In this document: positions 1 to 64,000 of the stretch, piece by piece | Layout: every line of letters starts with the position of its first letter | Position numbering within the stretch: the stretch's first letter is position 1 | Assembly (NCBI GenBank): GCA_963169045.1 | Contig: CAUJDF010000057.1 | Coordinates: 62,001-126,000, forward strand | Source of the DNA: Myxococcota bacterium | GTDB taxonomy: Bacteria; Myxococcota_A; Bradymonadia; UBA7976; UBA1532 | Direction of reading: 5' to 3' | Length of the DNA: 64,000 nucleotides | Notes under the pieces: generated by a model | Told to the model about the DNA's origin: nothing | Database searches by the model: none | What the model saw: only the letters and a program-made list of their open reading frames with translations | Position numbers and translations under genes: made by a program

Positions 1-1124
1 CCCAGGCCGCCTGGGACCTCAGCCGGCTCATCGACGGCGCCGCCGTCCCCGGCCAGCCCGTCTTCATCTACGGCGTCTCCTATGGCACGTGGTGGGCCCA
101 CCGCTACCTGCAGCTCTTCCCCGCCCAGGCCAGCGGGGTCGTCCTCGACTCGATCTGCCCGCCCGGCGGCTGCGCCGTCTCGCTCTACGACGCCGGCTTC
201 GACGAGGTGGCGCGCATGCTGCTCGAGGCGTGCTCGCGCGACGCGGACTGCGCGGCCCGCCTCGGCGCGGACGCCGTGGGCCGCGCCGAGCGCCTGTACC
301 GCCGCCTCGGCGAGGGGCACTGCCCCGCGGTCGCCGCCGACGGCCTCGACCCGGCGACCCTGCGGCGCGCGCTCGCGGCGCTGCTCACCGACTGGTCGTT
401 GCGCGCCGCCATCCCCGCCGTCGTGTACCGGTTCGACCGCTGCGCCGCCGGCGACGTCGCCGCGCTGCGCGTGTTTCTCGGCCGGCTGCGCGGCGGCGGC
501 CCGCCCGGCACCGCCATGGCGGAGCCGCTCTTCTCGCTCGTCCTCAACCGGCACATCGGCCTGTCGGAGATGTGGGGCGATCCCGCGCTCGACGCCGCCG
601 AGCTCGCGCGCTGGGAGGCGCGCCTGCTGGTCTCCACGGGGAGCTCGGTCACGTCCGCCCGCGCCCGCCCGTCCTGGCCGACGTACCCGCCGGACCGCTA
701 CGCCGGCGCCTGGGCCCACACCGACGTGCCGATGCTGATGATGAACGGCTCGCTCGACCCGCAGACGCCGCTCTCGATCGCGCGCCTCGCCGCGGACCAC
801 TTCGACGGACCGCGGCAGCGCTTCGTGCGGGTGCCCGGCGCCGCCCACGGCGTCATCCAGCAGGCGCCCACGCGCTCCGGCACGCCGTGCGGCATGTCGT
901 TGCTCGGCGCCTTCCTGCGCGACCCGGACGCCCCGCCCGACGAGGCCTGCCTCGCCGACCTGCTCCCCGTCGCCTTCACCGCCGAGCCCGCCACCGCCGA
1001 GTTCCTCTTCGGCGTGCCCGACCTCTGGGACACGCCGCGCGAGCGCGCCGGCCGCGACGCCGCCCCCGCGCCGCCCCCGGGCTGGGACGACGTGCGGCGC
1101 GCCTTCTGGGAATCCACGCCGTAG
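1..1124 (+). CDS. alpha/beta hydrolase, TAP-like peptidase family (5' end cut by window)
   Basis: The frame is open from base 3, so the N-terminus lies outside the window; 373 residues remain. Near the visible start is the nucleophile elbow GVSYGTWW (G-x-S-x-G), followed by VVLDSICPP. The distal part has the other triad elements in the usual order: an acid in MMNGSLDPQTPL and a histidine in VPGAAHGVI. This late Asp-then-His arrangement with a TAP-like C-terminal region is typical of S33-type serine aminopeptidases or esterases. Cysteine pairs in the lid region suggest export, but the signal peptide cannot be seen. Substrate cannot be inferred. The next gene starts shortly after the stop on the same strand. 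Confidence 0.8.
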   Translation, partial: QAAWDLSRLIDGAAVPGQPVFIYGVSYGTWWAHRYLQLFPAQASGVVLDSICPPGGCAVSLYDAGFDEVARMLLEACSRDADCAARLGADAVGRAERLYRRLGEGHCPAVAADGLDPATLRRALAALLTDWSLRAAIPAVVYRFDRCAAGDVAALRVFLGRLRGGGPPGTAMAEPLFSLVLNRHIGLSEMWGDPALDAAELARWEARLLVSTGSSVTSARARPSWPTYPPDRYAGAWAHTDVPMLMMNGSLDPQTPLSIARLAADHFDGPRQRFVRVPGAAHGVIQQAPTRSGTPCGMSLLGAFLRDPDAPPDEACLADLLPVAFTAEPATAEFLFGVPDLWDTPRERAGRDAAPAPPPGWDDVRRAFWESTP

Positions 1125-1185
1125 CCGCGGACGGATGGCGCCGACGTGGACAGCGTGCCGCGTCTGGCTCACGATGGCCGGCGCG

Positions 1186-2688
1186 ATGTCCCCCGAACCC
1201 TCGCCCGAGCGACGCTGGTGGGTCGCCGCCGCCGTCGTCGGCCTGCTCGCGGCGCTGCCCTACGCCGTGCTGCGCCACCTGCCGCTCGTCGACCTCCCGC
1301 TGCACCAGCTCGCGGTGGCGATCCGCGCTGATTCCGCAGCATTCTCGCAGTATTACGAGAACGCGCCGGCGACGCTCCCCTACTGGCTGCCGACGTGGCT
1401 CGGCGCGCTGGCGGCGCCGGCGATCGGGGCGGAGGCGGGCGCGCGCCTCGTCGTCGCGCTGTACGCGCTGGCGCTGCCGCTCGCCGGCGGCCTCGTGGCG
1501 CGCGCGTCGGGCCGCAGCGGGTGGTGGGGGCTGCTGCTCGCGCCCTTCGTCCTCGAGTTCAACCTCGCGTACGGCTTCGTCGCCTACTGCGTCGGGGGCC
1601 TGCTCGTCCTGCTGGTCGTCGCCGCGGCGCTCCGGGCCGAGCAGGGCAGCGCGGCGGCGCCCGTCGCGCTGGCGTCGCTCGCCGTCGGCTGGACGCACCC
1701 GCAGATGGCCGTCGTGGCCGTGGGCTTCTGCGCCGGCCTGCAGCTGCTGAACCGCGGCGCGCCCGCGAGGCGCCGGCTCGCCATCGTCGCCGCGTCGCTG
1801 CCCGCGCTCTTGCCGTCGGCGCTCTGGTTCGCCGACCCGGAGCGCGCCACCGAGGCGTTCGCCGCGAACGCGCCGGTGTTCGCCGGCTTCGGGGAGCTCC
1901 TGGCCGGCCTCGGCGGCTTCACCGTGGACGTCTTCCCCGGCCCGCTCGAGGAGGCGCTCCTCGGCCTGGCCGTCGTCCTCGTCGCCGCGAGCTGGTGGCG
2001 CCGCCGCCCGACGCTTCGCGACCTGCGCTTCGCGATCGCCGCGCTCGGCTTCCTCGCGCTGTACTTCGTCACGCCCTGGGACTGGAACGGCCAGGCCGTC
2101 TGCCAGCGGCTCCCCTTCCTGGCGCTGCTCTGCCTGCCGCTGCTCCCCTCGCCCGCCGCCCCGCCCGGCGCGGTGCGGCTGGCGCTGGCGGCGCTCGCCG
2201 TGGTGGGCGTCGTCAACACCGGCCTCGTCCTGTGCGGCTTCGACCGCGACACCGCGCCCCCGATCGACGCGCTCGCCGCCGGCACGCCCGAGGGCGCCCG
2301 CCTCGCCTATGTCGCCTACGACGTGCGCTCGCCGTGGGTGCATGCACCCGCCTGCATGCACGCCGGCGCCTGGATCACGCTGCGCCGCGGCGGCGTCTAC
2401 GCATTCCACTTCAACCGCCTCACGAGCCGCTACTCCGCCGCCGTCCCCGCCGAGCAGACGCTCGTCGGCCGCGAGCTCGCCTTCTCGCGACGCCTGCGCG
2501 ACACCGGCCGGCCGCTCGTCGTCCCGCGGGCGCGCCTCGCCTTCTGGGACACGATCCTCGTGCGCTGGCCCGAGGGCATGCCGCCGGTCCTGCCGGTCGA
2601 CGTCCCGCGCGAGGCCGTCTTGTCGCTCGAGCAGGTGGGGCAATGGGGTCTGTTGCGTCTGCGACCGGAGCTTGCGACGGGCATCTAA
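1186..2688 (+). CDS. multi-pass membrane protein of unknown function
   Basis: About 500 residues with roughly ten hydrophobic helices, beginning WWVAAAVVGLLAALPYAV, then the motif HLPLVDLPLHQ in the first extracytoplasmic loop. A Pro/Asp/His-containing loop after the first helix resembles GT-C-type glycosyltransferase and mannosyltransferase scaffolds, but I do not see a decisive catalytic motif, so no function is assigned. The soluble C-terminal part (from about residue 360) has two Cys near VHAPACMHAG. Upstream in-frame ATGs at 1135 and 1174 are possible; 1186 was preferred because the charged MSPEPSPERRWW segment directly precedes the first helix. Translation from 1135 would add 17 residues. 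Confidence 0.7.
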   Translation: MSPEPSPERRWWVAAAVVGLLAALPYAVLRHLPLVDLPLHQLAVAIRADSAAFSQYYENAPATLPYWLPTWLGALAAPAIGAEAGARLVVALYALALPLAGGLVARASGRSGWWGLLLAPFVLEFNLAYGFVAYCVGGLLVLLVVAAALRAEQGSAAAPVALASLAVGWTHPQMAVVAVGFCAGLQLLNRGAPARRRLAIVAASLPALLPSALWFADPERATEAFAANAPVFAGFGELLAGLGGFTVDVFPGPLEEALLGLAVVLVAASWWRRRPTLRDLRFAIAALGFLALYFVTPWDWNGQAVCQRLPFLALLCLPLLPSPAAPPGAVRLALAALAVVGVVNTGLVLCGFDRDTAPPIDALAAGTPEGARLAYVAYDVRSPWVHAPACMHAGAWITLRRGGVYAFHFNRLTSRYSAAVPAEQTLVGRELAFSRRLRDTGRPLVVPRARLAFWDTILVRWPEGMPPVLPVDVPREAVLSLEQVGQWGLLRLRPELATGI

Positions 2689-2740
2689 AGCCGATAGGAA
2701 TTACCGGAAATCAGCGTGGTTTGGGGGAGCGTCCGACGCC

Positions 2741-3025
2741 ATGAGCAAGGCGAAGATCCGAATTCCGACGCCGCTGCGTTCGTTCACCGGCGGCTCCGAC
2801 GAGGTGGAGATCGATGGCGCGGACGTGCGCGCCGCGCTGCGCCACCTCGGCGAGAAGCACGGCGGCCTCCTGCCGCGCATCCTCGACGCCGAGGGCGGCC
2901 TGCGCCCGTTCGTGAACCTGTACGTGAGCGGCAAGAACATCCGCGCGTTGAACGGCCTCGACACCGAGGTGAAGGACGGCGACGTGCTGTCCATCGTCCC
3001 GGCGGTGGCCGGAGGTGTTTTCTGA
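2741..3025 (+). CDS. CysO/MoaD-like sulfur carrier protein
   Basis: A 94-residue beta-grasp protein: IRIPTPLRSFTGG at the N-terminus, a MoaD/ThiS-like fold and the ending PAVAGGVF. Carriers of this family are adenylated and thiocarboxylated on the last glycine of a GG tail. Here two residues (Val-Phe) follow the GG, so the translated protein should need trimming. It is followed with a 1-base overlap (TGATG) by an E1-like enzyme with a rhodanese domain and then by a CysM-like synthase, the arrangement of the actinobacterial CysO-MoeZ-CysM cysteine pathway. The ATG at 2741 lies just after the previous stop and fits the family length. The alternative is a MoaD for molybdopterin, less likely given the neighbour. 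Confidence 0.85.
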   Translation: MSKAKIRIPTPLRSFTGGSDEVEIDGADVRAALRHLGEKHGGLLPRILDAEGGLRPFVNLYVSGKNIRALNGLDTEVKDGDVLSIVPAVAGGVF

Positions 3026-4197
3026 TGAAGGCCAAGGACCTGCGGCTGGCCGAGCTCCGCTCGTCCATCCCCGAGCTCGATCCGCGCGAGGCGCTGGCGC
3101 TGCAGGCCCGCGGCGCGGTGCTCGTCGACGTGCGCGAGGCCGACGAGATCGCGCAGGGCAGCGCCCCGGGCGCGCTCCGCCTCGGCCGCGGCTTCCTCGA
3201 GCTGCGCATCGAGGACGCCGTGCCCGACGCCGGCACGACCCTCGTGACCATGTGCGCCGGCGGCGTGCGCTCGCTGCTCGCCGCCGACGACCTGCGCCGC
3301 CTCGGCTACACCGACGTGCGCTCCGTCCGCGGCGGCTTCAACCGCTGGAAGAACGACGGCCTGCCCATCGAGGTGCCGCGCACGCTCGACGCCGGGCAGC
3401 GCGAGCGCTACGGCCGTCACCTGCTCATGCCCGAGGTCGGCGAGAAGGGGCAGTTCAAGCTGCTCGACGCGCGCGTCCTCTGCATCGGCGCCGGCGGCCT
3501 CGGCTCGCCCGTCGCGCTCTACCTGGCGGCGGCCGGCGTCGGCACGATCGGCATCATCGACGACGACGTCGTCGACCGCTCCAACCTGCAGCGCCAGATC
3601 CTGCACACCGACGACCGCGTGGGCACGCCCAAGGTCGAGTCGGCGAAGACCGCCCTGCTCGCGCTCAACCCGTCGCTGAAGGTGCGCACGCACCAGACGC
3701 GTCTGAGCAGCGAGAACGTCGACGAGATCTTCCGCGACTACGATGTGATCGTCGACGGGTCCGACAACTTCCCCACGCGCTACCTCGTGAACGACGCGTG
3801 CGTGAAGTTCCGGATCCCGAACGTGCACGGCTCGATCTTCCGCTTCGAGGGGCAGGTCACCGTCTTCGACCCGTTCAACGCGAAGCGGAAGGGGCCCTGC
3901 TACCGCTGCCTGTACCCCGAGCCGCCCCCGCCCGAGCTGGCGCCGTCATGCGCCGAGGCCGGCGTGCTCGGGGTGCTGCCGGGCATCATCGGCGTGCTCG
4001 AGGCCATCGAGACGGTGAAGCTCATCCTCGGCCTCGGCGACCCGCTCGTCGGGCGCCTCCTGCAGTACGACGCGCTGCGCCAGGAGTTCATGGAGCTCCA
4101 GATCGACCACGATCCGCACTGCCGCTACTGCGCCGAGGGCGCGGCGTTCCCGGGCTATGTCGACTACGCGCAGGTCTGCGCGGCGCCATCCAACTGA
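3025..4197 (+). CDS. rhodanese-ThiF/MoeB-type sulfur carrier adenylyltransferase
   Basis: A 390-residue enzyme with two domains. Residues about 20-115 are a rhodanese domain with the persulfide loop VTMCAGGVRS. Residues about 125-390 are a ThiF/MoeB E1-like domain with the nucleotide motif CIGAGGLGSP, DDDVVDRSNLQRQ, and zinc-type cysteine pairs CYRC and CRYC near the C-terminus. It should adenylate the C-terminal glycine of the carrier encoded just upstream and pass sulfur to it. In MOCS3 and MoeZ the rhodanese domain is C-terminal, whereas here it comes first. The start ATG overlaps the carrier stop and is preceded by GGAGGTG. The downstream cysteine-synthase gene overlaps by one base, so the three genes are translationally coupled. 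Confidence 0.9.
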   Translation: MKAKDLRLAELRSSIPELDPREALALQARGAVLVDVREADEIAQGSAPGALRLGRGFLELRIEDAVPDAGTTLVTMCAGGVRSLLAADDLRRLGYTDVRSVRGGFNRWKNDGLPIEVPRTLDAGQRERYGRHLLMPEVGEKGQFKLLDARVLCIGAGGLGSPVALYLAAAGVGTIGIIDDDVVDRSNLQRQILHTDDRVGTPKVESAKTALLALNPSLKVRTHQTRLSSENVDEIFRDYDVIVDGSDNFPTRYLVNDACVKFRIPNVHGSIFRFEGQVTVFDPFNAKRKGPCYRCLYPEPPPPELAPSCAEAGVLGVLPGIIGVLEAIETVKLILGLGDPLVGRLLQYDALRQEFMELQIDHDPHCRYCAEGAAFPGYVDYAQVCAAPSN

Positions 4198-5102
4198 TGC
4201 GCCACGCCATCCTCGACGGCGTCGGCGGCACGCCCCTGATCGAGCTCACCGACGACACGCTCCCCCGGGGCGTGCGCCTGTTCGCGAAGCTCGAGTCGGT
4301 CAACCCCGGCGGCTCCATCAAGGACCGCCCCGTGTCGCGCATGATCACCCAGGCCCTCGAGGCCGGGAAGTTCGAGGGCGGCCGTCGCCTGCTCGACTCC
4401 TCCTCGGGGAACGCCGGCATCGCCTACGCCATGCTCGGCGCGGCGCTCGGCGTACCGGTGACGATCGTGGTGCCCGGCAATGCGTCGAGAGAGCGGCAGG
4501 AGCGCATCCGCGCCCACGGCGCCGAGCTGATCCTGACCGACCCCATCGAGGGCTACGACTTCGCGCTCCGCGAGGCGCGCCGTCTGGGCATCGAGCGCGC
4601 CGACCGCTACTGGCACTGCGACCAGTACGGCAACGAGAACAACTGGCGGGCGCACTACGAAGGCACCGGCGTCGAGATCCTCGAGCAGGTGCGCGCGCGC
4701 ACGGGCGGCGCCCCCGACTGCTTCGTCGGCGGCGTCGGCACCGGCGGCACGATCACCGGGACCGGCCGGCGCCTGCGCGAAGAGAACCCCGGCGTCCGCA
4801 TCGTGTCGGTCATCCCCGATGTGTTCCCCGGCATCGAAGGGCTCAAGCCCCTGGGCGATCCGCACGATATCGTCCCTGCGATCCTCGACGAGTCGCTCAT
4901 CGACGACCGTGTGGACGTGACGATGGAGGACGCCATCCGCATCTGTCATCGCCTGGCGCGCCGCGGTCTGTTCGTGGGCCCCTCTTCGGGTGCCTACGTG
5001 CACGTGGCGCTGCAGCAGGCGATGAGCGGGCGGTACCCCGTCGTCGTGACCCTCCTGAACGACACCGGGGAGCGCTACGTCTCGACCGAGATGTGGCGCT
5101 GA
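4197..5102 (+). CDS. cysM: PLP-dependent cysteine synthase, CysM type
   Basis: A 301-residue fold-type II PLP enzyme. The N-terminus has GGTPLIEL and the lysine motif NPGGSIKDRPVSRM, where Lys binds PLP; the SSSGNAGIAYA loop binds substrate and GGVGTGGTITGTGRRL holds the PLP phosphate. Length and motifs match the OASS/CysM family. Because it is coupled to a sulfur-carrier gene and its activating enzyme, it probably takes sulfur from the carrier thiocarboxylate and adds it to O-phosphoserine or O-acetylserine, as in mycobacteria; the acceptor is inference. The ATG overlaps the previous stop by one base (TGATG). Confidence 0.9.
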   Translation: MRHAILDGVGGTPLIELTDDTLPRGVRLFAKLESVNPGGSIKDRPVSRMITQALEAGKFEGGRRLLDSSSGNAGIAYAMLGAALGVPVTIVVPGNASRERQERIRAHGAELILTDPIEGYDFALREARRLGIERADRYWHCDQYGNENNWRAHYEGTGVEILEQVRARTGGAPDCFVGGVGTGGTITGTGRRLREENPGVRIVSVIPDVFPGIEGLKPLGDPHDIVPAILDESLIDDRVDVTMEDAIRICHRLARRGLFVGPSSGAYVHVALQQAMSGRYPVVVTLLNDTGERYVSTEMWR

Positions 5103-5169
5103 CCCTGCCGCCGCGACGCACGCCGGGGATGCTTGACGCGCGAGGGCGTCGGCAGCCTAATGGGCCCAA

Positions 5170-6924
5170 ATGAGCGAGCCCCTCATCTGTCCTCGTTGCC
5201 GCTACGAGCCCTTCCGGGGCGAGGCCGGCGACCGCTGCCCGAACGAAGGCAGCGTCCTCGTGCTCAAGCGGCACTGGGAGGCGCGCCCGAACGACCCCAT
5301 GTTCGGGCGGATGCTCGGCGGCAAGTACGCCGTCGTCGGGCTCGTCGGCGAGGGCGGCTTCGGCTCGGTCTACCGCGCGATCCAGGAGCCGGTCGGGCGG
5401 CCGGTGGCCGTCAAGTGCCTGGCCGAGAACCAGCAGCGCAACGAAGACCTGCGACAGCGCTTCTTCCGCGAGGCGCGCGTCGTCGCCCGCCTCAACCACC
5501 CGTCGACGGTGGTGTTGCACGACTACGGCGAAGAGGCCGACGGCCGCCTCTTCATGGTGTTCGAGCTCGTCGAGGGCCTCTCGCTCGTCGAGGTGCTGCG
5601 CCGCGACGCCCCGCTGACGCCGCGGCGCGCCATCCTGCTGATGCGCGGCGTGCTCGGCGCGCTGTCCGAGGCGCACTCCCTCGGCCTCGTCCATCGCGAC
5701 CTGAAGCCCTCGAACATCATGATCGTGCGCGGCTCCTTCGGTGAAGAGGACGTGAAGGTCCTCGACTTCGGCATCGCCAAGGTCATCAGCGGCGAGGCCC
5801 ACAAGGACCGCCTGCGCACGCGTCAGGGCCTCGTGCTCGGCACGCCCCACTACATGGCGCCGGAGCAGGCGCGCGGTGACGACGTCGACGTGCGCAGCGA
5901 CCTGTACTCGGTGGGCGTGCTGCTCTTCGAGGCGCTGACGGGCAAGCCGCCGTTCGACGCGCAGTCCGACATCGCCGTGCTGATGGCGCAGATCCAGCAG
6001 CCGATCCCCAAGCTGCCGCCCGATCTCGACGTCCCCGGACCGCTGGCGGAGGTGGTCGAGCGGGCCCTGCAGAAGAAGCCCGCCGAGCGCTTCCAGACCG
6101 CCGAGGAGATGGCGACGGCGCTGCTGCGCTCCGTCGACGGCCTGTTCGGCACCATCCACCCGCCGGCGGCGAGCACCGAGCCCTCGCCGACGACGGTCAT
6201 GGCGACGACGCGCAAGTCCGCCGAGGCGCCCGCGCCGGACCAGACGTCGACCGAGATGCCGGCGCTGCGGCCCGAGCCGACGAACGACGAGGAGCCCGCG
6301 CTGGCGATGGCGCTCGAGGAGACGCCCGCCGTCGACCTCGAGGCCGAGCCGCCGCCGCAGGCGCGGGTGGTCCCGCCCGCCGAGGCCGCCGAGTTCGGCA
6401 ACGACTTCACCGAGCAGGTCGACCTCCCCGCCGAGCGGACGGAGCCCGCCGATCCGCGCCGCGCCGAGCGCGACAGCGGGCAACTGCAGGGCGAGCGGAT
6501 CTCGGTCGCGGTGCCCGCCCCGAAGAAGCGCAACGGCACCATCGCCGCCGCGGTCGCCATGGTCGTCGCCGGCGGCGCGGCGAGCGCGTGGTGGCTGACG
6601 CAGCGCGAGGCGCAGGACGAGCAGGACCAGACGCCGGTGGTGGTGGGCGTGACGATCGCGCCGCCCGACGCCGCGCCGCCGCCCGAGAACACGCCCGACG
6701 CGCCGCCGCTCCCGAAGGAACCCTACGCGCGCGCCGTCGAGCTCGCCCGCCGCCAGGAGCTCGAGGCCGCCGAGTTCGCCCTGCTCGACGCCTTCGCCGC
6801 CGCCGACGGCGCCGCCCGGGCCGAGCTCGCGAAGCGCGTCCGCGGCGACAGCTCGCTGCGCGACGTGGCCGCCCGCCCCGCCGTGCAGGCCGCGCTGAGC
6901 TCCGCCGAGGGCGCCACGCCCTGA
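5170..6924 (+). CDS. membrane-anchored Ser/Thr protein kinase (Hanks type)
   Basis: A 584-residue protein. Residues 1-30 form a zinc-ribbon-like CPRC...CPNEG segment. Kinase motifs follow: GEGGFGSVYR (P-loop), VAVK lysine, HRDLKPSN catalytic loop around residue 175, DFGIAKV, and APEQ. A Pro/Glu-rich linker of about 150 residues leads to one transmembrane helix near residues 457-475 (TIAAAVAMVVAGGAASAWWL) and a roughly 100-residue Ala-rich C-terminal part outside the membrane. The architecture is common in Myxococcota signalling kinases. It stands alone, 67 bases after cysM, and converges on the next minus-strand operon with only 7 bases between stops. Substrates cannot be inferred. Confidence 0.92.
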   Translation: MSEPLICPRCRYEPFRGEAGDRCPNEGSVLVLKRHWEARPNDPMFGRMLGGKYAVVGLVGEGGFGSVYRAIQEPVGRPVAVKCLAENQQRNEDLRQRFFREARVVARLNHPSTVVLHDYGEEADGRLFMVFELVEGLSLVEVLRRDAPLTPRRAILLMRGVLGALSEAHSLGLVHRDLKPSNIMIVRGSFGEEDVKVLDFGIAKVISGEAHKDRLRTRQGLVLGTPHYMAPEQARGDDVDVRSDLYSVGVLLFEALTGKPPFDAQSDIAVLMAQIQQPIPKLPPDLDVPGPLAEVVERALQKKPAERFQTAEEMATALLRSVDGLFGTIHPPAASTEPSPTTVMATTRKSAEAPAPDQTSTEMPALRPEPTNDEEPALAMALEETPAVDLEAEPPPQARVVPPAEAAEFGNDFTEQVDLPAERTEPADPRRAERDSGQLQGERISVAVPAPKKRNGTIAAAVAMVVAGGAASAWWLTQREAQDEQDQTPVVVGVTIAPPDAAPPPENTPDAPPLPKEPYARAVELARRQELEAAEFALLDAFAAADGAARAELAKRVRGDSSLRDVAARPAVQAALSSAEGATP

Positions 6925-6931
6925 ATCCCGT

Positions 6932-7117
6932 TCAGTTGACCGGCTCGGGCGCGGCCGGGACCGTCGGCGTCTTCGCAGCGGCGCGCCGCGCCTGCCACGC
7001 GAACAGCCACGCCTGCTCGAGCCACGCGAACCGCTGTTGCGGCGTGGCCGCGCCAAAGCGCCGCTCCTGATCCGCGCGGTGCACCCGCCACGGATCGTCA
7101 CCCCCCGGGTCGGCCAT
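6932..7117 (-). CDS. small protein paired with a nucleotidyltransferase
   Basis: A 61-residue protein with the signature TPQQRFAWLEQAWLFA in the middle and an Ala/Pro-rich tail. Its ATG lies inside the 3' end of the upstream nucleotidyltransferase gene (20-base overlap), so the two are translated together. Small proteins with a TPEQRLxWLEEA-like helix commonly accompany such nucleotidyltransferases in bacterial genomes (from general familiarity, not a search). It may be a partner or antidote, but no activity can be read from it. Confidence 0.6.
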   Translation of the reverse strand: MADPGGDDPWRVHRADQERRFGAATPQQRFAWLEQAWLFAWQARRAAAKTPTVPAAPEPVN

Positions 7118-7604
7118 CCTCGCCCTCCTCGAGCGCCCGCACGTCCTCGAGGTCGCGCGGGCGGCCCGCCAGCCGCTTGAGGCGGATGAGGTCCGTCCGC
7201 CCGAGCGTCGGGACCGGCAACCCGTCGATCTCGAAGGTGTGGATGCCCGGCGCCGCCTCGTCGTAACGCAGCGGCACGCCGAGCAGGATGTCGACCGCCA
7301 CGAGCGGGTCGGAGGGGTGCGCGAAGGTGAACGCCACCAGCCCCTTCTCCCGCACCCAGCCCTCGCGCGTCTCGGGGACGGCCAGGCCCTCGGGATCGAC
7401 CGGCGGCCGCGCCACCATGCCGAGCGACCGCATCGCCGCCAGCACGTTGCGCACGTTGCCCGGCTCGAGGTCGAGGATGACGTCGAGATCGGCCGTGAAG
7501 CGCGCCACGCCGTGCAGCACCGCGGCGACGCCGCCCGCCACCGCGTAGCGCACGCCGTGGGCGTGCAGCGCCCGCAGCACCCGCTGGAAGGGTCCCTCGC
7601 TCAC
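7098..7604 (-). CDS. nucleotidyltransferase-fold protein (AbiEii/DUF6036-like)
   Basis: A 168-residue protein starting at GTG 7604. It has the polymerase-beta-type motif YAVAGGVAAVLHGV followed by TADLDVIL, a D-x-D metal pair, and a C-terminal PTLGRTDLIRLKRLAGRPRD segment typical of this family, where the last part contacts nucleotide or partner. An in-frame upstream ATG at 7757 would add 51 Arg/Pro-rich residues with no family match, so the GTG was chosen. It is followed by a small overlapping gene. Such pairs occur in type IV toxin-antitoxin-like modules, but the toxic activity is not shown here. Confidence 0.75.
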   Translation of the reverse strand: MSEGPFQRVLRALHAHGVRYAVAGGVAAVLHGVARFTADLDVILDLEPGNVRNVLAAMRSLGMVARPPVDPEGLAVPETREGWVREKGLVAFTFAHPSDPLVAVDILLGVPLRYDEAAPGIHTFEIDGLPVPTLGRTDLIRLKRLAGRPRDLEDVRALEEGEDGRPGG

Positions 7605-7650
7605 GGGGCGCCAGTCTGCTGGACGCGCCCCGGCATGGCAAATGGGCGGG

Positions 7651-8538
7651 TCAGTGCCAGCTGTGCCGGACGGTGAGCGCGAGCGAGGGCCCGGCGAGCG
7701 GCACGTTGGCGCCGCCGTCGCGCCACCACGGATCGAGCCCCAGGTTGAGGGTGGCATCCCAGTGCGGCGCGGCGAGGACGCGGCTCACGTGGACGCCGAG
7801 GCGCAAGCGGTGGCCGTCGCTGTCGGGCACGTCGCGGCCGTCCTCGCGCGCCGCGCCGCGCCAGAGCGCGCCGGCGGTCACGCCGCCGGACCACACGAGG
7901 TCGCGCGCGAACAGCCAGCCGGCGGTGAGGCCGAGCGCGTCGCCCGGGGCATAGCGGACGGGGCCCACGTCCCGCTCGAAGGCGCGCTCGAAGCGGGCGT
8001 CGACGAACGCGCCGTGGGCGGGCACGAACCAGCGCGTCAGTCGGATCGCGGACGTCCAGGCGAAGGCCCCCGCGCCGGTCGCGTCCGCCGCCAGCGGCGA
8101 GGTCGCGTCCTCGGGGGCGCGGCCCGTCGGCAGGCGCAGGCCCGCCTCGACATCGAGCGGGGCCAGCGCCTTCCAGCGCAGCGCCAGCGACGCGTCGCCC
8201 ACGCCCGCCGCCATGTCGCGGGTGTCGCCCGCGCGCCGGTGCTGCATCCGCACCGGCAGCGACCCGTGGACCTGCAGCGACGGCACCCACGGCAGGCGCG
8301 CGCCGGCCCCGAGCGTCCACACCACGTCGTGGGCCGCGTAGTCGTCGTAGCGCGCGTATCGCCCCTGCGCGTCGAAGCGGCCGAGGCCGCCCTCCCAGCC
8401 GACGCGGGCGGCCATCACCGCCGAGGCGCAGCCGGTGACGATCGCCAGGTCGTCGGCCCCGGTCGTCCCGCAGCAGGCCTGGGCGAACGCCGCCCCGGGG
8501 GCCGCCGCGAGCGCCGCGGCGACGAGCGCGGCGCGCAT
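7651..8538 (-). CDS. predicted outer-membrane beta-barrel protein
   Basis: A 295-residue protein with a cleavable signal peptide (MRAALVAAALAAAPGAAFAQA) and then CCGTTG. The rest alternates short amphipathic strands with turns and ends in LALTVRHSWH, where Trp and an aromatic-rich last strand fit a barrel. The start overlaps the stop of the upstream lipoprotein gene (TGATG), so the two are one operon. I do not recognise the exact family; transporter-like barrels of the phenol-degradation type look similar. The operon starts opposite a Crp/Fnr regulator with a palindrome between them. Confidence 0.65.
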   Translation of the reverse strand: MRAALVAAALAAAPGAAFAQACCGTTGADDLAIVTGCASAVMAARVGWEGGLGRFDAQGRYARYDDYAAHDVVWTLGAGARLPWVPSLQVHGSLPVRMQHRRAGDTRDMAAGVGDASLALRWKALAPLDVEAGLRLPTGRAPEDATSPLAADATGAGAFAWTSAIRLTRWFVPAHGAFVDARFERAFERDVGPVRYAPGDALGLTAGWLFARDLVWSGGVTAGALWRGAAREDGRDVPDSDGHRLRLGVHVSRVLAAPHWDATLNLGLDPWWRDGGANVPLAGPSLALTVRHSWH

Positions 8539-8924
8539 CACTCCACGACCAGCGGGAACGTGAACGCGTCGACCGCGTCGCCGACCCGGGCCTCCACCCG
8601 GATCTCCCAGTGCCCGGGCATCGGCAGCACCGCGTCCACCTGGTACTCGCCGCCGCCGATCTCGGTCACGGTCGTGGGCTCGGGCGAGCCGTGCCCGTGG
8701 GCCGGCATCCACGGCTCGGCGGTGACCGCCGCGTCCTCGACGGGCTGCTCCTCGGCGTCCGTCAACCGTAACGTCAGCGTGACCGCCCCCGGCCGGGGCG
8801 CCGTCGCCGACAGCGCACCCCAGAACCGGCCCTCGCGACCCTCGCGCAGCCCTTCATCCGCCGCCTCGCCCGCCGCCCCGCACGCACAGAGCAGCAGCGC
8901 CGCAATCCACCGCCTCATGGGCAC
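8538..8924 (-). CDS. lipoprotein with YtkA/FixH-like domain
   Basis: A 128-residue lipoprotein: MRRWIAALLLCACG carries a lipobox, and the mature part is a small Ig-like beta domain with PWMPAHGHGSPEP, GGGEYQVDAVLPMPGHWEI. The W-MPAHGHG and GHWEI elements are typical of YtkA-like and FixH-like domains, which sit in copper and respiratory gene clusters. The histidines and methionines of MPAHGHG could bind copper (inference). It is coupled to the downstream barrel gene and diverges from the regulator gene at 9049. The ATG two codons later (8918) is an equally good start. Confidence 0.7.
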   Translation of the reverse strand: MPMRRWIAALLLCACGAAGEAADEGLREGREGRFWGALSATAPRPGAVTLTLRLTDAEEQPVEDAAVTAEPWMPAHGHGSPEPTTVTEIGGGEYQVDAVLPMPGHWEIRVEARVGDAVDAFTFPLVVE

Positions 8925-8993
8925 CTCCGATCCGTCGACACAGGAAGAAGCGTGCCACGCGCGAAAGAACAGAGGCGCAGGGCCGCCGACCCG

Positions 8994-9005
8994 TGACCGA
9001 CGTCA
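8994..9005. promoter_or_regulatory. candidate Crp/Fnr-family operator TGAC-N4-GTCA
   Basis: A perfect inverted repeat (GTGAC, 4-base spacer, GTCAC counting the outer base pair) lies in the 124-base gap between the divergent lipoprotein gene (start 8924) and the Crp/Fnr gene (start 9049). The half-site spacing is that of Fnr sites (TGAT-N4-ATCA) with one base changed. A possible -10 element (GATACA) lies about 30 bases downstream. The same palindrome occurs at 10540-10550, so autoregulation by the adjacent regulator is inferred. Confidence 0.55.
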
Positions 9006-9048
9006 CCGTTTCGCCCCCTGCCACGCCCGTCGCGATACACTCCGCTGC

Positions 9049-9747
9049 ATGCAAAGCGCCGAGATCGCCCGCCGCATGGCCGGCCTGCCCGTCTTTCGGC
9101 CGCTCACCGACGAAGAGCGCGAGCGCCTCGCCCAGGTCGCGTCGGTGCGGCGGCTGCGCGCCGACGAGCACCTGTGGCGCGCCGGCGACGAGGCGAGCGC
9201 GATGACGGTGGTGCTGCGCGGCCTCCTCGAGATCCGGCGGCCGGCGCCCGGCGGAGAGGAGGCGCTGCTCGCCCTCTTCGGGCCGCGCGAGCCGGTGGGC
9301 CTCACCGCCGTCCTCGAGCGGGGCGCGTACCCCGCCGACGCCATCGCGCTCTCCGACGAGGTCGAGGTGCTGCGTGTGCCCGCGGCGGCCTTCCACGACG
9401 CGATGGACCGCTCCCCGACGCTGGCGCGGGCCGTCCAGGGCGCGCTCATCGAGCACTCGCACGCCCTGCGCGCGAAGATCGACGTGCTGAGCGCGGGGCC
9501 GGTGCCGCGCCGCCTGGCCGCGCTGCTCCTGCACCTCGCCGAGCGCTTCGGCGACGAGGACGAGCAGGGCGCGGTGCGCATCCCCGTCGCCCTGTCGCGC
9601 ACCCGCCTCGCCCACCTCGTCGCCGCGCGGGTCGAGACGATCATCCGCACGGCGAGCCGCTGGCAGAAGGCCGGCTGGCTCGAGACCGGCCCCGACGGGT
9701 TCGTCGTGCGCGACCCCGCCGAGCTGCGGCGTCAGCTCGACGCCTGA
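9049..9747 (+). CDS. Crp/Fnr-family transcriptional regulator
   Basis: A 232-residue regulator: an N-terminal cyclic-nucleotide-binding fold (residues about 10-130) and a C-terminal winged helix with the recognition segment RVETIIRTASRWQ. Fnr has VETISR here, so Glu and Arg are kept and the Ser is replaced by Ile. There is no cysteine in the sensor domain, so an Fnr-type Fe-S cluster is excluded; a DNR/NnrR-type NO sensor is possible. Position between an operator and ric, and near nirK and NO reductase genes, supports a role in nitrogen-oxide response. It converges on ric, and the two coding ends overlap by 16 bases. Confidence 0.88.
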   Translation: MQSAEIARRMAGLPVFRPLTDEERERLAQVASVRRLRADEHLWRAGDEASAMTVVLRGLLEIRRPAPGGEEALLALFGPREPVGLTAVLERGAYPADAIALSDEVEVLRVPAAAFHDAMDRSPTLARAVQGALIEHSHALRAKIDVLSAGPVPRRLAALLLHLAERFGDEDEQGAVRIPVALSRTRLAHLVAARVETIIRTASRWQKAGWLETGPDGFVVRDPAELRRQLDA

Positions 9748-10481
9748 GCGGCTTCGCGCTCGGCCGCGAGCTTCAGCGCCTTGGGGAAGAGCACGTTGTT
9801 CTCGAGGTGGACGTGCTGGTGCACGTCGCTCTCGAGCGCCGCGAGGCCCGCGTAGAGCGCCTGGTAGCTGCGGCACGCGCCCTCCGGCGGCGTGTAGTCG
9901 TTCGTGAGGGCGCGCACCTCGCGCAGGAGCTCGCCGACGGTCTCGTGGTCGTTCTCCATGACCGTGATCGGCCGCGCCACGTGGCCGCCGGGCGCCGCCG
10001 GCGCGGGCACGCCACGGCTCACCGCCTCCTCGAGCGCCTGCACGTAGGGGAAGAGCACGCGCTCCTCGCGGAGCATGTGCGGCAACAGCTCCCGCGTCAG
10101 GGCGTCGACGAGCTCGTGCAGCGTCGAGAGGTGCGCGTGCGACTCGCCGTGGCGCCGCTCCACCTTGTCCGCGAGTGCGCCGAGGCGCTCGAGCTCCTCG
10201 TAGGTGAAGCGGTGGTGGGTCTCGAGGATGTGCTCGATCAGCGCCGCGCACGAGGTCTGCCCCCAGTCGCGCTCCGCCGTCCGCGCCTCGCTCGCGGAGG
10301 TCTCCGCCTCGAGCGCCTCGGCGAAGGCCGCGAACGTCTGGCCGGCGCGCGCGCAGGCCTCGGCGAGCGGGCGTCCGCCGCCGCAGCAGAAGTCGATGCC
10401 GAAGGCGGCGAGCACCCGGATGGCCTCGGGACGGGCCGCGAGCAGGTCGCGCACGGTGGTCTCGGCGGTGGGTCGGAACAT
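9732..10481 (-). CDS. ric: Ric/ScdA/YtfE-type iron-sulfur cluster repair di-iron protein
   Basis: A 249-residue protein. The N-terminal ScdA domain has VLAAFGIDFCCGGGRPL, and the hemerythrin-like part supplies the iron ligands: ETHH near residue 100, HLSTLHELVD, REERVLFP, ENDHETVGE, VHLENNVLFP. Ric proteins repair Fe-S clusters after NO or oxidative damage in the cytoplasm. The start at 10481 was chosen because it has AAGGAG a few bases upstream and begins at MFRPTAETTV, as in family members. It diverges from the membrane-protein gene at 10605 with a 14-base perfect inverted repeat between them. Confidence 0.92.
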   Translation of the reverse strand: MFRPTAETTVRDLLAARPEAIRVLAAFGIDFCCGGGRPLAEACARAGQTFAAFAEALEAETSASEARTAERDWGQTSCAALIEHILETHHRFTYEELERLGALADKVERRHGESHAHLSTLHELVDALTRELLPHMLREERVLFPYVQALEEAVSRGVPAPAAPGGHVARPITVMENDHETVGELLREVRALTNDYTPPEGACRSYQALYAGLAALESDVHQHVHLENNVLFPKALKLAAEREAAQASS

Positions 10482-10535
10482 GGTCGCTTTCTCCTTGCTT
10501 CCTGGATGCACCCTCTCACCGACGCCCCGCCCCCG

Positions 10536-10553
10536 CCATGACGGATGTCATGG
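10536..10553. promoter_or_regulatory. candidate Crp/Fnr-family operator, CCATGAC-N4-GTCATGG
   Basis: A perfect 7+7 inverted repeat with a 4-base spacer sits almost midway between the divergent starts of ric (10481) and the NnrS-like gene (10605). Its core TGAC-N4-GTCA equals the palindrome next to the Crp/Fnr gene at 8994. Its placement suggests control of both genes by that regulator (inference). Confidence 0.6.
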
Positions 10554-10604
10554 TGGCCGCGGCCGCCCGATGGTCCCGTGGGAGCGCAGCGCGAGGAGGC
10601 AGAC

Positions 10605-11705
10605 GTGCACGCGACCACATCCCCGACCCCGGCCCTCTCCGGGCGGCGCGCCCTTCTGCTGGTCCCCGCCGTCCTCGCCGCGGCGACGCTCCTCCTGGGC
10701 CTGTGGAGCGGCCTCGTCCGGCTCGGCGTGCCGCTGCCGGTGCCCGGCGCCACCGCCACCGCCGCCCACGGCCCGCTCATGGTCGCCGGCTTCTTCGGCA
10801 CGCTGATCGGCCTCGAGCGCGCCGTGGCGCTGGGCCGCTGGTGGGGCTTCGGGGCGCCGGTGCTCAGCGCCGCGGCGACCCTCCTGCTCCTCGCCGGTGC
10901 GCCCGGCGTCCCGCTCGGCTACGCCCTGGCGGCGCTCGTGCTGCTCGTGGCCTCGGCGACGCTCGCGCGCCGCCGCGTCTCCGCCGCCTCGGTGACGGTG
11001 ACCGCGGGCGCCGCCGCGCTGCTCGCCGGCGACCTGCTGTGGGCCGCCGGCTGGCCGGTCATGCGGCTCGTCCCCTGGTGGATGGCCTTCCTGCTGCTCA
11101 CCGTCGCCGGCGAGCGCCTCGAGCTGAGTCGGCTGCTCCGCCGCAGTTCCTTCGCGGAGCGCGCATATACCGGCGCCCTGGCGCTCTACCTCGCGGGCGT
11201 CGTCGGCGCGGGCTGGCTCGGCGACGCCGGCACGCGGGTCATGGGCCTCGGCATGGTCGCCCTCGCGGCGTGGCTCACCCAGTACGACCTCGCGCGCCGC
11301 ACCCTGCGCGTGAAGGGACAACCGCGCTTCGTCGCCGCCTCGTTGCTGTCCGGTTACGTCTGGCTCGCCATCGCCGGCGCGACGGCGCTCGCCCGCGGCG
11401 CCCACGCCGATCCCTTCACCTACGACGCGCTGCTGCACGCCTTCTTCCTGGGCTTCACCTTCTCGATGGTCTTCGGGCACGCGCCGATCATCCTGCCGGC
11501 GGTGCTGCGCGTGCGCGTGACCTTCGGGCGCGCGTTCTACGTCCCGCTCGTCCTGCTGCACGCCTCGCTCGCGCTGCGCGTCGGCAGCGATCTGACCTGG
11601 TGGTTCGCCGGCCGCCGGGCGGGCGGTCTGCTCGGCGCGCTGGCGATCCTGACCTTCGCCGCGGTGATGGTGCGGGCCGCGAGAACGAGTCGGCACGCAT
11701 CTTGA
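10605..11705 (+). CDS. NnrS-like multi-pass membrane protein
   Basis: A 366-residue protein with about 11-12 hydrophobic helices. It has AAHGPLMVAGFFGTLIGLE early and the conserved-looking histidine segment HAFFLGFTFSMVFGHAPIILP late, followed by PLVLLHASLAL. Membrane histidines in such positions suggest heme or metal binding, and the layout is reminiscent of NnrS, a membrane protein linked to NO response, but the match is partial. The GTG start at 10605 is supported by GAGGAGG at 10593-10599, so the ATG at 10545 in the same frame is rejected. It is followed by the GMC oxidoreductase genes. Confidence 0.6.
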   Translation: MHATTSPTPALSGRRALLLVPAVLAAATLLLGLWSGLVRLGVPLPVPGATATAAHGPLMVAGFFGTLIGLERAVALGRWWGFGAPVLSAAATLLLLAGAPGVPLGYALAALVLLVASATLARRRVSAASVTVTAGAAALLAGDLLWAAGWPVMRLVPWWMAFLLLTVAGERLELSRLLRRSSFAERAYTGALALYLAGVVGAGWLGDAGTRVMGLGMVALAAWLTQYDLARRTLRVKGQPRFVAASLLSGYVWLAIAGATALARGAHADPFTYDALLHAFFLGFTFSMVFGHAPIILPAVLRVRVTFGRAFYVPLVLLHASLALRVGSDLTWWFAGRRAGGLLGALAILTFAAVMVRAARTSRHAS

Positions 11706-11719
11706 CAGGGAGCCCGCGC

Positions 11720-12247
11720 ATGCACCGCATGAGTCGCCGGACATTCCTCGCCCGCTCGGCCGCGGCGGCCGCCGCCCTCGGGCTCGCCGCCTGCGCCCGC
11801 GACCACCGGCCCGACGACCGCCAGCGCCTCGACGAGGCCCGGTGGCGCGCGCTCGAGGCCGCGCAGGACCGCCTCCTGCCCTCGTCCCCCGGTGCGCCCG
11901 GCGCCCGCGACGTGCGCGCCACCGCCTACCTCGACGCCGCCCTCGCCGAGGCCGACACGCCCGCCGCCGTGCGCGCGCGCATCCGCGACGGCGCCGACCG
12001 CCTCGACGCGCTCGCCCGCGAGCACGGCGCCCCCGACTTCGCCGCGCTGCAGCCCGAGGCGCGCGACGCCGTGCTCGCCGAGTTCTTCGACACCCCTGAG
12101 GGCGATCGTTGGTTCGACGCGGTCATGCCCTTCACGCTCGAGGCGCTCCTCGGGGACCCCGTCCACGGCGGCAACCCCGACGGCATCGCCTGGGATTGGC
12201 TCGGCCATCGCCCCGGCTGGCCGCGCCCCGCCGAGACGCGCGCGTGA
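11720..12247 (+). CDS. gluconate 2-dehydrogenase subunit 3 family protein (Tat-exported)
   Basis: A 175-residue protein starting MHRMSRRTFLARSAAAAA, a twin-arginine signal, then LAACARD. The mature part carries the helical pattern of the small gamma subunit that accompanies GMC-family dehydrogenases, including EFFDTPEGDRWFDAVMPFTLEALLGDP and the tail WDWLGHRPGWPRP. In the family this subunit escorts or stabilises the FAD subunit for Tat export. The next gene, a GMC oxidoreductase, starts at a GTG overlapping this stop (GTGA), confirming the pair. Confidence 0.82.
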   Translation: MHRMSRRTFLARSAAAAAALGLAACARDHRPDDRQRLDEARWRALEAAQDRLLPSSPGAPGARDVRATAYLDAALAEADTPAAVRARIRDGADRLDALAREHGAPDFAALQPEARDAVLAEFFDTPEGDRWFDAVMPFTLEALLGDPVHGGNPDGIAWDWLGHRPGWPRPAETRA

Positions 12248-13893
12248 CCGACGCCGACGTCTGCGTCGTCGGCAGCGGCGCCGGCGGCGGCCCCGTCGCC
12301 TTCACGCTCGCTCGCGCCGGCCGCTCGGTGGTCGTGCTCGAGAAGGGCCCGTGGCTGCGCGAGGCCGACTTCACCAAGGACGAGATCGACGTCTGCCGCC
12401 GTCGCACGCTCGTCCCGCGCCTCACAGACGAGCCGCACGTCGTCGAGCGCCCCACCGACGACGGCGGCTGGGAGTGGTTCAGCACCGCCGACGCCGCCGG
12501 CTGGGACCTCTGGAACGCCTGCATGGTCGGCGGCGCCACCAACCGCATGAGCGGCTTCTTCCACCGCCTGAAGCCGACGGACCTCCGATTGCGCGATGAA
12601 TACGGGCCCATCGCGGGCGCCGACGTCGTCGACTGGCCGATCGGCTACGACGACCTCGAGCCGTACTACGACCTCGTGGAGCGCGAGGTCGGGGTCTCGG
12701 GCCGCGTCGTCGCCCACCCCTGGGCCGACCGCCGCTCGCGCCCCGACTTCCCCTACGCGCCGCTCGCCGAGCACCCGCTCGCCGCCGCCATCGACGCCGT
12801 CGGCCCGCGCGTCGGGCTGCACCCCTTCCCGATCCCGCGCGCGATCCTGCCGTTCCCCGTCGGCGAACGCCGCGGCTGCGAGTACTCCGGCTTCTGCGGC
12901 AACTACCCGTGCTCGTCCGGCGCGAAGGGCTCGTCGAGGGCGGCGCTGCTCGACCGGGCGATCGCCACCGGCCGCTGCGAGGTCCGGCCGCACGCGATGG
13001 CGCGGCGCATCGAGAGCGACGCCCGCGGCCGCGCCACCGCCGTCGAGTATGTCGACACGCGCGACGGCGCCGTCCGGCGAGTCTCGGCGAAGGTGTTCGT
13101 GGTCGCCTGCCAGCCCATCCAGAGCGCGCGCCTGCTGCTGCTCTCCACCGGCCCGCGGCACCCGCGGGGCCTCGGCAATGCCCGGGGCCTCGTGGGCCGC
13201 CACCTGCTCTTCAGCACGGGCGGCTGGGGCCTCGGCCGCCTGCCGCGCGACCCGTCGCCGCTCCCGTTCGTGAACCGCGCCGTCCAGGACCTCTACGAGC
13301 TCGACGATCCCGCCCTCGGGGGGCGCGCCAAGGGCGGCACCATCGACCTCCTGCTCGCGCACCCCAACCCGATCGCCGGCGCCCTCTCGCGCGTGCGCCG
13401 TGCGGGCCGGCCGCTGTGGGGCGACGCGCTCAAGGCGCGCCTGCTCGCGGAGATGCGCGACTCGACCTGGCTCGAGTTCGAGAACTTCGTCGACTGGCTG
13501 CCCCTGCCGGACACGCACGTCACGCTCTCGCCCCACGTGCGCGACCGCTTCGGCCTGCCCGTGGCCCGCGTGCGCATCGGGCGGCATCCCCGCCACGTCG
13601 AGACCGGCGAGCGCCTCGCCGCCGCCGGCCGCCGCCTGCTCGAGGCGCTCGGCGCGGTCGACGTCGTGACCCGCGTCCGCGGCCTGCCCGCCACCAACCT
13701 CGTCGCCGGCGGCTGCCGCTTCGGGCGCGACCCGGCCACGTCCGTCCTCGACCCCGACTGCCGCGCCCACGACTGCGAGAACCTGTACGTCACCGACGGC
13801 GGATGCATGCCCACCGGCGGCTCCGTGCCCTACACCTGGACGATCTACGCCAACGCCTTCCGCGTCGCCGACCGCCTCCTCGCCGCCCTCTGA
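12244..13893 (+). CDS. GMC-family FAD-dependent oxidoreductase
   Basis: A 549-residue flavoprotein. FAD binding is seen in DVCVVGSGAGGGPVAF and VVVLEKGPW at the N-terminus, and the C-terminal signature LYVTDGGCMPTGGSVP with TWTIYANAFRVAD matches the GMC glucose/gluconate dehydrogenase type. YGPIAGADVVDWPIGYDDLEP is typical of this subgroup. It oxidises an alcohol or sugar and passes electrons to a respiratory chain, but the substrate is unknown. It starts at GTG 12244 overlapping the small-subunit stop. Unlike many such pairs no cytochrome c subunit follows; a 252-base leader and nirK come next. Confidence 0.85.
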   Translation: MTDADVCVVGSGAGGGPVAFTLARAGRSVVVLEKGPWLREADFTKDEIDVCRRRTLVPRLTDEPHVVERPTDDGGWEWFSTADAAGWDLWNACMVGGATNRMSGFFHRLKPTDLRLRDEYGPIAGADVVDWPIGYDDLEPYYDLVEREVGVSGRVVAHPWADRRSRPDFPYAPLAEHPLAAAIDAVGPRVGLHPFPIPRAILPFPVGERRGCEYSGFCGNYPCSSGAKGSSRAALLDRAIATGRCEVRPHAMARRIESDARGRATAVEYVDTRDGAVRRVSAKVFVVACQPIQSARLLLLSTGPRHPRGLGNARGLVGRHLLFSTGGWGLGRLPRDPSPLPFVNRAVQDLYELDDPALGGRAKGGTIDLLLAHPNPIAGALSRVRRAGRPLWGDALKARLLAEMRDSTWLEFENFVDWLPLPDTHVTLSPHVRDRFGLPVARVRIGRHPRHVETGERLAAAGRRLLEALGAVDVVTRVRGLPATNLVAGGCRFGRDPATSVLDPDCRAHDCENLYVTDGGCMPTGGSVPYTWTIYANAFRVADRLLAAL

Positions 13894-14145
13894 GACGCCG
13901 TTACGACCACGTGACCCCGCGACCGGCTGCCGTCACGGAGCGGCCCCGCCCCCATCCGCCGATTGACGGAGGGAAACAAGTCGGCGATACCCTCCCGAGC
14001 CCCGGGGGATGCGGCGATTCAGAAGACCGCCGAGTCCACTGAACGCGCACGGCGAGGGGCATCCGAGGAGTGGGCACGGTTGTTGCCCTTGGGCCCGGAC
14101 GGACACCCGACGAAGACCCCCCGACGCGGGGAGGAGACACAGACG
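13894..14145 (+). promoter_or_regulatory. upstream region of nirK with a putative sigma70-type promoter
   Basis: This 252-base stretch has no gene. TTGACG at 13963-13968 and GATACC at 13986-13991 are separated by 17 bases, a plausible -35/-10 pair. The TGAC-N4-GTCA palindrome found near ric is not present here; a loose CACGTG lies at 13909. A strong ribosome-binding site (GGGGAGGAG) precedes the nirK ATG. The long leader of roughly 150 bases downstream of the putative promoter is GC-rich and I see no riboswitch in it. Confidence 0.35.
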
Positions 14146-15699
14146 ATGCGATCCCTTCGCAGCACGGAGCTCGCGCTCGGCCTCGCCCTGTTGGCGACGG
14201 CCTGCAATCAGGGCGGCACCGACGACGCCGCCCGGAAGACGCCCGCCGCCGCGCCCGCGAGCGCCGCGGCCGCCCCCGCCCCCGCCGCCCCCGCCGACAC
14301 CGGCGGCTCGGCCAAGGGTGACTTCGGACCGCCGCAGGGCGAGCCCATCCACGCCGTGCTGACCGACCCGCCGTTCGTCCCGCCCCCGACGAACCGCAAG
14401 CACCCGGCGAAGGTCATCGTCGACCTCGAGGTGCAGGAGGTCACGAAGACCATCTCTCCCGGCGTCGACTACACCTTCTGGACCTTCGGCGGCGTCGTCC
14501 CCGGCAAGTTCATCCGCGTCCGCCAGGGCGACACGGTCGAGTTCCACCTGAAGAACCACCCCAGCAGCAAGATGCCGCACAACATCGACCTGCACGCGGT
14601 CACCGGACCCGGCGGCGGCGCGGCGTCGAGCTTCACAGCGCCCGGCCACGAGTCGCAGTTCACCTTCAAGGCGCTCAACCAGGGCCTCTACATCTATCAC
14701 TGCGCCACGGCGCCCGTCGGCATGCACGTCGCCAACGGCATGTACGGCCTCATCCTCATCGAGCCGCCCGAGGGCCTGCCCCCGGTCGACAAAGAGTTCT
14801 ACGTGGTGCAGGGCGACTTCTACACGGTCGGCAAGTACCGCGAGAAGGGCGAGCAGCCCTTCGACATGCAGAAGGCCATCGAAGAGAACGCCACCTACGT
14901 GCTGTTCAACGGGAGCGAGGGCGCGCTCGTCGGCGAGAACGCCCTGAAGGCCAAGGTCGGCGAGACCGTGCGCATGTACCTCGGCAACGGTGGTCCGAAC
15001 CTCGTCAGCAGCTTCCACGTCATCGGTGAGATCTTCGACAAGGTCTATTACGAGGGTGGCACGCGATACCAGGAGAACGTCCAGACGACGCTCATCCCCG
15101 CCGGCGGCTCGGCCATCGTCGACTTCAAGCTCGAGGTGCCCGGCACCTACGTCCTCGTCGACCACTCGCTCTTCCGCGCCTTCAACAAGGGCGCGCTCGG
15201 CATGCTCAAGGTCGACGGCGAGGAGAACAAGCCGGTCTACTCCGGCAAGGAGGTCGACTCGGTCTACATCTCCGACAAGGTCGTCAACGGCAAGGCCATC
15301 GAGCAGGCCACCGCGGCCATGGCGAAGGGCACGCTGACGAAGGAGCAGCAGATCGAGGCCGGCAAGAAGCTGTACCTCGGCACCTGCTCCGTCTGCCACC
15401 AGCAGGCCGGTGAAGGCATCCCGAGTGTCTTCCCGCCGCTCGCGAAGTCCGACTACCTGGTGGCCGACAAGAAGCGCGCCGTCGAGATCGTGCTGAACGG
15501 CCTGACCGGGCCGATCAAGGTCAACGGCGCCGACTTCAACTCGACCATGCCGCCGATGAGCCAGCTCAACGACGACGAGGTCGCCAACATCCTGACCTTC
15601 GTCCTCAACTCCTGGGGCAACAGCGGCGGCATCGTATCTCCGAAGGAGGTCGAGGAGATCCGCGCCACCACCAAGCGTCCTCCGGGCGCCGCGCACTGA
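14146..15699 (+). CDS. nirK: copper nitrite reductase NirK with C-terminal cytochrome c domain
   Basis: A 517-residue lipoprotein ([10 protein letters not shown] lipobox) with an Ala/Pro linker, two cupredoxin domains and a cytochrome c domain. Type 1 copper ligands are H145, C186, H194 and M199 ([21 protein letters not shown]). Type 2 copper is bound by H150, H185 and H340 (VDHSLF). The active-site pair is D148 and H291 (SSFHVIG). The heme motif CSVCH lies at 414-418 with MPPMSQL as Met donor. It reduces nitrite to NO in the periplasm or at the outer surface. nirV, a Sco gene and a porin follow, so this is one nir operon. Confidence 0.95.
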
Positions 15700-15709
15700 G
15701 GCAACCGTC

Positions 15710-16477
15710 ATGTGGATCCTGGCCCTGGCATTCGTGGCTGCGTTGACCGCCACCTCCACCGCCGCCGCCACCACCGGCGACATGGCGGTGGTCGGGCCCG
15801 GCACGCACCGCCCGCTCTACCCGGCGTCCCCCGAGGCCGCCGAGAAGGGCGTGCCGGTGGCCGCCTTCCGGCTCGACCGCACGCCGGTCAGCGAAGGGGA
15901 CTTCCTCGCGTTCGTGAAGAAGAACCCGCAGTGGCGGCGCGACCGCGTGGCGCGTCTGTTCGCCGACCAGAACTACCTGGCCCACTGGGCGGGCCCGGAG
16001 GCGCCCGGCGGCGACCTTCGGGCACCGGTCACGCGGGTGAGCTGGTTCGCCGCCAAGGCCTACTGCGCCGCGCAGGGCAAGCGCCTGCCCACCGAGGACG
16101 AGTGGGAGCTCGCCGCCGCCGCCAGCGAGGCGGCGGCGGACGGGCGCGCCGACCCGGCGTGGACGCAGCGGATCCTCGACTGGTACGCGCGCCCCAACGA
16201 GGCGCGCCCGGTGGGCCAGGGTCCCGCCAACTTCTGGGGCGTGCGCGACCTGCACGGCCTCGTCTGGGAGTGGGTCTACGACTTCAACGCGTCGATGGTC
16301 GCCAACGACCGCGACGCCGCTGCGCGGTTCTGCGGCGCCGCCGCCGTGTCCGCGCAAGACAAGAATGACTACGCGAGCTTCATGCGCCTGGCATTCCGCA
16401 GTTCCCTGCGCGCCGACTACACCACGGCGAACCTGGGATTCCGCTGCGCCGCCGACGCGAAGGGATCCGTACGATGA
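15710..16477 (+). CDS. nirV: NirV-like SUMF1-fold protein
   Basis: A 255-residue protein with a signal peptide and a formylglycine-generating-enzyme (SUMF1) fold: PVAAFRLDRTPVSEGDFLAF, VTRVSWFAAKAYCAAQGKRLPTEDEWE (split: first VTRVSWFAAKAYC, then AQGKRLPTEDEWE), LHGLVWEWVYDF and a closing LGFRCA. NirV genes directly follow nirK in several denitrifiers. The FGE catalytic Cys pair is not evident, so it probably acts as a maturation or binding factor rather than an FGE. It begins 11 bases after nirK and overlaps the Sco gene by 4 bases. Confidence 0.85.
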   Translation: MWILALAFVAALTATSTAAATTGDMAVVGPGTHRPLYPASPEAAEKGVPVAAFRLDRTPVSEGDFLAFVKKNPQWRRDRVARLFADQNYLAHWAGPEAPGGDLRAPVTRVSWFAAKAYCAAQGKRLPTEDEWELAAAASEAAADGRADPAWTQRILDWYARPNEARPVGQGPANFWGVRDLHGLVWEWVYDFNASMVANDRDAAARFCGAAAVSAQDKNDYASFMRLAFRSSLRADYTTANLGFRCAADAKGSVR

Positions 16478-17091
16478 ATACTCTCCATCGATGGCTGACC
16501 GCGCTGGCCGTCGCCGCCGCCCCCGTCACCGCGGGCGCGGCCGACCCGCACGCCCACCACCACCATGGCCACCACGAGCTGCCCAAGGCGGCCGAGCCGG
16601 TGAAGGGCGAGTCGCTCTACCAGCTGCAGGCGAAGCTGACGGACCAGGACGGCAAGACGCTCAAGCTGGCCGACTTCCGCGGAAAGCCGACGGTGATCGC
16701 GATGTTCTACGCGTCGTGCACCAGCGTCTGCCCGCTGATCGTCAGCGACATCCAGCGCCTCGAGAAGGCCGCGGCGCGCGACGATCTCCGGATTGTGCTC
16801 GTCAGCTTGGACGGGACCCGGGACACGCCGAAGGCGCTCAAGGAGCTGGCGGCGCGTCACCGGCTCGACGAGTCGAAGTGGCGACTGACGTCGACCACCG
16901 ACGAGAGCGCTCAGGAGATCGCTGCGGTGCTCGGCGTTCGCTACAAGCGCATGCCCGACGGCAACATCAGCCACTCCGCGCTCATCACGCTCCTCGACCG
17001 CGAGGGCGTCATCGCCGGCCGGGTCGAGGGTGTCATGCAACCCATGGAGGACCTCGCGGCGCGCGCGAAGGCGCTCGCGGCGAAGGAGTAG
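16474..17091 (+). CDS. SCO1/SenC-type copper chaperone
   Basis: A 205-residue exported protein with a signal peptide and a His-rich N-terminus (HAHHHHGHH). The thioredoxin fold has the copper motif CTSVCP and a histidine in NISHSALI. Sco proteins deliver copper to cytochrome oxidase CuA or other copper enzymes in the periplasm. Its location behind nirK and nirV suggests copper supply to NirK. The gene is coupled to nirV by ATGA and is followed 5 bases later by a porin. Confidence 0.92.
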   Translation: MNTLHRWLTALAVAAAPVTAGAADPHAHHHHGHHELPKAAEPVKGESLYQLQAKLTDQDGKTLKLADFRGKPTVIAMFYASCTSVCPLIVSDIQRLEKAAARDDLRIVLVSLDGTRDTPKALKELAARHRLDESKWRLTSTTDESAQEIAAVLGVRYKRMPDGNISHSALITLLDREGVIAGRVEGVMQPMEDLAARAKALAAKE

Positions 17092-17096
17092 ATGCC

Positions 17097-18308
17097 ATGT
17101 TCGGCGCTCTGGTGAGCGTCCTGCTTGCGGCCCCGCCGGCGCCGGCCCACCCCGAGGCCGCCCTCGGAGACGGGTGGAAGCTGGTGCTCGAGGGTCAGGT
17201 GCGCCCGCGCCTGAACTTCGACACCGGCCGCGACTTCGTCGACGGCGACAAGCACGAGTACGTGACGCAGCGCTCGCGCCTCGGCGTGACGCTGTCCGAC
17301 GACCGGGACCTGGCGCTGGTCCTCCGTCTGCAGGACGTCCGCGCCTGGGGCGAGGAGGACAACACCACCGACTACGACGCGGCGGGCATCGACCTGCACG
17401 AGGCATACGGCCGCCTGAAGGTCGGCGACCTCACCCTGCGCGCCGGCCGGCAGGAGATCGTGCTCGACAACGAGCGGCTCGTCGGCAACCTCAACTGGCG
17501 TCAGAGCGCCCGCTCGTTCGACGGCGTGCGGGCAGGCTTCGCCGGCGAGGGCTGGGACGCCGATGTCTTCGGGACCGTGATCGCCGAGTCCGACGCCGAC
17601 GATCCCGACGCGCACGTCCCGCCCAACCGGAGCGGCAACGTCCTGTTCGGCGGTGCCCACGGCCACACGAAGCTCGGCGAGGGGCTCGACGCCAGCGTCG
17701 CCTACTACATCCGGCACGGCAAGCCCACGGACGAGACCCGCCACACCGCCGGCGGCTACCTCAACGGCGCCGCGGGCGGCCTGAAGTACACCGTCGACGG
17801 CTACTATCAGTTCGGCTCCCTCGGCGACGAGAGCATCGGCGCCTACATGGCCGGGCTGCGCGCGGGTTACGACTTCGGCGTGGTGGGCTTCACCGCCATC
17901 GCCGACTATCTGTCGGGCGACGGCACGCCCGAAGGTGTGTTCGACACGCTCTTCGCGACGAACCACATGTACTACGGGGAGATGGACTTCTTCCTCGACA
18001 TCCCGCGGAACACCGGCGCCCTCGGCCTCGTCGATCTCGGCGGGCGCCTGAGCGCGAAGCCGTCGGACACGGTCACCGCCAGCGTCACGTATCACTCCCT
18101 CCGCGCCGCCGAGGACTCGGCGGCGGGCAACGCCGACTTCGGCAGTGAGATCGACACCCGCCTCGACTGGAAGGCGACCCCCCACCTCGGCATCTATCTG
18201 CTCTATGGCATCTTCCTCCCGGGCGATGCGCTCGCGGATGTCCGTGGCATCCCCGGCGATCCCGAGACCGAGCACCAGCTCTACGTCACCACCGACCTGA
18301 CCTTCTGA
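17097..18308 (+). CDS. alginate-export-type outer-membrane porin
   Basis: A 403-residue protein with a short signal peptide and then beta strands characteristic of the alginate-export family: LEGQVRPRLNFDTGRDF, VTQRSRLGVTLSDDRDLALV, LHEAYGRLKVGDLTLRAGRQEI, and a terminal strand ending LYVTTDLTF. Such porins are frequent in nir and nor clusters and may pass nitrite or other small anions across the outer membrane; that role is inference. ATG 17097 is 5 bases after the Sco stop. A strong hairpin lies after the stop. Confidence 0.8.
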   Translation: MFGALVSVLLAAPPAPAHPEAALGDGWKLVLEGQVRPRLNFDTGRDFVDGDKHEYVTQRSRLGVTLSDDRDLALVLRLQDVRAWGEEDNTTDYDAAGIDLHEAYGRLKVGDLTLRAGRQEIVLDNERLVGNLNWRQSARSFDGVRAGFAGEGWDADVFGTVIAESDADDPDAHVPPNRSGNVLFGGAHGHTKLGEGLDASVAYYIRHGKPTDETRHTAGGYLNGAAGGLKYTVDGYYQFGSLGDESIGAYMAGLRAGYDFGVVGFTAIADYLSGDGTPEGVFDTLFATNHMYYGEMDFFLDIPRNTGALGLVDLGGRLSAKPSDTVTASVTYHSLRAAEDSAAGNADFGSEIDTRLDWKATPHLGIYLLYGIFLPGDALADVRGIPGDPETEHQLYVTTDLTF

Positions 18309-18313
18309 CGAGA

Positions 18314-18345
18314 GGCGCCGCGGCGGCGCGGACCGCCGCGGCGCC
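18314..18345. terminator. bidirectional GC-rich hairpin between convergent genes
   Basis: A perfect 13-base inverted repeat (18314-18326 with 18333-18345) around a 6-base loop CGCGGA lies six bases after the porin stop and six before the stop of the convergent lipoprotein gene. There is no U-tract, but stem strength and position fit a terminator for both directions. Confidence 0.55.
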
Positions 18346-18351
18346 GCCGTG

Positions 18352-18567
18352 TCAGTCGTCCCGATCCGGGCCGTCGTCGTCGTCGTTGTCCACCGCGTCT
18401 TCGATGTCGTCGCCGACCTCCTCGGCAGCCTCCTTCGTGTCGCGCCCCGCCTCGTCGACGGCCTCGCCGGCGTTCTCCATCGGGCCCTCATCGTCGCGGC
18501 GGTCCCCGTGGCAACCCGCCGCGAACGCGAGCGCGCCGAGGGTCAACAACGTCAGAAAAGCCTTCAC
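18352..18567 (-). CDS. small Asp/Glu-rich lipoprotein
   Basis: A 71-residue lipoprotein: VKAFLTLLTLGALAFAAGCHGD has a lipobox Cys, then an acidic Ala/Glu/Asp tail with heptad-like repeats (ENAGEAVDEAGRDTKEAAEE). Similar small acidic or entericidin-like lipoproteins are common in Myxococcota. The start is GTG 18567, supported by AAGGAGG five bases upstream; ORFs beginning further upstream are not coding. Function unknown. It converges on the porin and diverges from the metalloprotease gene at 18698. Confidence 0.7.
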   Translation of the reverse strand: MKAFLTLLTLGALAFAAGCHGDRRDDEGPMENAGEAVDEAGRDTKEAAEEVGDDIEDAVDNDDDDGPDRDD

Positions 18568-18697
18568 TTTCACCTCCTTGTCGTCCTCCGGAGGGGGCAG
18601 TGCAATCCCCGATCCGAGAGAATCGGCGCGGCGCGAAAAAGGGCCCGCGGAGCGCTTGCGTAGAGCGTGTCGTGACCTCGACCCAAGGGAGCACGAC

Positions 18698-21607
18698 ATG
18701 CGAAGCCGACCCGTCATTTCTCTCCTCGTCGCCGCCCTGGGCGTGGCGCTCTGCGCCACCGCCGCCCACGCCGGCCAGGCCCGGTTCGTCCACCGCGCGA
18801 GCGCGCCGCAAGGCAACCTGACGATCATCGACCACAGCACGACGAACGACGACTGGAACGCCCTCGTCTTCGCCACGCCCAACTGGAACCCGGGCGGCGC
18901 CGACGCCGGCGTCTACGTCACGAGCCCCATCGGCGTGTACGTCGCCGACCAGCGCTGGCGCGTCTTCAACCAGAACATGGCAGCCATGCCCCTCAACGCG
19001 GCCTTCAACCTCGAGGTGCGCAACCCCGACGCGCAGACGTTCGTGCACACGGCCACCGCGGCGAACATCGCGTCGAACGTCACCTTCGTCGACCACCCGC
19101 TCGCCAATGGCCGCCCGGGCGCGCTGCTCGTCGTGACGCCCAACTGGAACCCGTATGGCCGTGCCGGCGTGTACGAGAACCATCACATCGGCGTGTTCTA
19201 CGACGCGTTCCGCGGTCGCTGGGGCATCTTCAACCAGGACCGCGTCGCGATGCCGGTGAACGCCGCCTTCAACGTGTACGTCGTGCCCGCCGCATCGGGC
19301 TTCGCGCACACCGCCACCGCCGCCACCGTGACCAACAACTGGACGGTCCTGGACGACCCGCGCATCAACAACCGACCGGATGCCATTTTGCAGGTCACCC
19401 AGCTCTACGACACGGCCACCGCCGTCTACAACAACCACGGCATCGGCGTTTACTACACCCGCGCCACCGGCCGGTGGGCCATCTTCAACCAGGACCGGGC
19501 CGCGATGCCCCTCAACGCGAAGTTCGTGGTGCGGCCGCTCTCTCCGGTCGTCTACGGCGACGTCGTCGCCACCGGCATGGAGGTCACGCAGTCGGTGCAG
19601 GTGTATCCCGCCGCCGACGCAAACCTCATCCCGCTCGTGGGCAGCAAGAAGACGGTCGTGCGCGTCTACCTGCGCTCCCTCGATGACGCCGTGGGCGCGT
19701 TCACCGACGTCACCGCGCGCCTCACCGTGCGCGGCACCGACGGCCGCCTCATCGGCCGCGTGCTCTCGCCGACGACCGCCGACGGGCGGGGCGCCGTCCG
19801 CGTCAGCCCCGGCGGCAGCAACCGCGACGCGCTCGGCGACTCGCTGAACTTCGTGCTCGAGCTCGCCCAGACCGCGGCCGGCGATCGCGACTTCTCCGTC
19901 GACGTCTTCACCGTGTCGCGCCGCGCCGAGTCCACCACGGCCAACAACCGCCTGACGGTGCGCCGCCGCTTCGGCGAGGCCATCCATCGCAGCCTGTATG
20001 GCATCGCCTATGGCTACTCGCGCAACCCCGACGGCACGAGCACGCCCGCGGCGCCCTTCTCGGACTTCACCGCCCACCGCACCTACGTCGAGAACGTCCT
20101 GCCGCTCTCGTCGCTCAGCATCGTCCCGCTGCCCGGCAACCCCACGTTCACCGTCGACAACAGCGACGGCGGCGGTTACATCCGCGGCCACAACGAGGCC
20201 CACGCGCTCATGGACGCGGCGTTCCCCGGCGGCGGGCAGCTGCTGGCCATCCTGCAGCCGGACCAGGCCGGCTACAACGGCTGGTGCTGCTCGGGCAACC
20301 GCACGGGCAACGCCGCGCTCCGCCTGCAGAACTACCGCCGCGACCCCGGCCCGACGCTCGCGCACGAGCTCGGTCACAACTGGGGTCGCGCCCACACCTT
20401 CGAGGACGCCGCCTACCCCCGCGACGACGAGTCGATGGGACGCCAGACCAACGTCCGCACCAACCTGGGCGCCGCCGGCGTCGGCCTCGGCGTGGTCGCC
20501 GGCAGCTCCGCCGCCGCCTTTCGCGGCGACATCATGTCCTACTCGGATCCCTTCGGCATCTCGCCGTACACCTACTGCGGCATCCTCTCGGCGCTCACCG
20601 CCGGCCGGCTGACCTGCAGCAACGCGGCGCGCATCGCACAGACCGACGCGCCGCGCCCCGCCCATGCCTTCCCGGGCCGTGGCCGCACCGCGCCCTGCGG
20701 CGCGCGCCGCGCGCTCCCCGGCGGGCGCCGCTACGTGTACGTGTCGGGTTTCCTCGACGGGCAGGGCAAAGCCGAGCTCGCGCCCTTCGAGCAGATCGAC
20801 AGCCTCGACGATCTCGCGCAGGTGACGCGCACCGACGGCGACTACGAGATCACCTTCACGGACGCCGGCGGCGACGTGCTCGCCACCGAGTTCTTCGCGC
20901 CCGCCGGCGCGGACGCCGACGAGGACGACCGCCGTCCCTTCGGTCTGTACCTGCCCTGGCCCGATGGCACGCGTCGCATCGTCCTTTCGCGGCACGGCAA
21001 GGTGCTCGCGAAGCGCGTCGTCAGCGCCCACGTCCCCCGCGTCGCGCTGCGCACGACCTTCCGCGACGGCGAGACCCTGGCCGGCCGCCGCCTCCTCCAG
21101 TGGGCGGCGACCGACGCCGACGGCGACGCGCTCCACTACTCGGTCGACTTCAGCGCCGACGGCGGCGCCACCTGGATGCCCGTCGGCATGCGCCTCTCGA
21201 AGAACGCGCTGCTCGTCGACTTCGACAGCCTTCCCGGCACGAGCGACGGCCGTCTGCGCGTGCTCGCCAGCGACGGCGTGAACACCGCCGAGGCCATCTC
21301 CGAGGCCACCGTCCGGCTCGCCGACAAGGCGCCCCGCGTGCAGATCGCGGCCCCCACCGACGGGGCGCGCCTCGTCGCGGGTCAGACGATCATCGCCGAC
21401 GCCGCCGCCTTCGACTGGGAGGAGGGCGCCGTCGAGGACGTCGACGCCTACGTCTGGCGCTCCGACCGCGACGGCGAGCTGGGCACGGGCCGCTGGATCG
21501 CGCTCTCCGATCTCAGCCCCGGGCGCCACACCCTCACGGTCGCGGTCACCGACGACGAAGGCCTGACGGGCCATGCGTCGACGACCATCGAGGTCGCCCC
21601 GCGCTGA
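18698..21607 (+). CDS. secreted zinc metalloprotease with N-terminal repeats
   Basis: A 969-residue exported protein. After a signal peptide come three related repeats of about 95 residues (residues about 25-310), each with HTAT/HRAS at one end, NWNP or similar, IGVYY/IGVFYD, and FNQDRVAMP-type ends; they resemble the DUF7452 domain. A middle region (about 315-660) contains the metzincin motif HELGHNWGRAH at 556-566. The C-terminal 300 residues are Ig-like beta domains (PRVQIAAPTDGARL). It probably degrades protein outside the cell. It is followed by a region rich in palindromes before the NO reductase operon. Confidence 0.8.
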   Translation: MRSRPVISLLVAALGVALCATAAHAGQARFVHRASAPQGNLTIIDHSTTNDDWNALVFATPNWNPGGADAGVYVTSPIGVYVADQRWRVFNQNMAAMPLNAAFNLEVRNPDAQTFVHTATAANIASNVTFVDHPLANGRPGALLVVTPNWNPYGRAGVYENHHIGVFYDAFRGRWGIFNQDRVAMPVNAAFNVYVVPAASGFAHTATAATVTNNWTVLDDPRINNRPDAILQVTQLYDTATAVYNNHGIGVYYTRATGRWAIFNQDRAAMPLNAKFVVRPLSPVVYGDVVATGMEVTQSVQVYPAADANLIPLVGSKKTVVRVYLRSLDDAVGAFTDVTARLTVRGTDGRLIGRVLSPTTADGRGAVRVSPGGSNRDALGDSLNFVLELAQTAAGDRDFSVDVFTVSRRAESTTANNRLTVRRRFGEAIHRSLYGIAYGYSRNPDGTSTPAAPFSDFTAHRTYVENVLPLSSLSIVPLPGNPTFTVDNSDGGGYIRGHNEAHALMDAAFPGGGQLLAILQPDQAGYNGWCCSGNRTGNAALRLQNYRRDPGPTLAHELGHNWGRAHTFEDAAYPRDDESMGRQTNVRTNLGAAGVGLGVVAGSSAAAFRGDIMSYSDPFGISPYTYCGILSALTAGRLTCSNAARIAQTDAPRPAHAFPGRGRTAPCGARRALPGGRRYVYVSGFLDGQGKAELAPFEQIDSLDDLAQVTRTDGDYEITFTDAGGDVLATEFFAPAGADADEDDRRPFGLYLPWPDGTRRIVLSRHGKVLAKRVVSAHVPRVALRTTFRDGETLAGRRLLQWAATDADGDALHYSVDFSADGGATWMPVGMRLSKNALLVDFDSLPGTSDGRLRVLASDGVNTAEAISEATVRLADKAPRVQIAAPTDGARLVAGQTIIADAAAFDWEEGAVEDVDAYVWRSDRDGELGTGRWIALSDLSPGRHTLTVAVTDDEGLTGHASTTIEVAPR

Positions 21608-21624
21608 GCCGCCGCGCTGCCCAC

Positions 21625-21691
21625 TCAATGGACTTGACCATCCGCTGACGTTCATAGATTATGAACCTCAGTGGACCGGCCGGTCCATTGA
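21625..21691 (+). promoter_or_regulatory. promoter with three stacked inverted repeats ahead of the NO reductase operon
   Basis: Between the metalloprotease and the operon start at 21707 are TTGACC (21634-21639) and GATTAT (21657-21662) at 17-base spacing. A perfect 7+7 repeat GTTCATA-GAT-TATGAAC (21650-21666) covers the -10. A perfect 16-base palindrome TGGACCGGCCGGTCCA (21672-21687) lies between -10 and the start codon, and a related degenerate copy (ATGGACTTGACCAT, 21628-21641) overlaps the -35. The nine-base arms 21625-21633 and 21683-21691 are also mutually inverted. The pattern indicates at least two repressors. Confidence 0.55.
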
Positions 21692-21706
21692 ACGGGAGCC
21701 CCCCCC

Positions 21707-23095
21707 ATGTCCCCATCCCCGGTGCTCGACTTCCCCGCGCAGCGCGAGCTGGCTCGGCGCTGGCTGGGCCTCGCCGTCGGCAGCCTCGTCCTCGCCGGCC
21801 TCTTCGCCCTGATCCTGGTCGTGGGGCGAATGCCGCCCTTCAGCGACTGGATCACCGACCCGCTCTTCTTCCGCCGTTGTCTGGTCGTGCATGTCACCCT
21901 GGCCCTCGGCGTCTGGTTCTACGCGTACCTGGCGGCGCTCTTCGCGCTGCTCCCCGCCGAGGGCGGCCCGGGACGCATGGCGCGCCTGTCGCCGTTCGTG
22001 GCGCTCACGGGCCTCGCCCTGCTGATGGCCGCCGCCGGCCTGCCGGGCACCGAGCCCGTCCTCGCCAACTACGTCCCCATGATCGACCACCCGCTCTTCG
22101 TCGCGGGGCTCGTCACGTTCGCCGCGGGCGTCCTGTCGTCGCTGCTCGACCGACGTCTCATGCCGGCGCGCGAGGTCGCCGCCGGTCTGTTCGCCGTACC
22201 GGCCGAGGCGAGACCCGCCTTCCGCGCGGCCGCGCTCGCGTTCGTGCTCGCGATGCTGACATTCCTCGCGTCGGCGTTGACGACGCCGCGCTGGCTGCCT
22301 GTCTCGACCTACTACGAGACGGTCGCGTGGGGCGGCGGACACGTCCTGCAGTTCGCGAGCGTCGCCGCGATGATGGGCGTCTGGCTGACGTTGCTCGGCA
22401 ACGCGCTCGGCCGCCCGATCATGTCACGGCGTGTGTCGGCCATTCTGTTCGCCGCGCTCGTGCTGCCGCTGTTCTTCGCGCCCGTGTTCGCGGTGCGCGG
22501 CGACCGCGTCATCTTCACCCGTCTGATGGAGCTCGCGATCTTCCCGGTCACGCTGATCGTGCTCGGGTTCTGCCTGCGCGCCCTGCGCCAGGCACGGCCG
22601 AGCTGGCGCACGCCCGGCGTCGCCGGCTTCGCCGTGAGCGCGCTGCTCACGGTGCTCGGCTTCGTCCTCGGCGCGCTCATCCACGGCTCGAACACGCTCG
22701 TGCCTGCGCACTACCACGCCGCCATCGGCGCGGTGACGGCCTCGTTCATGGCCTTCACCTGGCCGCTGCTCGAGCGGCTGGGCGTGCCGGTGGGCGCCGG
22801 CCGGCTCGGCCGCGCGAGTACCTGGCAGCCGGTCGTGTTCGGTCTCGGACAGACCGTGTTCGCCTTCGGGTTCGCGTTTGCCGGCGCGCACGGCATGGGT
22901 CGGAAACTTTACGGCCAGGAGCAGAACGTCCGCTCCCTGGCCGAGACGGCGGGACTCGCGGTCATGGGTCTCGGCGGGCTCGTCGCGGTCGCGGCGGGCC
23001 TGCTCTTTCTGGCGATCGTCACGAGCGCGTGGCTGCGCGCCAACGGGAGGAACGAAACGTGGCAGAGAAGCGGCAACACCCCCTCCAGAGGTTGA
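21707..23095 (+). CDS. divergent heme-copper-oxidase-type NO reductase-like protein
   Basis: A 462-residue protein with about 12 membrane helices and the histidine framework of heme-copper oxidase subunit I: H62 (low-spin heme), H212 in AWGGGHVLQF, H335 and H337 in PAHYHAAIGA. The usual CuB His-His pair in helix VII is missing: that position reads FTRLMELA, with E275 nearby. The oxidase Tyr is also absent (F216). This pattern fits a member of the unusual NO reductase lineages (gNOR-like or nNOR-like) more than an oxidase; the exact subfamily is uncertain. A small membrane gene, a CuA subunit and a second subunit I follow. Confidence 0.75.
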   Translation: MSPSPVLDFPAQRELARRWLGLAVGSLVLAGLFALILVVGRMPPFSDWITDPLFFRRCLVVHVTLALGVWFYAYLAALFALLPAEGGPGRMARLSPFVALTGLALLMAAAGLPGTEPVLANYVPMIDHPLFVAGLVTFAAGVLSSLLDRRLMPAREVAAGLFAVPAEARPAFRAAALAFVLAMLTFLASALTTPRWLPVSTYYETVAWGGGHVLQFASVAAMMGVWLTLLGNALGRPIMSRRVSAILFAALVLPLFFAPVFAVRGDRVIFTRLMELAIFPVTLIVLGFCLRALRQARPSWRTPGVAGFAVSALLTVLGFVLGALIHGSNTLVPAHYHAAIGAVTASFMAFTWPLLERLGVPVGAGRLGRASTWQPVVFGLGQTVFAFGFAFAGAHGMGRKLYGQEQNVRSLAETAGLAVMGLGGLVAVAAGLLFLAIVTSAWLRANGRNETWQRSGNTPSRG

Positions 23096-23205
23096 TGGAC
23101 AACCCCTGGTTGCTCCTGGTGCTTGGCATCGTAATCCCCTGGCTCTCCTATACGGCCTGGGGCTGGATCGAGCTGCTGGCCGTCAAGCCGGCGACGCTGC
23201 CGTGA
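23059..23205 (+). CDS. small single-helix membrane protein
   Basis: A 48-residue protein: a basic start, one hydrophobic helix (NPWLLLVLGIVIPWLSYTAWG) and a short tail. It overlaps the end of the previous gene by 37 bases. The GTG start at 23059 has GGGAGG eight bases upstream, and the reading frame stops just before the CuA subunit gene, which begins at 23219. Its position among oxidase-type subunits suggests a small accessory subunit (inference); no family was recognised. Confidence 0.6.
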   Translation: MAEKRQHPLQRLMDNPWLLLVLGIVIPWLSYTAWGWIELLAVKPATLP

Positions 23206-23218
23206 AAGGGAGTGAGGC

Positions 23219-23743
23219 ATGAGCATCCAAGCCCCCGAGGCGGGCTGGTTCAGACCCCCCAGCGGCGGTGAACGCACCTGGATGGGCCTGGCGCTGGTCT
23301 GGTGCCTGGTGATGTCGGCGATGATGCCTTTCTGGCACTTCAAGGGACAACAGAACAGCACCGGCGAGTCGTACACCGTCGAGCCGGTGAAGTTCATCGA
23401 GCGCGTCGAGCGCTTCGTGGCGAGCAACAAGGTCGGCGAGGACAAGGGCATCCCCATCGTCGAGCCGGCGCCGGGCGGCGACGCCTACCTGCTCGGCCGC
23501 ATGTGGTCCTGGTATCCCATCTTGAAGCTGAAGCAGGGCCAGACCTACCGGCTGCACATCTCGTCGAGCGACCTGCAGCACGGCTTCTCGCTGCAGCCCG
23601 TGAACATGAACTTCCAGGTGCTGCCCGGATACGATCACGTCCTGACCCTGACGCCCACGATGAAGGGCGACTACCAGGTCATCTGCAACGAGTTCTGCGG
23701 CATCGGTCATCATCTCATGACCGGCCGGATCATCGTGGAGTAG
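23219..23743 (+). CDS. CuA-containing subunit II of a heme-copper NO reductase/oxidase
   Basis: A 174-residue protein with one N-terminal membrane helix and a cupredoxin domain. CuA ligands are all present: H121 (LQHGFSL), C156, C160, H164 and M167 in CNEFCGIGHHLM, with the Glu between the cysteines supplying a backbone carbonyl. It accepts electrons from a cytochrome c or cupredoxin and passes them to the subunit I encoded at 23748. Subunit II is short, as in B-type oxidases. Confidence 0.92.
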   Translation: MSIQAPEAGWFRPPSGGERTWMGLALVWCLVMSAMMPFWHFKGQQNSTGESYTVEPVKFIERVERFVASNKVGEDKGIPIVEPAPGGDAYLLGRMWSWYPILKLKQGQTYRLHISSSDLQHGFSLQPVNMNFQVLPGYDHVLTLTPTMKGDYQVICNEFCGIGHHLMTGRIIVE

Positions 23744-23747
23744 CGCG

Positions 23748-25499
23748 ATGTCGACGGTCATCACGTCGCCTGATGTCATTCCCGAGGCGCCACCGCGCGG
23801 CAACCACACGTCCGGCAAGGTCCGCACCTGCGCGACCACCGGCCTGTCGGTGTGCCTCGACGCGCAGCGTTTCATCAAGCTCAACGCGGTCTTCGCGGTC
23901 GTCTTCCTGGCGCTCGGCGGCATCGCCGCCCTGATGCTGGGCCTCACGCGCTGGCCCGCCGTCCATCTGTTGCCCGCGGACTGGTACTACCGTCTGCTGA
24001 CCTTCCACGGGCTCAACATGCTCATCTTCTGGATCCTCTTCATGGAGGTGGCGATCCTGTATTTCGCCGCCACCTCCCTGCTGAACAGTCGCCTGGCTTC
24101 GGCGAAGGTCGCCTGGGTGTCTTTTGGCATGATGGCCGTGGGCGCCGTCATGGTCGACGCGGTCGTGCTCATGGGTCTCGGCGACGTGATGATGACGTCG
24201 TACGTGCCGCTCATGGCCCACCCGCTCTTCTATCTCGGCATCATCCTCGTCGCCGTCGGCACCCTGATCGCGGTCGGCAACTTCTTCGCGACGATCTACA
24301 TCGCGAAGCGCGACCGCACCTACGTCGGCTCGGTGCCGCTGGTCGTGTTCGGCGCGACGGCGGCGGCGATCATCGCCGTCGTCACGTTGCTGCACGGCGC
24401 CGTCGTCATGATCCCGACCTTCACCTGGTCGCTGGGATGGACGGGCCCGCCCGACCCCGCCTGGTATCGGATCGTGTGGTGGGGCCTCGGCCACCAGTCG
24501 CAGCAGGTCAACGTCTGCGCGATGGTCTCGGTGTGGTACCTGCTCGGCCACGTGACCACCGGCGCGAAGCCGCTCAACGAGGCGGTCTGCCGCAGCGCGT
24601 TCGTGCTCTACATCCTGTTCATCAACCTGGCGTCGGCGCACCACCTGCTCGTCGACCCCGGCGTGAGCGCGGGCTGGAAGATCTGGAACACCTCGTACGC
24701 CATGTACCTCGCGGTGCTGGCCTCGATGATCCACGGCTTCACCGTGCCGGCCTCGATCGAGGTCGCGATGCGCGGCAAGGGTCACATCCGCGGTCTGTTC
24801 GGCTGGCTGGCGAAGGCGCCCTGGAAGAACCCGGGCTTCTCGGCGATGTTCCTGTCGCTCGTGATCTTCGGCTTCCTCGGCGGCATCACCGGCGTCACGC
24901 TGGGCACGCAGCAGATCAACATCCTCGCGCACAACACGCTGCGCATCCCCGGCCACTTCCACACCACCGTGGTCGGTGGCACGTCGCTGGCCTTCATGGG
25001 CCTCGCCTACTACGTGATCCCGCTGATCTTCCGGAAGGACTTCTACTGGAAGGGCATGGCGCGCTGGCAGCCGTATCTGTTCGCCATCGGCATCACGGTG
25101 ATGGCGCTCGGCATGTCCTTCGCCGGCTCGTACGGCGTGCCCCGTCGTCACTGGGACGTGGAGTTCAGCGGCGCGGCGCAGGCCGCGGGCTTCGGCTCCG
25201 GCGCGCACCTGATGCTCGGCATCATGGGCGTCGGCTCGGTGCTGGCGTTCGTCGGTCTCATCAGCTTCGTGCTGCTGGCCGTGGCCGCGGTGTTCTTCGG
25301 CAAGCCGATCGAAGGCAAGATGCCTTCCTGGGGCGAGGCGCCCGTGGTCGCCGCGGCGAAGCCCGCGGTGCCGGCGGGGGCCCACGACGACCACAAGGCC
25401 CCGGGCACGATGGCGCTGGTCATCATCCTGCTCGTGTCCTTCGTCGTCTATTACTTCGCCAACTGGAAGGCCCTCTCCGACGTCTGGCACGTGAGGTGA
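23748..25499 (+). CDS. B-family heme-copper subunit I, probable CuA-type NO reductase (sNOR/eNOR-like)
   Basis: A 583-residue protein with about 13 membrane helices. Conserved histidines are H87 (helix II), H249 (helix VI), H298 and H299 (helix VII) and H403 and H405 (helix X, PGHFHTTVVGG), so the low-spin heme, CuB and high-spin heme sites are complete. The Tyr that oxidases crosslink to the helix VI histidine, four residues on, is Gln (H249-Q-S-Q-Q253). Loss of that Tyr is typical of NO-reducing members. It pairs with the CuA subunit just upstream. Whether it is called sNOR, eNOR or bNOR cannot be settled by eye. Confidence 0.82.
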   Translation: MSTVITSPDVIPEAPPRGNHTSGKVRTCATTGLSVCLDAQRFIKLNAVFAVVFLALGGIAALMLGLTRWPAVHLLPADWYYRLLTFHGLNMLIFWILFMEVAILYFAATSLLNSRLASAKVAWVSFGMMAVGAVMVDAVVLMGLGDVMMTSYVPLMAHPLFYLGIILVAVGTLIAVGNFFATIYIAKRDRTYVGSVPLVVFGATAAAIIAVVTLLHGAVVMIPTFTWSLGWTGPPDPAWYRIVWWGLGHQSQQVNVCAMVSVWYLLGHVTTGAKPLNEAVCRSAFVLYILFINLASAHHLLVDPGVSAGWKIWNTSYAMYLAVLASMIHGFTVPASIEVAMRGKGHIRGLFGWLAKAPWKNPGFSAMFLSLVIFGFLGGITGVTLGTQQINILAHNTLRIPGHFHTTVVGGTSLAFMGLAYYVIPLIFRKDFYWKGMARWQPYLFAIGITVMALGMSFAGSYGVPRRHWDVEFSGAAQAAGFGSGAHLMLGIMGVGSVLAFVGLISFVLLAVAAVFFGKPIEGKMPSWGEAPVVAAAKPAVPAGAHDDHKAPGTMALVIILLVSFVVYYFANWKALSDVWHVR

Positions 25500-25503
25500 T
25501 GTG

Positions 25504-26421
25504 ATGAACCGCCTGGAACGACTGTTCGGTGGCTGGCGTTTTCCGGTCGTGGCCCTGTCGCTGCTGGGCTTCGCGACCCTGCTCTCGGGCGCGATGTTGG
25601 TGGTGCCGCCGGGTGACACGTCCTTTCATGCCTTCGCGCAGGAGTTCCGGGCGTGGTGCTTCGGCTACGACCCCTCGACGGGGAAGGCCGAGACCGCGTA
25701 CGTGCTGATGATCCTCTCGGATCCCCTGCTGCTCGGCGTCGTCGTCGTCGGCGTGTGGTGGCGACCGCTGAAGGCCGTCACCCTGCGGCTCGCGATGCCG
25801 CTGGTGGCGACCACCGGCCTCGTGGTCGTCGGCGGCGCGGTCGCGTTCGCCGCCACGTGGACGCCGCCGCAGCAGGGCGACGCGCTCCCCTTCCCCGCCG
25901 AGCGCCTGCGCACGGCCATCGAGCCGCCGCAGTTCACGCTGACCGACCAGGACGGCCGGCGCGTGTCGCTCGCCGACTTCTCCGGCGAGGTCGTGATGCT
26001 CACCGGCGTCTACTCCACCTGCGGGCATGCCTGCCCGCTCATTCTGCAGCAGGCCAAGCGCGCGGTGGATGCGCTGCCGCCCGTCGCGCGCAGCCGCGTC
26101 ACCGTGCTCGCGCTCACGCTCGACCCCGCCAACGACACGCCGCAGCGCATGAAGGTCATGGCCGAGAACTACGGCATGACCCCGCCGCAGTGGCGCATGC
26201 TCACCGGCACGCCCGCCGACGTCGAGCCGGTGCTCGACCGCCTCGGCCTCGAGCGCCGGCGCAACGACGAGACCGGCGTCATCGACCACGCCAACCTGTT
26301 CCTGCTCGTCGATCCCGCGGGCAAGATCGCCTACCGGCTCACGCTCGGCGACCGGCAGGAGCACTGGCTGACCACGGCGCTCGAGCACCTCGCGCGCGAA
26401 TCGGCGGGGCCCCGGGGATGA
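25504..26421 (+). CDS. SCO1/SenC-like protein with N-terminal membrane helices
   Basis: A 305-residue protein: two or three N-terminal hydrophobic helices (residues 10-110) and then a thioredoxin-fold Sco domain with CGHACP and a distal histidine in IDHANLF. It likely helps metallate the CuA site of the preceding NO reductase. GTG 25501 is also in frame, but the ATG at 25504 with GAGGTG upstream is the natural start. The C-terminus overlaps the next start by four bases (ATGA). It is the second Sco gene in the window; the first follows nirV. Confidence 0.88.
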   Translation: MNRLERLFGGWRFPVVALSLLGFATLLSGAMLVVPPGDTSFHAFAQEFRAWCFGYDPSTGKAETAYVLMILSDPLLLGVVVVGVWWRPLKAVTLRLAMPLVATTGLVVVGGAVAFAATWTPPQQGDALPFPAERLRTAIEPPQFTLTDQDGRRVSLADFSGEVVMLTGVYSTCGHACPLILQQAKRAVDALPPVARSRVTVLALTLDPANDTPQRMKVMAENYGMTPPQWRMLTGTPADVEPVLDRLGLERRRNDETGVIDHANLFLLVDPAGKIAYRLTLGDRQEHWLTTALEHLARESAGPRG

Positions 26422-28433
26422 ACGCCCGCAGCGCCAGCGCCGGCCCGGGCGTTCGTGGCGAGGCCCCCCTCGCCGCGCTCGAGCGCCCGCTGCTCGGCCT
26501 CGATCGCCTCGCCCGACGCCTGGTGCCCGACGCGCGCAATCCGTTCGCGCAGACCGGCGCCATCGCCACGACGACGTTCCTCATCGCGGCGATCAGCGGC
26601 GGTCTCACCCTCTTCTGGTACAGCGCGAGCCTCCACCAGGCCCACGCCTCGGTGGAGGCGATGAGCGCCTCGCTGCTCGGCGGCCTCGTGCGCTCGCTGC
26701 ACCGCTACTCGTCCGACGCCTGCATGCTCTTCACCGTCCTGCACGGCCTGAAGCTGCTGCTCGCCCGCCGCCTCACCGGCCCACGATGGCTGTCCTGGGT
26801 GACCGGCATCGCGCTGGTCGGTGTGTTGTGGGGCGTGGGATGGCTCGGCTACTGGCTCGTCTGGGACGAGCGGGCGCGCCAGGTGGCGCTCGGCACCGCG
26901 CAGGTCCTCGACGTGCTGCCCATCTTCGCCGAGCCGCTGTCGCGGACGTTCCTCACCGATGGGAGCATCAACTCGCTCCTGTTCTTCATGGTCTTCTTCC
27001 TGCACATGCTCGTGCCGCTCGCGGCAGGCATCCTGCTGTGGCTCCACATCGTGCGCGTGGCGCGGCCGCGCTTCCTGACGGACCGCGCGATGACGCTGTG
27101 GATCGTGGGCAGCCTGGTCGCCGTCTCGCTGATCTATCCGGCGACGAGCGCGGCGCCCGCGCACATGGGCACCGCGCCCGAACGTTTCACGATGGACTGG
27201 TGGTACCTGCTGCCGCTCGTCTTCACCGAGCGGCTCGGCGGCGGGGCGCTGTGGGCGCTGACGCTCGTCGGCGGGGTCGTGGCAGCGGGGCTGCCCTGGC
27301 TCCTGCGCCGCGATCGGGTGCGCCCGGCCGCGGTCGAGGTCGACAAGTGCAACGCGTGCCAGCGCTGCGTCACCGACTGCCCCTACAACGCCATCGAGAT
27401 GGTGGCGCGGCCCGAGGGCGGGCGCCGCGACGAGCCGCTCGTGGCGAAGGTCGACCCGGACCGCTGCGTCGGCTGCGGCATCTGCGCCGGCGCCTGCAAC
27501 TCGGCGGGCATCGGCCTGCCCTGGATCCCGGTGGCCGAGCACCGCCGCCTGCTCGACGTGGCGCTGGCGCAGAACAAGGCGCGGCCGATCGCGTTCGTCT
27601 GCGCCGAGTCCGCGGGCGCCGACCTGACGCTCGAGGGCGACGGCAGCCCCGACCTGCCGGGCTACCGCGTCGAGATGGTGCCCTGCGCGGGCTGGCTGCA
27701 CGCGCTCACCGTCGAGCGCGCGCTGCGCCACGGCGCGCCCAAGGTGCTCGTCGTCGCCTGCAGCGAGGGCGGGTGCCGCCACCGCGAGGGCGACAGCCAC
27801 ACCGCGGCGCGCCTCGCCGGCCAGCGCGAGCCGTTCCTGCGCCTCGAGAAGATCGACCCGGCCAAGGTGGCGCTGCTCCGCCTCGACCGCGGCCAGATCC
27901 GCAAGCTGCGCAGGGGGGCCAACCCCTCGAATACAAACAGGAATTCGGTGACGGCGCTGCTCGGCGGCTTCGTGCTGGCGGCTGGCACGTCGGCGCTGAT
28001 GACCGCGGCGAGCGACGCGCCGTTCGCGATGCCCGATCGCGAGCCGACGCTGGTCGTCTCGTTCAACCACCCCGGGGAGCGCGGCGAGCACTGCCGCGAC
28101 GCCACGCCCGAAGAGCTCGCGAAGCTGCCGCCGCACATGCGTCAGCCGCGCATCTGCGAGCGCGGCCGGGCGCCAGTGCGCCTGCGCCTGACGATCGACG
28201 GCGCGCCCGCGGTGGACAAGAGCTACGCGCCGGGCGGACTTTCGGGCGACGGCACCAGCGTCGCCATCGAGTCGCTGACGCTGCCGCCGGGGACCCACCG
28301 CGTGAAGGTCGAGATCGGCGACACGCTCGACGCCACGGTGTGGAGCCACGCCGACGAGCGCACGGTGGAGCTGACCCCCCGGGCGCGTCGCGTCGTGCTG
28401 TTCGACAAGCGGACCGGTTTCACTTGGGAGTAG
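26418..28433 (+). CDS. fusion protein: diheme cytochrome b, 2[4Fe-4S] ferredoxin, MvhD-like domain
   Basis: A 671-residue protein. Residues about 40-300 are a cytochrome b of the b6/bc type with the two 14-apart histidine pairs H95/H109 and H196/H210. Residues 311-321 and 350-360 give two [4Fe-4S] motifs (CNACQRCVTDCP, CVGCGICAGAC). Residues about 390-500 resemble the MvhD [2Fe-2S] electron adaptor with PCAGW and CSEGGCRH. A further helix (about 512-530) leads to an extracytoplasmic domain with a Cys pair. Such a chain could move electrons between a cytoplasmic iron-sulfur donor and quinone or NO reductase; direction is unknown. It is coupled to the Sco gene. Confidence 0.85.
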   Translation: MNARSASAGPGVRGEAPLAALERPLLGLDRLARRLVPDARNPFAQTGAIATTTFLIAAISGGLTLFWYSASLHQAHASVEAMSASLLGGLVRSLHRYSSDACMLFTVLHGLKLLLARRLTGPRWLSWVTGIALVGVLWGVGWLGYWLVWDERARQVALGTAQVLDVLPIFAEPLSRTFLTDGSINSLLFFMVFFLHMLVPLAAGILLWLHIVRVARPRFLTDRAMTLWIVGSLVAVSLIYPATSAAPAHMGTAPERFTMDWWYLLPLVFTERLGGGALWALTLVGGVVAAGLPWLLRRDRVRPAAVEVDKCNACQRCVTDCPYNAIEMVARPEGGRRDEPLVAKVDPDRCVGCGICAGACNSAGIGLPWIPVAEHRRLLDVALAQNKARPIAFVCAESAGADLTLEGDGSPDLPGYRVEMVPCAGWLHALTVERALRHGAPKVLVVACSEGGCRHREGDSHTAARLAGQREPFLRLEKIDPAKVALLRLDRGQIRKLRRGANPSNTNRNSVTALLGGFVLAAGTSALMTAASDAPFAMPDREPTLVVSFNHPGERGEHCRDATPEELAKLPPHMRQPRICERGRAPVRLRLTIDGAPAVDKSYAPGGLSGDGTSVAIESLTLPPGTHRVKVEIGDTLDATVWSHADERTVELTPRARRVVLFDKRTGFTWE

Positions 28434-28438
28434 CCGCC

Positions 28439-29287
28439 ATGCTGCGCGATCTCCTGTCCCTGACCAAGCCCGGCGTCACGCTGCAGTGCGCCGTGACGAC
28501 GGCGGGCGCGATGGCGCTCGCGGGCTGGCCGGGGCCCCTCGCGGCGACCGCCGGCCTGCTCGGCGCCACGCTCGTCGTCGGCTCGGCCAACGCGCTGAAC
28601 TGCTTCCTGGAGCGCGACTCGGACGCCCTGATGCGGCGCACGCGGGACCGGCCGCTGGCGGCGCGGCGCCTGTCGCCGGGCGCGGGCCTCGCGTTCGGCC
28701 TCGGCCTCGGGGCGCTGGCGATCCCGCTTCTGGCCTACGGCGGCGGGATGCTCTGCGCGCTGCTCGGCGCGCTCGCCCTCGTGACCTACGTCGGCGTGTA
28801 CACGCCCCTGAAGCGCAAGAGCGCCCTGGCGCTGCCGATCGGGGCGATCCCGGGCGCGGTGCCGCCGCTGCTGGGCTGGACGGCGGCCACGGGCCGGCTC
28901 GACGCCGGCGGGCTGGCGTTGTTCGCGGTGCTCTTCCTCTGGCAGCACCCGCACTTCGTCGCCATCGCGCTGCGCCGGCACGCGGAGTACGCGAACGCCG
29001 GGCTGCACACGGTCGTCGGCGCGCTCGGACCGCAGCGCGCCGCGCGCCTCGGCATCGCCTCGGTGTGGCTGCTCGTGCCGGTGAGCCTCGCGCCGGTGCC
29101 GCTCGAGGTGGCGGGCAGCGTCTACCTCGCCGGCGCCTCCCTGCTCGGCGCCGCCTGGATCGTCCGGGCGACGGCGGGCTGGCGGTCCCCCGAGGACCCC
29201 GTCTTCACGCGGCGCTTCTTCGGCGACTCCCTGCTCTGGCTCACCGCGCTCGTCGGGGTTCTCGTCGCAGATGTCGCCCTGGCATGA
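28439..29287 (+). CDS. ctaB: protoheme IX farnesyltransferase (heme O synthase)
   Basis: A 282-residue UbiA-superfamily prenyltransferase with about nine helices. The Asp-rich prenyl-binding motif NALNCFLERDSDALM and RTRDRPL, and YTPLKRKSALALPIGAIPGA are typical of heme O synthase (CtaB/CyoE), which adds a farnesyl group to heme b for heme O or heme A. Its presence inside the NO reductase operon suggests the neighbouring heme-copper proteins carry a modified heme, though it may also serve an oxidase elsewhere. The coding end overlaps the start region of the Rrf2 gene by a few bases of upstream sequence only. Confidence 0.92.
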   Translation: MLRDLLSLTKPGVTLQCAVTTAGAMALAGWPGPLAATAGLLGATLVVGSANALNCFLERDSDALMRRTRDRPLAARRLSPGAGLAFGLGLGALAIPLLAYGGGMLCALLGALALVTYVGVYTPLKRKSALALPIGAIPGAVPPLLGWTAATGRLDAGGLALFAVLFLWQHPHFVAIALRRHAEYANAGLHTVVGALGPQRAARLGIASVWLLVPVSLAPVPLEVAGSVYLAGASLLGAAWIVRATAGWRSPEDPVFTRRFFGDSLLWLTALVGVLVADVALA

Positions 29288-29297
29288 TGGGCGGGCA

Positions 29298-29732
29298 ATG
29301 CACCTGACACAGACCGCCGAGTACGCGCTCCGGGCGATGGCCCACCTCTCCATGCTGCCGGGCGGCCAGGGCGCGCGCGCCAAGGACCTGGCCGAGGCCA
29401 GCGGCATCCCCATGGCCTATGTCTCGAAGCTGCTGCGCAAGCTGGTCGTGGCGGGTCTGCTCGAGTCGCAGAAGGGCCACGGCGGCGGGTTCGTGCTCGC
29501 CCGCCCGCCGGCGGAGATCCGGTTCGTCGACGTGCTGCGCGCCGTCGACTATCCCATCGAGCCGAACCACTGCGCGTTCGGCTGGGGCGAGTGCAACGTG
29601 CGCCACCCCTGCCCGCTCCACGGCACGTGGTCGCAGCTGAAGGAGGCGTTCACGCGCTGGGCGGAGCGCACGACGCTCGCCGACATCCAGCGCGGCGTGC
29701 CCCCGCGCGGGCCGCTCCTGCCCACGCGCTGA
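29298..29732 (+). CDS. Rrf2-family regulator with three-Cys cluster site (NsrR-like)
   Basis: A 144-residue regulator. The winged helix has MHLTQTAEYALRAM, IPMAYVSKLLRKLVVAGLLES and GGGFVLARP; then three cysteines in the spacing C-x6-C-x5-C (HCAFGWGECNVRHPCP) expected to hold a [4Fe-4S] or [2Fe-2S] cluster. NsrR, IscR and RirA share this plan. Because the gene closes an NO reductase operon, an NO-sensing repressor like NsrR is the best guess. The palindrome GTTCATA-GAT-TATGAAC over the operon promoter at 21650 is a candidate target (inference). Confidence 0.82.
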   Translation: MHLTQTAEYALRAMAHLSMLPGGQGARAKDLAEASGIPMAYVSKLLRKLVVAGLLESQKGHGGGFVLARPPAEIRFVDVLRAVDYPIEPNHCAFGWGECNVRHPCPLHGTWSQLKEAFTRWAERTTLADIQRGVPPRGPLLPTR

Positions 29733-29795
29733 CGCCCGGGTTGCCGCTGCGCGGCGCCGCGTGCTAAACGCCCGTTTTCTCTCGCGGAGGTGGCA

Positions 29796-31475
29796 ATGTC
29801 GACCCAGCCCGTGGACCCGGCGCGCAGCGACGAGGGACCGACCGATCCGCTGCTCGAGCGCGGCGCCTCCTTCGAGGCGCTCGCGGCGCTCCTCGACAGC
29901 GTCCCGAACAAGCCCGGCGCGGTCGTGAAGGGGCGCGTCACGGCGGTCGACGGCGACGCGGTCGCGGTGCGCGTCGAGGGGGGCGAGAGCCGCATTCCGA
30001 TTGCGGAATTCGGCGGCGACGTGCCGGCGGCGGGCGACGAGATCGAGGTCTACGTCGTGGGCCTGACGGCCGAGGGACCGGCGCTGTCCCGCGAGCGCGC
30101 GGTGCGCCTGGCGCTCTTCGACCGGCTGCAGGCGGCCGCCGCGGGCGACGAGCCCGTCGAGGGGCGCGTCCTCGCGCGCGTCAACGGCGGCATCGCGGTC
30201 GACATCGGCATGAAGGCCCTGCTGCCCGACCGCCGCGGCCGCGCCCACGTCGGCGAGCAGGGCCGCTTCTGGATCCGCGGCTGGGACGACCGCAAGGAGC
30301 TGTTCATCGTGGCGCGCGAGGCGAAGTCCGCCCGCGACGCGCGCAAGGCCAGCAAGGAGGCCGCCGCCGCCGAAGGCCCGGTCGTCCCGCCGGCCGTCGG
30401 CGACGTCGTCACGGGCACTGTCGCCCGCCTCGCCGAGTTCGGCGCGTTCGTCGACCTGCCCGGCGGCACCACCGGCCTGCTGCACGTCAAAGAGATGGGC
30501 TGGGGCCGCCAGACGGACCCGGCGCAGCTCGTGTCGCCCGGCGACCAGGTCACGGTGAAGGTGACCAAGGTGCAGACCGACGGTCCCAAGGGCCCGAAGA
30601 TCTCGCTGTCGAAGCGCGCGCTCGAGGCCGACCCCTGGTCGACGGTCGACGGACGGCTGCAGGCCGGCCAGCGGGTGACGGCCAACGTCGTCGGCTTCGC
30701 CGATTACGGCGCGTTCGTCGAGGTCGAGCCCGGCGTCGAGGGGCTGATCCACGTGTCCGAGATGAGCTGGGCGCCCGCGCCGGCGAACGCCCGCGAGCTC
30801 GTGAAGCAGGGCCAGCAGGTCGAGGCCGAGATCCTCGCGATCGACGCCGCGAAGAAGCACCTCAAGCTCAGCATGAAGCGCCTGCAGCCGAGCCCGTGGG
30901 CCCTCTTGCGCGAGAAGTTCCCCGTCGGCACGCAGACGCGCGGAAAGGTCAAGAGCATCACGACCTTCGGGCTCTTCGTCACCCTCGACGAGGAGCACCG
31001 GCTCGACGGCCTGGTGCACGTGTCCGACGTGAGCTGGGAGCCCATCCCGCGCCTGACCGACGCCTTCTCGCCGGGCCAGGAGGTCGAGGTGCTGGTGCTC
31101 GGCCTCGACGAGGAGCGTGGCCGCTGCAGCCTCGGCATGCGCCAGCTACAGCCGGAGCCGGACCGCCCCTCCTTCGACGCCTACGCGCCCGGCCAGACGT
31201 TCGACGGCAAGATCGCTCGCGTGAAGGACTTCGGCGCCTTCGTCGAGATCGCGCCGGGCGTCGAGGGCCTGCTGCACGTCAGCGAGATGCGGCTGCCCGA
31301 CGGCGCGCGTCCGAAGAGCAAGTTCCGGCCGGGCCACGCGGTGAAGGTGCGGGTGCTCAACGTCGACGCGGAAGCGCGCCGCATCGGCCTGGGCCTCGCC
31401 GAGCCCGAGCCGCCGCCCGCTGCCGACGAGCCCCCGCCCGCTGCCGACGAGCCCCCGCCGTCGCCCGAGGGCTGA
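29796..31475 (+). CDS. S1-domain RNA-binding protein (ribosomal protein S1-like)
   Basis: A 559-residue protein with six S1 domains, the first two short and degenerate (about residues 45-105 and 115-175) and four canonical ones (about 190-265, 280-350, 365-440, 455-530) with GLLHVKEM, GLIHVSEMSW, GLVHVSDVSW and GLLHVSEM. Length and domain number match ribosomal protein S1, which binds mRNA on the 30S subunit; the shortened first domains leave open that it is a paralog. The C-terminal tail contains a 21-base DNA tandem repeat. The ATG at 29796 has GGAGG five bases upstream. It converges on the HAD gene with 6 bases between. Confidence 0.85.
   Translation: MSTQPVDPARSDEGPTDPLLERGASFEALAALLDSVPNKPGAVVKGRVTAVDGDAVAVRVEGGESRIPIAEFGGDVPAAGDEIEVYVVGLTAEGPALSRERAVRLALFDRLQAAAAGDEPVEGRVLARVNGGIAVDIGMKALLPDRRGRAHVGEQGRFWIRGWDDRKELFIVAREAKSARDARKASKEAAAAEGPVVPPAVGDVVTGTVARLAEFGAFVDLPGGTTGLLHVKEMGWGRQTDPAQLVSPGDQVTVKVTKVQTDGPKGPKISLSKRALEADPWSTVDGRLQAGQRVTANVVGFADYGAFVEVEPGVEGLIHVSEMSWAPAPANARELVKQGQQVEAEILAIDAAKKHLKLSMKRLQPSPWALLREKFPVGTQTRGKVKSITTFGLFVTLDEEHRLDGLVHVSDVSWEPIPRLTDAFSPGQEVEVLVLGLDEERGRCSLGMRQLQPEPDRPSFDAYAPGQTFDGKIARVKDFGAFVEIAPGVEGLLHVSEMRLPDGARPKSKFRPGHAVKVRVLNVDAEARRIGLGLAEPEPPPAADEPPPAADEPPPSPEG
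31410..31451 (+). repeat. 21-base tandem repeat at the 3' end of the S1-like gene
   Basis: Two nearly identical 21-base units (31410-31430 and 31431-31451) encode PPPAADE twice. They are in frame and lengthen only the disordered C-terminal tail. Confidence 0.85.
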
Positions 31476-31481
31476 CCCGCC

Positions 31482-32120
31482 TCACGCGCGGCGCGTCGCC
31501 AGCCACGCCGCCACCTCGGCGGGGTGGGTCGCGAGGTAGTCGGGGTCGGCCTCGCGCAGCCGCGCCTCGTCGTCGAAGCCCCAGCGCACCGCGATCGTCC
31601 GCGCGCCGACCTCGCGGCCGGCCTCGATGTCGCGGTGCTCATCGCCGACGTACACCAGGCGGTCGGGGGTGAGGCCGGCGCGCTTCATCAGGCCGCGCAG
31701 CAGGCGCGCCTTGCCGAACATCGCGCGACTGCAATGGATCTCGTCGATCCACGCCTCGGCGTCGTGCCGCCGCAGGAAGGCACGGATGTTCTCCGCCTCG
31801 TTCGTCGAGACGATCGAGAGGCGCACGCCGCGTGCACGCAGCGTCGTCAACAGATCGGCGACGCCCGGCTGGAACTCGATGGCGTCGATGGCTTCCCGGT
31901 AACGGCGGCCCACCTGCAGCACGATCCAGGGCAGGCGGTGCGGCGGCACGTTCAGACGGCGGCAGCGCTCGAGCGCCGGCAGGCGGCGCAGCTCGGCCAG
32001 GTTCGCGGCGGTCATGCGCCCGTATCCCTGGCGATCGGCGACCTCGTTGTAGAGGCGGACGATGGCCGCACCGGAGTCGACGAGCGTGCCGTCGAAGTCG
32101 AAGGCGACGTGGGTGTTCAT
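31482..32120 (-). CDS. HAD-superfamily phosphatase
   Basis: A 212-residue hydrolase with all four HAD motifs: DFDGTLVD near the N-terminus (nucleophile and acid Asp), the Thr/Ser motif in SIVSTNEA, a lysine in MFGKARLL and YVGDEHRDIEAG for Mg binding. The cap type and length resemble phosphoglycolate phosphatase-like or PpaX-like enzymes, but the substrate cannot be named. The ATG at 32120 begins MNTHVAFDFDGTL; upstream in-frame sequence belongs to the preceding gene. It lies 4 bases after a phospholipase-D-like gene and is likely cotranscribed with it. Confidence 0.85.
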   Translation of the reverse strand: MNTHVAFDFDGTLVDSGAAIVRLYNEVADRQGYGRMTAANLAELRRLPALERCRRLNVPPHRLPWIVLQVGRRYREAIDAIEFQPGVADLLTTLRARGVRLSIVSTNEAENIRAFLRRHDAEAWIDEIHCSRAMFGKARLLRGLMKRAGLTPDRLVYVGDEHRDIEAGREVGARTIAVRWGFDDEARLREADPDYLATHPAEVAAWLATRRA

Positions 32121-32124
32121 GGCT

Positions 32125-33549
32125 TCAGCGCAGATTGTCCCAGCCACGCTGCCAATTGGCCCGGAAGGCATCGAAGATGGCGCGGTCGTCGATCTTCAGC
32201 AGCGTCTCGTCGTTCTCGCGCAGCGCCGGGCCGGTGTAGTTGTGGGAGCCCGTCCAGACGAGGTGCTTGCGCTCGCCGAGGTAGTCGGCCTTCACGAGCA
32301 GGTACTTGCTGTGGACGCCGTCGACGAGATGGATCTTGTTGTCGGGCAGCGCGTCGCGCAGGTGGCGCTGCAGGGCGTCGGTCGAGGCGTCGCGCGACAC
32401 GATGACGCGCACGTCGCAGCCGCGCCCGCGCAGCCGCGCCAGGTCCTCGACGAGGTAGCCGCGCGCCTGGGACCAGAACGCCATCATCACCAGGACTTCG
32501 CTGTTGTTCCCGCACTCGACGTTGTCGGCCAGGATGTTGTGGATCGTGTCCCGGTCGGGATCGGGATCGCCGCCCTGGCTCGCGCGCGGGAAGAAGTAGG
32601 CCTTGGTGCCCGTGTCGCCGTTCTCGCTGTGATAGTAGGAGAGGTCGCGCCGCTCCGCGTCGAGGTCGCGCCAGTACCCGAGGTAGGCCGCGTGCAACGC
32701 CGCGTCGTTTCTGATGACGACCGCGTTGTTGTACTGGGTGATCTGCGGGTTCGTCAGGTTGGCCGACGACTGGACGACCACGTTGCGCGACCCGTCGCAG
32801 AGCTCCGAGAACAGGAAGAACTTGTTGTGGTTGATGCCCGTGCCGTGGCATCCGCCGCCGTCGGGCGGCGTGCGCGCGTTGCACAGCGTCACGCGGTCGC
32901 GGCCGAGCTCCGTCAGCAGGCGCTGGACGGCGGCGGTGTAGCGCCAGTTGCCGGAGCCCTCCGGCTCCTCGATCTGGTTGCTCTCGTCGAGCACGACCCG
33001 CACGTCGACGCCGCGCTGCGCGGCCGACATGAGCGCGTCGACCATGCGCCCGCGCGTCCACGTGAAGAGCGCGATGCGGATCTGCGAGCCGGGCGTCGCC
33101 GCGCGGAAGAGGCGGATGAGCTCGTCCTCGATGTCGAGGTCCTCCGCCGGGTACTGGTCGGTGAAGATGGCCTTCTTCTGGGGCTCGGCGCCCGGCGCGA
33201 ACGGACACTCGGGCGGCGGGGGCGGGGGCGGCGGACCGACGGCGGCGTCCTCGTCGACCAGCGGCGGATCGACCGGCTCGGCGGCGTCCGGGTCGACCGG
33301 CGGCGCCGCGTCGGGCGCGACCACCGGCGGCGCCGCGTCGAGCTCGAAGCCGAAGGCGGCGTCGAAGGCCGACCGGGCGGCGTCCGTGTCGGTGCCGTCG
33401 AGCGCGGGCGCCGGGCCGTCCGTCGCGGGGGCCGCGCCATCGGCCACGGGAGCGGCCCCATCGCCGGCCGCGGCGTCGCCGGAGGTGGACGACAGCTCGC
33501 CGGCAGAGCAGCCGGCGGCGAGGAGGAGCGTCGACAACAGGGCGCGCAT
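32125..33549 (-). CDS. phospholipase-D-like lipoprotein
   Basis: A 474-residue lipoprotein: MRALLSTLLLAAGCSAG, then about 100 residues of Ala/Asp/Pro-rich linker with a run of eight prolines. The catalytic part is a PLD fold with two HxK motifs, INHNKFFLF and GVHSKYLLV, and matching asparagines in SSANLT and GSHNYTG. PLD enzymes cleave phosphodiester bonds in lipids or nucleic acids through a histidine intermediate. The linker is typical of Myxococcota surface lipoproteins, so it acts outside the cytoplasm. Substrate unknown. The downstream HAD gene is 4 bases away. Confidence 0.85.
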   Translation of the reverse strand: MRALLSTLLLAAGCSAGELSSTSGDAAAGDGAAPVADGAAPATDGPAPALDGTDTDAARSAFDAAFGFELDAAPPVVAPDAAPPVDPDAAEPVDPPLVDEDAAVGPPPPPPPPECPFAPGAEPQKKAIFTDQYPAEDLDIEDELIRLFRAATPGSQIRIALFTWTRGRMVDALMSAAQRGVDVRVVLDESNQIEEPEGSGNWRYTAAVQRLLTELGRDRVTLCNARTPPDGGGCHGTGINHNKFFLFSELCDGSRNVVVQSSANLTNPQITQYNNAVVIRNDAALHAAYLGYWRDLDAERRDLSYYHSENGDTGTKAYFFPRASQGGDPDPDRDTIHNILADNVECGNNSEVLVMMAFWSQARGYLVEDLARLRGRGCDVRVIVSRDASTDALQRHLRDALPDNKIHLVDGVHSKYLLVKADYLGERKHLVWTGSHNYTGPALRENDETLLKIDDRAIFDAFRANWQRGWDNLR

Positions 33550-33720
33550 CGCCCCCGAATGTAACTCCTTTTCCCTCGCCCCGTCGCGATGTGCTTTCTC
33601 GCGTGTTCACTCGCCTCGTGGCGTTCTCGGCGTCGGCGGTCATCGCGGTCGCGCTCTTCAGACACGGGGCGTGGCGGGCGGTGCATGTTTGATGGCCCGG
33701 GGCATGCACTGCATGGCGGC

Positions 33721-34125
33721 ATGCGACGTGATCCACGCCTCCGCGAGCTGTCCTCCGAGCACCACCAGGCCCTCGTCCTCGCGCGCCGCGCGCTGACGGC
33801 GACACCGCCGCAAGCGCCCGAGATCTGGGCGGAAGTGCGGCGCCGCTTCTACGCGGAGCTCGAGCCGCACTTCGAGATCGAGGAGCGCCTGCTCCTGCCG
33901 GCGCTCGAGGCGGCGGGGTACGTGGCGCTGGCGGCGCGCACGCGTGCGGACCACGCGCACCTCCGCCGGTTACGGGCGGGTGACGACGACGACCACGGCC
34001 GCCTGCAGACGTTCGGCGACCTGCTCGCGGCGCACGTGCGCTTCGAGGAGCGCGAGCTCTTCCCGGCGGCCGAGGCGTGCCTGCCGCCGGAGGTGCTCGA
34101 GGCGGTCGCCGCCGCGCACGGGTAG
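33721..34125 (+). CDS. hemerythrin-like di-iron protein
   Basis: A 134-residue four-helix HHE protein: SSEHHQALVLARR, HFEIEERLLLP, DHAHLRRL and HVRFEERELFP supply the His/Glu ligands of a di-iron site. Such proteins bind oxygen or NO or sense them. ATG 33721 was chosen because family members begin close to the first histidine helix; an ATG at 33685 would add 12 residues. The gene has a 171-base upstream gap with no other gene and converges on a small lipoprotein gene 8 bases away. Confidence 0.8.
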   Translation: MRRDPRLRELSSEHHQALVLARRALTATPPQAPEIWAEVRRRFYAELEPHFEIEERLLLPALEAAGYVALAARTRADHAHLRRLRAGDDDDHGRLQTFGDLLAAHVRFEERELFPAAEACLPPEVLEAVAAAHG

Positions 34126-34133
34126 GCTCGGCG

Positions 34134-34340
34134 TCAGCCGGAGAAGCCGGGCGGGAGGAGCTCGCACGGGAGCTGGCCCGTGGGCGGGCGCGGCAGGTCT
34201 GTCGGGCGGTCCACGCAGGCGGCCAGGCCGCCGTCGGGCCGCGGCCCGGCGTCGCCCGCGCCGGTCGAGGGCGCGTCGTCGCCGCAGCCCGCCGTCAGCC
34301 CCGCCGCGAGGCACACGCGAAGCAAGTGTCGGCGGCGCAT
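34134..34340 (-). CDS. small Cys-containing lipoprotein
   Basis: A 68-residue protein: RRRHLLRVCLAAGLTAGCGDD gives a lipobox, followed by a Pro/Gly/Asp-rich tail with two more cysteines (LAACVD and LPCELLPP). Its ATG overlaps the stop of the YcnI-like gene (TGATG), so they form an operon. No family recognised. Confidence 0.6.
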   Translation of the reverse strand: MRRRHLLRVCLAAGLTAGCGDDAPSTGAGDAGPRPDGGLAACVDRPTDLPRPPTGQLPCELLPPGFSG

Positions 34341-35038
34341 CAGTACCTCACCCAGATCTCGTCGTTCGCCGCGAGCGAGGCCAGCGCGGTCACCCCGGGC
34401 GTGCCCGCGATCTGCTCCGCGGTGAGCGGGTTCGCGCTGAACGCGGCGTTCCCGCGCCACACGATCTGCGCGTCGCCGAACCAGGCGCCGAGGTCGTCGA
34501 TCGCCACCGGCACCGTGTACTTGTTCCAGCCGGGCTGCCGGACGGGCAGGATCTTGAGCGCCGGGGCGGGCTCCGGCCCCTCCTCGCCCTCGGAGGGCAA
34601 CGTCGAGACCCAGTCGACGACGATCGGCGTGCCGTCGTCCGCCTTGCAGGTCTGCCGCGTCGGGAAGAACAGCGTCGTGAAGGGTCGGTCGGGCACCCGG
34701 ATGCGGAGCGCGACCTTGTAGTAGTGCAGGTCGGCGGGGGCGAGGTCGGCGTCGTCCTTCTGCCACGTCACGGCGGTGACGAGCCCCGTCGCGTCCGTCT
34801 CGACCGTCGCCTTGCCGAGCCCGCCGGGCACCGCGCGCACCGACGCGACGCCCTCGGGGATCTGGACGCGGACGCTCGCCGTGTCCTTGCCCTCGCAGCC
34901 GTGTCCGACGGCCAACGTGATCTCCTGCGACTTGCCGGCGAAGCCGGGCCCCGACGCGACGTCGACGTGGGCGACCGCGCCCGCGCCCGCGAGCGCCACC
35001 GCCGTGCCACCGAGCGCCGCCACCAACTTCCGACCCAT
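34340..35038 (-). CDS. YcnI-like (DUF1775) exported protein
   Basis: A 232-residue protein with a signal peptide ending AVAHVDV, so the mature chain begins with histidine, the copper ligand described in YcnI-type proteins. SQEITLAVGHGCEGKDTASV, VRVQIPEGV and WQKDDADLAPADLHYY follow the DUF1775 pattern. The family is linked to copper handling at the cell envelope. ATG 35038 is supported by GGAGGTG upstream; the annotation could also begin 60 codons earlier but that region is Arg-rich and has no signal peptide. It diverges from a cytochrome c lipoprotein gene. Confidence 0.82.
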   Translation of the reverse strand: MGRKLVAALGGTAVALAGAGAVAHVDVASGPGFAGKSQEITLAVGHGCEGKDTASVRVQIPEGVASVRAVPGGLGKATVETDATGLVTAVTWQKDDADLAPADLHYYKVALRIRVPDRPFTTLFFPTRQTCKADDGTPIVVDWVSTLPSEGEEGPEPAPALKILPVRQPGWNKYTVPVAIDDLGAWFGDAQIVWRGNAAFSANPLTAEQIAGTPGVTALASLAANDEIWVRY

Positions 35039-35147
35039 GAACGTCACCTCCGGGTGGCGCGAAACGTAGGGATTTCGGCGGAGGCGTTCAATGCGAAAGC
35101 GGACGGGCGCTCGCGCCGTCGCCCCCGCGCGCGCTAGCCTGCGCGCC

Positions 35148-35552
35148 ATGGGCATCCACCGCTCCCTGCTGCTGTGCGCCGGCCTCCTCGCGGCCTGCGA
35201 CGACGCCACCGGATCCACGGCCGACGGCGCGCCCGCCGACGCCGCGCCCGCCGACGCGGCGCCCCCCGCCGACGCGTGCGTCCCCGTCGCGGCGCCGACC
35301 GCGTGTCCCGATCCGCCGGTGACCTACGCCGACGTCCAGCCCATCGTCGAGGCGCGCTGCCTCGGCTGCCACTGGGGCCAGGAAGGCGGGCCCTGGCCGT
35401 TGACGTCCTACACCCACGTGGCCGACTGGCAGGACTTCATCCGCGCGAGCCTGCTCGATTGCACGATGCCGCCGCGGGACTCGGGGGTCGGCATGACCGC
35501 CACAGAAAAGACCACGATGCTCGAGTGGGTGCGGTGCGGCGCGCCGGAGTGA
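35148..35552 (+). CDS. cytochrome c lipoprotein with single heme motif
   Basis: A 134-residue lipoprotein (LLLCAGLLAACDD), a DGAPADAAPADA-type linker, then one cytochrome c domain with CLGCHWG and a late CTMPPRDSG with a Met that can be the axial ligand. It should carry electrons at the outer face of a membrane. The start chosen at MGIHRSLLL fits the signal peptide. It diverges from the YcnI-like gene and precedes a His-rich protein and a TonB receptor. Partner unknown. Confidence 0.75.
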   Translation: MGIHRSLLLCAGLLAACDDATGSTADGAPADAAPADAAPPADACVPVAAPTACPDPPVTYADVQPIVEARCLGCHWGQEGGPWPLTSYTHVADWQDFIRASLLDCTMPPRDSGVGMTATEKTTMLEWVRCGAPE

Positions 35553-35606
35553 TTCAACGTTGACGCTGCCGCCGGCGCCCACGTATCAAGGCGGCGGGAG
35601 CGCCCA

Positions 35607-36023
35607 TTGACCTGGCGGAGCCACGAGACCCTGGGGACCGGCGAGCGGCGCCATCGCGCCCGCGTCTGTCTCGTCGTGTGGGTCTTCGCCTGTCTCGTCG
35701 CCCCCGCCCTGCACCTGGCACGGCACGGCGACGACCACACGCACCTGCCCGGCGGCGGGGTCGTCCACCAAGGCGAGCGCGCCGATCCGTGGCACCTCCG
35801 CGCCCTCGTGACCCACGGGCCACAGGCGCACACGCACGCCGACGCCGAGGGGCACGGCGACGGCGACCTCGCGCACCTCGCCGCGGCCCTGCTGGCGCCG
35901 CCGCCCGCCCTCCTCCCGCTCTTCGCCCCACCCGCGCGCGAGGGCGCGCGGCCCCCGCCGCCCGCCGACGCGCCGTCCCCCCCCCGGCGCGAGGGCTGGT
36001 CCGCCCGCGGCCCGCCCGCCTGA
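35607..36023 (+). CDS. His-rich membrane-associated small protein
   Basis: A 138-residue protein with one hydrophobic N-terminal segment (VCLVVWVFACLVAPALHLA) and His clusters HGDDHTH, HGPQAHTHADAEGHGDGD, then a Pro-rich tail ending ARGPPA. Proteins with this shape often precede TonB receptors in Myxococcota and might sense or bind zinc or copper (inference). The start is TTG 35607, supported by GGGAG six bases upstream. The TonB receptor starts 49 bases after the stop. Confidence 0.6.
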   Translation: MTWRSHETLGTGERRHRARVCLVVWVFACLVAPALHLARHGDDHTHLPGGGVVHQGERADPWHLRALVTHGPQAHTHADAEGHGDGDLAHLAAALLAPPPALLPLFAPPAREGARPPPPADAPSPPRREGWSARGPPA

Positions 36024-36072
36024 CTCCCCTCGAAGCCGGATCGGACGCGAACGGCCGCCGTGGAGGTGGAGT

Positions 36073-38067
36073 GTGTCGCCAGGGGTGTGCGCGCTCGCCG
36101 CGATGTTCGCGACGGGCGCGGAGACGTCGCCCGCCGTGCCCGCGGCGGACGAGATCGTCGTCGTGTCTCGCAAGCCGGCGTCGGCCGCTTCGGAGCACGA
36201 CATCGACGGGATGCGCCTGCGCCAGTCGCCGGCCCGCACCGCCGAGGACATGCTCGAGCTCGTGCCCGGGCTCCACGTGGTGCAGCACGGCGCCGAGGGC
36301 AAGGGCCACCAGTTCTTCCTGCGCGGCTTCGACGCGGTGCACGGGTCCGACGTCGAGGTGCGCGTCGAGGGCGTGCCGATCAACGAGCCCTCGAACGTGC
36401 ACGGCCACGGCTACGTCGACCTCGGCTTCGTCGTCCCGGAGCTCGTCGAGCGCGTGCACGCGCGCAAGGGCGCCTACGCGCTCGACCAGGGCGACTTCGC
36501 GACGGCGGGCTCGGCGGAGCTGCGCCTCGGCGTGGCGCCCGAGGACCGCGGCCTGCGGCTCGGGCACCAGGTCGGCACGACGGGCCGGCACCGGGCGCTC
36601 GCCGTGTGGGCGCCGGGCGAGCGCGACTTCGTCGCCGCCGAAGGGCTGATCGACGACGGCTACGGGGAGCAGCGCGCGGCGAAGCGCGCCACCTTCCTCG
36701 GGCGCCTCGCGCTCCTGAACGACGAGGCGCACCGGCTCGAGGTGCTCGGCGCCGGGTACGCGGCGCGCTTCGAACTGCCGGGGGCGGTCCGCCTCGAGGA
36801 CGTGCGCGCGGGGCGGATCGGCTTCTACGACGCCTACACCGACGGGACCGGTGGCGCCTCCGACCGGGCGCTGCTCACGGTGATCGACGAGCGGCGCGAC
36901 GGCCCCTGGCGGCTTCGCCTGCAGGCCTTCGGCGGGTGGCGCAGGCTCGCGCTCGACGAGAACTACACGGGCTTCCTCGGCGATCCGGCGCACGGCGATC
37001 GGCACGAGCAGACACAGGACGGCATCGACGGCGGCCTCGAGGCGCGCTCGACCTGGCGCGTCTTCGGACCGCTGCAGCTGCGCGCGCTCCTCAGCACCCG
37101 GCTCGGCCGCGCCGAGCAGCGTGACGTGCGCGCGACGGGGGACGCGCTGCGCGACCTCGCCTTCACGCAAGCGGCCGTCGCCGCCGGCGCGGGGGCGGGC
37201 TGGCGCGTCGCCGGCTGGCTGCGGCTCGAGGGCGCGCTGCGGTTCGACGCCTTCCGCTTCGACGTCGACGACCGTCTCGCGGACCGGCGCGCCGACGGCT
37301 CGGCGACCGCGCTCTCCCCGCGCCTGGCGGCGGTGATGCGGCCGCACGCGGACTGGCGGGTGTTCGCGGCGTATGGCCGCGGGCTGCGCTCGCCCGAGGC
37401 GCGCGCCTTCGCTGCCGCCGGCGACCACGAGAACGAGCCGGCGGCGCAGTACGAGGGCGGCGAGCCGGAGGTCACCGTCGCCGACGACGCCGAGGTGGGC
37501 GTGCGGTTCGAGCCCGGCGCGGACCTCAGCGTCGGAGCGGCGCTCTTCGGCGTGCACATCGCGCGCGAGTCGCTCTTCGACCACGCCTCGGGCGTCGTGG
37601 TGGAGCGCGGGGGCACGCGGCGCTACGGCGTCGAGGCCGACGTTCGCGTCCGCCCCGCCTCCTGGCTCGAGCTCGACGCCGACGTCACCGCCGCCGACGC
37701 TCGCTTCACGAGCGACGGCGCCGCGGTGCCCGGGGCGCCCCGGCTGCTCGCCACCACCGGCGCCAGCCTGGTCCACCCGGACGGTTGGCGCGCGTCCACC
37801 CACGCGCTGTTCATCGGACGGCGACCGCTCGCGCAAGGCGCGCAGGCCGGCTCGGCGGTCTTCTGGGACGCTTCGGCCGGCTACCGCTGGTCGTGGCTGG
37901 AGCTGCGGCTCGACGTGGAGAACCTGCTCGCCCTCGAGCACGCCGAGAGTGAGGCCCAGTACGCCTCGCACTGGGATCCGGGTTCGACGCCGAGCCGCAT
38001 CCCCGTGGTGCATCGGTTCGCGGCGCCGCCCCGCAACGCGCGGCTCACCGCGACCGCGTTCTTCTGA
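36073..38067 (+). CDS. TonB-dependent outer-membrane receptor
   Basis: A 664-residue protein with a short signal peptide, a plug domain (AEDMLELVPGLHVVQHG, FFLRGFDAVHGSDVEVRVEGVPIN) and a beta-barrel ending in an aromatic strand (ARLTATAFF). Short His segments (NVHGHGYV) in the plug and a His-rich protein upstream hint at a metal substrate. GTG 36073 has GGAGG six bases upstream. Two lipoprotein genes follow (15 and 4-base-overlap spacing), probably in the same operon. The substrate is not known. Confidence 0.88.
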   Translation: MSPGVCALAAMFATGAETSPAVPAADEIVVVSRKPASAASEHDIDGMRLRQSPARTAEDMLELVPGLHVVQHGAEGKGHQFFLRGFDAVHGSDVEVRVEGVPINEPSNVHGHGYVDLGFVVPELVERVHARKGAYALDQGDFATAGSAELRLGVAPEDRGLRLGHQVGTTGRHRALAVWAPGERDFVAAEGLIDDGYGEQRAAKRATFLGRLALLNDEAHRLEVLGAGYAARFELPGAVRLEDVRAGRIGFYDAYTDGTGGASDRALLTVIDERRDGPWRLRLQAFGGWRRLALDENYTGFLGDPAHGDRHEQTQDGIDGGLEARSTWRVFGPLQLRALLSTRLGRAEQRDVRATGDALRDLAFTQAAVAAGAGAGWRVAGWLRLEGALRFDAFRFDVDDRLADRRADGSATALSPRLAAVMRPHADWRVFAAYGRGLRSPEARAFAAAGDHENEPAAQYEGGEPEVTVADDAEVGVRFEPGADLSVGAALFGVHIARESLFDHASGVVVERGGTRRYGVEADVRVRPASWLELDADVTAADARFTSDGAAVPGAPRLLATTGASLVHPDGWRASTHALFIGRRPLAQGAQAGSAVFWDASAGYRWSWLELRLDVENLLALEHAESEAQYASHWDPGSTPSRIPVVHRFAAPPRNARLTATAFF

Positions 38068-38081
38068 AGGAAACACAGGCG

Positions 38082-38828
38082 ATGAATAGACTTCCGTGCC
38101 TGGTCCTGTTGCTCGCCGCCTGCGGCGAGACGCAGGAAGCGAAGACGGTGAACCATCCCATCCGGTCCGACGGCGCAGGCGTCGAGACGGTGTCGACGGA
38201 CCTGGGATACACGGTGACGACGACGCGCCTGCGCACGGTCGTCCGCGACCTGCGATTCACGCGCGGCGGCGAGACGCACGCCGGCCTCTGGCCGCTCGGG
38301 TGGCTCGTCGGCACCGCCCACGCGCACCCGGGCCACAGCGCCGGCGGCGAGACCGTGGGCGAGCTGCCGGGGCGCTTCGTCGTCGACTGGCTCGCCCCCG
38401 GCGGCACGTCGCTCGGCGCGGCGACGATGCTCGAAGGCGGCTACGACGGCGCCGACTTCACGTTCGCGCTCGGCGCCGCCGCCGACGGCCTCGCGACCGA
38501 CGATCCGCTCCTCGGGGCGACGTTCGACGTAGCGGGACGCGCCGAGAAGGCGGGCCGCGCCGTCGAGTTCACCGCCCGCCTCGCCATCGAGGAAGGCACC
38601 GACCTCGTGGGCGCCCCCTTCGACGCGGACGTAGGCGACGACGGCGTCCCGTTCGTGCTGCGGCTCGTCACGCGGGATCCCGGCGAGCAGGGCACCGTCT
38701 ACGACGGCGTCGACTTCTTCGCGCTCGGCGAAGGCGGGGCCGTCGCGCTCCCGTCCGACTCGGCGCAGGTCAACCGCCTCCGACGCAATCTTCGCGTCCA
38801 TGACCACTATCTCGTGACGGAGGAATGA
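38082..38828 (+). CDS. lipoprotein of unknown function
   Basis: A 248-residue lipoprotein (LPCLVLLLAACGE) with a His-containing stretch (VGTAHAHPGHSAG) and several beta-rich repeats. It follows the TonB receptor by 15 bases and overlaps the next gene, so it probably belongs to the same uptake system, perhaps as a surface binding protein. I do not recognise the family. Confidence 0.7.
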   Translation: MNRLPCLVLLLAACGETQEAKTVNHPIRSDGAGVETVSTDLGYTVTTTRLRTVVRDLRFTRGGETHAGLWPLGWLVGTAHAHPGHSAGGETVGELPGRFVVDWLAPGGTSLGAATMLEGGYDGADFTFALGAAADGLATDDPLLGATFDVAGRAEKAGRAVEFTARLAIEEGTDLVGAPFDADVGDDGVPFVLRLVTRDPGEQGTVYDGVDFFALGEGGAVALPSDSAQVNRLRRNLRVHDHYLVTEE

Positions 38829-38830
38829 GG

Positions 38831-39616
38831 ATGTCCCGACAGACGACCCTCGCGACCGCCGTGCTGCTCGCTGCATGCAGCGCCGAGACCGACGACCGCG
38901 ATCCGCAGACCCACCGCGTCACCATCTACGGCGAGGCGTTCATCGAGGAAGGCATCCCCGCCGGCGAGACGGACGGCTGGGCCATCGCGTTCGACCAGTT
39001 CCTCGTCGCCGTCGACGGCGTGAAGGCCGGCGACGCCGTCGTCTCCGGCCAGCGTGTCTTCGACCTGACCGCCGCCTCGAGCGGCGTCGGCCAGCCCGTC
39101 GGCGACCTGGCGGACGGCCCGCACGACGAGCTCGCGTACCGCATCGGACCGGCGTCCGGCGCCGTCGCCGGCAACGCGACGGCCGAGCAGGTGAGGCGCA
39201 TGAACGACGGCGGTTGGTCGATGTGGGTGTCGGGCACGGCCACCCGCGAGGGCGTCACGAAGACGTTCGCGTGGGGCTTCGCGACCGACACGCGCTACGC
39301 CCCCTGCCACACCGCCCCCGCGGAGGACGGGGACGCCGTCCGCTCCATGCTCACCATCCACGCCGACCATCTGTTCTACGACGACCTGGTCAGCGAGACG
39401 CCGAACGTCGCGTTCCAGCTCGTGGCCGACGCCGACACCGACGGCGACGGCACCGTGACGTCCGAGGAGCTGCGGGCCGTCGACATCACCTCCCTCGACC
39501 GCTACCAGGTGGGCAACGCCGACGACATCACCAACCTGTGGCAGTTCATCGAGGCCCAGAGCCGCACCGTCGGTCACATCGACGGCGAGGGCCACTGCGA
39601 GAGCGATGCCGGCTGA
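38831..39616 (+). CDS. lipoprotein with EF-hand-like loop
   Basis: A 261-residue lipoprotein (LATAVLLAACSAE). Residues about 200-215 contain DADTDGDGTVTSEEL, an EF-hand-type calcium loop. Cysteines in APCHTAP and GHCESDAG are near the middle and end. The ATG at 38831 was chosen because GGAGG lies seven bases upstream; the ATG at 38825 overlaps that site but is only one base from it. It completes the TonB operon and converges on a hemerythrin gene. Function unknown. Confidence 0.7.
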   Translation: MSRQTTLATAVLLAACSAETDDRDPQTHRVTIYGEAFIEEGIPAGETDGWAIAFDQFLVAVDGVKAGDAVVSGQRVFDLTAASSGVGQPVGDLADGPHDELAYRIGPASGAVAGNATAEQVRRMNDGGWSMWVSGTATREGVTKTFAWGFATDTRYAPCHTAPAEDGDAVRSMLTIHADHLFYDDLVSETPNVAFQLVADADTDGDGTVTSEELRAVDITSLDRYQVGNADDITNLWQFIEAQSRTVGHIDGEGHCESDAG

Positions 39617-39631
39617 CCACGGCGGCGCCGG

Positions 39632-39649
39632 CGTCGTCAGTTGACGACG
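39632..39649. terminator. inverted repeat between convergent genes
   Basis: CGTCGTCA-GT-TGACGACG is a perfect 8-base stem with a 2-base loop between the converging lipoprotein and hemerythrin genes. It may act as a weak terminator for both or be a protein-binding palindrome; no U-tract follows. Confidence 0.35.
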
Positions 39650-39703
39650 GGGTCGCCTCGTCGGAGGCTCCGGGCGCGCTCGCGGCCCCTCGAGGCCTCG
39701 CGC

Positions 39704-40240
39704 CTACCGCCCGCGGCGCGCGGCCATCTCGCGGCCGACGGCGGCCAGCTCGTCGGGCGCGAGCAGCGCTTCGGCGAGGGGGAAGATCTCGGCGTCCTCT
39801 TCGGCGATGTGGCGGGCGTAGACGGCGCGCAGCTCGCTGACGGCCATCGCGAGGCGGCTCGCGTCCTCGGGGGCCAGCGCGCCCTCGGCGAGCCAGCGGC
39901 GACCGAGCGCCTCGACGAGGTCGTGCCCCGGCGCCACCTCGGCGTGGTCGGCCTCGAGCGCGTCGAGGCGGGCGCGCACCCCGTCGTCGGAGCGCGCGCG
40001 CAGGCGGGGGAAGAGCGACTGCTCCTCGTCGGCGGTGTGGCGCGCGGCGGCGTGCGCGAAGTAGTCGAGCGCCGCCTCGAGGCCATCGCGGTAGTCGGCG
40101 TCGAGCGCGCCGCCGCGCCGGTCCTCGGCCACGCGGCGCAGGACGTCGAGGAAGCGTTCGATGCGGCGATGGCAGTCCTGCAGCATCTGGAGGGGGCGGT
40201 CGTGGCCGCCGCGCGGCGGCTCACCGATGGTGACGGGCAT
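39704..40240 (-). CDS. hemerythrin-like di-iron protein
   Basis: A 178-residue HHE protein: MLQDCHRRIERFLDVL, HTADEEQSLFPRL, EADHAEVAPGHDL and YARHIAEEDAEIFPL provide a His/Glu di-iron set. It starts 20 bases after the qNOR stop with GAGGAGA as ribosome-binding site, so it is in the qNOR transcription unit. Hemerythrin-like proteins linked to qNOR are common and may store or deliver NO or oxygen (inference). Confidence 0.85.
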   Translation of the reverse strand: MPVTIGEPPRGGHDRPLQMLQDCHRRIERFLDVLRRVAEDRRGGALDADYRDGLEAALDYFAHAAARHTADEEQSLFPRLRARSDDGVRARLDALEADHAEVAPGHDLVEALGRRWLAEGALAPEDASRLAMAVSELRAVYARHIAEEDAEIFPLAEALLAPDELAAVGREMAARRGR

Positions 40241-40260
40241 GACTCTCCTCGGGCTCGCGG

Positions 40261-42573
40261 TCAGACGGGCTCTTCCTCCCGGCTGCCGTAGGGTCGCATG
40301 ACGCGCACGTCGCGCGTGTCGGTCTCGGCGCTGACCGACCAGCCGGTCTTCAGGCCGAGAACGAACCACGCGAGGAGCAGCGCGCCGACGGCGAAGATCG
40401 TGTCGCCGATGACGCGCAGCCAGCGCAGGGTATCCATGAGCGGCGTCTGCAGGAACTCCGCCGAGCGCGCGTACCACAAGCCGTGCTCGACGCTGGCCCA
40501 CGTCTGCAACAGACCGACCGGCAGCACGCTCAGGAGGACCATCAGCGAGAGGCCGCCGTTGATCGACCAGAAGGCCCACTTCAGCGGGCCCGTGCGCCAG
40601 ACCTTGCGCGCGGAGGTGGCCCGCAGGCAGAAGAGCATCAGGCCGATGGCCAGCATGCCATACACGCCGAACAGCGCCGTGTGTCCGTGGACGGGCGTCG
40701 TGTTGAGGCCCTGCATGTAGTAGAGCGCGATGGGCGGGTTGATGAGGAATCCGAACAGACCGGCCCCGACCAGGTTCCAGAAGGCCACCGCCACGAGGAA
40801 GTAGATGGGCCAGCGGTAGGCGCTCACCCAGGGGCGGGCCCGCGTCAGCCGGTAGTTGTGGTACGCCTCGAACCCGATCAACACGAGCGGCACGACCTCG
40901 AGCGCGCTGAACGTGGCGCCGACGGCGAGGACGGACGTCGGCGTGCCGGTGAAGTACAGGTGGTGGAAGGTGCCGAGGATGCCACCGGCGAGGAAGATGA
41001 CCGTCGAGAAGAGCACGGCGCCCGCGGCGTGCGCGGGCCGCAGCAGGCCGAGGCGCGTGAAGAGGAAGGCGATGGCCGCCGCGGCGAACACCTCGAAGAA
41101 GCCTTCGACCCACAGGTGCACCACCCACCAGCGCCAGTACTCGGCGATGGCGAGGTTGCTGCGCGAGTCGTACATCAGGCCCGCCGCGTAGAAGAGCGCG
41201 ATGGCGACCATCGCCAGGAAGAGCAGGCCGAGGATGGCGCGCTCCGCGCCCGGCCGGCGCAGCGCGGGGTAGATGGCGCGTCCCATCAGGCCCGCCCACA
41301 GGACGAGACCCACGAGCAGGAAGATCTGCCAGAAGCGGCCGAGCTCAACGTACTCGTAGCCCTGGTGGCCGAACCAGAAGTTGGTGTCGTCGTCGAGGTG
41401 CTGCTGGACGCCGAGCCACTCGCCGAAGAGCGATCCCACGACGATGACGAGCAGACAGACGAAGAGGAAGTTGGTGCCGGCGCGCTGCCAGCGCAGCTCC
41501 TGGCCGGCGACCGCGCCGCTCAGGAACAGACCGGTGGCCAGCCATGCGGTCGCGATCCAGAAGATGCCGAGCTGGATGTGCCATGTGCGCGTCACCGCGT
41601 AGGGCAGGTACGCGGCGAGGTCGAAGCCGTAGAAGCCGGAGCCCTCGACGCCGTAGTGGGCGGTGACCGCGCCGCAGAGAATCTGGACGATCCAGACCGC
41701 CTGGGCCGCCCAGAAGAACTTGATCGTGGCGCGCATGGACGGCGACGGCTGTAGATGCAGCAGCGGGTCGGCCTCGGGCGTCTGGCGGGGGCCCGCGGAC
41801 TCGCCGCGGGTCGCCTCGAGATACCACACGAGCGCGCCGATGCCGGCGAGCAGGAGGACGAAGCTCACCACCGACCAGACCACGTTCTCGCCGGTCGGCT
41901 CGTTGCCGATGAGCGGCTCCGGCGGCCAGTTGTTGCTGTAGGTCAGGTTCTCTTCGCCGGGCCGGTTCGTGGCGCACGCCCACGACGTCCAGAAGAAGAA
42001 GGCGGTCAGCAGCTCGGCGCGCCGGGGGTCCTTCAGCGCGTCGGCGGGGATGGCATAGGCGTCGCGGAGGTGGTCGAGGGACGAGTCGTTGCCGAAGAGG
42101 CGGCGGTAGTGGTCGGCGACGGCGGCGATGGCCGCGGCCCGCTCCGGCGTGACGGTGAGGGTGCCGGTGGCGGGGTCGTACGTGTTCTCGCGGACCTCGC
42201 GGCGCAGCGACTCGCGCGCGGCGGCCTGCTGCTCCGGCGTGAGCGCGTCGTACTTCTTGCCATGCTCGCGCTGGGCGCGTTCGTCGAGCATCACGACGAG
42301 CTCGCGATGCAGCCAGTCGGCGCTCCAGTCCGGCGCCACATAGCCGCCGTGCCCCCAGATCGACCCGAGGTTCTGGCCGCCCATCGACTGCCAGACGTTC
42401 TGCCCGTCCAGGATCTGGTCGCGCGTGAAGAGCGTGCGTCCGTCGGAGGTGACGACGCGGTCCGGGATGGGCGGCGCCTCGCGGTAGATCTCGGCGCCGA
42501 ACAGGCCGAGCGCCGTGAACGACGCCGCGATGACGAAGAACGCGGCGATCCAGAGGCGCTTCAGACTCGACAT
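40261..42573 (-). CDS. norZ: quinol-dependent nitric oxide reductase qNOR
   Basis: A 770-residue single-chain enzyme: an N-terminal periplasmic cytochrome-c-like domain without a heme motif, then about 13 helices. Active-site residues are present: VVHLWVEGFFEVF (helix VI His and Glu), TFHHLYFTGTP (FeB His-His), and HGHTALFGVYG (heme b3 and b histidines). It takes electrons from quinol and converts NO to N2O. It is the third NO-reductase-type protein in the window and lies 67 bases after a LuxR-type regulator on the same strand. Confidence 0.96.
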   Translation of the reverse strand: MSSLKRLWIAAFFVIAASFTALGLFGAEIYREAPPIPDRVVTSDGRTLFTRDQILDGQNVWQSMGGQNLGSIWGHGGYVAPDWSADWLHRELVVMLDERAQREHGKKYDALTPEQQAAARESLRREVRENTYDPATGTLTVTPERAAAIAAVADHYRRLFGNDSSLDHLRDAYAIPADALKDPRRAELLTAFFFWTSWACATNRPGEENLTYSNNWPPEPLIGNEPTGENVVWSVVSFVLLLAGIGALVWYLEATRGESAGPRQTPEADPLLHLQPSPSMRATIKFFWAAQAVWIVQILCGAVTAHYGVEGSGFYGFDLAAYLPYAVTRTWHIQLGIFWIATAWLATGLFLSGAVAGQELRWQRAGTNFLFVCLLVIVVGSLFGEWLGVQQHLDDDTNFWFGHQGYEYVELGRFWQIFLLVGLVLWAGLMGRAIYPALRRPGAERAILGLLFLAMVAIALFYAAGLMYDSRSNLAIAEYWRWWVVHLWVEGFFEVFAAAAIAFLFTRLGLLRPAHAAGAVLFSTVIFLAGGILGTFHHLYFTGTPTSVLAVGATFSALEVVPLVLIGFEAYHNYRLTRARPWVSAYRWPIYFLVAVAFWNLVGAGLFGFLINPPIALYYMQGLNTTPVHGHTALFGVYGMLAIGLMLFCLRATSARKVWRTGPLKWAFWSINGGLSLMVLLSVLPVGLLQTWASVEHGLWYARSAEFLQTPLMDTLRWLRVIGDTIFAVGALLLAWFVLGLKTGWSVSAETDTRDVRVMRPYGSREEEPV

Positions 42574-42640
42574 GTCCGCCTCCCGGGCTGTGGGGCCTCA
42601 AAGTGGGAGACGTCGGGGAATCCCCTGCGGTCGCGGGGAC

Positions 42641-43108
42641 TTACACGAGGTAGCCGAGGCGGAAGCCGCGGGAGACGAGGGCGGCGCGGGTGCCGACGCC
42701 GAGGCGCAGGCGCATGTGCTCGACGTGGGCGCGCACGGTGGCCTCGCTGATGCCGAGCGCGGTGGCGATCTCGCCGGTGGTCTCGCCCTCGGCCAGATGT
42801 TTCAGAACGTCCACCTCGCGGGGGGTCAGACGTTCCCAATCGGTGCCCTCGGCGAGGGGGGTGAGCGTCGAGACGATGCGGTCCTCGACATGGGTGCAGC
42901 GCAGCTCGTAGGGCTTCCGGCGGAAGGTCACGCGGCGCGGCTCAGCCGACTGGCACTCGGGGCTGCCGGGGCGCGCCGAGCAGCCCATGACCTGGCCGCA
43001 CGTGCGGTGGCTGCACTCGCCGAGCACCTGCCGGGATTCGGGCGTCTGCCCCACGACCCGGCCGTCAGACTGGCGGGCCAGAAGCACCACGGGCTTCCTC
43101 TCTTCCAT
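42641..43108 (-). CDS. LuxR-type regulator with Cys-rich N-terminal domain
   Basis: A 155-residue regulator. Residues 30-75 contain CSHRTCGQVMGCSAR, PECQ and RCTH (at least five cysteines plus histidines), suggesting a metal or iron-sulfur site. The C-terminal 65 residues are a LuxR/FixJ helix-turn-helix (LTPREVDVLKHLAEGETTGEIA, ATVRAHVEHMRLRLG). No receiver domain is present. With qNOR immediately downstream, control by redox or NO is suggested. The ATG at 43108 has AGGAGG upstream. A 10+10 inverted repeat lies at 43160-43184. Confidence 0.75.
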   Translation of the reverse strand: MEERKPVVLLARQSDGRVVGQTPESRQVLGECSHRTCGQVMGCSARPGSPECQSAEPRRVTFRRKPYELRCTHVEDRIVSTLTPLAEGTDWERLTPREVDVLKHLAEGETTGEIATALGISEATVRAHVEHMRLRLGVGTRAALVSRGFRLGYLV

Positions 43109-43159
43109 CGTCGCGTCCTCCTGAGTGGGCGTGCTGACGCGACGCTTTTCAAGGCGTGT

Positions 43160-43184
43160 GCCGAACGGCGGACGGCCGTTCGGC
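43160..43184 (-). promoter_or_regulatory. 10+10 inverted repeat upstream of the LuxR gene
   Basis: GCCGAACGGC and GCCGTTCGGC flank a 5-base spacer about 52-76 bases upstream of the LuxR gene start. On the transcribed strand the centre reads GGCCGTCCGCCG. Similar cores lie at about the same distance ahead of the 57008 and 61694 genes. It may bind the adjacent regulator; GC-rich chance similarity cannot be excluded. Confidence 0.4.
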
Positions 43185-43227
43185 CGAGTCGCGGCGGGGG
43201 CCGCTCGACGGCGGATGCGCGGGCGGC

Positions 43228-44631
43228 TCACGGCGCCACCCCCACCCGGGCGAGGCCGCGGCGGCCGCGCTCGCTGTCGGGCTCCCGGGCGAGGCCCTCG
43301 AGCCAGGCGCGGCGGGCGTCGTCGGTCCGGCCGAGCTGCTCGTAGAGCTCGGCGAGCTGGAAGTGCCGCGCCGGCCCCGACGTGACGGCGTTGGCGATCT
43401 CGTAGTGCGCCACGGCGCCGTGCAGGTCGCCGCGCCGCGAGAGGTCGCCGCCCCAGAACCGGTGGTAGTCGAAGAGGGCGTCGCTGCCCCGCAGCGAGAC
43501 CACCATCGCCGCCACGCCCGCCACCTGCAGGCCGGCGCGCAGGAGCGGGCGCGGCACGGGCTTGTCGGCGCGCGGCCAGGCCGCGAAGGCGACGAGCGCG
43601 CCGAGCACGCCCGCCGTCACGCTCGCCCCGGCCACCGGCACGAAGGCCTCGACGAGCGCGGCCGAGACGAGCCCCGCCGCGACCGCTGCCATGATCGCCG
43701 CCCCGCCCTCGATGGGTCGCGCTCGCACCAGCCACTCGAACAGACGCGCGAAGGGGGCCAGCAGGCGTCCGATGGGACGGCCGATGGCGAGGAACCAGCG
43801 ATCGGGGAACAGCAGGATGTAATACAGACCGATCATGTACCAGCTGAACCAGCCGATCTTCAGGTCGATGACCTCCACCAGGCCGTGGAAGATGGGTCCG
43901 CTGAGGCACGCGAGCGGGCGCAGGCGCGGCACCAGGAAGGCGAAGGCCACGAAGTACTGCCAGAGCATGATGGTGTGCGCGGTGAAGGCATAGGCGACCG
44001 ACTCCTCGAGGCCGAGCGAGCCGGTGCAGAAGGACAGAAAGCCGCGCATGGAGTCGGTCTGGATGATCTTGTCCACCGCCCAGCCGTTCATCCAGAACTT
44101 CGTGGTCTTGGTGAGCGCCGTGTAGAAGTAGACGACCGAGATCTCGACGTAGATGAGGCGGGCGGCCCAGGAGCGCACGTGGGTGAGCGTGGGCATGGCA
44201 TGCCCCTCGTCGACCCCGTGCAGGAACTCGTGGGGCAGGAACCAGCAGATGAGCAGGACGAGGCTGATCAGATAGTGGTGCTGATAGCTGTCGGCCTGGC
44301 TCCAGAAGTAGACGCCGCCGTAGATGAACGTCAGCGCCTGCAGCGAACGGCGCGTGGCGATGCCGAGGGCGACGCGCAGGGCGAGGAAGCCGCCGACGAG
44401 GTAGAGCAGCGTGACCAGCGCCTGCGTGGGCACCGGCAACAGCCCGTCGAGGAACGGCAGGTGCGAGACGTTGAAGCCGTTCACGCCGTAGCGCGGCGCG
44501 CGCGGCACCATCAACATCCACATGTCGAAGGCCAGCAGGCCGAAGAAGACGACGCGGAACGTGGTCAGGCGCACGCGCAGCACGTCGTTCTGGTGCCAGA
44601 AGCGGTCCCAGCGTTCGGCAAGCATGTTCAC
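43228..44631 (-). CDS. HTTM (vitamin K carboxylase-like) membrane protein with TPR tail
   Basis: A 467-residue protein with about eleven hydrophobic helices including RVVFFGLLAFDMWML, YVEISVVYFYTALTKTTKFW and HTIMLWQYFVAFAF, matching the HTTM domain shared with vitamin K gamma-glutamyl carboxylase. The C-terminal 80 residues are TPR-like (AVAHYEIANAVTSG, ELYEQLGRTDDARRAWLEG). GTG 44631 overlaps the upstream stop (GTGA) and has GAGGTG five bases before it. The preceding gene carries a segment like the C-terminal part of carboxylase, so the two together may form one complex. Activity unknown. Confidence 0.75.
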   Translation of the reverse strand: MNMLAERWDRFWHQNDVLRVRLTTFRVVFFGLLAFDMWMLMVPRAPRYGVNGFNVSHLPFLDGLLPVPTQALVTLLYLVGGFLALRVALGIATRRSLQALTFIYGGVYFWSQADSYQHHYLISLVLLICWFLPHEFLHGVDEGHAMPTLTHVRSWAARLIYVEISVVYFYTALTKTTKFWMNGWAVDKIIQTDSMRGFLSFCTGSLGLEESVAYAFTAHTIMLWQYFVAFAFLVPRLRPLACLSGPIFHGLVEVIDLKIGWFSWYMIGLYYILLFPDRWFLAIGRPIGRLLAPFARLFEWLVRARPIEGGAAIMAAVAAGLVSAALVEAFVPVAGASVTAGVLGALVAFAAWPRADKPVPRPLLRAGLQVAGVAAMVVSLRGSDALFDYHRFWGGDLSRRGDLHGAVAHYEIANAVTSGPARHFQLAELYEQLGRTDDARRAWLEGLAREPDSERGRRGLARVGVAP

Positions 44632-45788
44632 GGGCGCACCTCACAGAGGTTCAGATCGGCGGGGATGGGACGGCGCGCCTGGCCGTCCGGGTGCGGACAC
44701 GTCAGGTCGACGTAGACCTGGGCGTTGCCGCCCTGGCGCTGGCAGAGGAAGCGGGCGAAGCCTTCGACCACGTCGACGCGGGCGCGCTTCATCAGGCTGA
44801 TCCACACGTCGTGGACGTGGTCCCGCGCGTCGACGGGGGTGCGCTCGGGGCCGGTGGCCCAGGAGACGCTGCAGTCGATCATCCGGATGGGCGAGAACAT
44901 GCGCCACGAGAAGCGCTCGTCGAACTCGTCGTCGGAGACGTAGTAGCGGAGCGGCAGCAGGACCTGCATGGCGACGACCGCGGCGATGAAGACGTTGGCG
45001 AACCGCTTGCGGCCTGAACCGGCGTCGCCGGCGCCCGCGGGGGCCGCCGGTGCCCCGGGGCCTTCGTCGTCGTCGGCGGCGACCGGCAGCGGCGGAGCGG
45101 CGGCGCTCGAGGCCGACAGGGCGGGCGCCGGGGCGGCAACGGACGCGGCGGCGAGCCGGCGCTCGTCGCGCACGACGTCGGACAGCGACCGCAGCACGCC
45201 CGCCGGACAGACGGCGACGCAGTCCCCGCAGCCGGTGCAGCCGGCGTCGTCGAGCGCCCCCTCGCCGCGGAAGCCCATCGACACGCCGGTGCCCCAGCCG
45301 GTGCGGCGGATGACGTCGCGGTCCCCGCACGCGCGGATGCAGCGGTCGCAATGCACGCACGGCGCCGGCAGCACGGCGATGTAGTCGGACGAGCGGTCGA
45401 AGCCGGGACGCGCCGGCGGCGGCGTCCACGGCGCGTCCATGACCCCGTAGTCCCGGGCCAGCGCGTCGACCTCGCAGCCGTCGCGACCGCACGGGCCGCC
45501 GTGCTCGGCGAGCGCCATCTCGACGACGGCGCGCCGGATCGCTGCGAGCCCGTCGCCGTCCGTCCGCACCGCCATGCCCCCCTGGGCGGCGACGTGGCAG
45601 GCGGCGACGGGGCGCGCGCTGCCCTCCACCTCGACCAGGCACATGCGGCATACGGCGCGCGAGGGCAGGCCCGGCACGTGGCAGAGGTGGGGGACGTCCG
45701 CGCCCGCCGCGCGCGCCGCGTCGAGGAGCGTCGCCCCCCGGCGCACGCGGACGGACCGCCCGTCCACGTTCAGCTCGATGGATTGCAT
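44628..45788 (-). CDS. NuoG-like Fe-S protein fused to a carboxylase-like membrane tail
   Basis: A 386-residue protein. Residues 1-85 form a [2Fe-2S] plant-type ferredoxin (CHVPGLPSRAVCRMCL with a further Cys). A short NuoG-type segment (HGGPCGRDGC) and two [4Fe-4S] motifs (CVHCDRCIRACGD, CTGCGDCVAVCP) follow to about residue 215. After an Ala-rich linker comes a helix and LLPLRYYVSDDEFDERFSWRMFSPIRM, resembling the region of vitamin K carboxylase homologs that follows HTTM. It is coupled to RnfD-NuoF upstream and HTTM downstream, so it could route electrons from a flavin to the membrane protein (inference). Confidence 0.8.
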   Translation of the reverse strand: MQSIELNVDGRSVRVRRGATLLDAARAAGADVPHLCHVPGLPSRAVCRMCLVEVEGSARPVAACHVAAQGGMAVRTDGDGLAAIRRAVVEMALAEHGGPCGRDGCEVDALARDYGVMDAPWTPPPARPGFDRSSDYIAVLPAPCVHCDRCIRACGDRDVIRRTGWGTGVSMGFRGEGALDDAGCTGCGDCVAVCPAGVLRSLSDVVRDERRLAAASVAAPAPALSASSAAAPPLPVAADDDEGPGAPAAPAGAGDAGSGRKRFANVFIAAVVAMQVLLPLRYYVSDDEFDERFSWRMFSPIRMIDCSVSWATGPERTPVDARDHVHDVWISLMKRARVDVVEGFARFLCQRQGGNAQVYVDLTCPHPDGQARRPIPADLNLCEVRP

Positions 45789-47902
45789 GCGTCACACCTC
45801 CCCTTCTCGGCGTGGGCGGCCACGGCCTGCGGCCAGTGGCGGATCACGGAAACGACGCGGCCGGGGGCGGCGATCCCCAGGCCGCAGGTCGAAGCGCGGG
45901 CGAGCACCGCCGACAGGGTGGCGATGCGCGCGCGTCCGACGTCGTCGAGCGCGCCGTCGGCGAGGGCGCCCCACAGGCGCGCGAGGTCGCCGGTGCCCAC
46001 GCGGCACGGCGTGCAGCGGCCGCAGGACTCGTCCCGGAAGAAGCGGGCCGCGGTGAGCGCCTCGCGGACGACGCACTCGCCGGCGTCGAGCACGCGCACG
46101 GCGCCCGTGCCGATCGACGCGCCGGCCTCGGCGAGCGCGCGGGCCTCGAACGGTGTGTCGATGGCGTCGGGCGGCAACAGACCGCCGGACCAACCGCCGA
46201 CCGCGAAGCCACCGAGGCGCGCGTCGTCGCACAAGCCCCCGCCGCGGCTCAGGATGTCGCGCAGCGGCGTCCCCGGCTCGACCTCGTACACGCCCGGGTG
46301 CCGCACGGCGCCCGAGAGCGAGACGAGGCGCGGGGGCGCGCGATCCGAGCCGAGCACCGCGGGCAGCCAGGCGAGCGTCTCCACGTTCTGGACGACGGTG
46401 GGGCGGCCGTCGAGGCCCCGCTCGGACGGATACGGCGGCCGCGGGTGCGCCTCGACGCGGCCGCCGGCCAGGAAGTCGAGCAGCGCGGTCTCCTCGCCGG
46501 CCACGTAGCGGCCGGGGCCGCGCCGGATCTCGCACGCGGGGAGCGGGCCGGCCTCGTGCCGCAGGTCGACGAGCGCGTGCTCGAGGGCGCGCGCGCCGGC
46601 GTGGAAGGCCGGATCGAGGACGAAGACCACGCGGTCCGCGCCGAGCACCGTGGCGGCGATCATCGCGCCCTCGGCGACCGAGGCGGCGTGGTGTTGCAGC
46701 AGGTAGCGGTCCTTGAAGGTCTCCGGCTCGCCCTCCTGGCCGTTGACGACGAGGACGCGCGGCCCCGGATGGCGCAGGGCGGCGGCCCACTTGTCGGCAA
46801 CGGGGAAGCCGGCGCCGCCGCAGCCGCGCAGGCCGGAGGCGCGCACCTTCGCGAGGGCCGCGGCGGGATCGAGGCGGACCCCGTCGAGGACGCGCGGCGC
46901 CGGCAGCACGGTCAGGCCCGGGCCGGCGGGCAGCGACTCGGTCCGACCGTGCTCGTCGGGGAGCGAGGCGGCGAGGGGCGTCATCGTGACGGGGCGGGCG
47001 CGGCGCGGCCGGGCGAAACGGTCGAGCGCGGGCGTGGCGGCGTTCATGATCAGGACGCCCCACATCTCCGCGCCGGGGATCGACGTGTAGAGGCGGCCGA
47101 AGACGCCGATCGCGGCGGCGCCGAAGCCGAACGCGAGGCCGCCGATGCGGGTCTGGGGCGCGGTCACCGGGTCGGTGGCGAAGAACGCGGCGTTCAGGAG
47201 GGTGGCACTGCCAAGCAGGTAGATGGCGGGGTCGAGCAGCCAGGGCGCGTGCCCCGCGACCTGCGTCGTCGCCGGCAGGAACGCGACGAGCACCGGCGCG
47301 GTGACGAGCAGGGCCAGCGGCGCCTCGCGCTTGAGCGCCACCACGCCGATCATCAGCGCCGCGACGAGGCCGAGCAGCAGCGCGCTCGTCTCGCCGATGG
47401 CGCCGCCGCGCGCGCCGGCGAGCAGGTCCCAGACGGCGGGGCTGACGAAGCCGCCGGCCTCCTTGGCGAGCGGGCTCGCGGCGCTGACCGCGTCGGGCGC
47501 CGCCTTCACCACCGGCTCGAAGACCTCGAGGACCGCGACGGCCGCGCGCCCGAAGGCCGCGGGGTTGAAGAGGTTGCGGCCGAGGCGCGGCAGGCGCCAC
47601 TTGCCGGGCAGCTCGGCGACGAGGGCGCCGACGACGATGAAGGGCAGCGGTGTGTCGGCCTTGAGCGTGAGGCCGAGCAGCAGGCCGGTGATGACGCTCC
47701 CCGGGTTGAACCAGCGGAAGGGCGCGCCGGCCAGCGCGCGCGGGACGATGCCCGCCGCCATCGTGAGCGCGATGGAGAACGCGAGCACGAGGGCGGCGCG
47801 CGGTCCGCCGCCGAGGACGCCGAGCAGCGCCACCGGCGCGAGCAGGGCGATCGCCGCGCCCCGTGCGCCGAGGCGGGCGCGCCACTTCGCCCCCGGGATC
47901 AT
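45770..47902 (-). CDS. RnfD/NqrB-NuoF fusion protein
   Basis: A 710-residue protein. Residues about 1-300 are an RnfD/NqrB-type membrane part with FNPAAFGRAAV, GSATLLNAAFFATDPVTAP and GVLIMNAATPALD. Residues about 330-700 are a NuoF-like flavin and Fe-S part: SGLRGCGGAGFPVADKW (FMN loop), VVNGQEGEPETFKDRY, a slot for NAD or another donor, and the [4Fe-4S] motif ESCGRCTPCRVG with a later Cys. It resembles RnfC plus RnfD fused in one chain, and should move electrons between a soluble donor and membrane quinone or the next protein. The ATG at 47902 overlaps the pentaheme gene stop. Confidence 0.85.
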   Translation of the reverse strand: MIPGAKWRARLGARGAAIALLAPVALLGVLGGGPRAALVLAFSIALTMAAGIVPRALAGAPFRWFNPGSVITGLLLGLTLKADTPLPFIVVGALVAELPGKWRLPRLGRNLFNPAAFGRAAVAVLEVFEPVVKAAPDAVSAASPLAKEAGGFVSPAVWDLLAGARGGAIGETSALLLGLVAALMIGVVALKREAPLALLVTAPVLVAFLPATTQVAGHAPWLLDPAIYLLGSATLLNAAFFATDPVTAPQTRIGGLAFGFGAAAIGVFGRLYTSIPGAEMWGVLIMNAATPALDRFARPRRARPVTMTPLAASLPDEHGRTESLPAGPGLTVLPAPRVLDGVRLDPAAALAKVRASGLRGCGGAGFPVADKWAAALRHPGPRVLVVNGQEGEPETFKDRYLLQHHAASVAEGAMIAATVLGADRVVFVLDPAFHAGARALEHALVDLRHEAGPLPACEIRRGPGRYVAGEETALLDFLAGGRVEAHPRPPYPSERGLDGRPTVVQNVETLAWLPAVLGSDRAPPRLVSLSGAVRHPGVYEVEPGTPLRDILSRGGGLCDDARLGGFAVGGWSGGLLPPDAIDTPFEARALAEAGASIGTGAVRVLDAGECVVREALTAARFFRDESCGRCTPCRVGTGDLARLWGALADGALDDVGRARIATLSAVLARASTCGLGIAAPGRVVSVIRHWPQAVAAHAEKGRCDACNPSS

Positions 47903-48378
47903 GGCAGCACCTCCTGCCACGGCGTGTCCTGCGTCCAGGCGGCGCTCTGGCGCGGGGCATGGCATCCGGCGCACTCGGTGACGACGTCGGTATGGCACGT
48001 GGCGCAGGCCGAAGGGCGCAGGCGGCCGAGGAGCGCGTGTCGGCGAGCGTCGTCGTCGCCGCCGATCGGGCGCCGGAAGCCTTCGGTGTGCGTGTCCGGC
48101 GGCAGCGCATGGCAGTCACGACACTCGTCGACCGTGTGGCACGACAGACAGCGCTCGGGGCGGGCCTGCGGCGCGCGCCCGTGGGTCGTCGCCCAGGCGG
48201 GATCGGCGTGGTACTGCGGATGCGCGCCGGCGATGGCGTCGTCCTGGTGGCACTGGGCGCAGTCGCCGCGGGCCCAGCGCTCGGCGGGCAGCGGCGGGTG
48301 GTCGCCGCCGGCGCGCAGGGCGCGGGCGCCCATGACGACGAGCAGCACGGCGGCGAGGATGAGCGCGAGCCCCTTCAC
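47899..48378 (-). CDS. pentaheme c-type cytochrome
   Basis: A 159-residue protein with an N-terminal hydrophobic anchor (GLALILAAVLLVVMGARAL) and five CXXCH motifs: CAQCH, CLSCH, CRDCH, CATCH, CAGCH. It starts at GTG 48378 overlapping the upstream stop (GTGA) with GGAGGG before it. Situated between the SUMF1-fold genes and the RnfD-NuoF fusion, it probably carries electrons in the periplasm between a membrane module and the larger multiheme proteins. Confidence 0.88.
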   Translation of the reverse strand: MKGLALILAAVLLVVMGARALRAGGDHPPLPAERWARGDCAQCHQDDAIAGAHPQYHADPAWATTHGRAPQARPERCLSCHTVDECRDCHALPPDTHTEGFRRPIGGDDDARRHALLGRLRPSACATCHTDVVTECAGCHAPRQSAAWTQDTPWQEVLP

Positions 48379-49997
48379 GTGCCCTCCGCGTCGGTGGCGC
48401 AACGAAAGCCGAGGTCGAAGGCGCGAAAGTCGGGCGCCCGGTACTGTCCGGCACCGCCGCGCACGCCGCTCGGCGGGCTGACGGCGCTGCCGCCGGCGAC
48501 GAAGCCCTCCTCCGTCCACTCGGCGACGTTGCCGGCGAGGTGGAGGGCGCCGGACGGCGCGGCGCCCCCGGCGAAGGAGTCGGCCGGGGCCGCGTAGGTG
48601 TATCCGTCGCGCTCGCCCCACTTCTCGCCCCCGGTGTTGGCGCGGCGCCAGTCCCAGGCGTCGCCCCAGGGCCAGCGGCGGCCATCGGCGCCCCGCGCCG
48701 CCTTCTCGTGCTCGCGGCGCGTGGGCAGGCGCTTGCCGGCCCAGCGGGCGAACGCGTAGGCGTCCCACCAGTCCACGCCGACGACCGGGTCGCCCGGGCG
48801 GCGGAAGGTGCCCGCGTCGAAGGGCGCGACGCGCGCCGCGGGCGAGTCGCGGAAGAGCGCGGCGCGGTACTCGCGCCAGTAGCGGGGCGTGTGGTCCTTG
48901 TCGGCGGGCTCGGCGGGGTGGCAGTGCGCGTGCGGGTCGTCGCGCGTGCTCTCGAGGAAGCGGCCGTAGGCGGCGTTCGTGACCTCGGTGCGGTCGATGC
49001 GGAAGGCGGCGAGCGTGTCGGCGGCGCGGTCGTCGCCCGTCCGGAACGGGCCCGCCTCGACGCGGACGAGCGCGCCGGCCTCGGGGCGCTGGGCGCCCAC
49101 GGCGGGTGTCGTCGGCGGCGTGGTGCGGTCCGGCGGCGGGGGCGCGTCGCCGGCGACGGGGACGCCGCTCGGCAGCAGGCACGGCGGCGCGCCGCAAGGG
49201 GGCGAGACGGCTGGGGTTTCCGCGACGGCCGGCGCGGCGGGACACAGTCGGCCGGGCCAGCCGGGGGTGCGGTGCTCGCCGCCGTCGCGGTCGACCACGA
49301 GCGCCTCGACGCCGGCAGGGAGCCGGGCGAGGCCGGCGCGCACCGGGCCGTCGCAGAGGTCGTGCGCGACGAGCGCGACGTCGGGCTCGGGGGCGCCGAC
49401 GACGAAGGCGCGGCGACACTCGCCGGCGCCGTCGGCCTGGGCGAGGGCGCCGTCGGTGAGCGCGCCGGCGGCGAGGGCGCGGTCGGGCCACTGCGGGTGG
49501 AAGAGCGTCACCGCCGAAGCGCCCCGGACGTACACCAGCGCCAGGACGTCCGTGCTCGTGCTCGCGCTCGTCCCGGTGACGGCGACGCGGATGTCGCCGC
49601 CGCCCTCGGCGAGGGCGTCGAACGCCGTCCGCGCGGCGCCGCCCAGCAGCCGCGCCCGGTCCGGCCCGCGGGCCGGGCTCTCGACCGCGGGGCCGCGGGC
49701 CGTCGTCGGGCGCTGCGGCGCCTCCGCGAACCCGCGCAGCCGCCGCGCCGCGACCGCCGTCGCGAGGGCCGCGCGATCCGCCTCTCCGGCGACCTCGAGC
49801 GTGAACGCCGCCCCCAGAACCACGAGCTCGCGCCGCGTCCGCTCCCCCTCGCGTCTCGCGGGCGGCAGCGCCGGCGCCGTCGCCCGGACGACCACCGCGG
49901 GCGCGGGCGCGGGCGCGGGCCGGAGCGCGTTCCACGTCAGCGCGAGGCCCACCCCGACGACGAACACCAGCAGCGCCGCGCGGCGCTGCGCGCTCAC
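48375..49997 (-). CDS. SUMF1-fold protein with N-terminal helix
   Basis: A 540-residue protein. A single N-terminal helix (RRAALLVFVVGVGLALTWNA) is followed by about 270 residues of Ala/Pro-rich sequence with a TPM-like or lectin-like segment, then a SUMF1 domain from residue 300: FRIDRTEVTNAAYGRFLE, DAYAFARWAGKRLPTRREHE, WPWGDAWDWRRAN, ALHLAGNVAEWTEEG and LGFRCATDA. No FGE catalytic Cys pair is seen at the C-terminal end. It begins at GTG 49997 overlapping the previous stop, and its stop overlaps the pentaheme gene. It may help assemble or anchor the cluster's cytochromes (inference). Confidence 0.72.
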   Translation of the reverse strand: MSAQRRAALLVFVVGVGLALTWNALRPAPAPAPAVVVRATAPALPPARREGERTRRELVVLGAAFTLEVAGEADRAALATAVAARRLRGFAEAPQRPTTARGPAVESPARGPDRARLLGGAARTAFDALAEGGGDIRVAVTGTSASTSTDVLALVYVRGASAVTLFHPQWPDRALAAGALTDGALAQADGAGECRRAFVVGAPEPDVALVAHDLCDGPVRAGLARLPAGVEALVVDRDGGEHRTPGWPGRLCPAAPAVAETPAVSPPCGAPPCLLPSGVPVAGDAPPPPDRTTPPTTPAVGAQRPEAGALVRVEAGPFRTGDDRAADTLAAFRIDRTEVTNAAYGRFLESTRDDPHAHCHPAEPADKDHTPRYWREYRAALFRDSPAARVAPFDAGTFRRPGDPVVGVDWWDAYAFARWAGKRLPTRREHEKAARGADGRRWPWGDAWDWRRANTGGEKWGERDGYTYAAPADSFAGGAAPSGALHLAGNVAEWTEEGFVAGGSAVSPPSGVRGGAGQYRAPDFRAFDLGFRCATDAEGT

Positions 49998-50797
49998 GGC
50001 GTCCCTCCCGAGAGCGACAGCGCGCAGCGGAAGCCGACGTCGTCGTAGAAGTGCCGCGGGTTCTCGGCGCCGCGCCGCGCCCGGCGCGCGTGCTCCGCGC
50101 CCGCCGACGCCCAGCCGCCGCCGCGGACCACCCGCCGCGTCGAACGCTCGTTGCCGGGCACCGCGCCCGCCGCCACGAAGCGCGCCTCGGGCGCCGCGCC
50201 GGCGTCCGGACCGCGCGGATCGGCCGCGCCGTCCAGCGTCGCGTACGCGTACCGGTCGTAGTGATCGGCCACCCATTCGCGGACGTTGCCGCCGAGGTTG
50301 AGCACGCCGAGCGCCGTGCGGTCGAAGCTCGACGAGGCCGCCGCGGGCCCCGCCGACGGGGCGCGGTCCGCGATCGCGCGGCCCGGCTCGAACACCGGGC
50401 CCCAGGGATAGCGGTGCGGCCCGGCGGCCACCTCCCACTCGGCCTCGGTCGGCAGTCGGCGGCCCGCCCAGCGCGCGTAGGCGTCGGCGTCCTCCCACGT
50501 GACGAAGCGGACGGGCAGGTCCTCGCCCCCGGGCGGGAAGCCGCGCATCCACGGCCCGCGCGGGCGGTAACCGCTGGTCCGCACGAAGGCGGCGAAGCGC
50601 GCGTTCGTCACCTCGGTGCGGTCGATCAGGAAGGCCGACAGGCGCACGCGCACGGCGGGGCGCTCGTCGTAGCGTCCCGCCGCGTCGCCGATCGTGTATT
50701 CGCCCGCGTCGATCCGCACCATCTCGGCGCCGTCGACCGGCGACACGACGCGGCCGTCCCCCGTCGGGGTCAACAGGAGCGCGACGAGCAGCCACAT
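49994..50797 (-). CDS. SUMF1-fold protein, exported
   Basis: A 267-residue protein with a short signal peptide (WLLVALLLTPTGDG) and a complete SUMF1-type fold: MVRIDAGEYTIGDAAGRYDE, IDRTEVTNARFAAFV, DAYARWAGRRLPTEAEWE, ALGVLNLGGNVREWVAD and GFRCALSLSG. The Cys residues used by true formylglycine-generating enzymes are missing, as in NirV. The ATG at 50797 overlaps the stop of the upstream beta-propeller cytochrome, so it follows that protein in the same operon. Confidence 0.8.
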   Translation of the reverse strand: MWLLVALLLTPTGDGRVVSPVDGAEMVRIDAGEYTIGDAAGRYDERPAVRVRLSAFLIDRTEVTNARFAAFVRTSGYRPRGPWMRGFPPGGEDLPVRFVTWEDADAYARWAGRRLPTEAEWEVAAGPHRYPWGPVFEPGRAIADRAPSAGPAAASSSFDRTALGVLNLGGNVREWVADHYDRYAYATLDGAADPRGPDAGAAPEARFVAAGAVPGNERSTRRVVRGGGWASAGAEHARRARRGAENPRHFYDDVGFRCALSLSGGTP

Positions 50798-53700
50798 CAC
50801 TCGATGCTCAACAGGAACGACGACAGATCCTCGATCTGTCGCGGGGTGAGATGGGAGGTGCCGCCGTGGCTGTCGACGACCTGGTCCTCGAGGTCGAGCG
50901 GCCCGTCGGGCGTGCGCGTCGTCAGCTCGTTGAAGCCGCTCTCGCGGCCGCCGGGGCGCGCGTCCTCGGGGCCGAGGCGCACCGGCAGGCGGAAGCGCCG
51001 CAGCGAGGGGTGGCCCGGCGTCGCCAGCACCTCGCGGATCGACCGCGCCCGCCCGTGGTGCAGGAAGACCGGCGGCCGATCCCACAGCCCGCGCAGCTGC
51101 ATCGTCGTGAAGGAGCCCTCGCGGTCCTCGACGCGCCCGCCATCGGTGGGATCCAGATCGAGGTCGTCACGCTCGTTGGCGCGCTCCACGGCGCGCACGC
51201 CGGCGAGCGTGTAGGACGCGTCGCGTCGCGTGATGGTGGTCAGCGGCGGCAGCGCGCGGCGGTCGTTCGGCGCCAGCAGCTCGGATTTGTTCGTGAATTC
51301 GGGCGCGGTGTGGCAGACGCCGCACGCGACGCGCGCGTCGTCGAACAGATGGCGCCCGCGGACGACGGCCGGGTGCTCCTGGTCGTACGGGTTGGGCGGC
51401 AGGCGCGTCGAGTTGCCCATGAAAGCGCCGACGAAGCGGTACAGGTCGGTCAGGTCGTGGGCGGCGCCGAACCAGCGCAGCGACTGCTGCCGGATGAACG
51501 CGTCGCGGCGCGCGTCGAGGTCGTGGCCGACGGCGCCGAGCTTCGTCACGAGCACGCGCTCTTTGAGCTCCTCGTGCTGCGGCGGGCGGACCTCGGTGGC
51601 CTTCCAGTCGGTGAAGTCGCCGGCCCACACCGGGCGGTCGAAGTCGACGGAGCTCGCCGGCTCGTTGATGTCGGCCCCCTGCCCCTCCGACAGGCGGTGC
51701 GTGCCTTCGAAGTAGAACGGCTGGATGGCGAACAGATTGCGGACCGAAGGGATGCCGAGCGTGCCGCCGGGGGTCTGATGGCCGTCGCGGTCCTGCCCGA
51801 TCGACTCGCCGGCGCCCCAGCCGCGGCCGTCGCCGGTGTCGCGCACGTGGCAATGACTGCACGAGGTGTCGCCGTCGGAGCTGAACACCGCCGTCCGCAC
51901 CACGAAGGCGCCCTTCTCCGCGTCGGTGTCGAGCGCCGGACGCGCGAGATCGCCGACGACGACGTCGCGGCGCGCGCCGCTCGCCGCGTCGATGAGGCTC
52001 ACCGTCTCCGCCATCTGGTTGGCGACGAAGAGCATGCCTTCCGACGGCGTGCCGGGCGTCCCCGCGACCACGCCGACCGGCCGCAGGCCCGTGTCGATCG
52101 CGCGGACCGGCTCCATGCGGTCGGCCGGATCCCGCGCGTCGGGCCGCAGGACCCACTCGACGACCTCGAACGTGCCGGCCATGGTCACGAACAGACGGTC
52201 GCCGACGACCGCCGCCCACTCGGGGAAGGCACCGTGGACGCGCTGCAGCTCCGGCGGCAGGTCGCCCTTCACGTCGCCCGTCGTCGCCTCGGCCGTGTCC
52301 GACGTGTAGCGCACCCACTCCGGGTGGGATTCGTAGCGGCTGGCGTCGAGCAGGTACGCGGGCTCGCGGCCGGGCGTCGCCGCCGGGATGCGCAGCCGCC
52401 GCAGGTCGATCGCCACGACGTCGTTCTGGATGTCGCGCATCTTGAAGTTCCAGGTGCCGTCGACGGCGTCGAAGGGTCCCATCGTCGCCTGCTCGTCCCA
52501 GGGGAACGGGTCGGTCGTGACGGGGTCGCGCAGCACCGTGCGCTGCGCCGCGGGATGGCTCGGATCCCACGTCTCCGCACCGAAGGGATCGCGCGCCTTC
52601 GTGGCGCCGAAGCCGGCGCCGAGCGTGAGCACGACGAGGTGGTCGCCGACGACGGCGAGGTGGTTGGCGAGGCTCTGCAGGTAGAGCGCGCCCACCTCGC
52701 GGTTGGCTTCGGTGTCGACGATCGACACGTCCATCGTGCCGGTGTTGCCGACGAACAAATGACGGCCGTCGGGCGACAGGGCCAGGTCCTTGGGATGGCT
52801 GCCGGCGTTGCCGACGGGGATGCCGGGCCCGCCCTCGCCGGCGCGGACCCACTCGACGATGCGCGCGAGGTCCGGGTCGTCGGGCGCGAACAGGGCGCCG
52901 CCGGGGTGGAACTCGGTGGTGGTGCGCTCGTCGCCGAAGCCGCCGAGGCTCTTCGGCACGACGGCGCGCACGAGCGGGCTCTCGAACGGGCGCCCGCCCA
53001 CGGCGTTCTCCACCGCCGACAGGAAGTTCTCGACCGGGTCGGGCCCGGCGACGAAGCCGCCCGCCGACTCGGCGTGGCAGCGGCCGCAGCGGGCGCGCAG
53101 CAGACCGTCGATGCCGCCGCTGCCGGCGGCCGCCTTCGCGATCTCCGCCGCCGAGTAGCCGCGCGCAGCGAGGTCCGCGGCGAGCTGCGGCGAGGGCGCG
53201 TCGTCGCCGTAGAACGCCGCGTCGTCGAAGCCGCCCACCTCGCGCACGCGGGCCGAGAAGTGCGACGTGCCGGCGTGCACGTCGAGCACGAGCACCTGGT
53301 CGAGGTAGCGGTTGGCGACCCAGGCGCGGCGGCCGTCCGCGGAGAAGACGAGGCCCTGGCAGTAGAAGTCGAGCGGGATCTCGCCGGCGACGGTGTCGGT
53401 GTAGGTGTCGACAACGGTGGCGTAGTTGGCCAGCTCGTTGGTGACGACGAGGTAGCGGCCGCCGGGGTGCGGGACGAGCGCGTACGGCTTCGGACCGACG
53501 GGGATGCGGCCGCGCACGGCGCCGGTGACGACGTCGACGACGGCCAGCGCGCGTCCGGGGCGCTCGTGGTCGCCGGGCAGCGTGACGTAGAGCTTCCGGC
53601 CCGTGGCGTCGAGAGCGACGCGCTCCGGCAGCTCGCGGCGCGGCTGCGGCTCGGGCAGCGGGTTGTTGTTGGGGACGGGCGAGAGCTCGCGGCGCACGAA

Positions 53701-53844
53701 GGGCTGCCGGTAGCGCCACACGTCGCTCGTGAGCTGCGAGAAGCGCGTGCGCGTGTGGACGGGCGCTCGATCGCCGGACACGAGCGAGGAGCGTGGCGCG
53801 GACGCGGCGCCGACGACGAGGGCGACGACCAGCAGCCGCTTCAT
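50797..53844 (-). CDS. beta-propeller and diheme peroxidase-like cytochrome (hydrazine synthase beta-gamma-like)
   Basis: A 1015-residue exported protein. Residues about 60-600 hold YVTN-type propeller repeats (RKLYVTLPGD, RRAWVANRYLDQVLVLDV, RHLFVGNTGTMDVSIVDT) with one inserted heme motif CGRCH (H257). Residues about 640-1015 resemble the diheme MauG/cytochrome c peroxidase family with CSHCH (H666) and CGVCH (H845) 179 residues apart, plus PEFTNKSEL and GLWDRPPVFLHHGRA. Hydrazine synthase has this layout as a propeller beta subunit and a MauG-like gamma subunit. The adjacent upstream gene resembles the alpha subunit. Function as HZS is inferred, not shown. Confidence 0.8.
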   Translation of the reverse strand: MKRLLVVALVVGAASAPRSSLVSGDRAPVHTRTRFSQLTSDVWRYRQPFVRRELSPVPNNNPLPEPQPRRELPERVALDATGRKLYVTLPGDHERPGRALAVVDVVTGAVRGRIPVGPKPYALVPHPGGRYLVVTNELANYATVVDTYTDTVAGEIPLDFYCQGLVFSADGRRAWVANRYLDQVLVLDVHAGTSHFSARVREVGGFDDAAFYGDDAPSPQLAADLAARGYSAAEIAKAAAGSGGIDGLLRARCGRCHAESAGGFVAGPDPVENFLSAVENAVGGRPFESPLVRAVVPKSLGGFGDERTTTEFHPGGALFAPDDPDLARIVEWVRAGEGGPGIPVGNAGSHPKDLALSPDGRHLFVGNTGTMDVSIVDTEANREVGALYLQSLANHLAVVGDHLVVLTLGAGFGATKARDPFGAETWDPSHPAAQRTVLRDPVTTDPFPWDEQATMGPFDAVDGTWNFKMRDIQNDVVAIDLRRLRIPAATPGREPAYLLDASRYESHPEWVRYTSDTAEATTGDVKGDLPPELQRVHGAFPEWAAVVGDRLFVTMAGTFEVVEWVLRPDARDPADRMEPVRAIDTGLRPVGVVAGTPGTPSEGMLFVANQMAETVSLIDAASGARRDVVVGDLARPALDTDAEKGAFVVRTAVFSSDGDTSCSHCHVRDTGDGRGWGAGESIGQDRDGHQTPGGTLGIPSVRNLFAIQPFYFEGTHRLSEGQGADINEPASSVDFDRPVWAGDFTDWKATEVRPPQHEELKERVLVTKLGAVGHDLDARRDAFIRQQSLRWFGAAHDLTDLYRFVGAFMGNSTRLPPNPYDQEHPAVVRGRHLFDDARVACGVCHTAPEFTNKSELLAPNDRRALPPLTTITRRDASYTLAGVRAVERANERDDLDLDPTDGGRVEDREGSFTTMQLRGLWDRPPVFLHHGRARSIREVLATPGHPSLRRFRLPVRLGPEDARPGGRESGFNELTTRTPDGPLDLEDQVVDSHGGTSHLTPRQIEDLSSFLLSIE

Positions 53845-56800
53845 GGCGACACCGGGGGGCGCGCTCCGTGGAACGGCGCGCCGAGGTCGATCCAGCGCGC
53901 GAGCGTGCGCAGGTCCTCGGCGGCGGGCGCGGCGTGGCCGCGCAGCTTCTCGAAGAGGGCGCTCTCGCTCGACAGCGCCTCGCGCTCGTTCACGAGCGGC
54001 AGCAGGCGCTCGTACGGGGCCGAGAAGCGCGCGCCCGGCGCGTCGCGCAGGTCCTCGTGGCAGGCCACGCAGGCGCGATCGAGCACGGGCTGCACGTCGC
54101 GCCGGAAGTCGACCGCCACCGGCGCCTGCCGTGCGGGCGGCAGACGGCGCGCCGCGGTCGCGTCCCAGTTCGCCATCACCTGCGAGGCCGAGGTCACGAC
54201 GTCAGGCGGCCCGATGGCCTGCGTCCGCTCGCCGGTGAGGGCGCCATGGCAGCCGCCGCACCGCAGCGGGAAGACGGACCGCGGGATGGAGAACGTCAGT
54301 TTTTCGCCGGGTTGCACGTAGAACCAGCGGTTGGTGCGGTGCAGCGCGCGGCCGTCCGCGTCGAGCGCCTGCAGGTCGAGCGGCGTCTCGGGCGGGACCT
54401 GCACCTGGAACGACCCGTCCGGCTCGAGCGGCACCTCGGCGACGATCCACTCGCGGCCGTGCAGCCCGGCGCCGGCGGCGTCGTCGGGGCCGCGCGGCGG
54501 GTCGTGGGCGATGACGCGCACCGCGTGCAGCCGCGACTCGGCGAAGTCCCGGGGTCCCACCGGCGCGAAGTGCGTCAGGAACGATTGCAGCAGCGGGTAG
54601 TCGTAACACTCGACCACCGCCGGCGCGTCCGGCGCCGCCCGCAGCACGCCGTCCTCGCGGCGCGTCTTCGTCCCGGCGACGAACTTCTGCTCGGTGTGCG
54701 CCCGCTCCTTGAGCCGCACCACGATGGGGCGCGGCGTGTGCTCGGCGAAGGCCGCCGAGCCGGCGAGGCGCTCCCGCGTGAATGGGCCGGTGCGGCGCCC
54801 CGCCTCGACGGCGCCCTCGAACCGCAGGCGGTACACGTCCCAGTCGGGATCGGCGTCCGGGTCGAGGTGGTCGATCGGGCCGGCGGCGTGGGCGGCGAGG
54901 ACCGTCCCGTCGGGCAGCGGGTACGGATCGCGCCACGCGCCGCCGGGCGAGCGGCCCGTCACCGTGACGGCGTCCGGGCCCGTCTCGGCGAAGAACGTGA
55001 ACTGCGCCGGCAGGAAGCGCGGCGACGACGAGGCCGGCTTGTCGTCGGGCCCGAGCGGCAGGTCGTCCACCGGGTTGTCGGGCTCGACGTCCGGGCCGAA
55101 GCCGTGGTCGGCGAGCAGCAGCAGGCCGCCGCCCCACAGGTTGCGCGGGTCGAGCGCCATCCGCACCTCGAGCCCCTGGGGCGTCTCGCGCGAGTCGGCG
55201 ACCACCGGGTAGCGCGAGCGGTTGTTGCCGTGGATGTGGTAGTCGAAGCCGCCCGACATGACGCGGTAGATGGCGCCGGCGAACACCGGGCGGTCGGCCT
55301 GGTCGCCGCTGTCGCGGACGCTCGTGAACATCACCTCGCCGCTGGTGCGCATCGTCGGGCGGCGGTCCTGCGCGCTGCCGAAGGTCATGCGGCGGGCGGG
55401 GCGGCCGGGCACGAGGCGCCACACGTCGTAGGCCGGGGCGAGGCGGTTCGAGGCGTCCTCGACGACGTAGACCGTCCGGCGGTCGGGGGCATCCGGGAGC
55501 GGCGCGTCGAGCTCGAGGCGGGCGCCGACGACGCTGTCCGGGTCGGCGAGGTGGGCCACGATCGTGCGCTCCTCGCCGGCGAACGGCCCGGCGACGATCG
55601 CGAGGCGGCGGCCGGCGAGCGTGCCCGGCGCCTCGGTGCGCTGCGCGTCGACGATCGTGCGGGCCGTGCCGCCGTCGGCCTCGCCGATCAGCGCCCGCGC
55701 CGCGGTGGAGGCCCAGACGCCGGCCGCGTTCGAGGCGTACACGATCGCGACGTCGTCGAGGGCGGACTCGGCGCCCGGTCCCGGCGCGTAGAGCGGGTCG
55801 ACGTGGTGGATCAGCGTGCCGTCGGCGAGGCGTTCGGGGCCGTCGCTGACCTGGCGCGGCGGTCCGGGGACGAGGTCGTCGTCGAGCGCCACCTCGTACA
55901 GACGGAAGGGCGCGTCGGCGCTTGAGCGCGCCGCGAAGACGAGGGCGCGCGCGTCGTAGCGCACGTCGAGGCCGAGCACCTCCACCGGACCGAGCGCTGC
56001 GGTCACGCTGACCGGATTGCCATCGAGCGGCTGCACGACGACCTCGCCGCCGCCGTGGAACGGCTCGACGTCGAAGAAGCGGCGCGGCGCGTGGCGCGGA
56101 CCACGGACGTACGCGATCCCCCGCAAGCGGCCGAGGGCGTCGGCGGCGATGGACCCGCCGCCGCTCGTGAGGCGCAGCGCCGCCCGCTCGGCCCCGAGCC
56201 AGCGCACGAGCCGCCGGGCGTCCGGGTCGTCGAGCGACTCGAGGAACTGCCCGTTGCCGCCGCGGTGCAGGACGCCGCCCTCCGAAATCGGGAGCGTTTT
56301 CGCGACGATGCGGCTCAGCCCGAGGTCGCCGCCCAGGTTCGCGAAGCGGGTCACGGCGCCGAGCGCCTGCGCCCGGTCGTGGGCGAGCAGGCGCGGCGAG
56401 AAGCCGGCGCCGGGCCGCATCGGGGCGTCGGCGCGCGGCAGCGGCGGCGTCAGCTTCAGGTCGTTGAACGCGTCCGGGCCGTGGCACGCCTGCATGAAGC
56501 AGCCGTTGCGCACGAGCACGCCGAGCGCCTCCTCCCGGAACGCGGCGACGTCGCCGGCCTCGGGCGCGGCCCCCTGCGTCTCGAGCGCCACCCAGGCGGT
56601 CAGCGTGCGCAGGTCCCGGTCGTCGGGCGTCGCGAAGACGTCGATGCCGCGGTGCGGCAGGCCGCCGAGCGACTCGGAGAGCGGCTTGCGGACGATCGGG
56701 CTGAACGCGGGGTCGGCGCCGGGCTCGAGGCGGTGGTGCGGATCGCGGGCCGAGTCGAACGCCGCGCGCAGGCCGTCCGGCGGGATGCGGCCCGTGCGCG

Positions 56801-57008
56801 GGTCGATCGGGAAGAGGAAGGCGCCCTCGGGCTCGGTGGCGCGGCGCGCGTCGAGGTCGGGCGTGCCGTGGCAGCCGGCGCCGCAGCGCTGCTCGAGCAC
56901 CGGCGCGACGCGCGTGCGGAACATCGCGAACGACGGGTCCTCGGCGTCGCGCTCGGCGCATCCGAGCAACACCGCGACGCACAGCAGCGCCCTCTCCCGC
57001 ACCACCAC
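53841..57008 (-). CDS. multiheme lipoprotein resembling hydrazine synthase alpha subunit
   Basis: A 1055-residue lipoprotein (ALLCVAVLLGC). The N-terminal region carries two atypical heme-like motifs, CX3CH (C42-H47) and CX4CH (C170-H176). A TolB-like propeller spans about 280-640 (GLDVRYDARALVFAAR, VAIVYASNAAG, RMTFGSAQDRRPTMRTSGEV). A middle region includes WFYVQPGEKLTFSIP, and two CXXCH motifs lie at 917-921 and 980-984. Hydrazine synthase alpha has propeller, then a domain with a five-coordinate heme, then a bis-His heme. Similar proteins occur outside anammox bacteria with unknown function. The start is GTG 57008. Confidence 0.75.
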   Translation of the reverse strand: MVVRERALLCVAVLLGCAERDAEDPSFAMFRTRVAPVLEQRCGAGCHGTPDLDARRATEPEGAFLFPIDPRTGRIPPDGLRAAFDSARDPHHRLEPGADPAFSPIVRKPLSESLGGLPHRGIDVFATPDDRDLRTLTAWVALETQGAAPEAGDVAAFREEALGVLVRNGCFMQACHGPDAFNDLKLTPPLPRADAPMRPGAGFSPRLLAHDRAQALGAVTRFANLGGDLGLSRIVAKTLPISEGGVLHRGGNGQFLESLDDPDARRLVRWLGAERAALRLTSGGGSIAADALGRLRGIAYVRGPRHAPRRFFDVEPFHGGGEVVVQPLDGNPVSVTAALGPVEVLGLDVRYDARALVFAARSSADAPFRLYEVALDDDLVPGPPRQVSDGPERLADGTLIHHVDPLYAPGPGAESALDDVAIVYASNAAGVWASTAARALIGEADGGTARTIVDAQRTEAPGTLAGRRLAIVAGPFAGEERTIVAHLADPDSVVGARLELDAPLPDAPDRRTVYVVEDASNRLAPAYDVWRLVPGRPARRMTFGSAQDRRPTMRTSGEVMFTSVRDSGDQADRPVFAGAIYRVMSGGFDYHIHGNNRSRYPVVADSRETPQGLEVRMALDPRNLWGGGLLLLADHGFGPDVEPDNPVDDLPLGPDDKPASSSPRFLPAQFTFFAETGPDAVTVTGRSPGGAWRDPYPLPDGTVLAAHAAGPIDHLDPDADPDWDVYRLRFEGAVEAGRRTGPFTRERLAGSAAFAEHTPRPIVVRLKERAHTEQKFVAGTKTRREDGVLRAAPDAPAVVECYDYPLLQSFLTHFAPVGPRDFAESRLHAVRVIAHDPPRGPDDAAGAGLHGREWIVAEVPLEPDGSFQVQVPPETPLDLQALDADGRALHRTNRWFYVQPGEKLTFSIPRSVFPLRCGGCHGALTGERTQAIGPPDVVTSASQVMANWDATAARRLPPARQAPVAVDFRRDVQPVLDRACVACHEDLRDAPGARFSAPYERLLPLVNEREALSSESALFEKLRGHAAPAAEDLRTLARWIDLGAPFHGARPPVSP

Positions 57009-57064
57009 CCCTGCTCTTCCGGAGGTTCTCGAGCGACGCTAACGGCGCGTGCGGGGAGGCCGAA

Positions 57065-57080
57065 TCGGCCGGACGGCCGA
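57065..57080 (-). promoter_or_regulatory. inverted repeat upstream of the HZS-alpha-like gene
   Basis: TCGGCC-GGAC-GGCCGA (6+6, 4-base spacer) lies 57-72 bases upstream of the GTG at 57008; another CCGAACGGCCGA is at 57091-57102. It shares a GGCCGTCCGGCCG-like core with sites ahead of the LuxR and DUF3303 genes. High GC makes chance matches plausible. Confidence 0.35.
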
Positions 57081-57216
57081 CGGAATGCCGCCGAACGGCC
57101 GATGCGCGGTCGGTCGGGCGGCGGACGCCGGCGGCGAGGAGCGCGCGACCCTCCGAGGGGGCGGCAAGGCTCGTGGTGCAACCGCCGAACACGACCCTCG
57201 GCGCTCACGGCACGCC

Positions 57217-57530
57217 GCGACCAAATCCCTGGCCGCCGCGGCGACCCGCGCGCGCGCAGCGACCGGATCGCGGCCCGCAGCGACCAGATCGCGGCCCGCA
57301 GCGACCAGATGCTCGGGCATCTCCCCAGCAGCCCTGTGCCGGTGCGGCCAAATCCCTGGAGTGCGTGGGCATATCGCGACGCGCTTTCGACCGAATGCGA
57401 TCGAGCGTGCGACCAAATCGAAGCGCGCCCGCGACCAAATCGCCGTCGCAGCCGAGCATCTCCCGGCGCGCTCCCGACCCTCGAGACGCCCGCGCGACCA
57501 AATCCGAGACGCGTCGCGACCCCAGATTCG
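57217..57530. repeat. degenerate direct repeats of GCGACCAAATC
   Basis: GCGACCAAATC is exact at 57217, 57409, 57431 and 57494. Variants GCGACCGGATC (57259), GCGACCAGATC (57280), GCGACCAGATG (57301) and GCGGCCAAATC (57344) lie between, and GCGACCCCAGATTC at 57516. Spacing is irregular apart from a 21-base tandem part at 57259-57311. The A-rich core stands out in the GC-rich background. Role unknown. Confidence 0.7.
57259..57311 (+). repeat. 21-base tandem repeat, two and a half copies
   Basis: Units at 57259-57279 and 57280-57300 differ by one base, and a partial third copy runs to 57311. Each begins with the GCGACCAGATC-type element of the larger array. Confidence 0.85.
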
Positions 57531-57748
57531 CGCGCGCAGGCAAATTGGCGCGCTCCCACCGTCCGAGAAACGAGCGCGCGCACGAATCCGCCGCGCTCGT
57601 GGCGGGTGACGGCCCTGCCGCGTCGGCAGCAGAAACACGGTTGAGGCAAGAGAGGCGGGAGAAAGCCGGACGACGACGGCGGCCCGGCCAGGGAAGGGGG
57701 GGAACCGCTGGCCTCTCCGGGCGCGTGGGCGGCGGTGGGTGGGCCCTC

Positions 57749-58207
57749 TCAGGGCCCGGTGCCGCCCGGCGCGGGGGGATCATCCCGGAGTGGCGCTGGG
57801 TGCCGAGCGCCGTCGTCGTCTGCTTCCACCTGTATCGCGGCACGCGTGCCGCGCACATCGGCCGGACGGCGGAGCCGGCGCGCGATCGCGAGCAGCGCAT
57901 GCGCGCCGAGCGCGGGCAGCAGCACGTCGGTGAGCGCGCGGTGCGCGAGGCGGGCGCCGCCGCGGTGCTCCGAGGGCAGCAGCGCCAGCGCGACGCCGGT
58001 GAGCGACAGCAGCGCGAGCGTGACGATCGCGACGCGCGCGAACGCGCCGGCGAGGCGCACGTCGCGCCAGCGCGCGCCCGCGGCCATGGCGACGACGAGC
58101 GGGACGAGCGGCGTCGCCAGCCAGGCGTGCTCCGGGCGGCGCCCCGGGCCGGTCGCGAGCGCGACGAGGGCGAGCGCGGCCACGGTGCCGTGCAGCAGGC
58201 GCCACAT
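57749..58207 (-). CDS. small multi-helix membrane protein
   Basis: A 152-residue protein with four hydrophobic helices (LLHGTVAALALVALAT, LATPLVPLVVAMAAG, VAIVTLALLSLTGVALALLP, LPALGAHALLAIARRL) and histidines H8 near the first helix and HRGG..AHRA on the third loop, a pattern that could bind heme b as in cytochrome b561-type or DUF4405-type proteins (inference). Its start region lies in a recent 68-base tandem duplication. It follows the octaheme repeat protein on the same strand. Confidence 0.65.
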   Translation of the reverse strand: MWRLLHGTVAALALVALATGPGRRPEHAWLATPLVPLVVAMAAGARWRDVRLAGAFARVAIVTLALLSLTGVALALLPSEHRGGARLAHRALTDVLLPALGAHALLAIARRLRRPADVRGTRAAIQVEADDDGARHPAPLRDDPPAPGGTGP

Positions 58208-58306
58208 CACGGCCCCCCGAGCATACGGCGGGACTGCGCGAGCGCGGCCACGGTGCCGTGCAGCAGGCGCCACATCACGGCCCCCCGAGCATGCGGCGGA
58301 ACTGCT
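58171..58306. repeat. 68-base tandem duplication of a gene junction
   Basis: 58171-58238 and 58239-58306 are nearly identical (only about three differing bases near their ends). Each copy spans the end of the octaheme gene and the beginning of the membrane-protein gene. The second copy keeps the stop-start overlap and creates a 22-codon frame (58207-58275, minus strand) that ends at the start codon of the membrane-protein gene. Confidence 0.9.
58207..58275 (-). CDS. 22-residue junction peptide created by tandem duplication
   Basis: This frame starts at an ATG overlapping the octaheme gene stop and reads MWRLLHGTVAALAQSRRMLGGP (given here as first part MWRLLHGTVAALA and last part QSRRMLGGP), joining the first residues of the membrane protein to the last residues of the octaheme protein. 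Its stop overlaps the real start of the membrane-protein gene, so ribosomes could pass from gene to gene through it. It is likely a by-product rather than a functional peptide. Confidence 0.4.
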   Translation of the reverse strand: MWRLLHGTVAALAQSRRMLGGP

Positions 58307-60290
58307 CGACCGCCGGACCGCCGCGGCCCTCGGCGGCGAGCGCGTCGAGCATCGCGCGGGCCTCGACGGGGCGACCGCGCGCGAGCAACAGCAGCGCGCG
58401 CGACAGCCGCGCCCCGTCGCCCGCGGGATCGAGCTGCGCCACCTCGCGCTCCGCTTCGTCCGGGCGGTTCTGCCCGATGAGGAACTGCACGAGCTCGACG
58501 CGCGGCGCCTCCACCGGACCGCCGATGGCGGCGCCGCGCCGCAGCAGCCGCTCCGCCGCGGCGGGCTCGTCGCGCAAGAAGAGCGCCGCCGCCTCCTGCG
58601 CCAGCGCCCGCGGGTCGTCGGCGCGCACCACGTCCATGCGATGCGCCACCTCGGCGCGGACCTTCGCCAGCGCCGGATCGCGGCTCACCTCGGGCCGCCG
58701 CAGGACGAGCGTCTCGTAGGCCCGGACGCGGACGACGCGCGCCGGGTCCGCCGTGGCCTCCCGCAGCGCCTCCACCGCCGCGGGCGCGTCGAACGATCCC
58801 AGGCCGCCGACGACGTAGTAGCGCACGAGCGGGTGCGGGTCGTGGCGGTGTTTCAACAGCGCGGCCATGGCATCCGGACCGTTCTCGGCGTCGCCGAGGA
58901 AGAACGCCGCGCTCGCTCGCTGCACGACCGAGCCGGCGCCGTCGTCGAGCCATCGCGCCAGCGTCGCGGTCGGTGCGGGCTCCCCGGCGAAGATCGCCGC
59001 CAGGGCCGAGGCGCGCTCCACCATGCGCGCGCGGTACGCCTCGAAGTGGGGGCGACCGCCGAACCAGCGCTGCACCGCCTCCTCGGCCCACTCGACGGGC
59101 TGGTCCGCGTGGCAGTTGCCGCAGGCGTTGGGCGCGCCGAAGCGTCGCGTCAGCTCCGGCAGCGGGCTGCCGATGGCATGGTCGCGGGCAGTCATGCGCA
59201 GGTTCAGGTCCTGCTTCGGCATGTGGCACTCGATGCAGCGGCTACCATCGGACTCGGCGCCGTGGCGGGTGTGCTCCGTCAGCTGGGTCTTGTGGCCGAG
59301 ATGGCAGGTCGTACAGAGCGCGTTGGCTTCCGTGACGGTGCGCCCGGCGGTGCTCTCGAGGCCGTGCGGCGGATGGCAGAAGCCGCAGTCCATCTGTCGC
59401 GTGGCCCGGCGGAAGCAGCCGTTCTGCATGTAATCGACGTAGCGATAGTTGAGGTTCGACGAGCGCCCGTCGGCGTGGAACGCCCCGACCTCCCACACAT
59501 CGGGCGCGAAGTGGTCGTAGAAATCGGTGCGCCCGGAGACGTAGCCCTCGGCGTAGACGCGCTTGCGCGCGTGGCACGTGGCGCAGGCCTCGATGGCGGC
59601 GTCGAGCCCGTAGCGGTCCACGGGCGCCAGCGTGCCTTCGGCCGCGGCGCGGTCCGGGCGCTCCCAGGCGCGCACGTGGGCGGCGCCGGGGCCGTGGCAT
59701 GCCTCGCAGTCGATCGTGTTCTCGAACGTGCTGGCATAGGTGTTCGTCGCCGCGTCGTAGCGCTTCTCGCCGCGACTCGAGTGACACTCGAGGCACTGCC
59801 GGTTGAAGGTGCGGCCGAAGTTGCGCCAGTGCTCCGGGTGGTTGCGCGCGAGCGGCCCCTCCCCGCTCACCGGCCCCTCGGTGGCGTCGCGCCAGGACTG
59901 CTCCTCGACGTTCCAGTAGGTGGGCAGCACCTGCAGGCGCCCGTCGGGCTCGCGGTGCAGGTAGGCCTGATGGCGGATGGCGCCGAGCACGAGGTCGATC
60001 GACCACGTCTCCTCGCGGCCGTCGGCGTCGCGGTAGGTCATGAAGTAGCGCCCGTCGCGCAGGAAGACGCGCGTGCGCGTGCCGCCGAAGGTGTAGTCGA
60101 CGTCGAGCTTGCCGAGGACGGACTCGGGCGTGGGCTCGGCGAGGTTGCGGAAGTGGGCGGAGCGGCGCCACGACGCGTAGGCCTCGGGGTGGCACGAGGC
60201 GCAGCGCTCGGCGCCGACGACGCCGCCCGGCGGCTCCGGCGGTGGCGCGCTGGAGCAGCCGAGCGCGAGGAGGAAGAGCAGGCGCCTCAT
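58275..60290 (-). CDS. octaheme c-type cytochrome lipoprotein with C-terminal HEAT/TPR repeats
   Basis: A 671-residue lipoprotein (RRLLFLLALGCSS). Eight CXXCH motifs lie in the first 400 residues: CASCH, CLECH, CEACH, CATCH, CGFCH, CTTCH, CIECH, CGNCH. The C-terminal 250 residues are HEAT-like and TPR-like helices (LVRYYVVGGLGSFDAPAAV, AAALFLRDEPAAAERLL, LLARGRPVEARAMLDAL). It resembles multiheme proteins with a tetratricopeptide tail seen in Myxococcota and Planctomycetes, where heme order follows the NrfA/HAO plan. It is coupled to the HAO-like gene by ATGA. The redox substrate is unknown. Confidence 0.85.
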   Translation of the reverse strand: MRRLLFLLALGCSSAPPPEPPGGVVGAERCASCHPEAYASWRRSAHFRNLAEPTPESVLGKLDVDYTFGGTRTRVFLRDGRYFMTYRDADGREETWSIDLVLGAIRHQAYLHREPDGRLQVLPTYWNVEEQSWRDATEGPVSGEGPLARNHPEHWRNFGRTFNRQCLECHSSRGEKRYDAATNTYASTFENTIDCEACHGPGAAHVRAWERPDRAAAEGTLAPVDRYGLDAAIEACATCHARKRVYAEGYVSGRTDFYDHFAPDVWEVGAFHADGRSSNLNYRYVDYMQNGCFRRATRQMDCGFCHPPHGLESTAGRTVTEANALCTTCHLGHKTQLTEHTRHGAESDGSRCIECHMPKQDLNLRMTARDHAIGSPLPELTRRFGAPNACGNCHADQPVEWAEEAVQRWFGGRPHFEAYRARMVERASALAAIFAGEPAPTATLARWLDDGAGSVVQRASAAFFLGDAENGPDAMAALLKHRHDPHPLVRYYVVGGLGSFDAPAAVEALREATADPARVVRVRAYETLVLRRPEVSRDPALAKVRAEVAHRMDVVRADDPRALAQEAAALFLRDEPAAAERLLRRGAAIGGPVEAPRVELVQFLIGQNRPDEAEREVAQLDPAGDGARLSRALLLLARGRPVEARAMLDALAAEGRGGPAVEQFRRMLGGP

Positions 60291-61432
60291 CGCGCCGCCC
60301 GCAGGCGACGGGCCTCGTCGCGGATGAAGGTCAGATCGGCCTGCAGCGCCGCGTAGCCGAGCCAGTGCGCGTGGTCCGGCGAGAAGTGGTAGGCCCCCTT
60401 GAACGCGATGGCGTGGCGGAAGTGCGACATCTCGAAGAAGCGCTGCTCGATGGCGGAGGTGTCCGAGTAGAGCTGGTGGCCGCCGAGCACGAGCGCGTGC
60501 CCCGCCGCCGGGTTCGGCGGGCGGTCGGCGGGCATCGGCGCCAGGAGGCCCTCGGCGTGCAGCTCGCGCAGGATCTGCGCCGCCTCGGCGACGAGGCCGT
60601 CGGCGATGCGTTTCACCTCGTCGGCATCGGCGAGCTGGCGGCGGGCGAAGCCGGCGGAGTGGCACTCGCCGCAGACGGCGAGCATGCGCGCGCGGCCGGC
60701 GTCGAGCGTGTCGCGGTCCGCCGCCTCCATCGGGATGCCCGCGGGCGTGCCGGCGAGGACGCGGCCGTTGCCGGTGGTGCCGAGCGTGAGGCCGCCGCTG
60801 GTGTCGTGGTCGCCGGCGAGGTGGCAGGTGACGCAGGTGGGCGCGACGCCGGGGTCCTGCGCCTGCGCGAAGACGACGCCGTGCTTGGACGCGCGCCAGG
60901 CCTCGGCCTGCGGGTGGTCGGGGCCCATGTGGCAGCCCTCGCAGGCCTCGGGGCGGCGGGCCTCCTCGACCGAGAAGCGGTGGGCGGAGTGGCAGTCGGC
61001 GCAGCGGCCGCGCCCGCCGTCGGGATCGAGACGGCCGATGGCGTGGCACGAGAGGCAGCCGACGCGCTGGATCGCCGCGGGGGCCGCCTGGAAGCGGCCG
61101 TTCTGCCGGGCGGCCTCCTCGGCGCGCGCGTGGCCGCTGCGGGCGAAGCTCTCGGTCGCCGCCGCGTGGCAGTCGCCGCAGACCTTCGCCGACACCCTGC
61201 CGCCGCGGGCGAAGATGGCCTCGTGGTCGTCGCCGTGGCAGTCGGCGCAGCCTACGCCGGCGGGCATGTGCGGGCTCTGCAGCCACTGGTCGACGAGCCG
61301 CGCGTCGCGCTGCCGGTGACAGCCGACGCACTGGTCCTCGTCGACCCAGTCGCGCGCGAGCGGGGCCCAGCGCCACGCGGCCGCGGCGGTCGAGACGACG
61401 ACCGCGGCCAGCAGCGGCAGGAGTCTACGCAC
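60287..61432 (-). CDS. octaheme cytochrome of the hydroxylamine oxidoreductase type
   Basis: A 381-residue exported protein with eight CXXCH motifs at C35, C62, C85, C126, C144, C164, C200 and C254. After the hemes come helices with IEQRFFEMSHFRHAIAFKG and AYHFSPDHAHWLGYAAL, matching the C-terminal pattern of hydroxylamine oxidoreductases, where xxYxKGxxHxSPD surrounds the catalytic heme. The crosslinking Tyr of oxidative HAO appears replaced (IAF before KG), as in reductive HAO relatives. Oxidation of hydroxylamine or reduction of nitrite are the candidate reactions. It overlaps the DUF3303-like gene by 8 bases. Confidence 0.75.
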   Translation of the reverse strand: MRRLLPLLAAVVVSTAAAAWRWAPLARDWVDEDQCVGCHRQRDARLVDQWLQSPHMPAGVGCADCHGDDHEAIFARGGRVSAKVCGDCHAAATESFARSGHARAEEAARQNGRFQAAPAAIQRVGCLSCHAIGRLDPDGGRGRCADCHSAHRFSVEEARRPEACEGCHMGPDHPQAEAWRASKHGVVFAQAQDPGVAPTCVTCHLAGDHDTSGGLTLGTTGNGRVLAGTPAGIPMEAADRDTLDAGRARMLAVCGECHSAGFARRQLADADEVKRIADGLVAEAAQILRELHAEGLLAPMPADRPPNPAAGHALVLGGHQLYSDTSAIEQRFFEMSHFRHAIAFKGAYHFSPDHAHWLGYAALQADLTFIRDEARRLRAAR

Positions 61433-61694
61433 CCATCGCCTCGGCGGCGGTGAGCACCGGGACGACCTGCACGTCCACGAGTCCGTCGAACGGCGCGAGG
61501 ATGCGGTCGAGCGTCGCCCGGTCGGGCACGTCGAGCACCGAGTACGAGCCGCGCCGGTCGCCGCGGATGTAGTCGCACTCGAGCGTCACGCCGCTCGGGA
61601 TGGCGCCGTAGAACTCGCCCATCGCCGCGTAGAGGCGCGCGGTGTCGGCGGGCGTGAGGTTCGGCCGCTGCATGGCCTGGACGAGGAAGCGCAT
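61425..61694 (-). CDS. DUF3303-like small protein
   Basis: An 89-residue protein with a ferredoxin-like alpha/beta fold: MRFLVQAMQRPNLTP, GAIPSGVTLECDYIRGDRRGSYSVLDVPD and ILAPFDGLVDVQVVPVLTAAEA. Members of this family are small soluble proteins of unknown function. ATG 61694 has GGGAGGG upstream; the frame extends further but has no better start. It is the first gene of the minus-strand cluster and overlaps the HAO-like gene. Confidence 0.7.
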   Translation of the reverse strand: MRFLVQAMQRPNLTPADTARLYAAMGEFYGAIPSGVTLECDYIRGDRRGSYSVLDVPDRATLDRILAPFDGLVDVQVVPVLTAAEAMGA

Positions 61695-61741
61695 CGCAAC
61701 CCTCCCATCCGCCACGGTAGGGAGCGCACCGGACGTTTCGC

Positions 61742-61759
61742 GTCGGCCGGACGGCGGAG
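61742..61759 (-). promoter_or_regulatory. GC-rich motif upstream of the DUF3303/HAO operon
   Basis: On the minus strand the core CCGCCGTCCGGCCGAC lies 49-64 bases upstream of the 61694 start. It resembles the repeats at 43160-43184 and 57065-57080. A copy of the core also occurs by chance in the coding region at 57859-57875, so support is weak. Confidence 0.25.
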
Positions 61760-61851
61760 GCGGGCGCGCGGACGTCGGCGGCGCGAAAAAGAACCGGCGG
61801 CGGCGCCGGTACCTCCCGGGCACGAACGACACGGAACCCGGGAGGAACCCC

Positions 61852-62490
61852 ATGCGCCGCCTATTCGCCGCCCTGATCGCCCTGACCTTCGCCGCCTGCG
61901 CCGAGTCCGGATCCGAGCCCCTCGCCCGCTACGACATCGAGGGCACCGACGGCCAGCGCTGGTCGGTGGCGCTGCTCTCGGCGGACGGCGACGCCGCCGC
62001 GCGCCGCTACACGCTCGAGGTCGACGACCGCGTGCTCGAGCTGGCGATGGACGTCACCCGCGACACGACGCTGTACACGGTCGAGGAGGCGGGGCGGACG
62101 CTGGTGACGGTCGAGACCTACGACGGCCGCGAGTCGACGACCATGGCGCCGGACGGCCGCCTCTTCCTCACGTTCGGCGTGGACCGCGCCCTGATGTACG
62201 GCCAGATCCGCGAGGCGGTCGACGAGACGGCGCTGATGGCGACGAGCGAGGCGCTGGTGGCGCGCCTGCCCGCGCCGGGCGCCGATCCCGCGCTCGGGAA
62301 GCTGCGGCAGGGCCTCGCCATCCGCATGAACAACAGCGGCTGCTGCCCGGTCTCGTGCAAGGCGACGAACCCCGAGGACCCGAACAAGCCCGCCTGCTGC
62401 TGCAACGTCGGCGAGCGCTGCGTGCCCACGAACGACACGTGCTGGTGCGAGTCGGCGAAGAAGCCCGGGGCGAGCGTCTACATGTACTGA
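61852..62490 (+). CDS. lipoprotein with Cys-rich C-terminal domain
   Basis: A 212-residue lipoprotein (LFAALIALTFAACAES). The N-terminal 140 residues are beta-rich (YDIEGTDGQRWSVALL, RYTLEVDDRVLELAMD). The last 55 residues contain ten cysteines: GCCPVSCKA, ACCCNVGERCV, DTCWCES. The cysteines may form disulfides or bind metal. GGGAGGA precedes the ATG. It diverges from the DUF3303 gene and converges on a Uma2-type gene 9 bases away. Function not recognised. Confidence 0.7.
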   Translation: MRRLFAALIALTFAACAESGSEPLARYDIEGTDGQRWSVALLSADGDAAARRYTLEVDDRVLELAMDVTRDTTLYTVEEAGRTLVTVETYDGRESTTMAPDGRLFLTFGVDRALMYGQIREAVDETALMATSEALVARLPAPGADPALGKLRQGLAIRMNNSGCCPVSCKATNPEDPNKPACCCNVGERCVPTNDTCWCESAKKPGASVYMY

Positions 62491-62499
62491 CGCGGCCGG

Positions 62500-63303
62500 C
62501 TACTCGCGCGGCCGCTCCCGCAACAACCGCTCGAGCTCGGCGATGCGCGCCCGCGCCTCGGCGAGCGCGCGCTCGGCGGCTTCGCGCTGCCGCTCGGCCT
62601 CCTCGCGCTGCCGCTCGGCCTCCTCGTGCCGACGCGTGGCGTTGTCGGCGACGTCCTGCACGCGCGCGAGCAGGGCCGCGGTCCCGAGCAGCTCCGTCGT
62701 CCCCGAGAAGAAGGTCAGGCGCGCCCCCACGATCGCAAGGTCGAGCCCGAGCACCTCGGACGCGTACCGGCCGTGCTGCGGCACGATCGGCTGGTAGCGC
62801 CCGCCGCCGGGGGGCAGTCGGTGCCCCCGCAGCACCTGCCCGCGGCGGTCGTAGATGAAGTACTCCGGGATGCCCACCCGGGCGTACAGCGCCACGTTGC
62901 GCTCGGCGTCCTTCTTGCGGTCGCCGCCGTAGTGGACCTCGAGCACGAAGTCGAGACCCTTGCCCTCCGCGCTGACCATCCACTTGTCGCGCTCGTGGGG
63001 ATCGACGTCGAACACGACCATGAGGTCGGGGGCGAACCGTCGCTCGCCGGGGTAGTAGACGACGAGCTCCGTGCCCACGTAGACGCCGCCGCGCCGCGAA
63101 CGGAAGTAGCCGGTCAGCTCGTCGACGGCCCCCTCGCGCGCCAGGCGGTGCGCGTCCCCCTCGGGCGGCGAGAGCTCGGCCTCGGTGAGGCTCGGCGGGA
63201 GCGCCTCGACGACGCGGCGGCGCTCGTCGGGGGTGAGCGCGTCCCACTCCGCCTGGGTCGGCGCGCGCGGCGGAACGAAGGGCGAATCGGGATGGGAGGC
63301 CAT
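62500..63303 (-). CDS. Uma2-family (DUF820) restriction-endonuclease-fold protein
   Basis: A 267-residue protein with the Uma2/DUF820 pattern: VYVGTELVVYYPGERRFAPDLMVVFDVD, GLDFVLEVHYGGDRKKDAERNV, GIPEYFIYDRRG. The PD-(D/E)XK catalytic residues D, E and K are all present (APDLMVV, FVLEVHY, DRKKD). The C-terminal 55 residues are a predicted coiled coil with 7-residue repeats (EAERQREEAERQRE). ATG 63303 begins MASHPDSPF; upstream codons lack support. Biological role of this family is poorly known. Confidence 0.85.
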   Translation of the reverse strand: MASHPDSPFVPPRAPTQAEWDALTPDERRRVVEALPPSLTEAELSPPEGDAHRLAREGAVDELTGYFRSRRGGVYVGTELVVYYPGERRFAPDLMVVFDVDPHERDKWMVSAEGKGLDFVLEVHYGGDRKKDAERNVALYARVGIPEYFIYDRRGQVLRGHRLPPGGGRYQPIVPQHGRYASEVLGLDLAIVGARLTFFSGTTELLGTAALLARVQDVADNATRRHEEAERQREEAERQREAAERALAEARARIAELERLLRERPRE

Positions 63304-63395
63304 GCCGCGAGGATGGCGGAGCGCCGCCGCGCGCGTCAACGCGGGGCGCTCGGGGACGATTGTGCGGCGACGGGCGTCCGTGAGATGACCGAGGC

Positions 63396-64000
63396 GTGGA
63401 CATCGCGCAGTTCCTCCGCAACGTTCCGCCGTTCCAGTCGCTCTCCGACGAGACGCTCGCCGTGCTCGCCCGCAAGACACGCGAGGTGCGCTTCGCCGAG
63501 AGCGAGACGATCGTGCGCGCCGGCGAGCCCGGCGACGCGATGTACGTGGTGACCGAGGGCCTCGTGCTGGTGCGCGTCCGCGAGGACGAGCGCCTGCGAC
63601 AGCTCGGCTGGCTCGGCGCGGGCGACGTCTTCGGCGAGATGGCGCTCCTCACCGGCGAGCCCCGCGTGGCCGACGTCGTCGCGCACGAGCCCACCACCTG
63701 CATCGCCATCGACCGCCGGCCGTTCCACGCGCTCGTGCGGCACAGCCGCGAGGTGGCGCGCTTCCTCACGGAGCTCGCCGGGCGGCGGCTGCTCGACGGC
63801 GGACAGATCGCGCGCGTGGGCAAGTACCGGGTGCTGCACGAGATCGGCCGCGGCGGCATGGGCACCGTCTTCGCCGGCTGGCACGAGCAGCTCCGCCGGC
63901 CCGTCGCGCTGAAGATGCTGAACCACGAGCTGGTCTTCGACGAGACCTACGGCCCGCGGTTCACCGCCGAGGCGACGATCGTCGCGGGGCTGCGGCACCC
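63396..64000 (+). CDS. cyclic-nucleotide-binding Ser/Thr kinase (3' end cut by window)
   Basis: The start is GTG 63396. Residues 1-140 form a cyclic-nucleotide-binding fold (FAESETIVRAGEPGDAMYVV, WLGAGDVFGEMALLTGEPRVADVV), with PRVADVVA holding the phosphate. Residues from 150 begin a kinase domain (YRVLHEIGRGGMGTVFAG, VALKMLNHEL, FTAEATIVAGLRH). The combination, like a bacterial protein kinase G analogue, is common in Myxococcota. The ATG at 63385 is out of frame. The window ends inside the kinase domain. It diverges from the Uma2 gene with 92 bases between. Confidence 0.88.
   Translation, partial: MDIAQFLRNVPPFQSLSDETLAVLARKTREVRFAESETIVRAGEPGDAMYVVTEGLVLVRVREDERLRQLGWLGAGDVFGEMALLTGEPRVADVVAHEPTTCIAIDRRPFHALVRHSREVARFLTELAGRRLLDGGQIARVGKYRVLHEIGRGGMGTVFAGWHEQLRRPVALKMLNHELVFDETYGPRFTAEATIVAGLRH

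Follow-up and report, generated by a model that had tools for sequence, protein, structure and literature searches.

A NuoG-like ferredoxin fused to a carboxylase-type tail beside an HTTM protein in a Myxococcota operon with RnfD-NuoF and hydrazine-synthase-like genes

A gene on the minus strand of a Myxococcota genome encodes a NuoG-like ferredoxin fused to a carboxylase-type membrane tail and is directly followed by the gene of an HTTM protein; judged from predicted structures, the tail and the HTTM protein together are a two-gene homologue of GGCX cut between TM8 and TM9. GGCX is the vitamin K carboxylase, which activates blood-clotting factors, and most bacterial HTTM proteins have, to our knowledge, no known job. 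The two-gene split HTTM/lumenal form is ordinary in the phylum, whereas the ferredoxin fusion and its neighbours, namely, an RnfD-NuoF fusion, a pentahaem cytochrome, and hydrazine-synthase-like genes, are exceptional and were found together, among the genomes searched, only in this one. The reading that we tentatively prefer, with a probability of roughly 0.4, is an NQR/RNF-like electron conduit, driven by NADH and leading to periplasmic haem enzymes, into which a split quinone enzyme of the carboxylase type has been recruited and anchored.

The window, which is the whole stretch of 64,000 nucleotides analysed, comes from a draft genome of 109 contigs. The operon constitutes eight minus-strand genes from 57008 to 43228, with each overlap being 1–19 bases. 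It starts with a hydrazine-synthase alpha-like protein of 1,055 aa (53841..57008; PF18582, 44.1 bits, over the cut-off) and a hydrazine-synthase beta-gamma-like protein of 1,015 aa with a beta-propeller and a CCP/MauG-like cytochrome (50797..53844; weak matches). These are followed by FGE/SUMF1-like proteins 1 and 2 of 267 and 540 aa, respectively (49994..50797 and 48375..49997; Pfam), a probably periplasmic pentahaem c-type cytochrome of 159 aa with five CXXCH motifs (47899..48378), and the RnfD-NuoF fusion of 710 aa (45770..47902). The last two frames, the ferredoxin-tail gene (45788–44628, 386 aa) and the HTTM gene (43228..44631, 467 aa), were intact in the ORF check. The preliminary description had them translated from overlapping codons behind RnfD-NuoF, and this holds, with 4 bases (44628–44631) shared between the two genes and 19 bases shared between the RnfD-NuoF frame and the ferredoxin-tail start.

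The N-terminal 205 residues of the fused protein (45174..45788) form a ferredoxin of the NuoG/HoxU/HydA type, with Fer2_4 (7.3e-18) and dicluster 4Fe-4S domains over the Pfam cut-off and a match to HydA1 (7q4v) at 6.7e-31. The motif scan found all 12 ligands of its three clusters: C36, C47, C50, and C64 for the [2Fe-2S] cluster, and C144/147/150/154 and C184/187/190/194 for the two [4Fe-4S] clusters; Pfam and the motif scan thus agree with the earlier proposal of a NuoG-like 2Fe-2S plus 2[4Fe-4S] ferredoxin ahead of the tail. The N5-type His-Cys3 site is incomplete, with only H96, C100, and C105 present, and the iron-sulfur chain is therefore shorter than in complex I. The ferredoxin is followed by a flexible linker of residues about 206–260 (45009..45173), 70% Ala/Pro/Gly/Ser over 206–258, by a single transmembrane helix of about residues 261–284 (44937..45008), and by the putative periplasmic part of the tail, residues 285–386 (44628..44936). 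Codon scores in frame are +69 for the ferredoxin part and +78 for the tail; the score of the Ala/Pro linker is weak, with +4.2 in frame being the highest and +1.8 the best alternative frame. The fused frame has no plausible internal start from which a tail gene could be translated separately, which together with the in-frame codon signal argues against a chance fusion, and the region contains no stop, frameshift, or ambiguous base. Since a basic flank (GRKR) precedes the single tail helix and an acidic one (DDEFDE) trails it, the ferredoxin should be cytoplasmic and the C terminus of the tail periplasmic.

The tail carries the DERFSWRMFSPIR motif of the TMD-PBD linker of GGCX, has four conserved cysteines (C306, C349, C364, and C382), and has S294/M297/F298 spaced as S398/M401/M402 of GGCX. 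In profile searches, the GGCX-type family VKGC_lumenal_dom (PF22777) was matched on residues 261–381 with an E-value of 5.4e-4 and 20.3 bits when the whole protein was used, and with 3.3e-5 and 24.3 bits when the tail was searched alone, both under the family cut-off of 27.7; 20 of 51 members of the tail family match it at E 0.1. When the tail was compared with solved structures by sequence alone, GGCX was not among the matches, and Foldseek alone placed it on GGCX at an E-value of 0.15. The match was made clear by VIA-align, in which the AlphaFold model of the tail aligns to GGCX 354–493 with Z 8.7; the best 16 rows are all GGCX (Z 6.5–8.7), nearly all of them over 354..493, and the next row has a Z of 3.7. 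On this modelled fold, the comparison settles that the tail is homologous to the carboxylase lumenal region, its helix corresponding to TM9 and the remainder to the first lumenal lobe. The carboxylase-type segment had been placed at residues 270–386, which is correct except that the helix starts at about 261, and the profile similarity proposed for it was found, below the cut-off. GGCX 493 aligns with the end of the tail, and the second propeptide-binding lobe and the arch of GGCX lie beyond about 493.

The HTTM protein matches PF05090 at 2.5e-20 and GGCX at 1.5e-19 in a profile comparison, and its AlphaFold model aligns to GGCX from residue 41 with Z 20.7 over 299 residues at 4.2 A (VIA-align). 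Residues 1–290 make up a core similar to GGCX TM1–8, beyond which lie further helices, partly aligned to GGCX up to 704–729, and a C-terminal TPR (about 382–467). In the alignment to GGCX, with residue roles as given in the accessible text of PMC12589487, the catalytic lysine is retained (K175 for GGCX K218), and the pocket equivalents are H118 for H160, V167 for V210, W180 for W223, F248 for F286, and F262 for F299, while the Glu-binding N159 of GGCX is Gln117. K175 and H118 are invariant in all 43 rows of the HTTM alignment, and all invariant residues of both the tail and the HTTM halves are retained. The naphthoquinone-type pocket of the HTTM protein is thus intact in these residues, and a contact between tail and HTTM protein would be expected from both chains mapping onto one GGCX chain. 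An SdpA/SdpB identity was also considered and rejected, as the HTTM domain and the tail match no NCBIfam family at E 0.1; SdpB was matched by two of 16 HTTM relatives (NCBIfam, best 1.3e-6).

Tails were located in related genomes by a six-frame search, as codon-based gene calling misses them in some loci. From 68 tail loci scanned, five with 800 bases or fewer behind the tail were excluded, and in 60 of the remaining 63 the tail gene lies directly ahead of an HTTM gene (55 found by script and five few-base overlapping pairs, L148, L150, L154, L175, and L195, read from the table). The other three are L180 and L190, without an HTTM match, and L188, with the HTTM gene 3.5 kb away. The HTTM and carboxylase regions had been described as divided over two genes; the division was confirmed, and its frequency shows that it is ordinary in this phylum. 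No ferredoxin, NuoF, or RnfD gene was found in the flanking DNA of any of the 68 loci, and the tail-HTTM enzyme therefore needs none of them adjacent in general. A second ferredoxin-tail fusion was absent from the matches listed in a whole-protein search of 235 genomes, from 32 examined of the 52 other matches in a tail search of 377 genomes (L037–L065, L002 and L004 on contigs 44 and 73 of the genome studied here, and L103 at G259:C416), from the 12 other family members examined, and from the 68 loci of the contig-wide scan. The RnfD-NuoF fusion was likewise not seen among the matches listed from 377 genomes, with none of 29 other RnfD loci examined having both domains in a single frame, and the complete arrangement was likewise absent from these 12 family members. 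No report on split or ferredoxin-fused bacterial HTTM/VKGC proteins or SdpB was found in the literature searched, which was mostly other than subscription literature.

It is unlikely that iron-sulfur clusters pass electrons directly to the HTTM quinone, as suggested in the preliminary description. In GGCX, the naphthoquinone pocket lies on the lumenal side, which corresponds to the periplasm, and the linker that follows TM9 forms part of it (PMC12589487); by this comparison, the predicted cytoplasmic clusters and the pocket would be on opposite sides of the membrane. Electrons hopping directly would need to traverse the membrane, so a relay through the RnfD flavin or a diffusing quinone would be required.

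The RnfD-NuoF protein contains RnfD (PF03116, 3.8e-43) and Complex1_51K (1.2e-33) domains, with PF03116 and PF01512/PF10589 sharing one frame. The RnfD/NqrB-like membrane domain (residues 1–310) has a flavinylation-type motif (D137AVSAAS), which is of the same type in the relatives L256 and L257. The NuoF domain (about 331–710) has complete cofactor motifs, with G360CGGAGFP for FMN and C627/C630/C633/C673 for the [4Fe-4S] cluster. No FMN-binding (PF04205) subunit or ApbE was found among the operon proteins scanned, and two ApbE flavin transferases are encoded in the genome; lacking PF04205, the operon is classed as working like an NQR/RNF-like system, not as a member. According to the accessible parts of PMC8238504 and PMC10979944, NQR/RNF-like flavinylated systems also have an N-terminal NqrB/RnfD joined to a cytosolic NADH-oxidising domain in one chain, and one-way transfer to the outside has been proposed for them. 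The NADH domain here is NuoF, while the published one is of the NqrF type (PF00175), and this operon has a separate ferredoxin. The ferredoxin shares the cluster motifs and the usual NuoF partner of the NuoG/HoxU/HydA modules, but continues at its C terminus into a membrane helix and a carboxylase lobe, where those modules have a catalytic or complex I domain.

The alpha-like protein scores 24.3 bits to 5c2v_A and 28.8 bits against an NCBIfam equivalog cut-off of 800, and the beta (44.6 against 560) and beta-gamma (31.9 against 1250) scores are also below their cut-offs. The hzsA-like gene is directly upstream of the fused hzsBC-like gene, an order shared with the fused-hzsBC genes outside known anammox bacteria in the accessible text of PMC10732223; the similarity is lower here, and the operon adds the FGE-like, RnfD-NuoF, and HTTM genes. 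The closest hydrazine-synthase-like genes (G160, 68% identity) neither support nor contradict the arrangement because their locus breaks at a contig end. In a different family of the phylum (G332, locus L256), hydrazine-synthase-like genes, ApbE, a haem protein, a NuoF/RnfC-like protein with SLBB and Fer4 sites, an FMN-binding protein (PF04205), and RnfD stand in a row, so the link of such haem enzymes with an Rnf-type conduit recurs. No RnfD, ferredoxin, or HTTM gene was found among the called flank genes of the hydrazine-synthase-like genes in G020, G194, and G196, and the conduit is therefore not obligatory there.

In the preferred reading, which starts from the computed homologies, retained residues, split, fusion, and operon, the products of 47902–43228 would most likely form a single membrane assembly. 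The NuoF domain would oxidise NADH, and electrons would pass from its [4Fe-4S] cluster through the ferredoxin domain to the RnfD flavin; from there they would cross the membrane and reach the pentahaem cytochrome and the haem proteins of hydrazine-synthase type. The precedent is the NQR/RNF-like chain, in which RnfD/NqrB is thought to move electrons across the membrane (accessible text of PMC8238504). Fusion to the half of the GGCX homologue that comprises TM9 and the lumenal part would keep the ferredoxin at the membrane. The HTTM-tail pair probably still uses a quinol on the periplasmic side, and the fusion would place it beside the NADH conduit, where the quinol, or an oxidised or epoxide product, may be re-reduced nearby through the RnfD flavin or the membrane quinone pool, not by contact with an iron-sulfur cluster.

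A neutral fusion is possible, though we consider it somewhat unlikely; a gene for the ferredoxin would have come to neighbour a tail-HTTM pair already resident in the operon and been joined to it in frame, because a cytoplasmic N terminus, one helix, and a periplasmic C terminus happened to suit each other, with the conduit and the HTTM enzyme independent. The frequency of the stand-alone pair (60 of 63 related loci) and the occurrence of the ferredoxin-tail join in one genome, among those searched, are consistent with it, and a protein kinase-like domain fused to a tail at L164 (474 aa, Pkinase 8.2e-13) shows that unrelated cytoplasmic domains can join tails. It is countered by the retention of the invariant residues of both halves and of all 12 cluster ligands, and by the HTTM gene lying within the same tight operon as a copy distinct in the tree from two other copies in the same genome. 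Alternatively, the HTTM-tail pair could be a quinol-dependent maturase of periplasmic proteins of the operon (e.g., haem or FGE-like), with the ferredoxin fusion only setting amounts and place. This is doubtful: the GGCX homology with the K218, H160, and pocket equivalents, and an operon holding FGE-like and large, presumably periplasmic proteins speak for it, but the Glu-binding asparagine is replaced, the tail lacks the second propeptide-binding lobe, and hydrazine-synthase-like genes elsewhere have no HTTM gene in the flanks examined. Equally doubtful is an NADH-powered vitamin-K-type cycle, in which the split carboxylase homologue would act on the periplasmic hydrazine-synthase-type haem enzymes while the fused NuoF-ferredoxin-RnfD arm recycles its quinone in place of thiol-driven VKOR.

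It is rather improbable that the pair serves a new NADH:quinone oxidoreductase as its quinone-reducing membrane arm, with NuoF/ferredoxin electrons reaching the HTTM-pocket quinone through RnfD. Such an arm would suit an NADH-dehydrogenase-type iron-sulfur domain physically fused to half of a quinone pocket and the electron transfer proposed for RnfD/NqrB, but GGCX oxidises quinol and does not reduce quinone, clusters and pocket are placed on opposite sides, and the stand-alone pairs have no adjacent reductase. An assembly artefact joining two genes, which the draft state of the genome and the lack of a second example among those searched would allow, is very improbable given the uninterrupted frame, the codon signal in frame on either side, and overlaps with both neighbouring genes typical of one operon.

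The pair resembles GGCX in the HTTM fold, TM9 and the first lumenal lobe, the catalytic lysine, and the naphthoquinone-pocket residues, and differs in being encoded by two genes with the C-terminal half first, in a tail without the second lumenal lobe, in the TPR ending the HTTM protein, and in the ferredoxin fusion; GGCX carboxylates Glu, and the likeness of the pair to it is drawn from sequence and predicted structure. The family of small proteins adjoining HTTM proteins in Myxococcota thereby gains a definite structural reading, as part of a GGCX divided between TM8 and TM9. Within the searched material, the ferredoxin fusion gives the first indication that an HTTM-type enzyme may be tied directly to electrons from NADH. 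Should the coupling prove real, it would reveal how a bacterium supplies a vitamin-K-type enzyme with quinol, and it would tie RnfD-type conduits to hydrazine-synthase-like haem enzymes.

The preliminary description had placed correctly the ferredoxin-tail fusion (386 aa, 45788-44628, minus strand) and the HTTM protein behind it (467 aa, 44631-43228, minus strand), which are the last two of eight minus-strand genes running from 57008 to 43228, each overlapping its neighbor by 1 to 19 bases, on contig 57 of a 9.0-Mb draft genome that is 95% complete. The operon encodes, in order, a hydrazine-synthase-alpha-like protein (hzsA-like, 53841-57008, minus) directly upstream of a fused beta-gamma-like protein (hzsBC-like, 50797-53844, minus), two FGE/SUMF1-like proteins, a five-haem cytochrome c, an RnfD-NuoF fusion, the ferredoxin-tail fusion, and the HTTM protein with its C-terminal TPR. 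A LuxR-type regulator follows (approximately 42641-43108), behind which lie genes for a NorB-type NO reductase combining cytochrome c-like and COX1 domains in a single protein (40261-42573, minus) and a hemerythrin-domain protein (39704-40240, minus). The window also encodes a copper nitrite reductase with a C-terminal cytochrome c-like part (14146-15699, plus; TIGR02376, over cut-off) and a COX1 protein (23748-25499) upstream of a single protein made up of cytochrome b, 4Fe-4S sites, and an FlpD domain (26418-28433, plus).

The likeness of the tail to vitamin K-dependent carboxylase, proposed earlier, is borne out. Residues 261-381 match the Pfam lumenal domain of gamma-glutamyl carboxylase (GGCX) at 5.4e-4 with the whole protein and 3.3e-5 with the tail alone, both below the family cut-off; 20 of 51 tails match this domain at E 0.1, and just two other families occur among them, in two and one members. 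The tail model, built from the 51 aligned tails (mean pLDDT 91.4), superposes on GGCX 354-493 with Z 8.7 (126 residues, 3.1 A), and rows 1-16 of the structure-comparison ranking are all GGCX entries, with row 17 at Z 3.7; Foldseek by itself gave a weak match (E 0.15). The tail is therefore the part of the carboxylase that comprises TM9, the first lobe of the lumenal domain, and the linker between them. The GGCX linker with S398, M401, and M402 contributes to the quinone pocket, according to PMC12589487. Tail residues S294, M297, and F298 have the same spacing, a mapping based on that spacing, the residue names in the paper, and the structural range.

The HTTM protein resembles the GGCX membrane core, as a profile of 24 HTTM relatives found GGCX at 1.5e-19, and its model (pLDDT 92.4, pTM 0.91) has GGCX in the first 16 rows of structure comparison (best Z 20.7). 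Aligned against the roles in PMC12589487, K175 equals the active base K218, and H118, V167, W180, F248, and F262 equal the pocket residues H160, V210, W223, F286, and F299, whereas N159, a Glu-pocket residue, and K217 are replaced by Gln117 and Thr174. The window copy has not drifted at any invariant column, tail (13 of 13, 29 tails) or HTTM (18 of 18, 24 sequences), although both alignments include the window sequence, so that these columns are kept by construction.

A tail-profile scan of 84,980 species yielded 68 loci, of which 63 extended beyond the tail by more than 800 bases; in 60 of these 63, an HTTM gene lies directly beside the tail on the same strand. It is 3.5 kb away in L188, and none was detected in L180 or L190. 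A second, overlapping genome set gave an HTTM gene in 31 of 31 other tail loci opened. The two-gene split noted earlier is thus real, but it is common rather than unusual; the tail gene precedes the HTTM gene, the reverse of the part order in GGCX. Among records carrying taxon titles, almost all are Myxococcota or titled Deltaproteobacteria. Outside Myxococcota, the pair was seen at L209, L211, and L213, whose records bear the titles Phycisphaeraceae, Planctomycetota, and Blastopirellula, respectively. Contigs 44 and 73 of the window's genome hold two further pairs. A tree built from 31 HTTM sequences groups the window protein with that of locus L147 (support 100/99) and not with these copies.

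The ferredoxin, whose nearest relatives are NuoG, HoxU, and [FeFe]-hydrogenase N termini, retains every ligand of one [2Fe-2S] and two [4Fe-4S] clusters; its N5-type site is incomplete. Its joining to the tail, as first described, stands: an uninterrupted coding frame extends to either side of the join, Ala, Pro, Gly, and Ser make up 70% of the linker, and no internal start would yield a whole tail. The fusion is rare, with none in other genomes among the matches listed, including all 13 family members searched, and the DNA fetched around the 68 tail loci gave no match to a ferredoxin, to NuoF, or to RnfD. The main rival reading, that ferredoxin and tail were fused neutrally, is less probable than the conduit reading given below. 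In another locus (L164, 592-2016), the protein encoded immediately ahead of an HTTM gene consists of a protein kinase-like domain followed by a tail, an arrangement consistent with an N terminus in the cytoplasm. Because the ferredoxin is expected on the cytoplasmic side of the membrane and the quinone pocket on the periplasmic side, the direct iron-sulfur delivery to the HTTM quinone proposed initially is unlikely.

All four hzsA-like, hzsBC-like, and FGE-like genes recur in one genome (G194) and part of the set in three (G020, G196, and G160); at a threshold of 1e-30, 13 of 282 genomes carry the beta-gamma-like protein, a count that includes the window's genome and partial matches. The name hydrazine synthase was rejected for the alpha-like and beta-gamma-like proteins, whose scores are far below curated cut-offs. 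Similar genes are described in Phycisphaerae, and a wider enzyme family is suggested, in PMC10732223. An octahaem cytochrome (60287-61432, minus; 381 aa, eight CXXCH), a short member of the hydroxylamine oxidoreductase/hydrazine dehydrogenase family, matches 4n4j at 1.4e-29 and NCBIfam HDH at 101.7 bits against a cut-off of 900, and adjoins a 671-aa multihaem protein with TPR. Genome G332 (L256, 9723-20000) carries a row of hzsBC-like, ApbE, hzsA-like, three-haem cytochrome, NuoF/RnfC-like (SLBB and Fer4 sites), FMN_bind, and RnfD genes; with the window operon counted, an Rnf-type conduit by such haem genes thus arose or was kept in more than one lineage. The HTTM pair beside hydrazine-synthase-like and Rnf-type genes was seen in the window only.

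RnfD is a transmembrane flavin protein, and NuoF and NuoG/HoxU-type ferredoxins are natural partners. The RnfD-NuoF fusion (710 aa, 47902-45770, minus) has the motif D137AVSAAS, similar to DAVTAAS and DAISTAS of its near RnfD relatives (L256 and L257), and the genome encodes two ApbE flavin transferases. NQR/RNF-like clusters with RnfD fused to another NAD domain, and their proposed one-way transfer to the outside, are described in PMC8238504; an RnfD-type/NAD-domain pair is modeled in PMC10979944. The window fusion likewise joins RnfD and an NAD domain in one chain, but the NAD domain differs and no FMN-binding subunit was seen in the operon, which is therefore classed as probably working like these systems, not as a member. 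The electron acceptor is likely the five-haem cytochrome, a similar one of which adjoins the hydrazine-synthase-like genes of genome G147 (L237, 6.8e-16).

VKOR-family proteins commonly serve disulfide formation; the four in this genome would be another route to handle an epoxide. In the most probable reading, to which we assign a probability of roughly 0.4, an NADH-driven conduit would pass electrons to periplasmic haem enzymes and would be tethered to a split carboxylase-type enzyme, with which it may share a quinone.

Follow-up and report, generated by a model that had tools for sequence, protein, structure and literature searches.

Hydrazine synthase (HZS) was long regarded as confined to anammox bacteria, and how it arose is still to be explained. 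HzsB and HzsC are fused in Scalindua. Genes resembling hzs have been published from non-anammox organisms (Dalcin Martins et al. 2023, PMC10732223), and HZS homologues have been divided into clades I–IV (Hagglund et al. 2025, PMC12758564); the published homologues come from Planctomycetota, KSB1 and Desulfobacterota (PMC10732223, PMC12758564). The initial annotation of the locus described here held that the function of such relatives outside anammox is unknown. That statement is partly out of date, in that homologues had already been published in those two papers, although no function has yet been established for them. What is new is an HZS-like lineage with a recurrent flavin and cytochrome electron-supply operon, found in at least five phyla.

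Gene layout of the locus

The host is a denitrifying Myxococcota-like bacterium that carries an HZS-alpha-like gene paired with a fused HZS-beta-gamma-like gene. In the 64,000-nucleotide stretch of DNA that we analysed (the window), the genes for the tetrahaem alpha-like protein (1055 residues, 53841..57008) and the beta-gamma-like fusion (1015 residues, 50797..53844) overlap by 4 bases (53841–53844) on the minus strand, which also encodes all the neighbours given with coordinates below. The two proteins were assigned from profiles, haem motifs and predicted models. Both reading frames lie where they were first annotated, and their GC3 of 0.96–0.97 reflects strong coding bias.

Downstream of the pair are genes for two FGE/SUMF1-like proteins. 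One has the formylglycine-generating-enzyme fold (49994..50794; PF03781, 164 bits) and is of a type that recurs in several related loci; the other has a degenerate N-terminal region that corresponds to the ApbE domain of its L076 orthologue and gives no Pfam ApbE match (48375..49997). There follow a small c-type cytochrome with five CXXCH motifs and a signal anchor (47899..48378), an RnfD/NqrB-like membrane flavoprotein fused to a NuoF-like NADH/FMN/4Fe-4S domain (45770..47902), a NuoG-like 2Fe-2S/4Fe-4S protein whose C-terminal stretch resembles the lumenal domain of vitamin-K gamma-carboxylase (44628..45788), and an HTTM-domain membrane protein with C-terminal TPR (43228..44631). A quinol-dependent nitric oxide reductase (qNOR; 40261..42573; PF22085, 245 bits) follows on the same strand as the pair, separated by 0.65 kb from the last gene of the overlapping series.

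Upstream of the alpha gene is a non-coding leader of about 0.7 kb (57009..57748) with repeated GCGACCAAATC (GATTTGGTCGC) elements, and further upstream a multihaem cytochrome that also contains HEAT and TPR repeats (58275..60290) and whose gene overlaps that of an octahaem cytochrome (60287..61432). The octahaem gene belongs to a separate transcription unit and has an orthologue in the nearest relative, G379. Its product is probably a reductive-type member of the hydroxylamine oxidoreductase (HAO) family, with NCBIfam hydrazine_HDH as its best match at 101.7 bits, below the cut-off of 900. The HAO-like, NO reductase and electron-transfer neighbours named in the initial annotation are thus all present, as the octahaem, qNOR and RnfD/NuoF/NuoG-like genes.

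Homology to hydrazine synthase

The alpha-like protein is a full-length, very distant homologue of HZS alpha. It scores 44.1 bits against Pfam HZS_alpha (cut-off 26.6), and profile–profile alignment with HZS alpha (hhalign) gives an E-value of 3.2e-41, far above chance. A profile of 21 relatives (A1) searched against the PDB retrieves 5c2v_A as the top match (1.2e-47, three collinear blocks). Foldseek with the predicted model (pLDDT 89.2) returns the same chain at 5.6e-26, with the next unrelated chain at 1.5e-5, making HZS alpha the only strong PDB match of the model. As proposed at the outset, a propeller is accompanied by two C-terminal c-haem sites, one alphaI-type (C917GGCH921) and one alphaII-type (C980VACH984), and the HZS_alpha middle domain is also present. 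An N-terminal two-haem domain (CX3CH at 42–47 and CX4CH at 170–176), invariant across a 32-sequence alignment, had been overlooked, and the motif LLGC marks a probable lipoprotein signal.

The beta-gamma-like protein begins with a Sec signal and has 5c2v_B as its best match, its beta and gamma parts aligning with the HZS beta and HZS gamma profiles at E-values of 9e-16 and 2e-14. It contains a beta propeller and, as judged by sequence, the diheme gamma part with which that propeller had been predicted to be fused, with CXXCH motifs at 662–666 (C662SHCH666) and 841–845 (C841GVCH845); the model of the gamma-like part is poor (pLDDT below 50 across most of 653–770 and 835–1015). A cytochrome c domain inserted in the beta propeller (C253GRCH257; Pfam Cytochrom_C, 251–334) had also been missed. 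In a PDB profile search the gamma part retrieves HZS gamma at 4e-14; none of the peroxidase or MauG chains reaches 1e-3. All three HZS modules therefore have homologues in the pair, and the homology spans whole subunits. Because HZS alpha is singled out by both PDB profile and Foldseek searches and HZS gamma is the sole diheme match, we reject the reading that these are generic propeller and peroxidase matches. Identity as a clade III lactonase-type NosZ was likewise discarded, the score of 14 bits being at chance level.

Key HZS residues have nevertheless been lost, and the conserved placement of haem alphaI and gammaI ligands called for by the initial annotation is not supported. Tyr591 of HZS alpha, which we take to be the proximal ligand of haem alphaI, lies in the motif CxGCHxGSY; the window protein has CGGCHGALTG, and all aligned relatives lack the Tyr. 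Near the place of His772, presumably the distal ligand of haem alphaII, most group I rows have a His (PHP), for which the window candidate is H1025. In the gamma part, the equivalent of His144, which we place by haem gammaI, is Phe712, and Cys165, assumed to form the third thioether of haem gammaI, is missing, with no Cys at the aligned place in group I and FCC in most group II rows. The window proteins score 15–45 bits against HZS models with cut-offs of 560–1250 (NCBIfam equivalogs: 28.8/800, 44.6/560 and 15.3/625), whereas genuine HZS alpha scores about 1350–1640 bits. On these residues and scores we reject a bona fide HZS. A search of the genome for the hydrazine dehydrogenase (HDH) that might accompany one found only the window octahaem protein, at 97 bits against 900. 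Of the original HZS reading, the HZS-like fold and complex stand; since the catalytic ligands are absent and the genome lacks HDH, hydrazine chemistry is unsupported.

In trees of alpha and of beta-gamma, the lineage does not cluster with clades I–III, as represented by the stand-ins L163 and L164 (alpha only), which were matched by described features to clade I and clade II/III. In this comparison, which covered clades I–III through those stand-ins, the lineage falls outside HZS and outside both published-type relatives. A neighbouring FG-GAP/CRTAC1 gene, a trait of clades I–III (PMC12758564), has no counterpart here, with no FG-GAP match in the scanned neighbour proteins.

A conserved, putative electron-supply operon

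Relatives were recovered with an alignment as query, a contig scan with P0002 alone having given nothing. The simple gene caller placed some GC-rich genes on the wrong strand (for example in L085 and L175), and these genes were verified with tblastn or a family search. In group I, alpha-like and beta-gamma-like genes occur as a pair at almost all loci whose flanks are long enough. The two proteins co-evolve: a mirror-tree comparison of 24 loci gives an r of 0.953, a value reached by none of 5000 permutations, and this signal partly reflects the shared ancestry of the host lineages.

The operon is also conserved. The pair, the small multihaem cytochrome, an Rnf/Nqr-type flavoprotein and subunits resembling either NuoF/NuoG or RnfC/RnfG, mostly with ApbE, form one operon in bins of Myxococcota, Planctomycetota, Gammaproteobacteria, Acidobacteriota and Bacteroidota. 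In three further Planctomycetota loci, added once the pattern had been noticed (L191–L193), ApbE, RnfC and the small cytochrome are each present. The small cytochrome aligns with its relatives in L075 and L079–L082 and is found in almost every operon of groups Ia and Ic that has sufficient flank. The RnfD-like protein bears a flavinylation-type motif (SAAS in the window; SGAT or TGAS in relatives), and an FMN_bind RnfG is found in related operons. L076 encodes an intact ApbE–FGE fusion and L077 an ApbE; the ApbE domain in the window is degenerate, and two intact ApbE genes lie elsewhere in the same genome. The family thus combines an RnfD fold, the motif and an operon-encoded ApbE, as in ApbE-flavinylated Rnf-type systems. 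A subclade comprising L084, L085, L086 and L089 has the pair, and no Rnf gene was found in it.

Proposed function and alternatives

Our best reading is that the complex is a sister lineage to HZS, sharing its ancestry and architecture and lacking its hydrazine-forming site. We further propose, with about even confidence for and against, that the pair forms a periplasmic, HZS-related seven-haem complex that acts as a terminal multihaem reductase receiving electrons from NADH or ferredoxin. The alpha-like and beta-gamma-like proteins would assemble as one complex, probably lipid-anchored. Electrons would come from NADH through the NuoF/NuoG-like subunits in the window, or from the Rnf complex in related operons, and would traverse the membrane through the RnfD-type flavoprotein, putatively flavinylated by ApbE. 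They would then pass by way of the small five-haem cytochrome to the diheme gamma-like part and on to the haems of alpha, where a small substrate, possibly NO, hydroxylamine or a peroxide, may be reduced. NO is a candidate because qNOR lies near the pair in three phyla: of the seven genomes in the group that encode a qNOR, three (the window genome, G381 and G786) have it no more than about 10 kb from the cluster, and the linkage recurs in two other phyla. As a universal partner NO is untenable, because only 6 of 18 related genomes have qNOR and 1 of 18 has NirK, a count that also rules out NirK as a general functional partner.

A functional non-anammox HZS, in which the gamma-like site would convert NO to hydroxylamine, the alphaI-like haem condense it with ammonia and the octahaem protein oxidise the product, would account for the full-length homology of all subunits and for the proximity of NirK, qNOR and an octahaem whose best NCBIfam match is hydrazine dehydrogenase. 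The loss of Tyr591, His144 and Cys165, scores more than tenfold under the HZS equivalog cut-offs, a genome lacking HDH, and the failure to find NirK in 17 of the 18 relatives make it highly improbable; the octahaem protein is moreover short and has a Trp aligned at the HDH cross-linking Tyr, in an uncertain C-terminal alignment. A MauG/MbnH- or CcP-like enzyme, whose gamma part would use peroxide or oxidatively modify a protein with the propellers as scaffolds, is unlikely. A weak PF03150 match does place the gamma part in the diheme peroxidase/MauG superfamily, but the His144 place, where a Trp is reported for CcP and MauG (PMC12758564), is occupied by Phe in the window protein and by V, I or L in other group I relatives, the closest solved diheme protein is HZS gamma, and no conserved substrate-protein partner was seen.

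Electrons might instead flow inwards, from a reduced periplasmic substrate through the Rnf/Nuo module to NAD+ or ferredoxin. Within the cell Rnf commonly connects ferredoxin with NAD+ and can run either way, and NAD+ is a possible ligand of the NuoF-like domain; we consider this direction quite unlikely, given that ordinary-potential c-haems could not reduce NAD+ without ion-motive input, that the closest enzyme, HZS, acts reductively at gammaI, and that the neighbouring qNOR suggests acceptor metabolism. Seven haem motifs, a probable lipid anchor, a small multihaem partner and Rnf input would also suit a haem conduit with no catalytic role, or a complex for extracellular electron transfer to metals, minerals or a partner cytochrome, yet the conserved HZS-like two-site architecture and gamma haem domains, and the lack of any porin–cytochrome partner noticed in the operons, render such a role quite unlikely.

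The terminal-reductase proposal has a more specific form that we regard as unlikely: an undescribed respiratory or detoxifying class in at least five phyla, whose HZS-type complex would reduce NO, or join nitrogen species, in the periplasm with NADH/Rnf electrons. If true, HZS-type nitrogen chemistry would have a second branch, outside anammox. As a widespread sister of HZS with a conserved, dedicated electron supply, the complex offers a concrete system in which to study the role of the HZS scaffold before it served hydrazine formation, and matches to HZS_alpha or hzs-like genes alone are poor grounds for calling anammox potential.

Comparison with known systems

Like the published homologues of clades I–IV and the hzs-like genes (PMC12758564, PMC10732223), the window has a non-anammox alpha gene upstream of and adjoining a fused beta-gamma gene, and Tyr591 is not conserved; unlike those compared, of clades I–III, its beta-gamma protein lacks N-terminal c554 haems and a Trp at the His144 place. 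With anammox HZS (HzsABC; PDB 5C2V/5C2W) it shares an alpha subunit with a propeller, a middle domain and a pair of C-terminal haem c sites, the beta propeller plus diheme gamma, and subunits encoded together. It differs in its gene order (alpha, then beta-gamma), in extra haem motifs (two N-terminal in alpha, one inserted in beta), in an operon that holds Rnf/NuoF/ApbE-type genes and a small multihaem cytochrome, and in a genome without HDH. The gamma part has the two-domain diheme fold of cytochrome c peroxidase and MauG, but their catalytic Trp is Phe and it is nearer HZS gamma. The electron module resembles the flavinylated Rnf/Nqr and ApbE systems of PMC8238504, in which a word search finds no mention of hydrazine: both have an RnfD/NqrB fold with the [ST][GA]A[ST] motif, RnfC, RnfG (FMN_bind), ApbE and a NuoF-like NADH subunit. 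Unlike Rnf/Nqr complexes, the window lacks a complete Rnf set, and its module is dedicated, through the small multihaem cytochrome, to the HZS-like complex.

Homology of the gene pair to hydrazine synthase

The two open reading frames that the initial annotation described as alpha-like and beta-gamma-like relatives of anammox hydrazine synthase (HZS) are present on the minus strand, at 53841–57008 (1,055 residues) and 50797–53844 (1,015 residues), and the comparisons bear out that reading. The alpha-like protein scores 44.1 bits against Pfam HZS_alpha (cut-off 26.6), a match absent from all 14 control genomes. Scores with the NCBIfam equivalog models hydrazine_alpha, beta and gamma (28.8, 44.6 and 15.3 bits) fall far under their cut-offs (800, 560 and 625 bits).

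Among PDB sequences, the top match of an alpha profile of 21 relatives is HZS alpha (5c2v_A, 1.2e-47), in three collinear blocks spanning the propeller, middle and C-terminal domains. The beta-gamma profile matches HZS beta (5c2v_B, 2.7e-27) and gamma (5c2v_C, 4e-14), and this search returned no peroxidase or MauG chains at 1e-3. Its top propeller match, surface-layer protein 1l0q (1.8e-51), outscores 5c2v_B, so that sequence alone gives no exclusive beta assignment; by fold, 5c2v_B ranks first for the beta-like part. Profile–profile comparison with genuine anammox HZS (reference sequences from loci L121, L167, L168 and L169) gives E values of 3.2e-41 for alpha, 8.6e-16 for beta and 1.8e-14 for gamma. 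With an AlphaFold model of the alpha-like protein (pLDDT 89.2, pTM 0.90), two HZS alpha chains lead the Foldseek matches (5.6e-26 and 8.1e-25), the next chain being at 1.5e-5. These profile, profile–profile and structural results make homology to HZS over the whole length secure.

Distribution and phylogeny

Of 379 genomes sampled within the window's own phylum, 66 contain homologues, as do 20 of 392 Planctomycetota genomes, five of them close. Alpha and beta-gamma trees (quick method, SH-aLRT support) both set apart anammox HZS, the type of loci L163 and L164 (stand-ins, by described features, for published clade I and, alpha only, clade II/III) and a large clade comprising group I, which holds the window, and group II. 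A second pair in the window's host genome (9.0 Mb, 109 contigs; GC 73.7%) belongs to group II (G000:C91:46908–54317, L060); the window itself spans G000:C57:62001–126000. A DUF3570 gene is common at group II loci, some of which also have an AhpC/thioredoxin-like gene, and most members retain a Cys (FCC) close to where gamma Cys165 would be.

Judged by the alpha-like gene, the closest named relative is a Myxococcales bin (L074). Inside group I the window clusters with one Myxococcales, two Planctomycetota and two Gammaproteobacteria bins, a mixture of phyla suggestive of horizontal transfer, subject to the usual caution for metagenome bins. Alpha and beta-gamma distances are correlated across 24 loci (r = 0.953, with 0 of 5,000 permutations as high, part of r being shared host ancestry) and inside group I alone (r = 0.951).

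A proposed dedicated electron-supply operon

From 57008 to 43228 the minus strand encodes, in order, the alpha-like and beta-gamma-like proteins, two FGE-type proteins, a five-haem cytochrome, RnfD–NuoF, a NuoG-like protein and an HTTM protein. Neighbouring genes overlap by a few bases throughout, which suggests a single transcription unit. The gene for a quinol NO reductase (qNOR) lies 0.65 kb downstream of the chain's HTTM end, on the minus strand. That strand also carries another unit upstream of the alpha-like gene, with genes for an octahaem protein of the HAO family and for a further multihaem protein. The 0.7-kb non-coding stretch separating the two haem-protein units (57009–57748) contains variably spaced repeats of GCGACCAAATC/GATTTGGTCGC elements, which are possible regulator sites. 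A tandem duplication of ~60 bases (58220–58290) lies at the start of a small membrane gene (57749–58273). The NuoG-like ferredoxin (44628–45788) has a terminal stretch resembling the lumenal domain of vitamin-K gamma-carboxylase, and the HTTM domain is encoded by the gene that follows (43228–44631); the two are predicted to be a split gamma-carboxylase-like pair inside the electron-transfer operon.

Tblastn of all window operon proteins against group I loci revealed two main arrangements. Type Ia (the window and L075–L078) has alpha, beta-gamma, FGE, ApbE and small cytochrome genes, with RnfD, NuoF and NuoG-like genes where the contig extends. Type Ic (L055, L056, L079–L083, L087 and L088) runs beta-gamma, ApbE (in most), alpha, small cytochrome (in nearly all), RnfC, RnfG and, contig permitting, RnfD. 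ApbE, small cytochrome and RnfC were present in all three Planctomycetota loci fetched later as a check (L191–L193). At the RnfD flavinylation place the sequences are SGAT, TGAS or SAAS-like. The window carries a degenerate ApbE domain, but its genome has two intact ApbE genes at other places. The main new point is this dedicated NADH/ferredoxin route to an HZS-type complex; in a large flavinylation survey (PMC8238504), a word search for 'hydrazine' and 'multiheme' gave no hits.

A third type (L084–L086 and L089) has FGE genes and, in three of four loci, ResB and CcsA; tblastn found no Rnf genes there. Three of these, the lake Myxococcales-type loci L084, L086 and L089, have Met for His in the alphaI haem motif (CGACM), in the same operons as these cytochrome c maturation genes, and L086 additionally has genes for a DAHP synthase and for a RidA/chorismatase-like protein. 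These features may point to specialised maturation or to a biosynthetic cluster.

From the parts present, the most likely working is that the HZS-type complex would reduce a small substrate in the periplasm, electrons passing from NADH or ferredoxin by way of a flavin and the small cytochrome and on through the gamma-like diheme; here we infer the direction of electron flow, the substrate and what the alpha haem does. The FGE-type proteins may modify the complex or bind to it.

Association with nitrogen oxide genes

The window qNOR gene is 8 kb from the pair. Among 18 related genomes, qNOR was detected in 6; in two of these, from different phyla (G381 and G786), it lies within ~10 kb of the cluster, giving three of seven qNOR-bearing genomes with the window counted. 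By our arithmetic, random proximity of a single gene in genomes of 4–9 Mb is ~0.5% per case; the chance of three in seven is ~4e-6, a figure that includes a window picked in the initial annotation partly for its NO reductase, and that of two in six, window left out, is ~4e-4. NirK occurs in 1 of the 18. The window's own NirK–cytochrome c gene (13963–15699), for a copper nitrite reductase to which a cytochrome c domain is fused, adjoins genes for a third SUMF1/FGE-like protein (15710–16477) and an SCO-like protein.

The octahaem neighbour belongs to the HAO family, and the nearest relative has an orthologue of it. It is shorter than hydrazine dehydrogenase and has a Trp aligned with the Tyr of oxidative forms; on these grounds we tentatively regard it as probably reductive. 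At anammox loci L167, L168 and L121 an octahaem HAO gene adjoins the HZS genes, and the window likewise has an octahaem gene near the pair.

Comparison with hydrazine synthase and published relatives

In HZS, Tyr591 is an iron ligand at haem alphaI (PMC12607021, PMC12758564). The anammox alphaI motif CxGCHxGSY is replaced by CGGCHGALTG in the window, and a Tyr591 equivalent is absent from every aligned relative in groups I and II. HZS gamma has FRHEG...DRVCG (His144, Cys165), whereas the window has FYFEG, with Phe712 in place of His144, and lacks the Cys. The conserved placement of alphaI and gammaI ligands that the initial annotation named as support is not borne out by the alignment. The clade I stand-in L163 has Trp at the His144 place and keeps Cys165, as published for clade I (PMC12758564).

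Relative to HZS, the alpha-like protein has two extra N-terminal haem motifs of odd spacing, CX3CH and CX4CH, with Cys and His invariant across 32 aligned sequences, and a haem domain is inserted in the beta propeller; this brings the pair to seven haem motifs, where HZS has four haems. Genuine HZS alpha scores ~1350–1640 bits with the NCBI model, whose cut-off is passed by 27 of 392 sampled Planctomycetota genomes; besides HZS fragments, no other sequence in that sample exceeds 90 bits.

Non-anammox alpha/beta-gamma pairs as such are known: they were published in 2023 (PMC10732223), and a 2025 paper placed them in four clades and concluded that key residues are not conserved (PMC12758564; 0 occurrences of Myxococcota). 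What is new, set against stand-ins for three of those four clades (I–III), is a separate lineage that differs from them in architecture and operon.

Follow-up and report, generated by a model that had tools for sequence, protein, structure and literature searches.

What does an HAO-like octaheme protein do beside a pair of HZS-like genes, and do the two work together? The question is raised by the window analysed here, a stretch of 64,000 nucleotides in which both lie on one strand about 3.3 kb apart. The HAO-like gene, P0001, and its closest neighbours are the following.

60287..61432, minus strand: P0001, HAO-like octaheme cytochrome c of the reductive type, 381 aa
58275..60290, minus strand: P0002, octaheme cytochrome with C-terminal HEAT and TPR repeats, 671 aa, probable lipoprotein
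57749..58210, minus strand: four-helix membrane protein, cytochrome b561/DUF4405-like, with four His kept in orthologues
61425..61694, minus strand: DUF3303 small protein, overlapping the P0001 start by 8 bp

The P0001 open reading frame has a GTG start, a hydrophobic N-terminus and exactly eight CXXCH motifs, and its residues 345-357 read KGAYHFSPDHAHW; the eight heme motifs and the C-terminal HAO pattern named in the sequence-only reading are thus both present. In a phmmer search of the Protein Data Bank the best match was kustc1061 (1.4e-29), with kustc0458 at 4.9e-27, NeHAO at 5.9e-18, and further matches to Brocadia HAO, HDH and an Ignicoccus octaheme protein. The C-terminal 111 residues searched alone with phmmer gave no match. 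Pfam assigned Multi-haem_cyto at 2.3e-20. Judged from these sequence comparisons, the homology of P0001 to HAO is far above chance, and the protein is an octaheme cytochrome c of the HAO superfamily.

An AlphaFold (AF2) model of P0001, for which 40 aligned relatives served as input, reached a pLDDT of 86 and a pTM of 0.83. Its top structural match was 6h5l, the Kuenenia reducing HAO kustc0458 (Z 28.3, 2.3 Å rmsd over 335 residues, 32% identity), with NeHAO (Z 27.0) and kustc1061 (26.8) nearly level; Foldseek agreed on the fold match, and on these scores P0001 has the HAO fold. NrfA and the octaheme nitrite reductases (ONR) scored only about Z 11.7. An assignment as an NrfA/ONR nitrite reductase was rejected on this much weaker fold match, and on the lack of a CX2CK motif, all 16 Cys residues falling within CXXCH.

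None of the eight heme motifs varies in alignments of 17 and of 40 relatives. Outside these motifs seven His residues are widely conserved (55, 70, 101, 151, 184, 209 and 349), by count in the alignment as many as seven bis-His hemes would require. The Asp-His pair of the solved enzymes has its aligned counterpart in Asp172-His173. Heme 4 (residues 126-130) would be an ordinary c heme open to a ligand, and the remaining seven hemes would be bis-His.

The direction in which such a protein works is judged here partly from one site, the position of NeHAO Tyr467:

60362..60367, minus strand: codons 356 (His, 60367-60365) and 357 (Trp, 60364-60362) of P0001

It had been suggested from the sequence that the crosslinking Tyr is probably missing, with Phe344, just before KG, taken as its equivalent. 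The absence stands, as no Tyr occurs anywhere in residues 349-360, but the residue was misread: NeHAO Tyr467 lies within HVNPGGWTYTEGW (counted in NeHAO chain 306-488), and by the same chain count Phe344 falls 12-13 residues too early. In a 100-row MAFFT alignment the Tyr467 column corresponds to His356 of P0001; Tyr occupies it in NeHAO, HDH and a Methylomirabilis protein, and His in 37 of the 100 rows, the kustc1061 row being excluded from this reading of Tyr as MAFFT shifts it by 1-2 residues near a small insert. His356 was also obtained from the register of the C-terminal helix in the structural alignment (P0001 model 381 equals 4fas chain 492). Eight residues on from the shared His (NeHAO 459, P0001 349), the count arrives instead at Trp357, because the cross-linked enzymes carry one extra residue in the loop. 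By either count the residue is not Tyr, and kustc0458, which aligns with P0001 across the cross-link region without a gap, has Trp-Trp there. P0001 therefore lacks the Tyr cross-linked to heme P460 that marks oxidative HAO, HOX and HDH, and with His356/Trp357 at the NeHAO Tyr467 position it has the non-Tyr state of the reductive, HAOr-like proteins.

His at the key site has been reported in reductive HAOs, the form carried by most bacteria outside anammox (Hagglund et al., PMC12758564), so that the missing Tyr in P0001 is ordinary. The assignment to the reductive type is upheld by this published His state, and by the nearest solved fold being that of the nitrite-reducing, non-cross-linked kustc0458. 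Non-cross-linked HAOs form the family majority outside anammox bacteria, and few have been characterised.

Three HAO relatives do carry Tyr at the cross-link column, within an otherwise reductive DYxYWYG motif: L121 7001-8155, L129 124-1314 and L132 5437-6675, hosted by a Deltaproteobacteria, a Desulfobacterales and a Krumholzibacteriia MAG. Judged by sequence, they may have gained the cross-link independently.

The start codon of P0002 overlaps the P0001 stop (ATGA at 60290-60287), and P0002 as encoded in the window has an imperfect lipobox. Five genomes of the same family carry orthologues of P0001 at 58-63% identity, and a sixth has a more divergent one at 44%. A P0002 homologue (48-57%) lies directly downstream of the HAO gene in G011, G006, G009 and G002, the locus in G006 being interrupted by a contig end, and a four-helix protein with four aligned His follows P0002 in the window, G011, G009 and G002. 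Three of these four membrane proteins match Pfam cytochrome b561 weakly, below the cut-off (4.6e-6, 6.5e-5 and 0.058). No DUF3303 gene was found beside the HAO gene in the relatives. Beyond the family, a P0002 homologue (29%, 1e-36) adjoins the HAO gene (50%) of the Planctomycetota MAG L055; this is the only clear HAO/P0002 pair among 80 named loci, which makes the module a minor offshoot of a wide family. A quick tree of the HAO relatives was used for grouping only. Two myxobacterial genomes, G002 and G009, also hold second HAO paralogues (L020 and L021, respectively) with a long N-terminal extension of collagen-like, Gly-rich repeats. The G009 paralogue L021 is identical to one from an 'uncultured Myxococcales' record (L088), which places the family, and with it the genome of the window, very probably in Myxococcota.

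The best explanation of these patterns is that P0001, P0002 and the b561-like protein form an independent three-gene unit, which in this genome stands beside the HZS-like module by chance. From the gene order and its conservation, the fold, the eight heme motifs, the Asp-His pair and the missing Tyr, we consider P0001 to be probably a periplasmic octaheme reductase that has the HAO fold and no heme P460 cross-link and works in a quinol-linked unit; the electron path, direction and substrate we infer, the latter two from one residue position and from the relatives. Quinol electrons would enter the four-helix b561-like cytochrome, pass to the membrane-tethered octaheme HEAT/TPR protein P0002 and from there to P0001, where heme 4, free of the cross-link, would bind and reduce a nitrogen oxide (nitrite, hydroxylamine or NO). 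Two analogues are known: nitrite is converted to NO by HAOr (PMC12485887), and for Nautilia a reverse HAO module has been proposed that is quinol-linked and likewise lacks the Tyr (PMC3701875).

Other nitrogen-oxide genes are present in the window, listed here with the gene that follows NirK:

14080-15699, plus strand: copper nitrite reductase NirK, with a C-terminal cytochrome c-like part
15710-16477, plus strand: FGE-sulfatase-like protein after NirK
40261-42573: quinol-type NO reductase (qNor)

The window also encodes a RIC iron-sulfur repair protein and hemerythrins, and NrfA is encoded elsewhere in the genome. Near NirK (18656-21607, plus strand) a 983-residue protein is encoded that matches DUF7452 three times and, weakly, an M12 metallopeptidase. 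In a comparison of 13 family genomes none of NirK, qNor and NrfA tracks the HAO gene in any clean pattern, and no other N-cycle gene is consistently common to the genomes with the HAO module. Nitrite is therefore not pinned as the substrate over hydroxylamine or NO.

This untying of the module from NirK, qNor and NrfA also speaks for an alternative in which the HAO ancestry is a scaffold only and P0001 reduces a non-nitrogen acceptor, be it a sulfur oxyanion, a metal or another extracellular acceptor, as does the linked multiheme protein with its HEAT/TPR repeats. We regard this as unlikely, given that the Asp-His pair and the surroundings of heme 4 are kept as in the N-oxide enzymes and that the solved relatives of known activity use nitrogen compounds. 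Distinctly less probable is an oxidative role, in which P0001 as a hydroxylamine or hydrazine dehydrogenase would deliver electrons to the quinone pool by way of P0002 and the b561-like protein. Its partner chain could work in either direction and its top NCBIfam match is hydrazine dehydrogenase, but at 101.7 bits against a cut-off of 900; the cross-link Tyr is missing, the nearest fold is the reducing kustc0458, and no source of hydroxylamine or hydrazine has been shown in the genome.

The reductive reading of P0001 leaves the matter of its HZS-like neighbours, which form a separate conserved module:

53841..57008, minus strand: P0003, HZS alpha-like multiheme protein
50797..53844, minus strand: P0004, HZS beta-gamma-like fusion
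48375..50800, minus strand: two FGE-sulfatase-domain proteins, kept with the HZS-like pair

The matches of P0003 and P0004 to HZS alpha and beta-gamma are weak, P0004 being made up of a YVTN propeller and three heme motifs, two of them C-terminal and one extra. Read against the positions given in PMC12758564, the alpha motif of P0003 (CGGCHGALT) has no Tyr four residues past its His, where alpha Tyr591 would be the heme ligand, and P0004 has no Cys for 174 residues after its first gamma CXXCH and thus lacks the third bond of gamma Cys165. Published HZS homologues outside anammox are likewise without key active-site residues (Hagglund et al. 2025, PMC12758564).

Orthologues of the pair occur in G005, G073 and G069. 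In G073 and G069 two matching FGE-sulfatase proteins follow it, and no HAO gene was found near the pair or elsewhere in either genome. The sister genome G005 has both the HAO unit and the pair, and the 5.9 kb upstream of the latter hold a LuxR gene and no HAO unit. Conversely, the pair is missing from most genomes with the HAO unit. In draft genomes, being incomplete, one absence is weak evidence, and the pattern of separation rests on several of them. Neither linkage nor co-occurrence is thus conserved in the relatives. As each unit is kept without the other, the suggestion that P0001 feeds NO or hydroxylamine to the HZS-like pair fails this comparative test, and with NirK and a quinol-type NO reductase in the window P0001 is not needed for NO. 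A non-anammox hydrazine pathway supplied by P0001 is accordingly highly improbable despite the shared strand and proximity, as the units are non-adjacent in G005 and separated here by a 740-bp non-coding gap with repeats, the pair lacks the alpha Tyr and third gamma-heme Cys, and the 9.0 Mb genome has a single HAO-family gene and no separate HDH gene. Nearness to HZS-like genes does not make an anammox-like pathway, tempting as that reading is.

Between the two units the motif GCGACCRRATC occurs six times in less than 300 bp (57217-57504), and the whole window has seven copies where 0.5 would be expected. Immediately downstream of the HZS-like module come three minus-strand genes (45770-47902, 44628-45788 and 47899-48402). 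They encode a NuoF-like NADH-binding protein with a fused RnfD/NqrB-like domain, a HoxU/NuoG-like ferredoxin and a small cytochrome with five CXXCH motifs, and form a possible NADH-to-periplasm electron route; this cluster was not found beside the pair in G073 or G069.

P0001 thus belongs to a known kind of protein, and the mildly new part is its three-gene electron chain. We tentatively propose that this is an undescribed quinol-to-HAO reductase chain (b561-like, HEAT/TPR octaheme, HAO-fold) of myxobacteria; its HAO/HEAT-TPR pair is found in at least one planctomycete as well. If true, it would be a second route, besides NapC/NrfH partners, for powering non-cross-linked HAOs. Since the conserved unit is compact and points to its own redox partners, both substrate and electron feed become testable.

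Among known systems, P0001 resembles the HAOr kustc0458/kustc0457 of Kuenenia stuttgartiensis (6h5l) in its octaheme HAO fold (Z 28.3), its lack of the cross-link Tyr and its probable role as a reductase, and the C-terminal KG...H...W.G pattern aligns gap-free with kustc0458. It is, however, only 32% identical and more than 100 residues shorter, and whereas kustc0458 is partnered by kustc0457, P0001 is followed by P0002, with its eight hemes and HEAT/TPR repeats, and by the b561-like membrane protein. Compared by description, HaoA of Nautilia and Campylobacter (reverse HURM, PMC3701875) is likewise an HAO family member without the critical Tyr and with a proposed quinol link through a membrane partner; that partner is a tetraheme cytochrome of the NapC/NrfH type, in contrast to the b561-like and octaheme proteins found here. 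With NeHAO (1fgj, 4fas), the kustc1061 HOX (4n4j) and HDH (6hif) P0001 shares the fold, eight hemes and the Asp-His pair, yet those enzymes have the cross-linking Tyr where P0001 has His/Trp. The HZS-like pair, for its part, resembles clades I-IV of Hagglund et al. 2025 (PMC12758564) in having the alpha gene before the beta-gamma gene and in the loss of active-site residues; unlike those homologues, which are accompanied by FG-GAP or ABC-transporter genes, the pair in this probable myxobacterial genome has two FGE-sulfatase proteins downstream.
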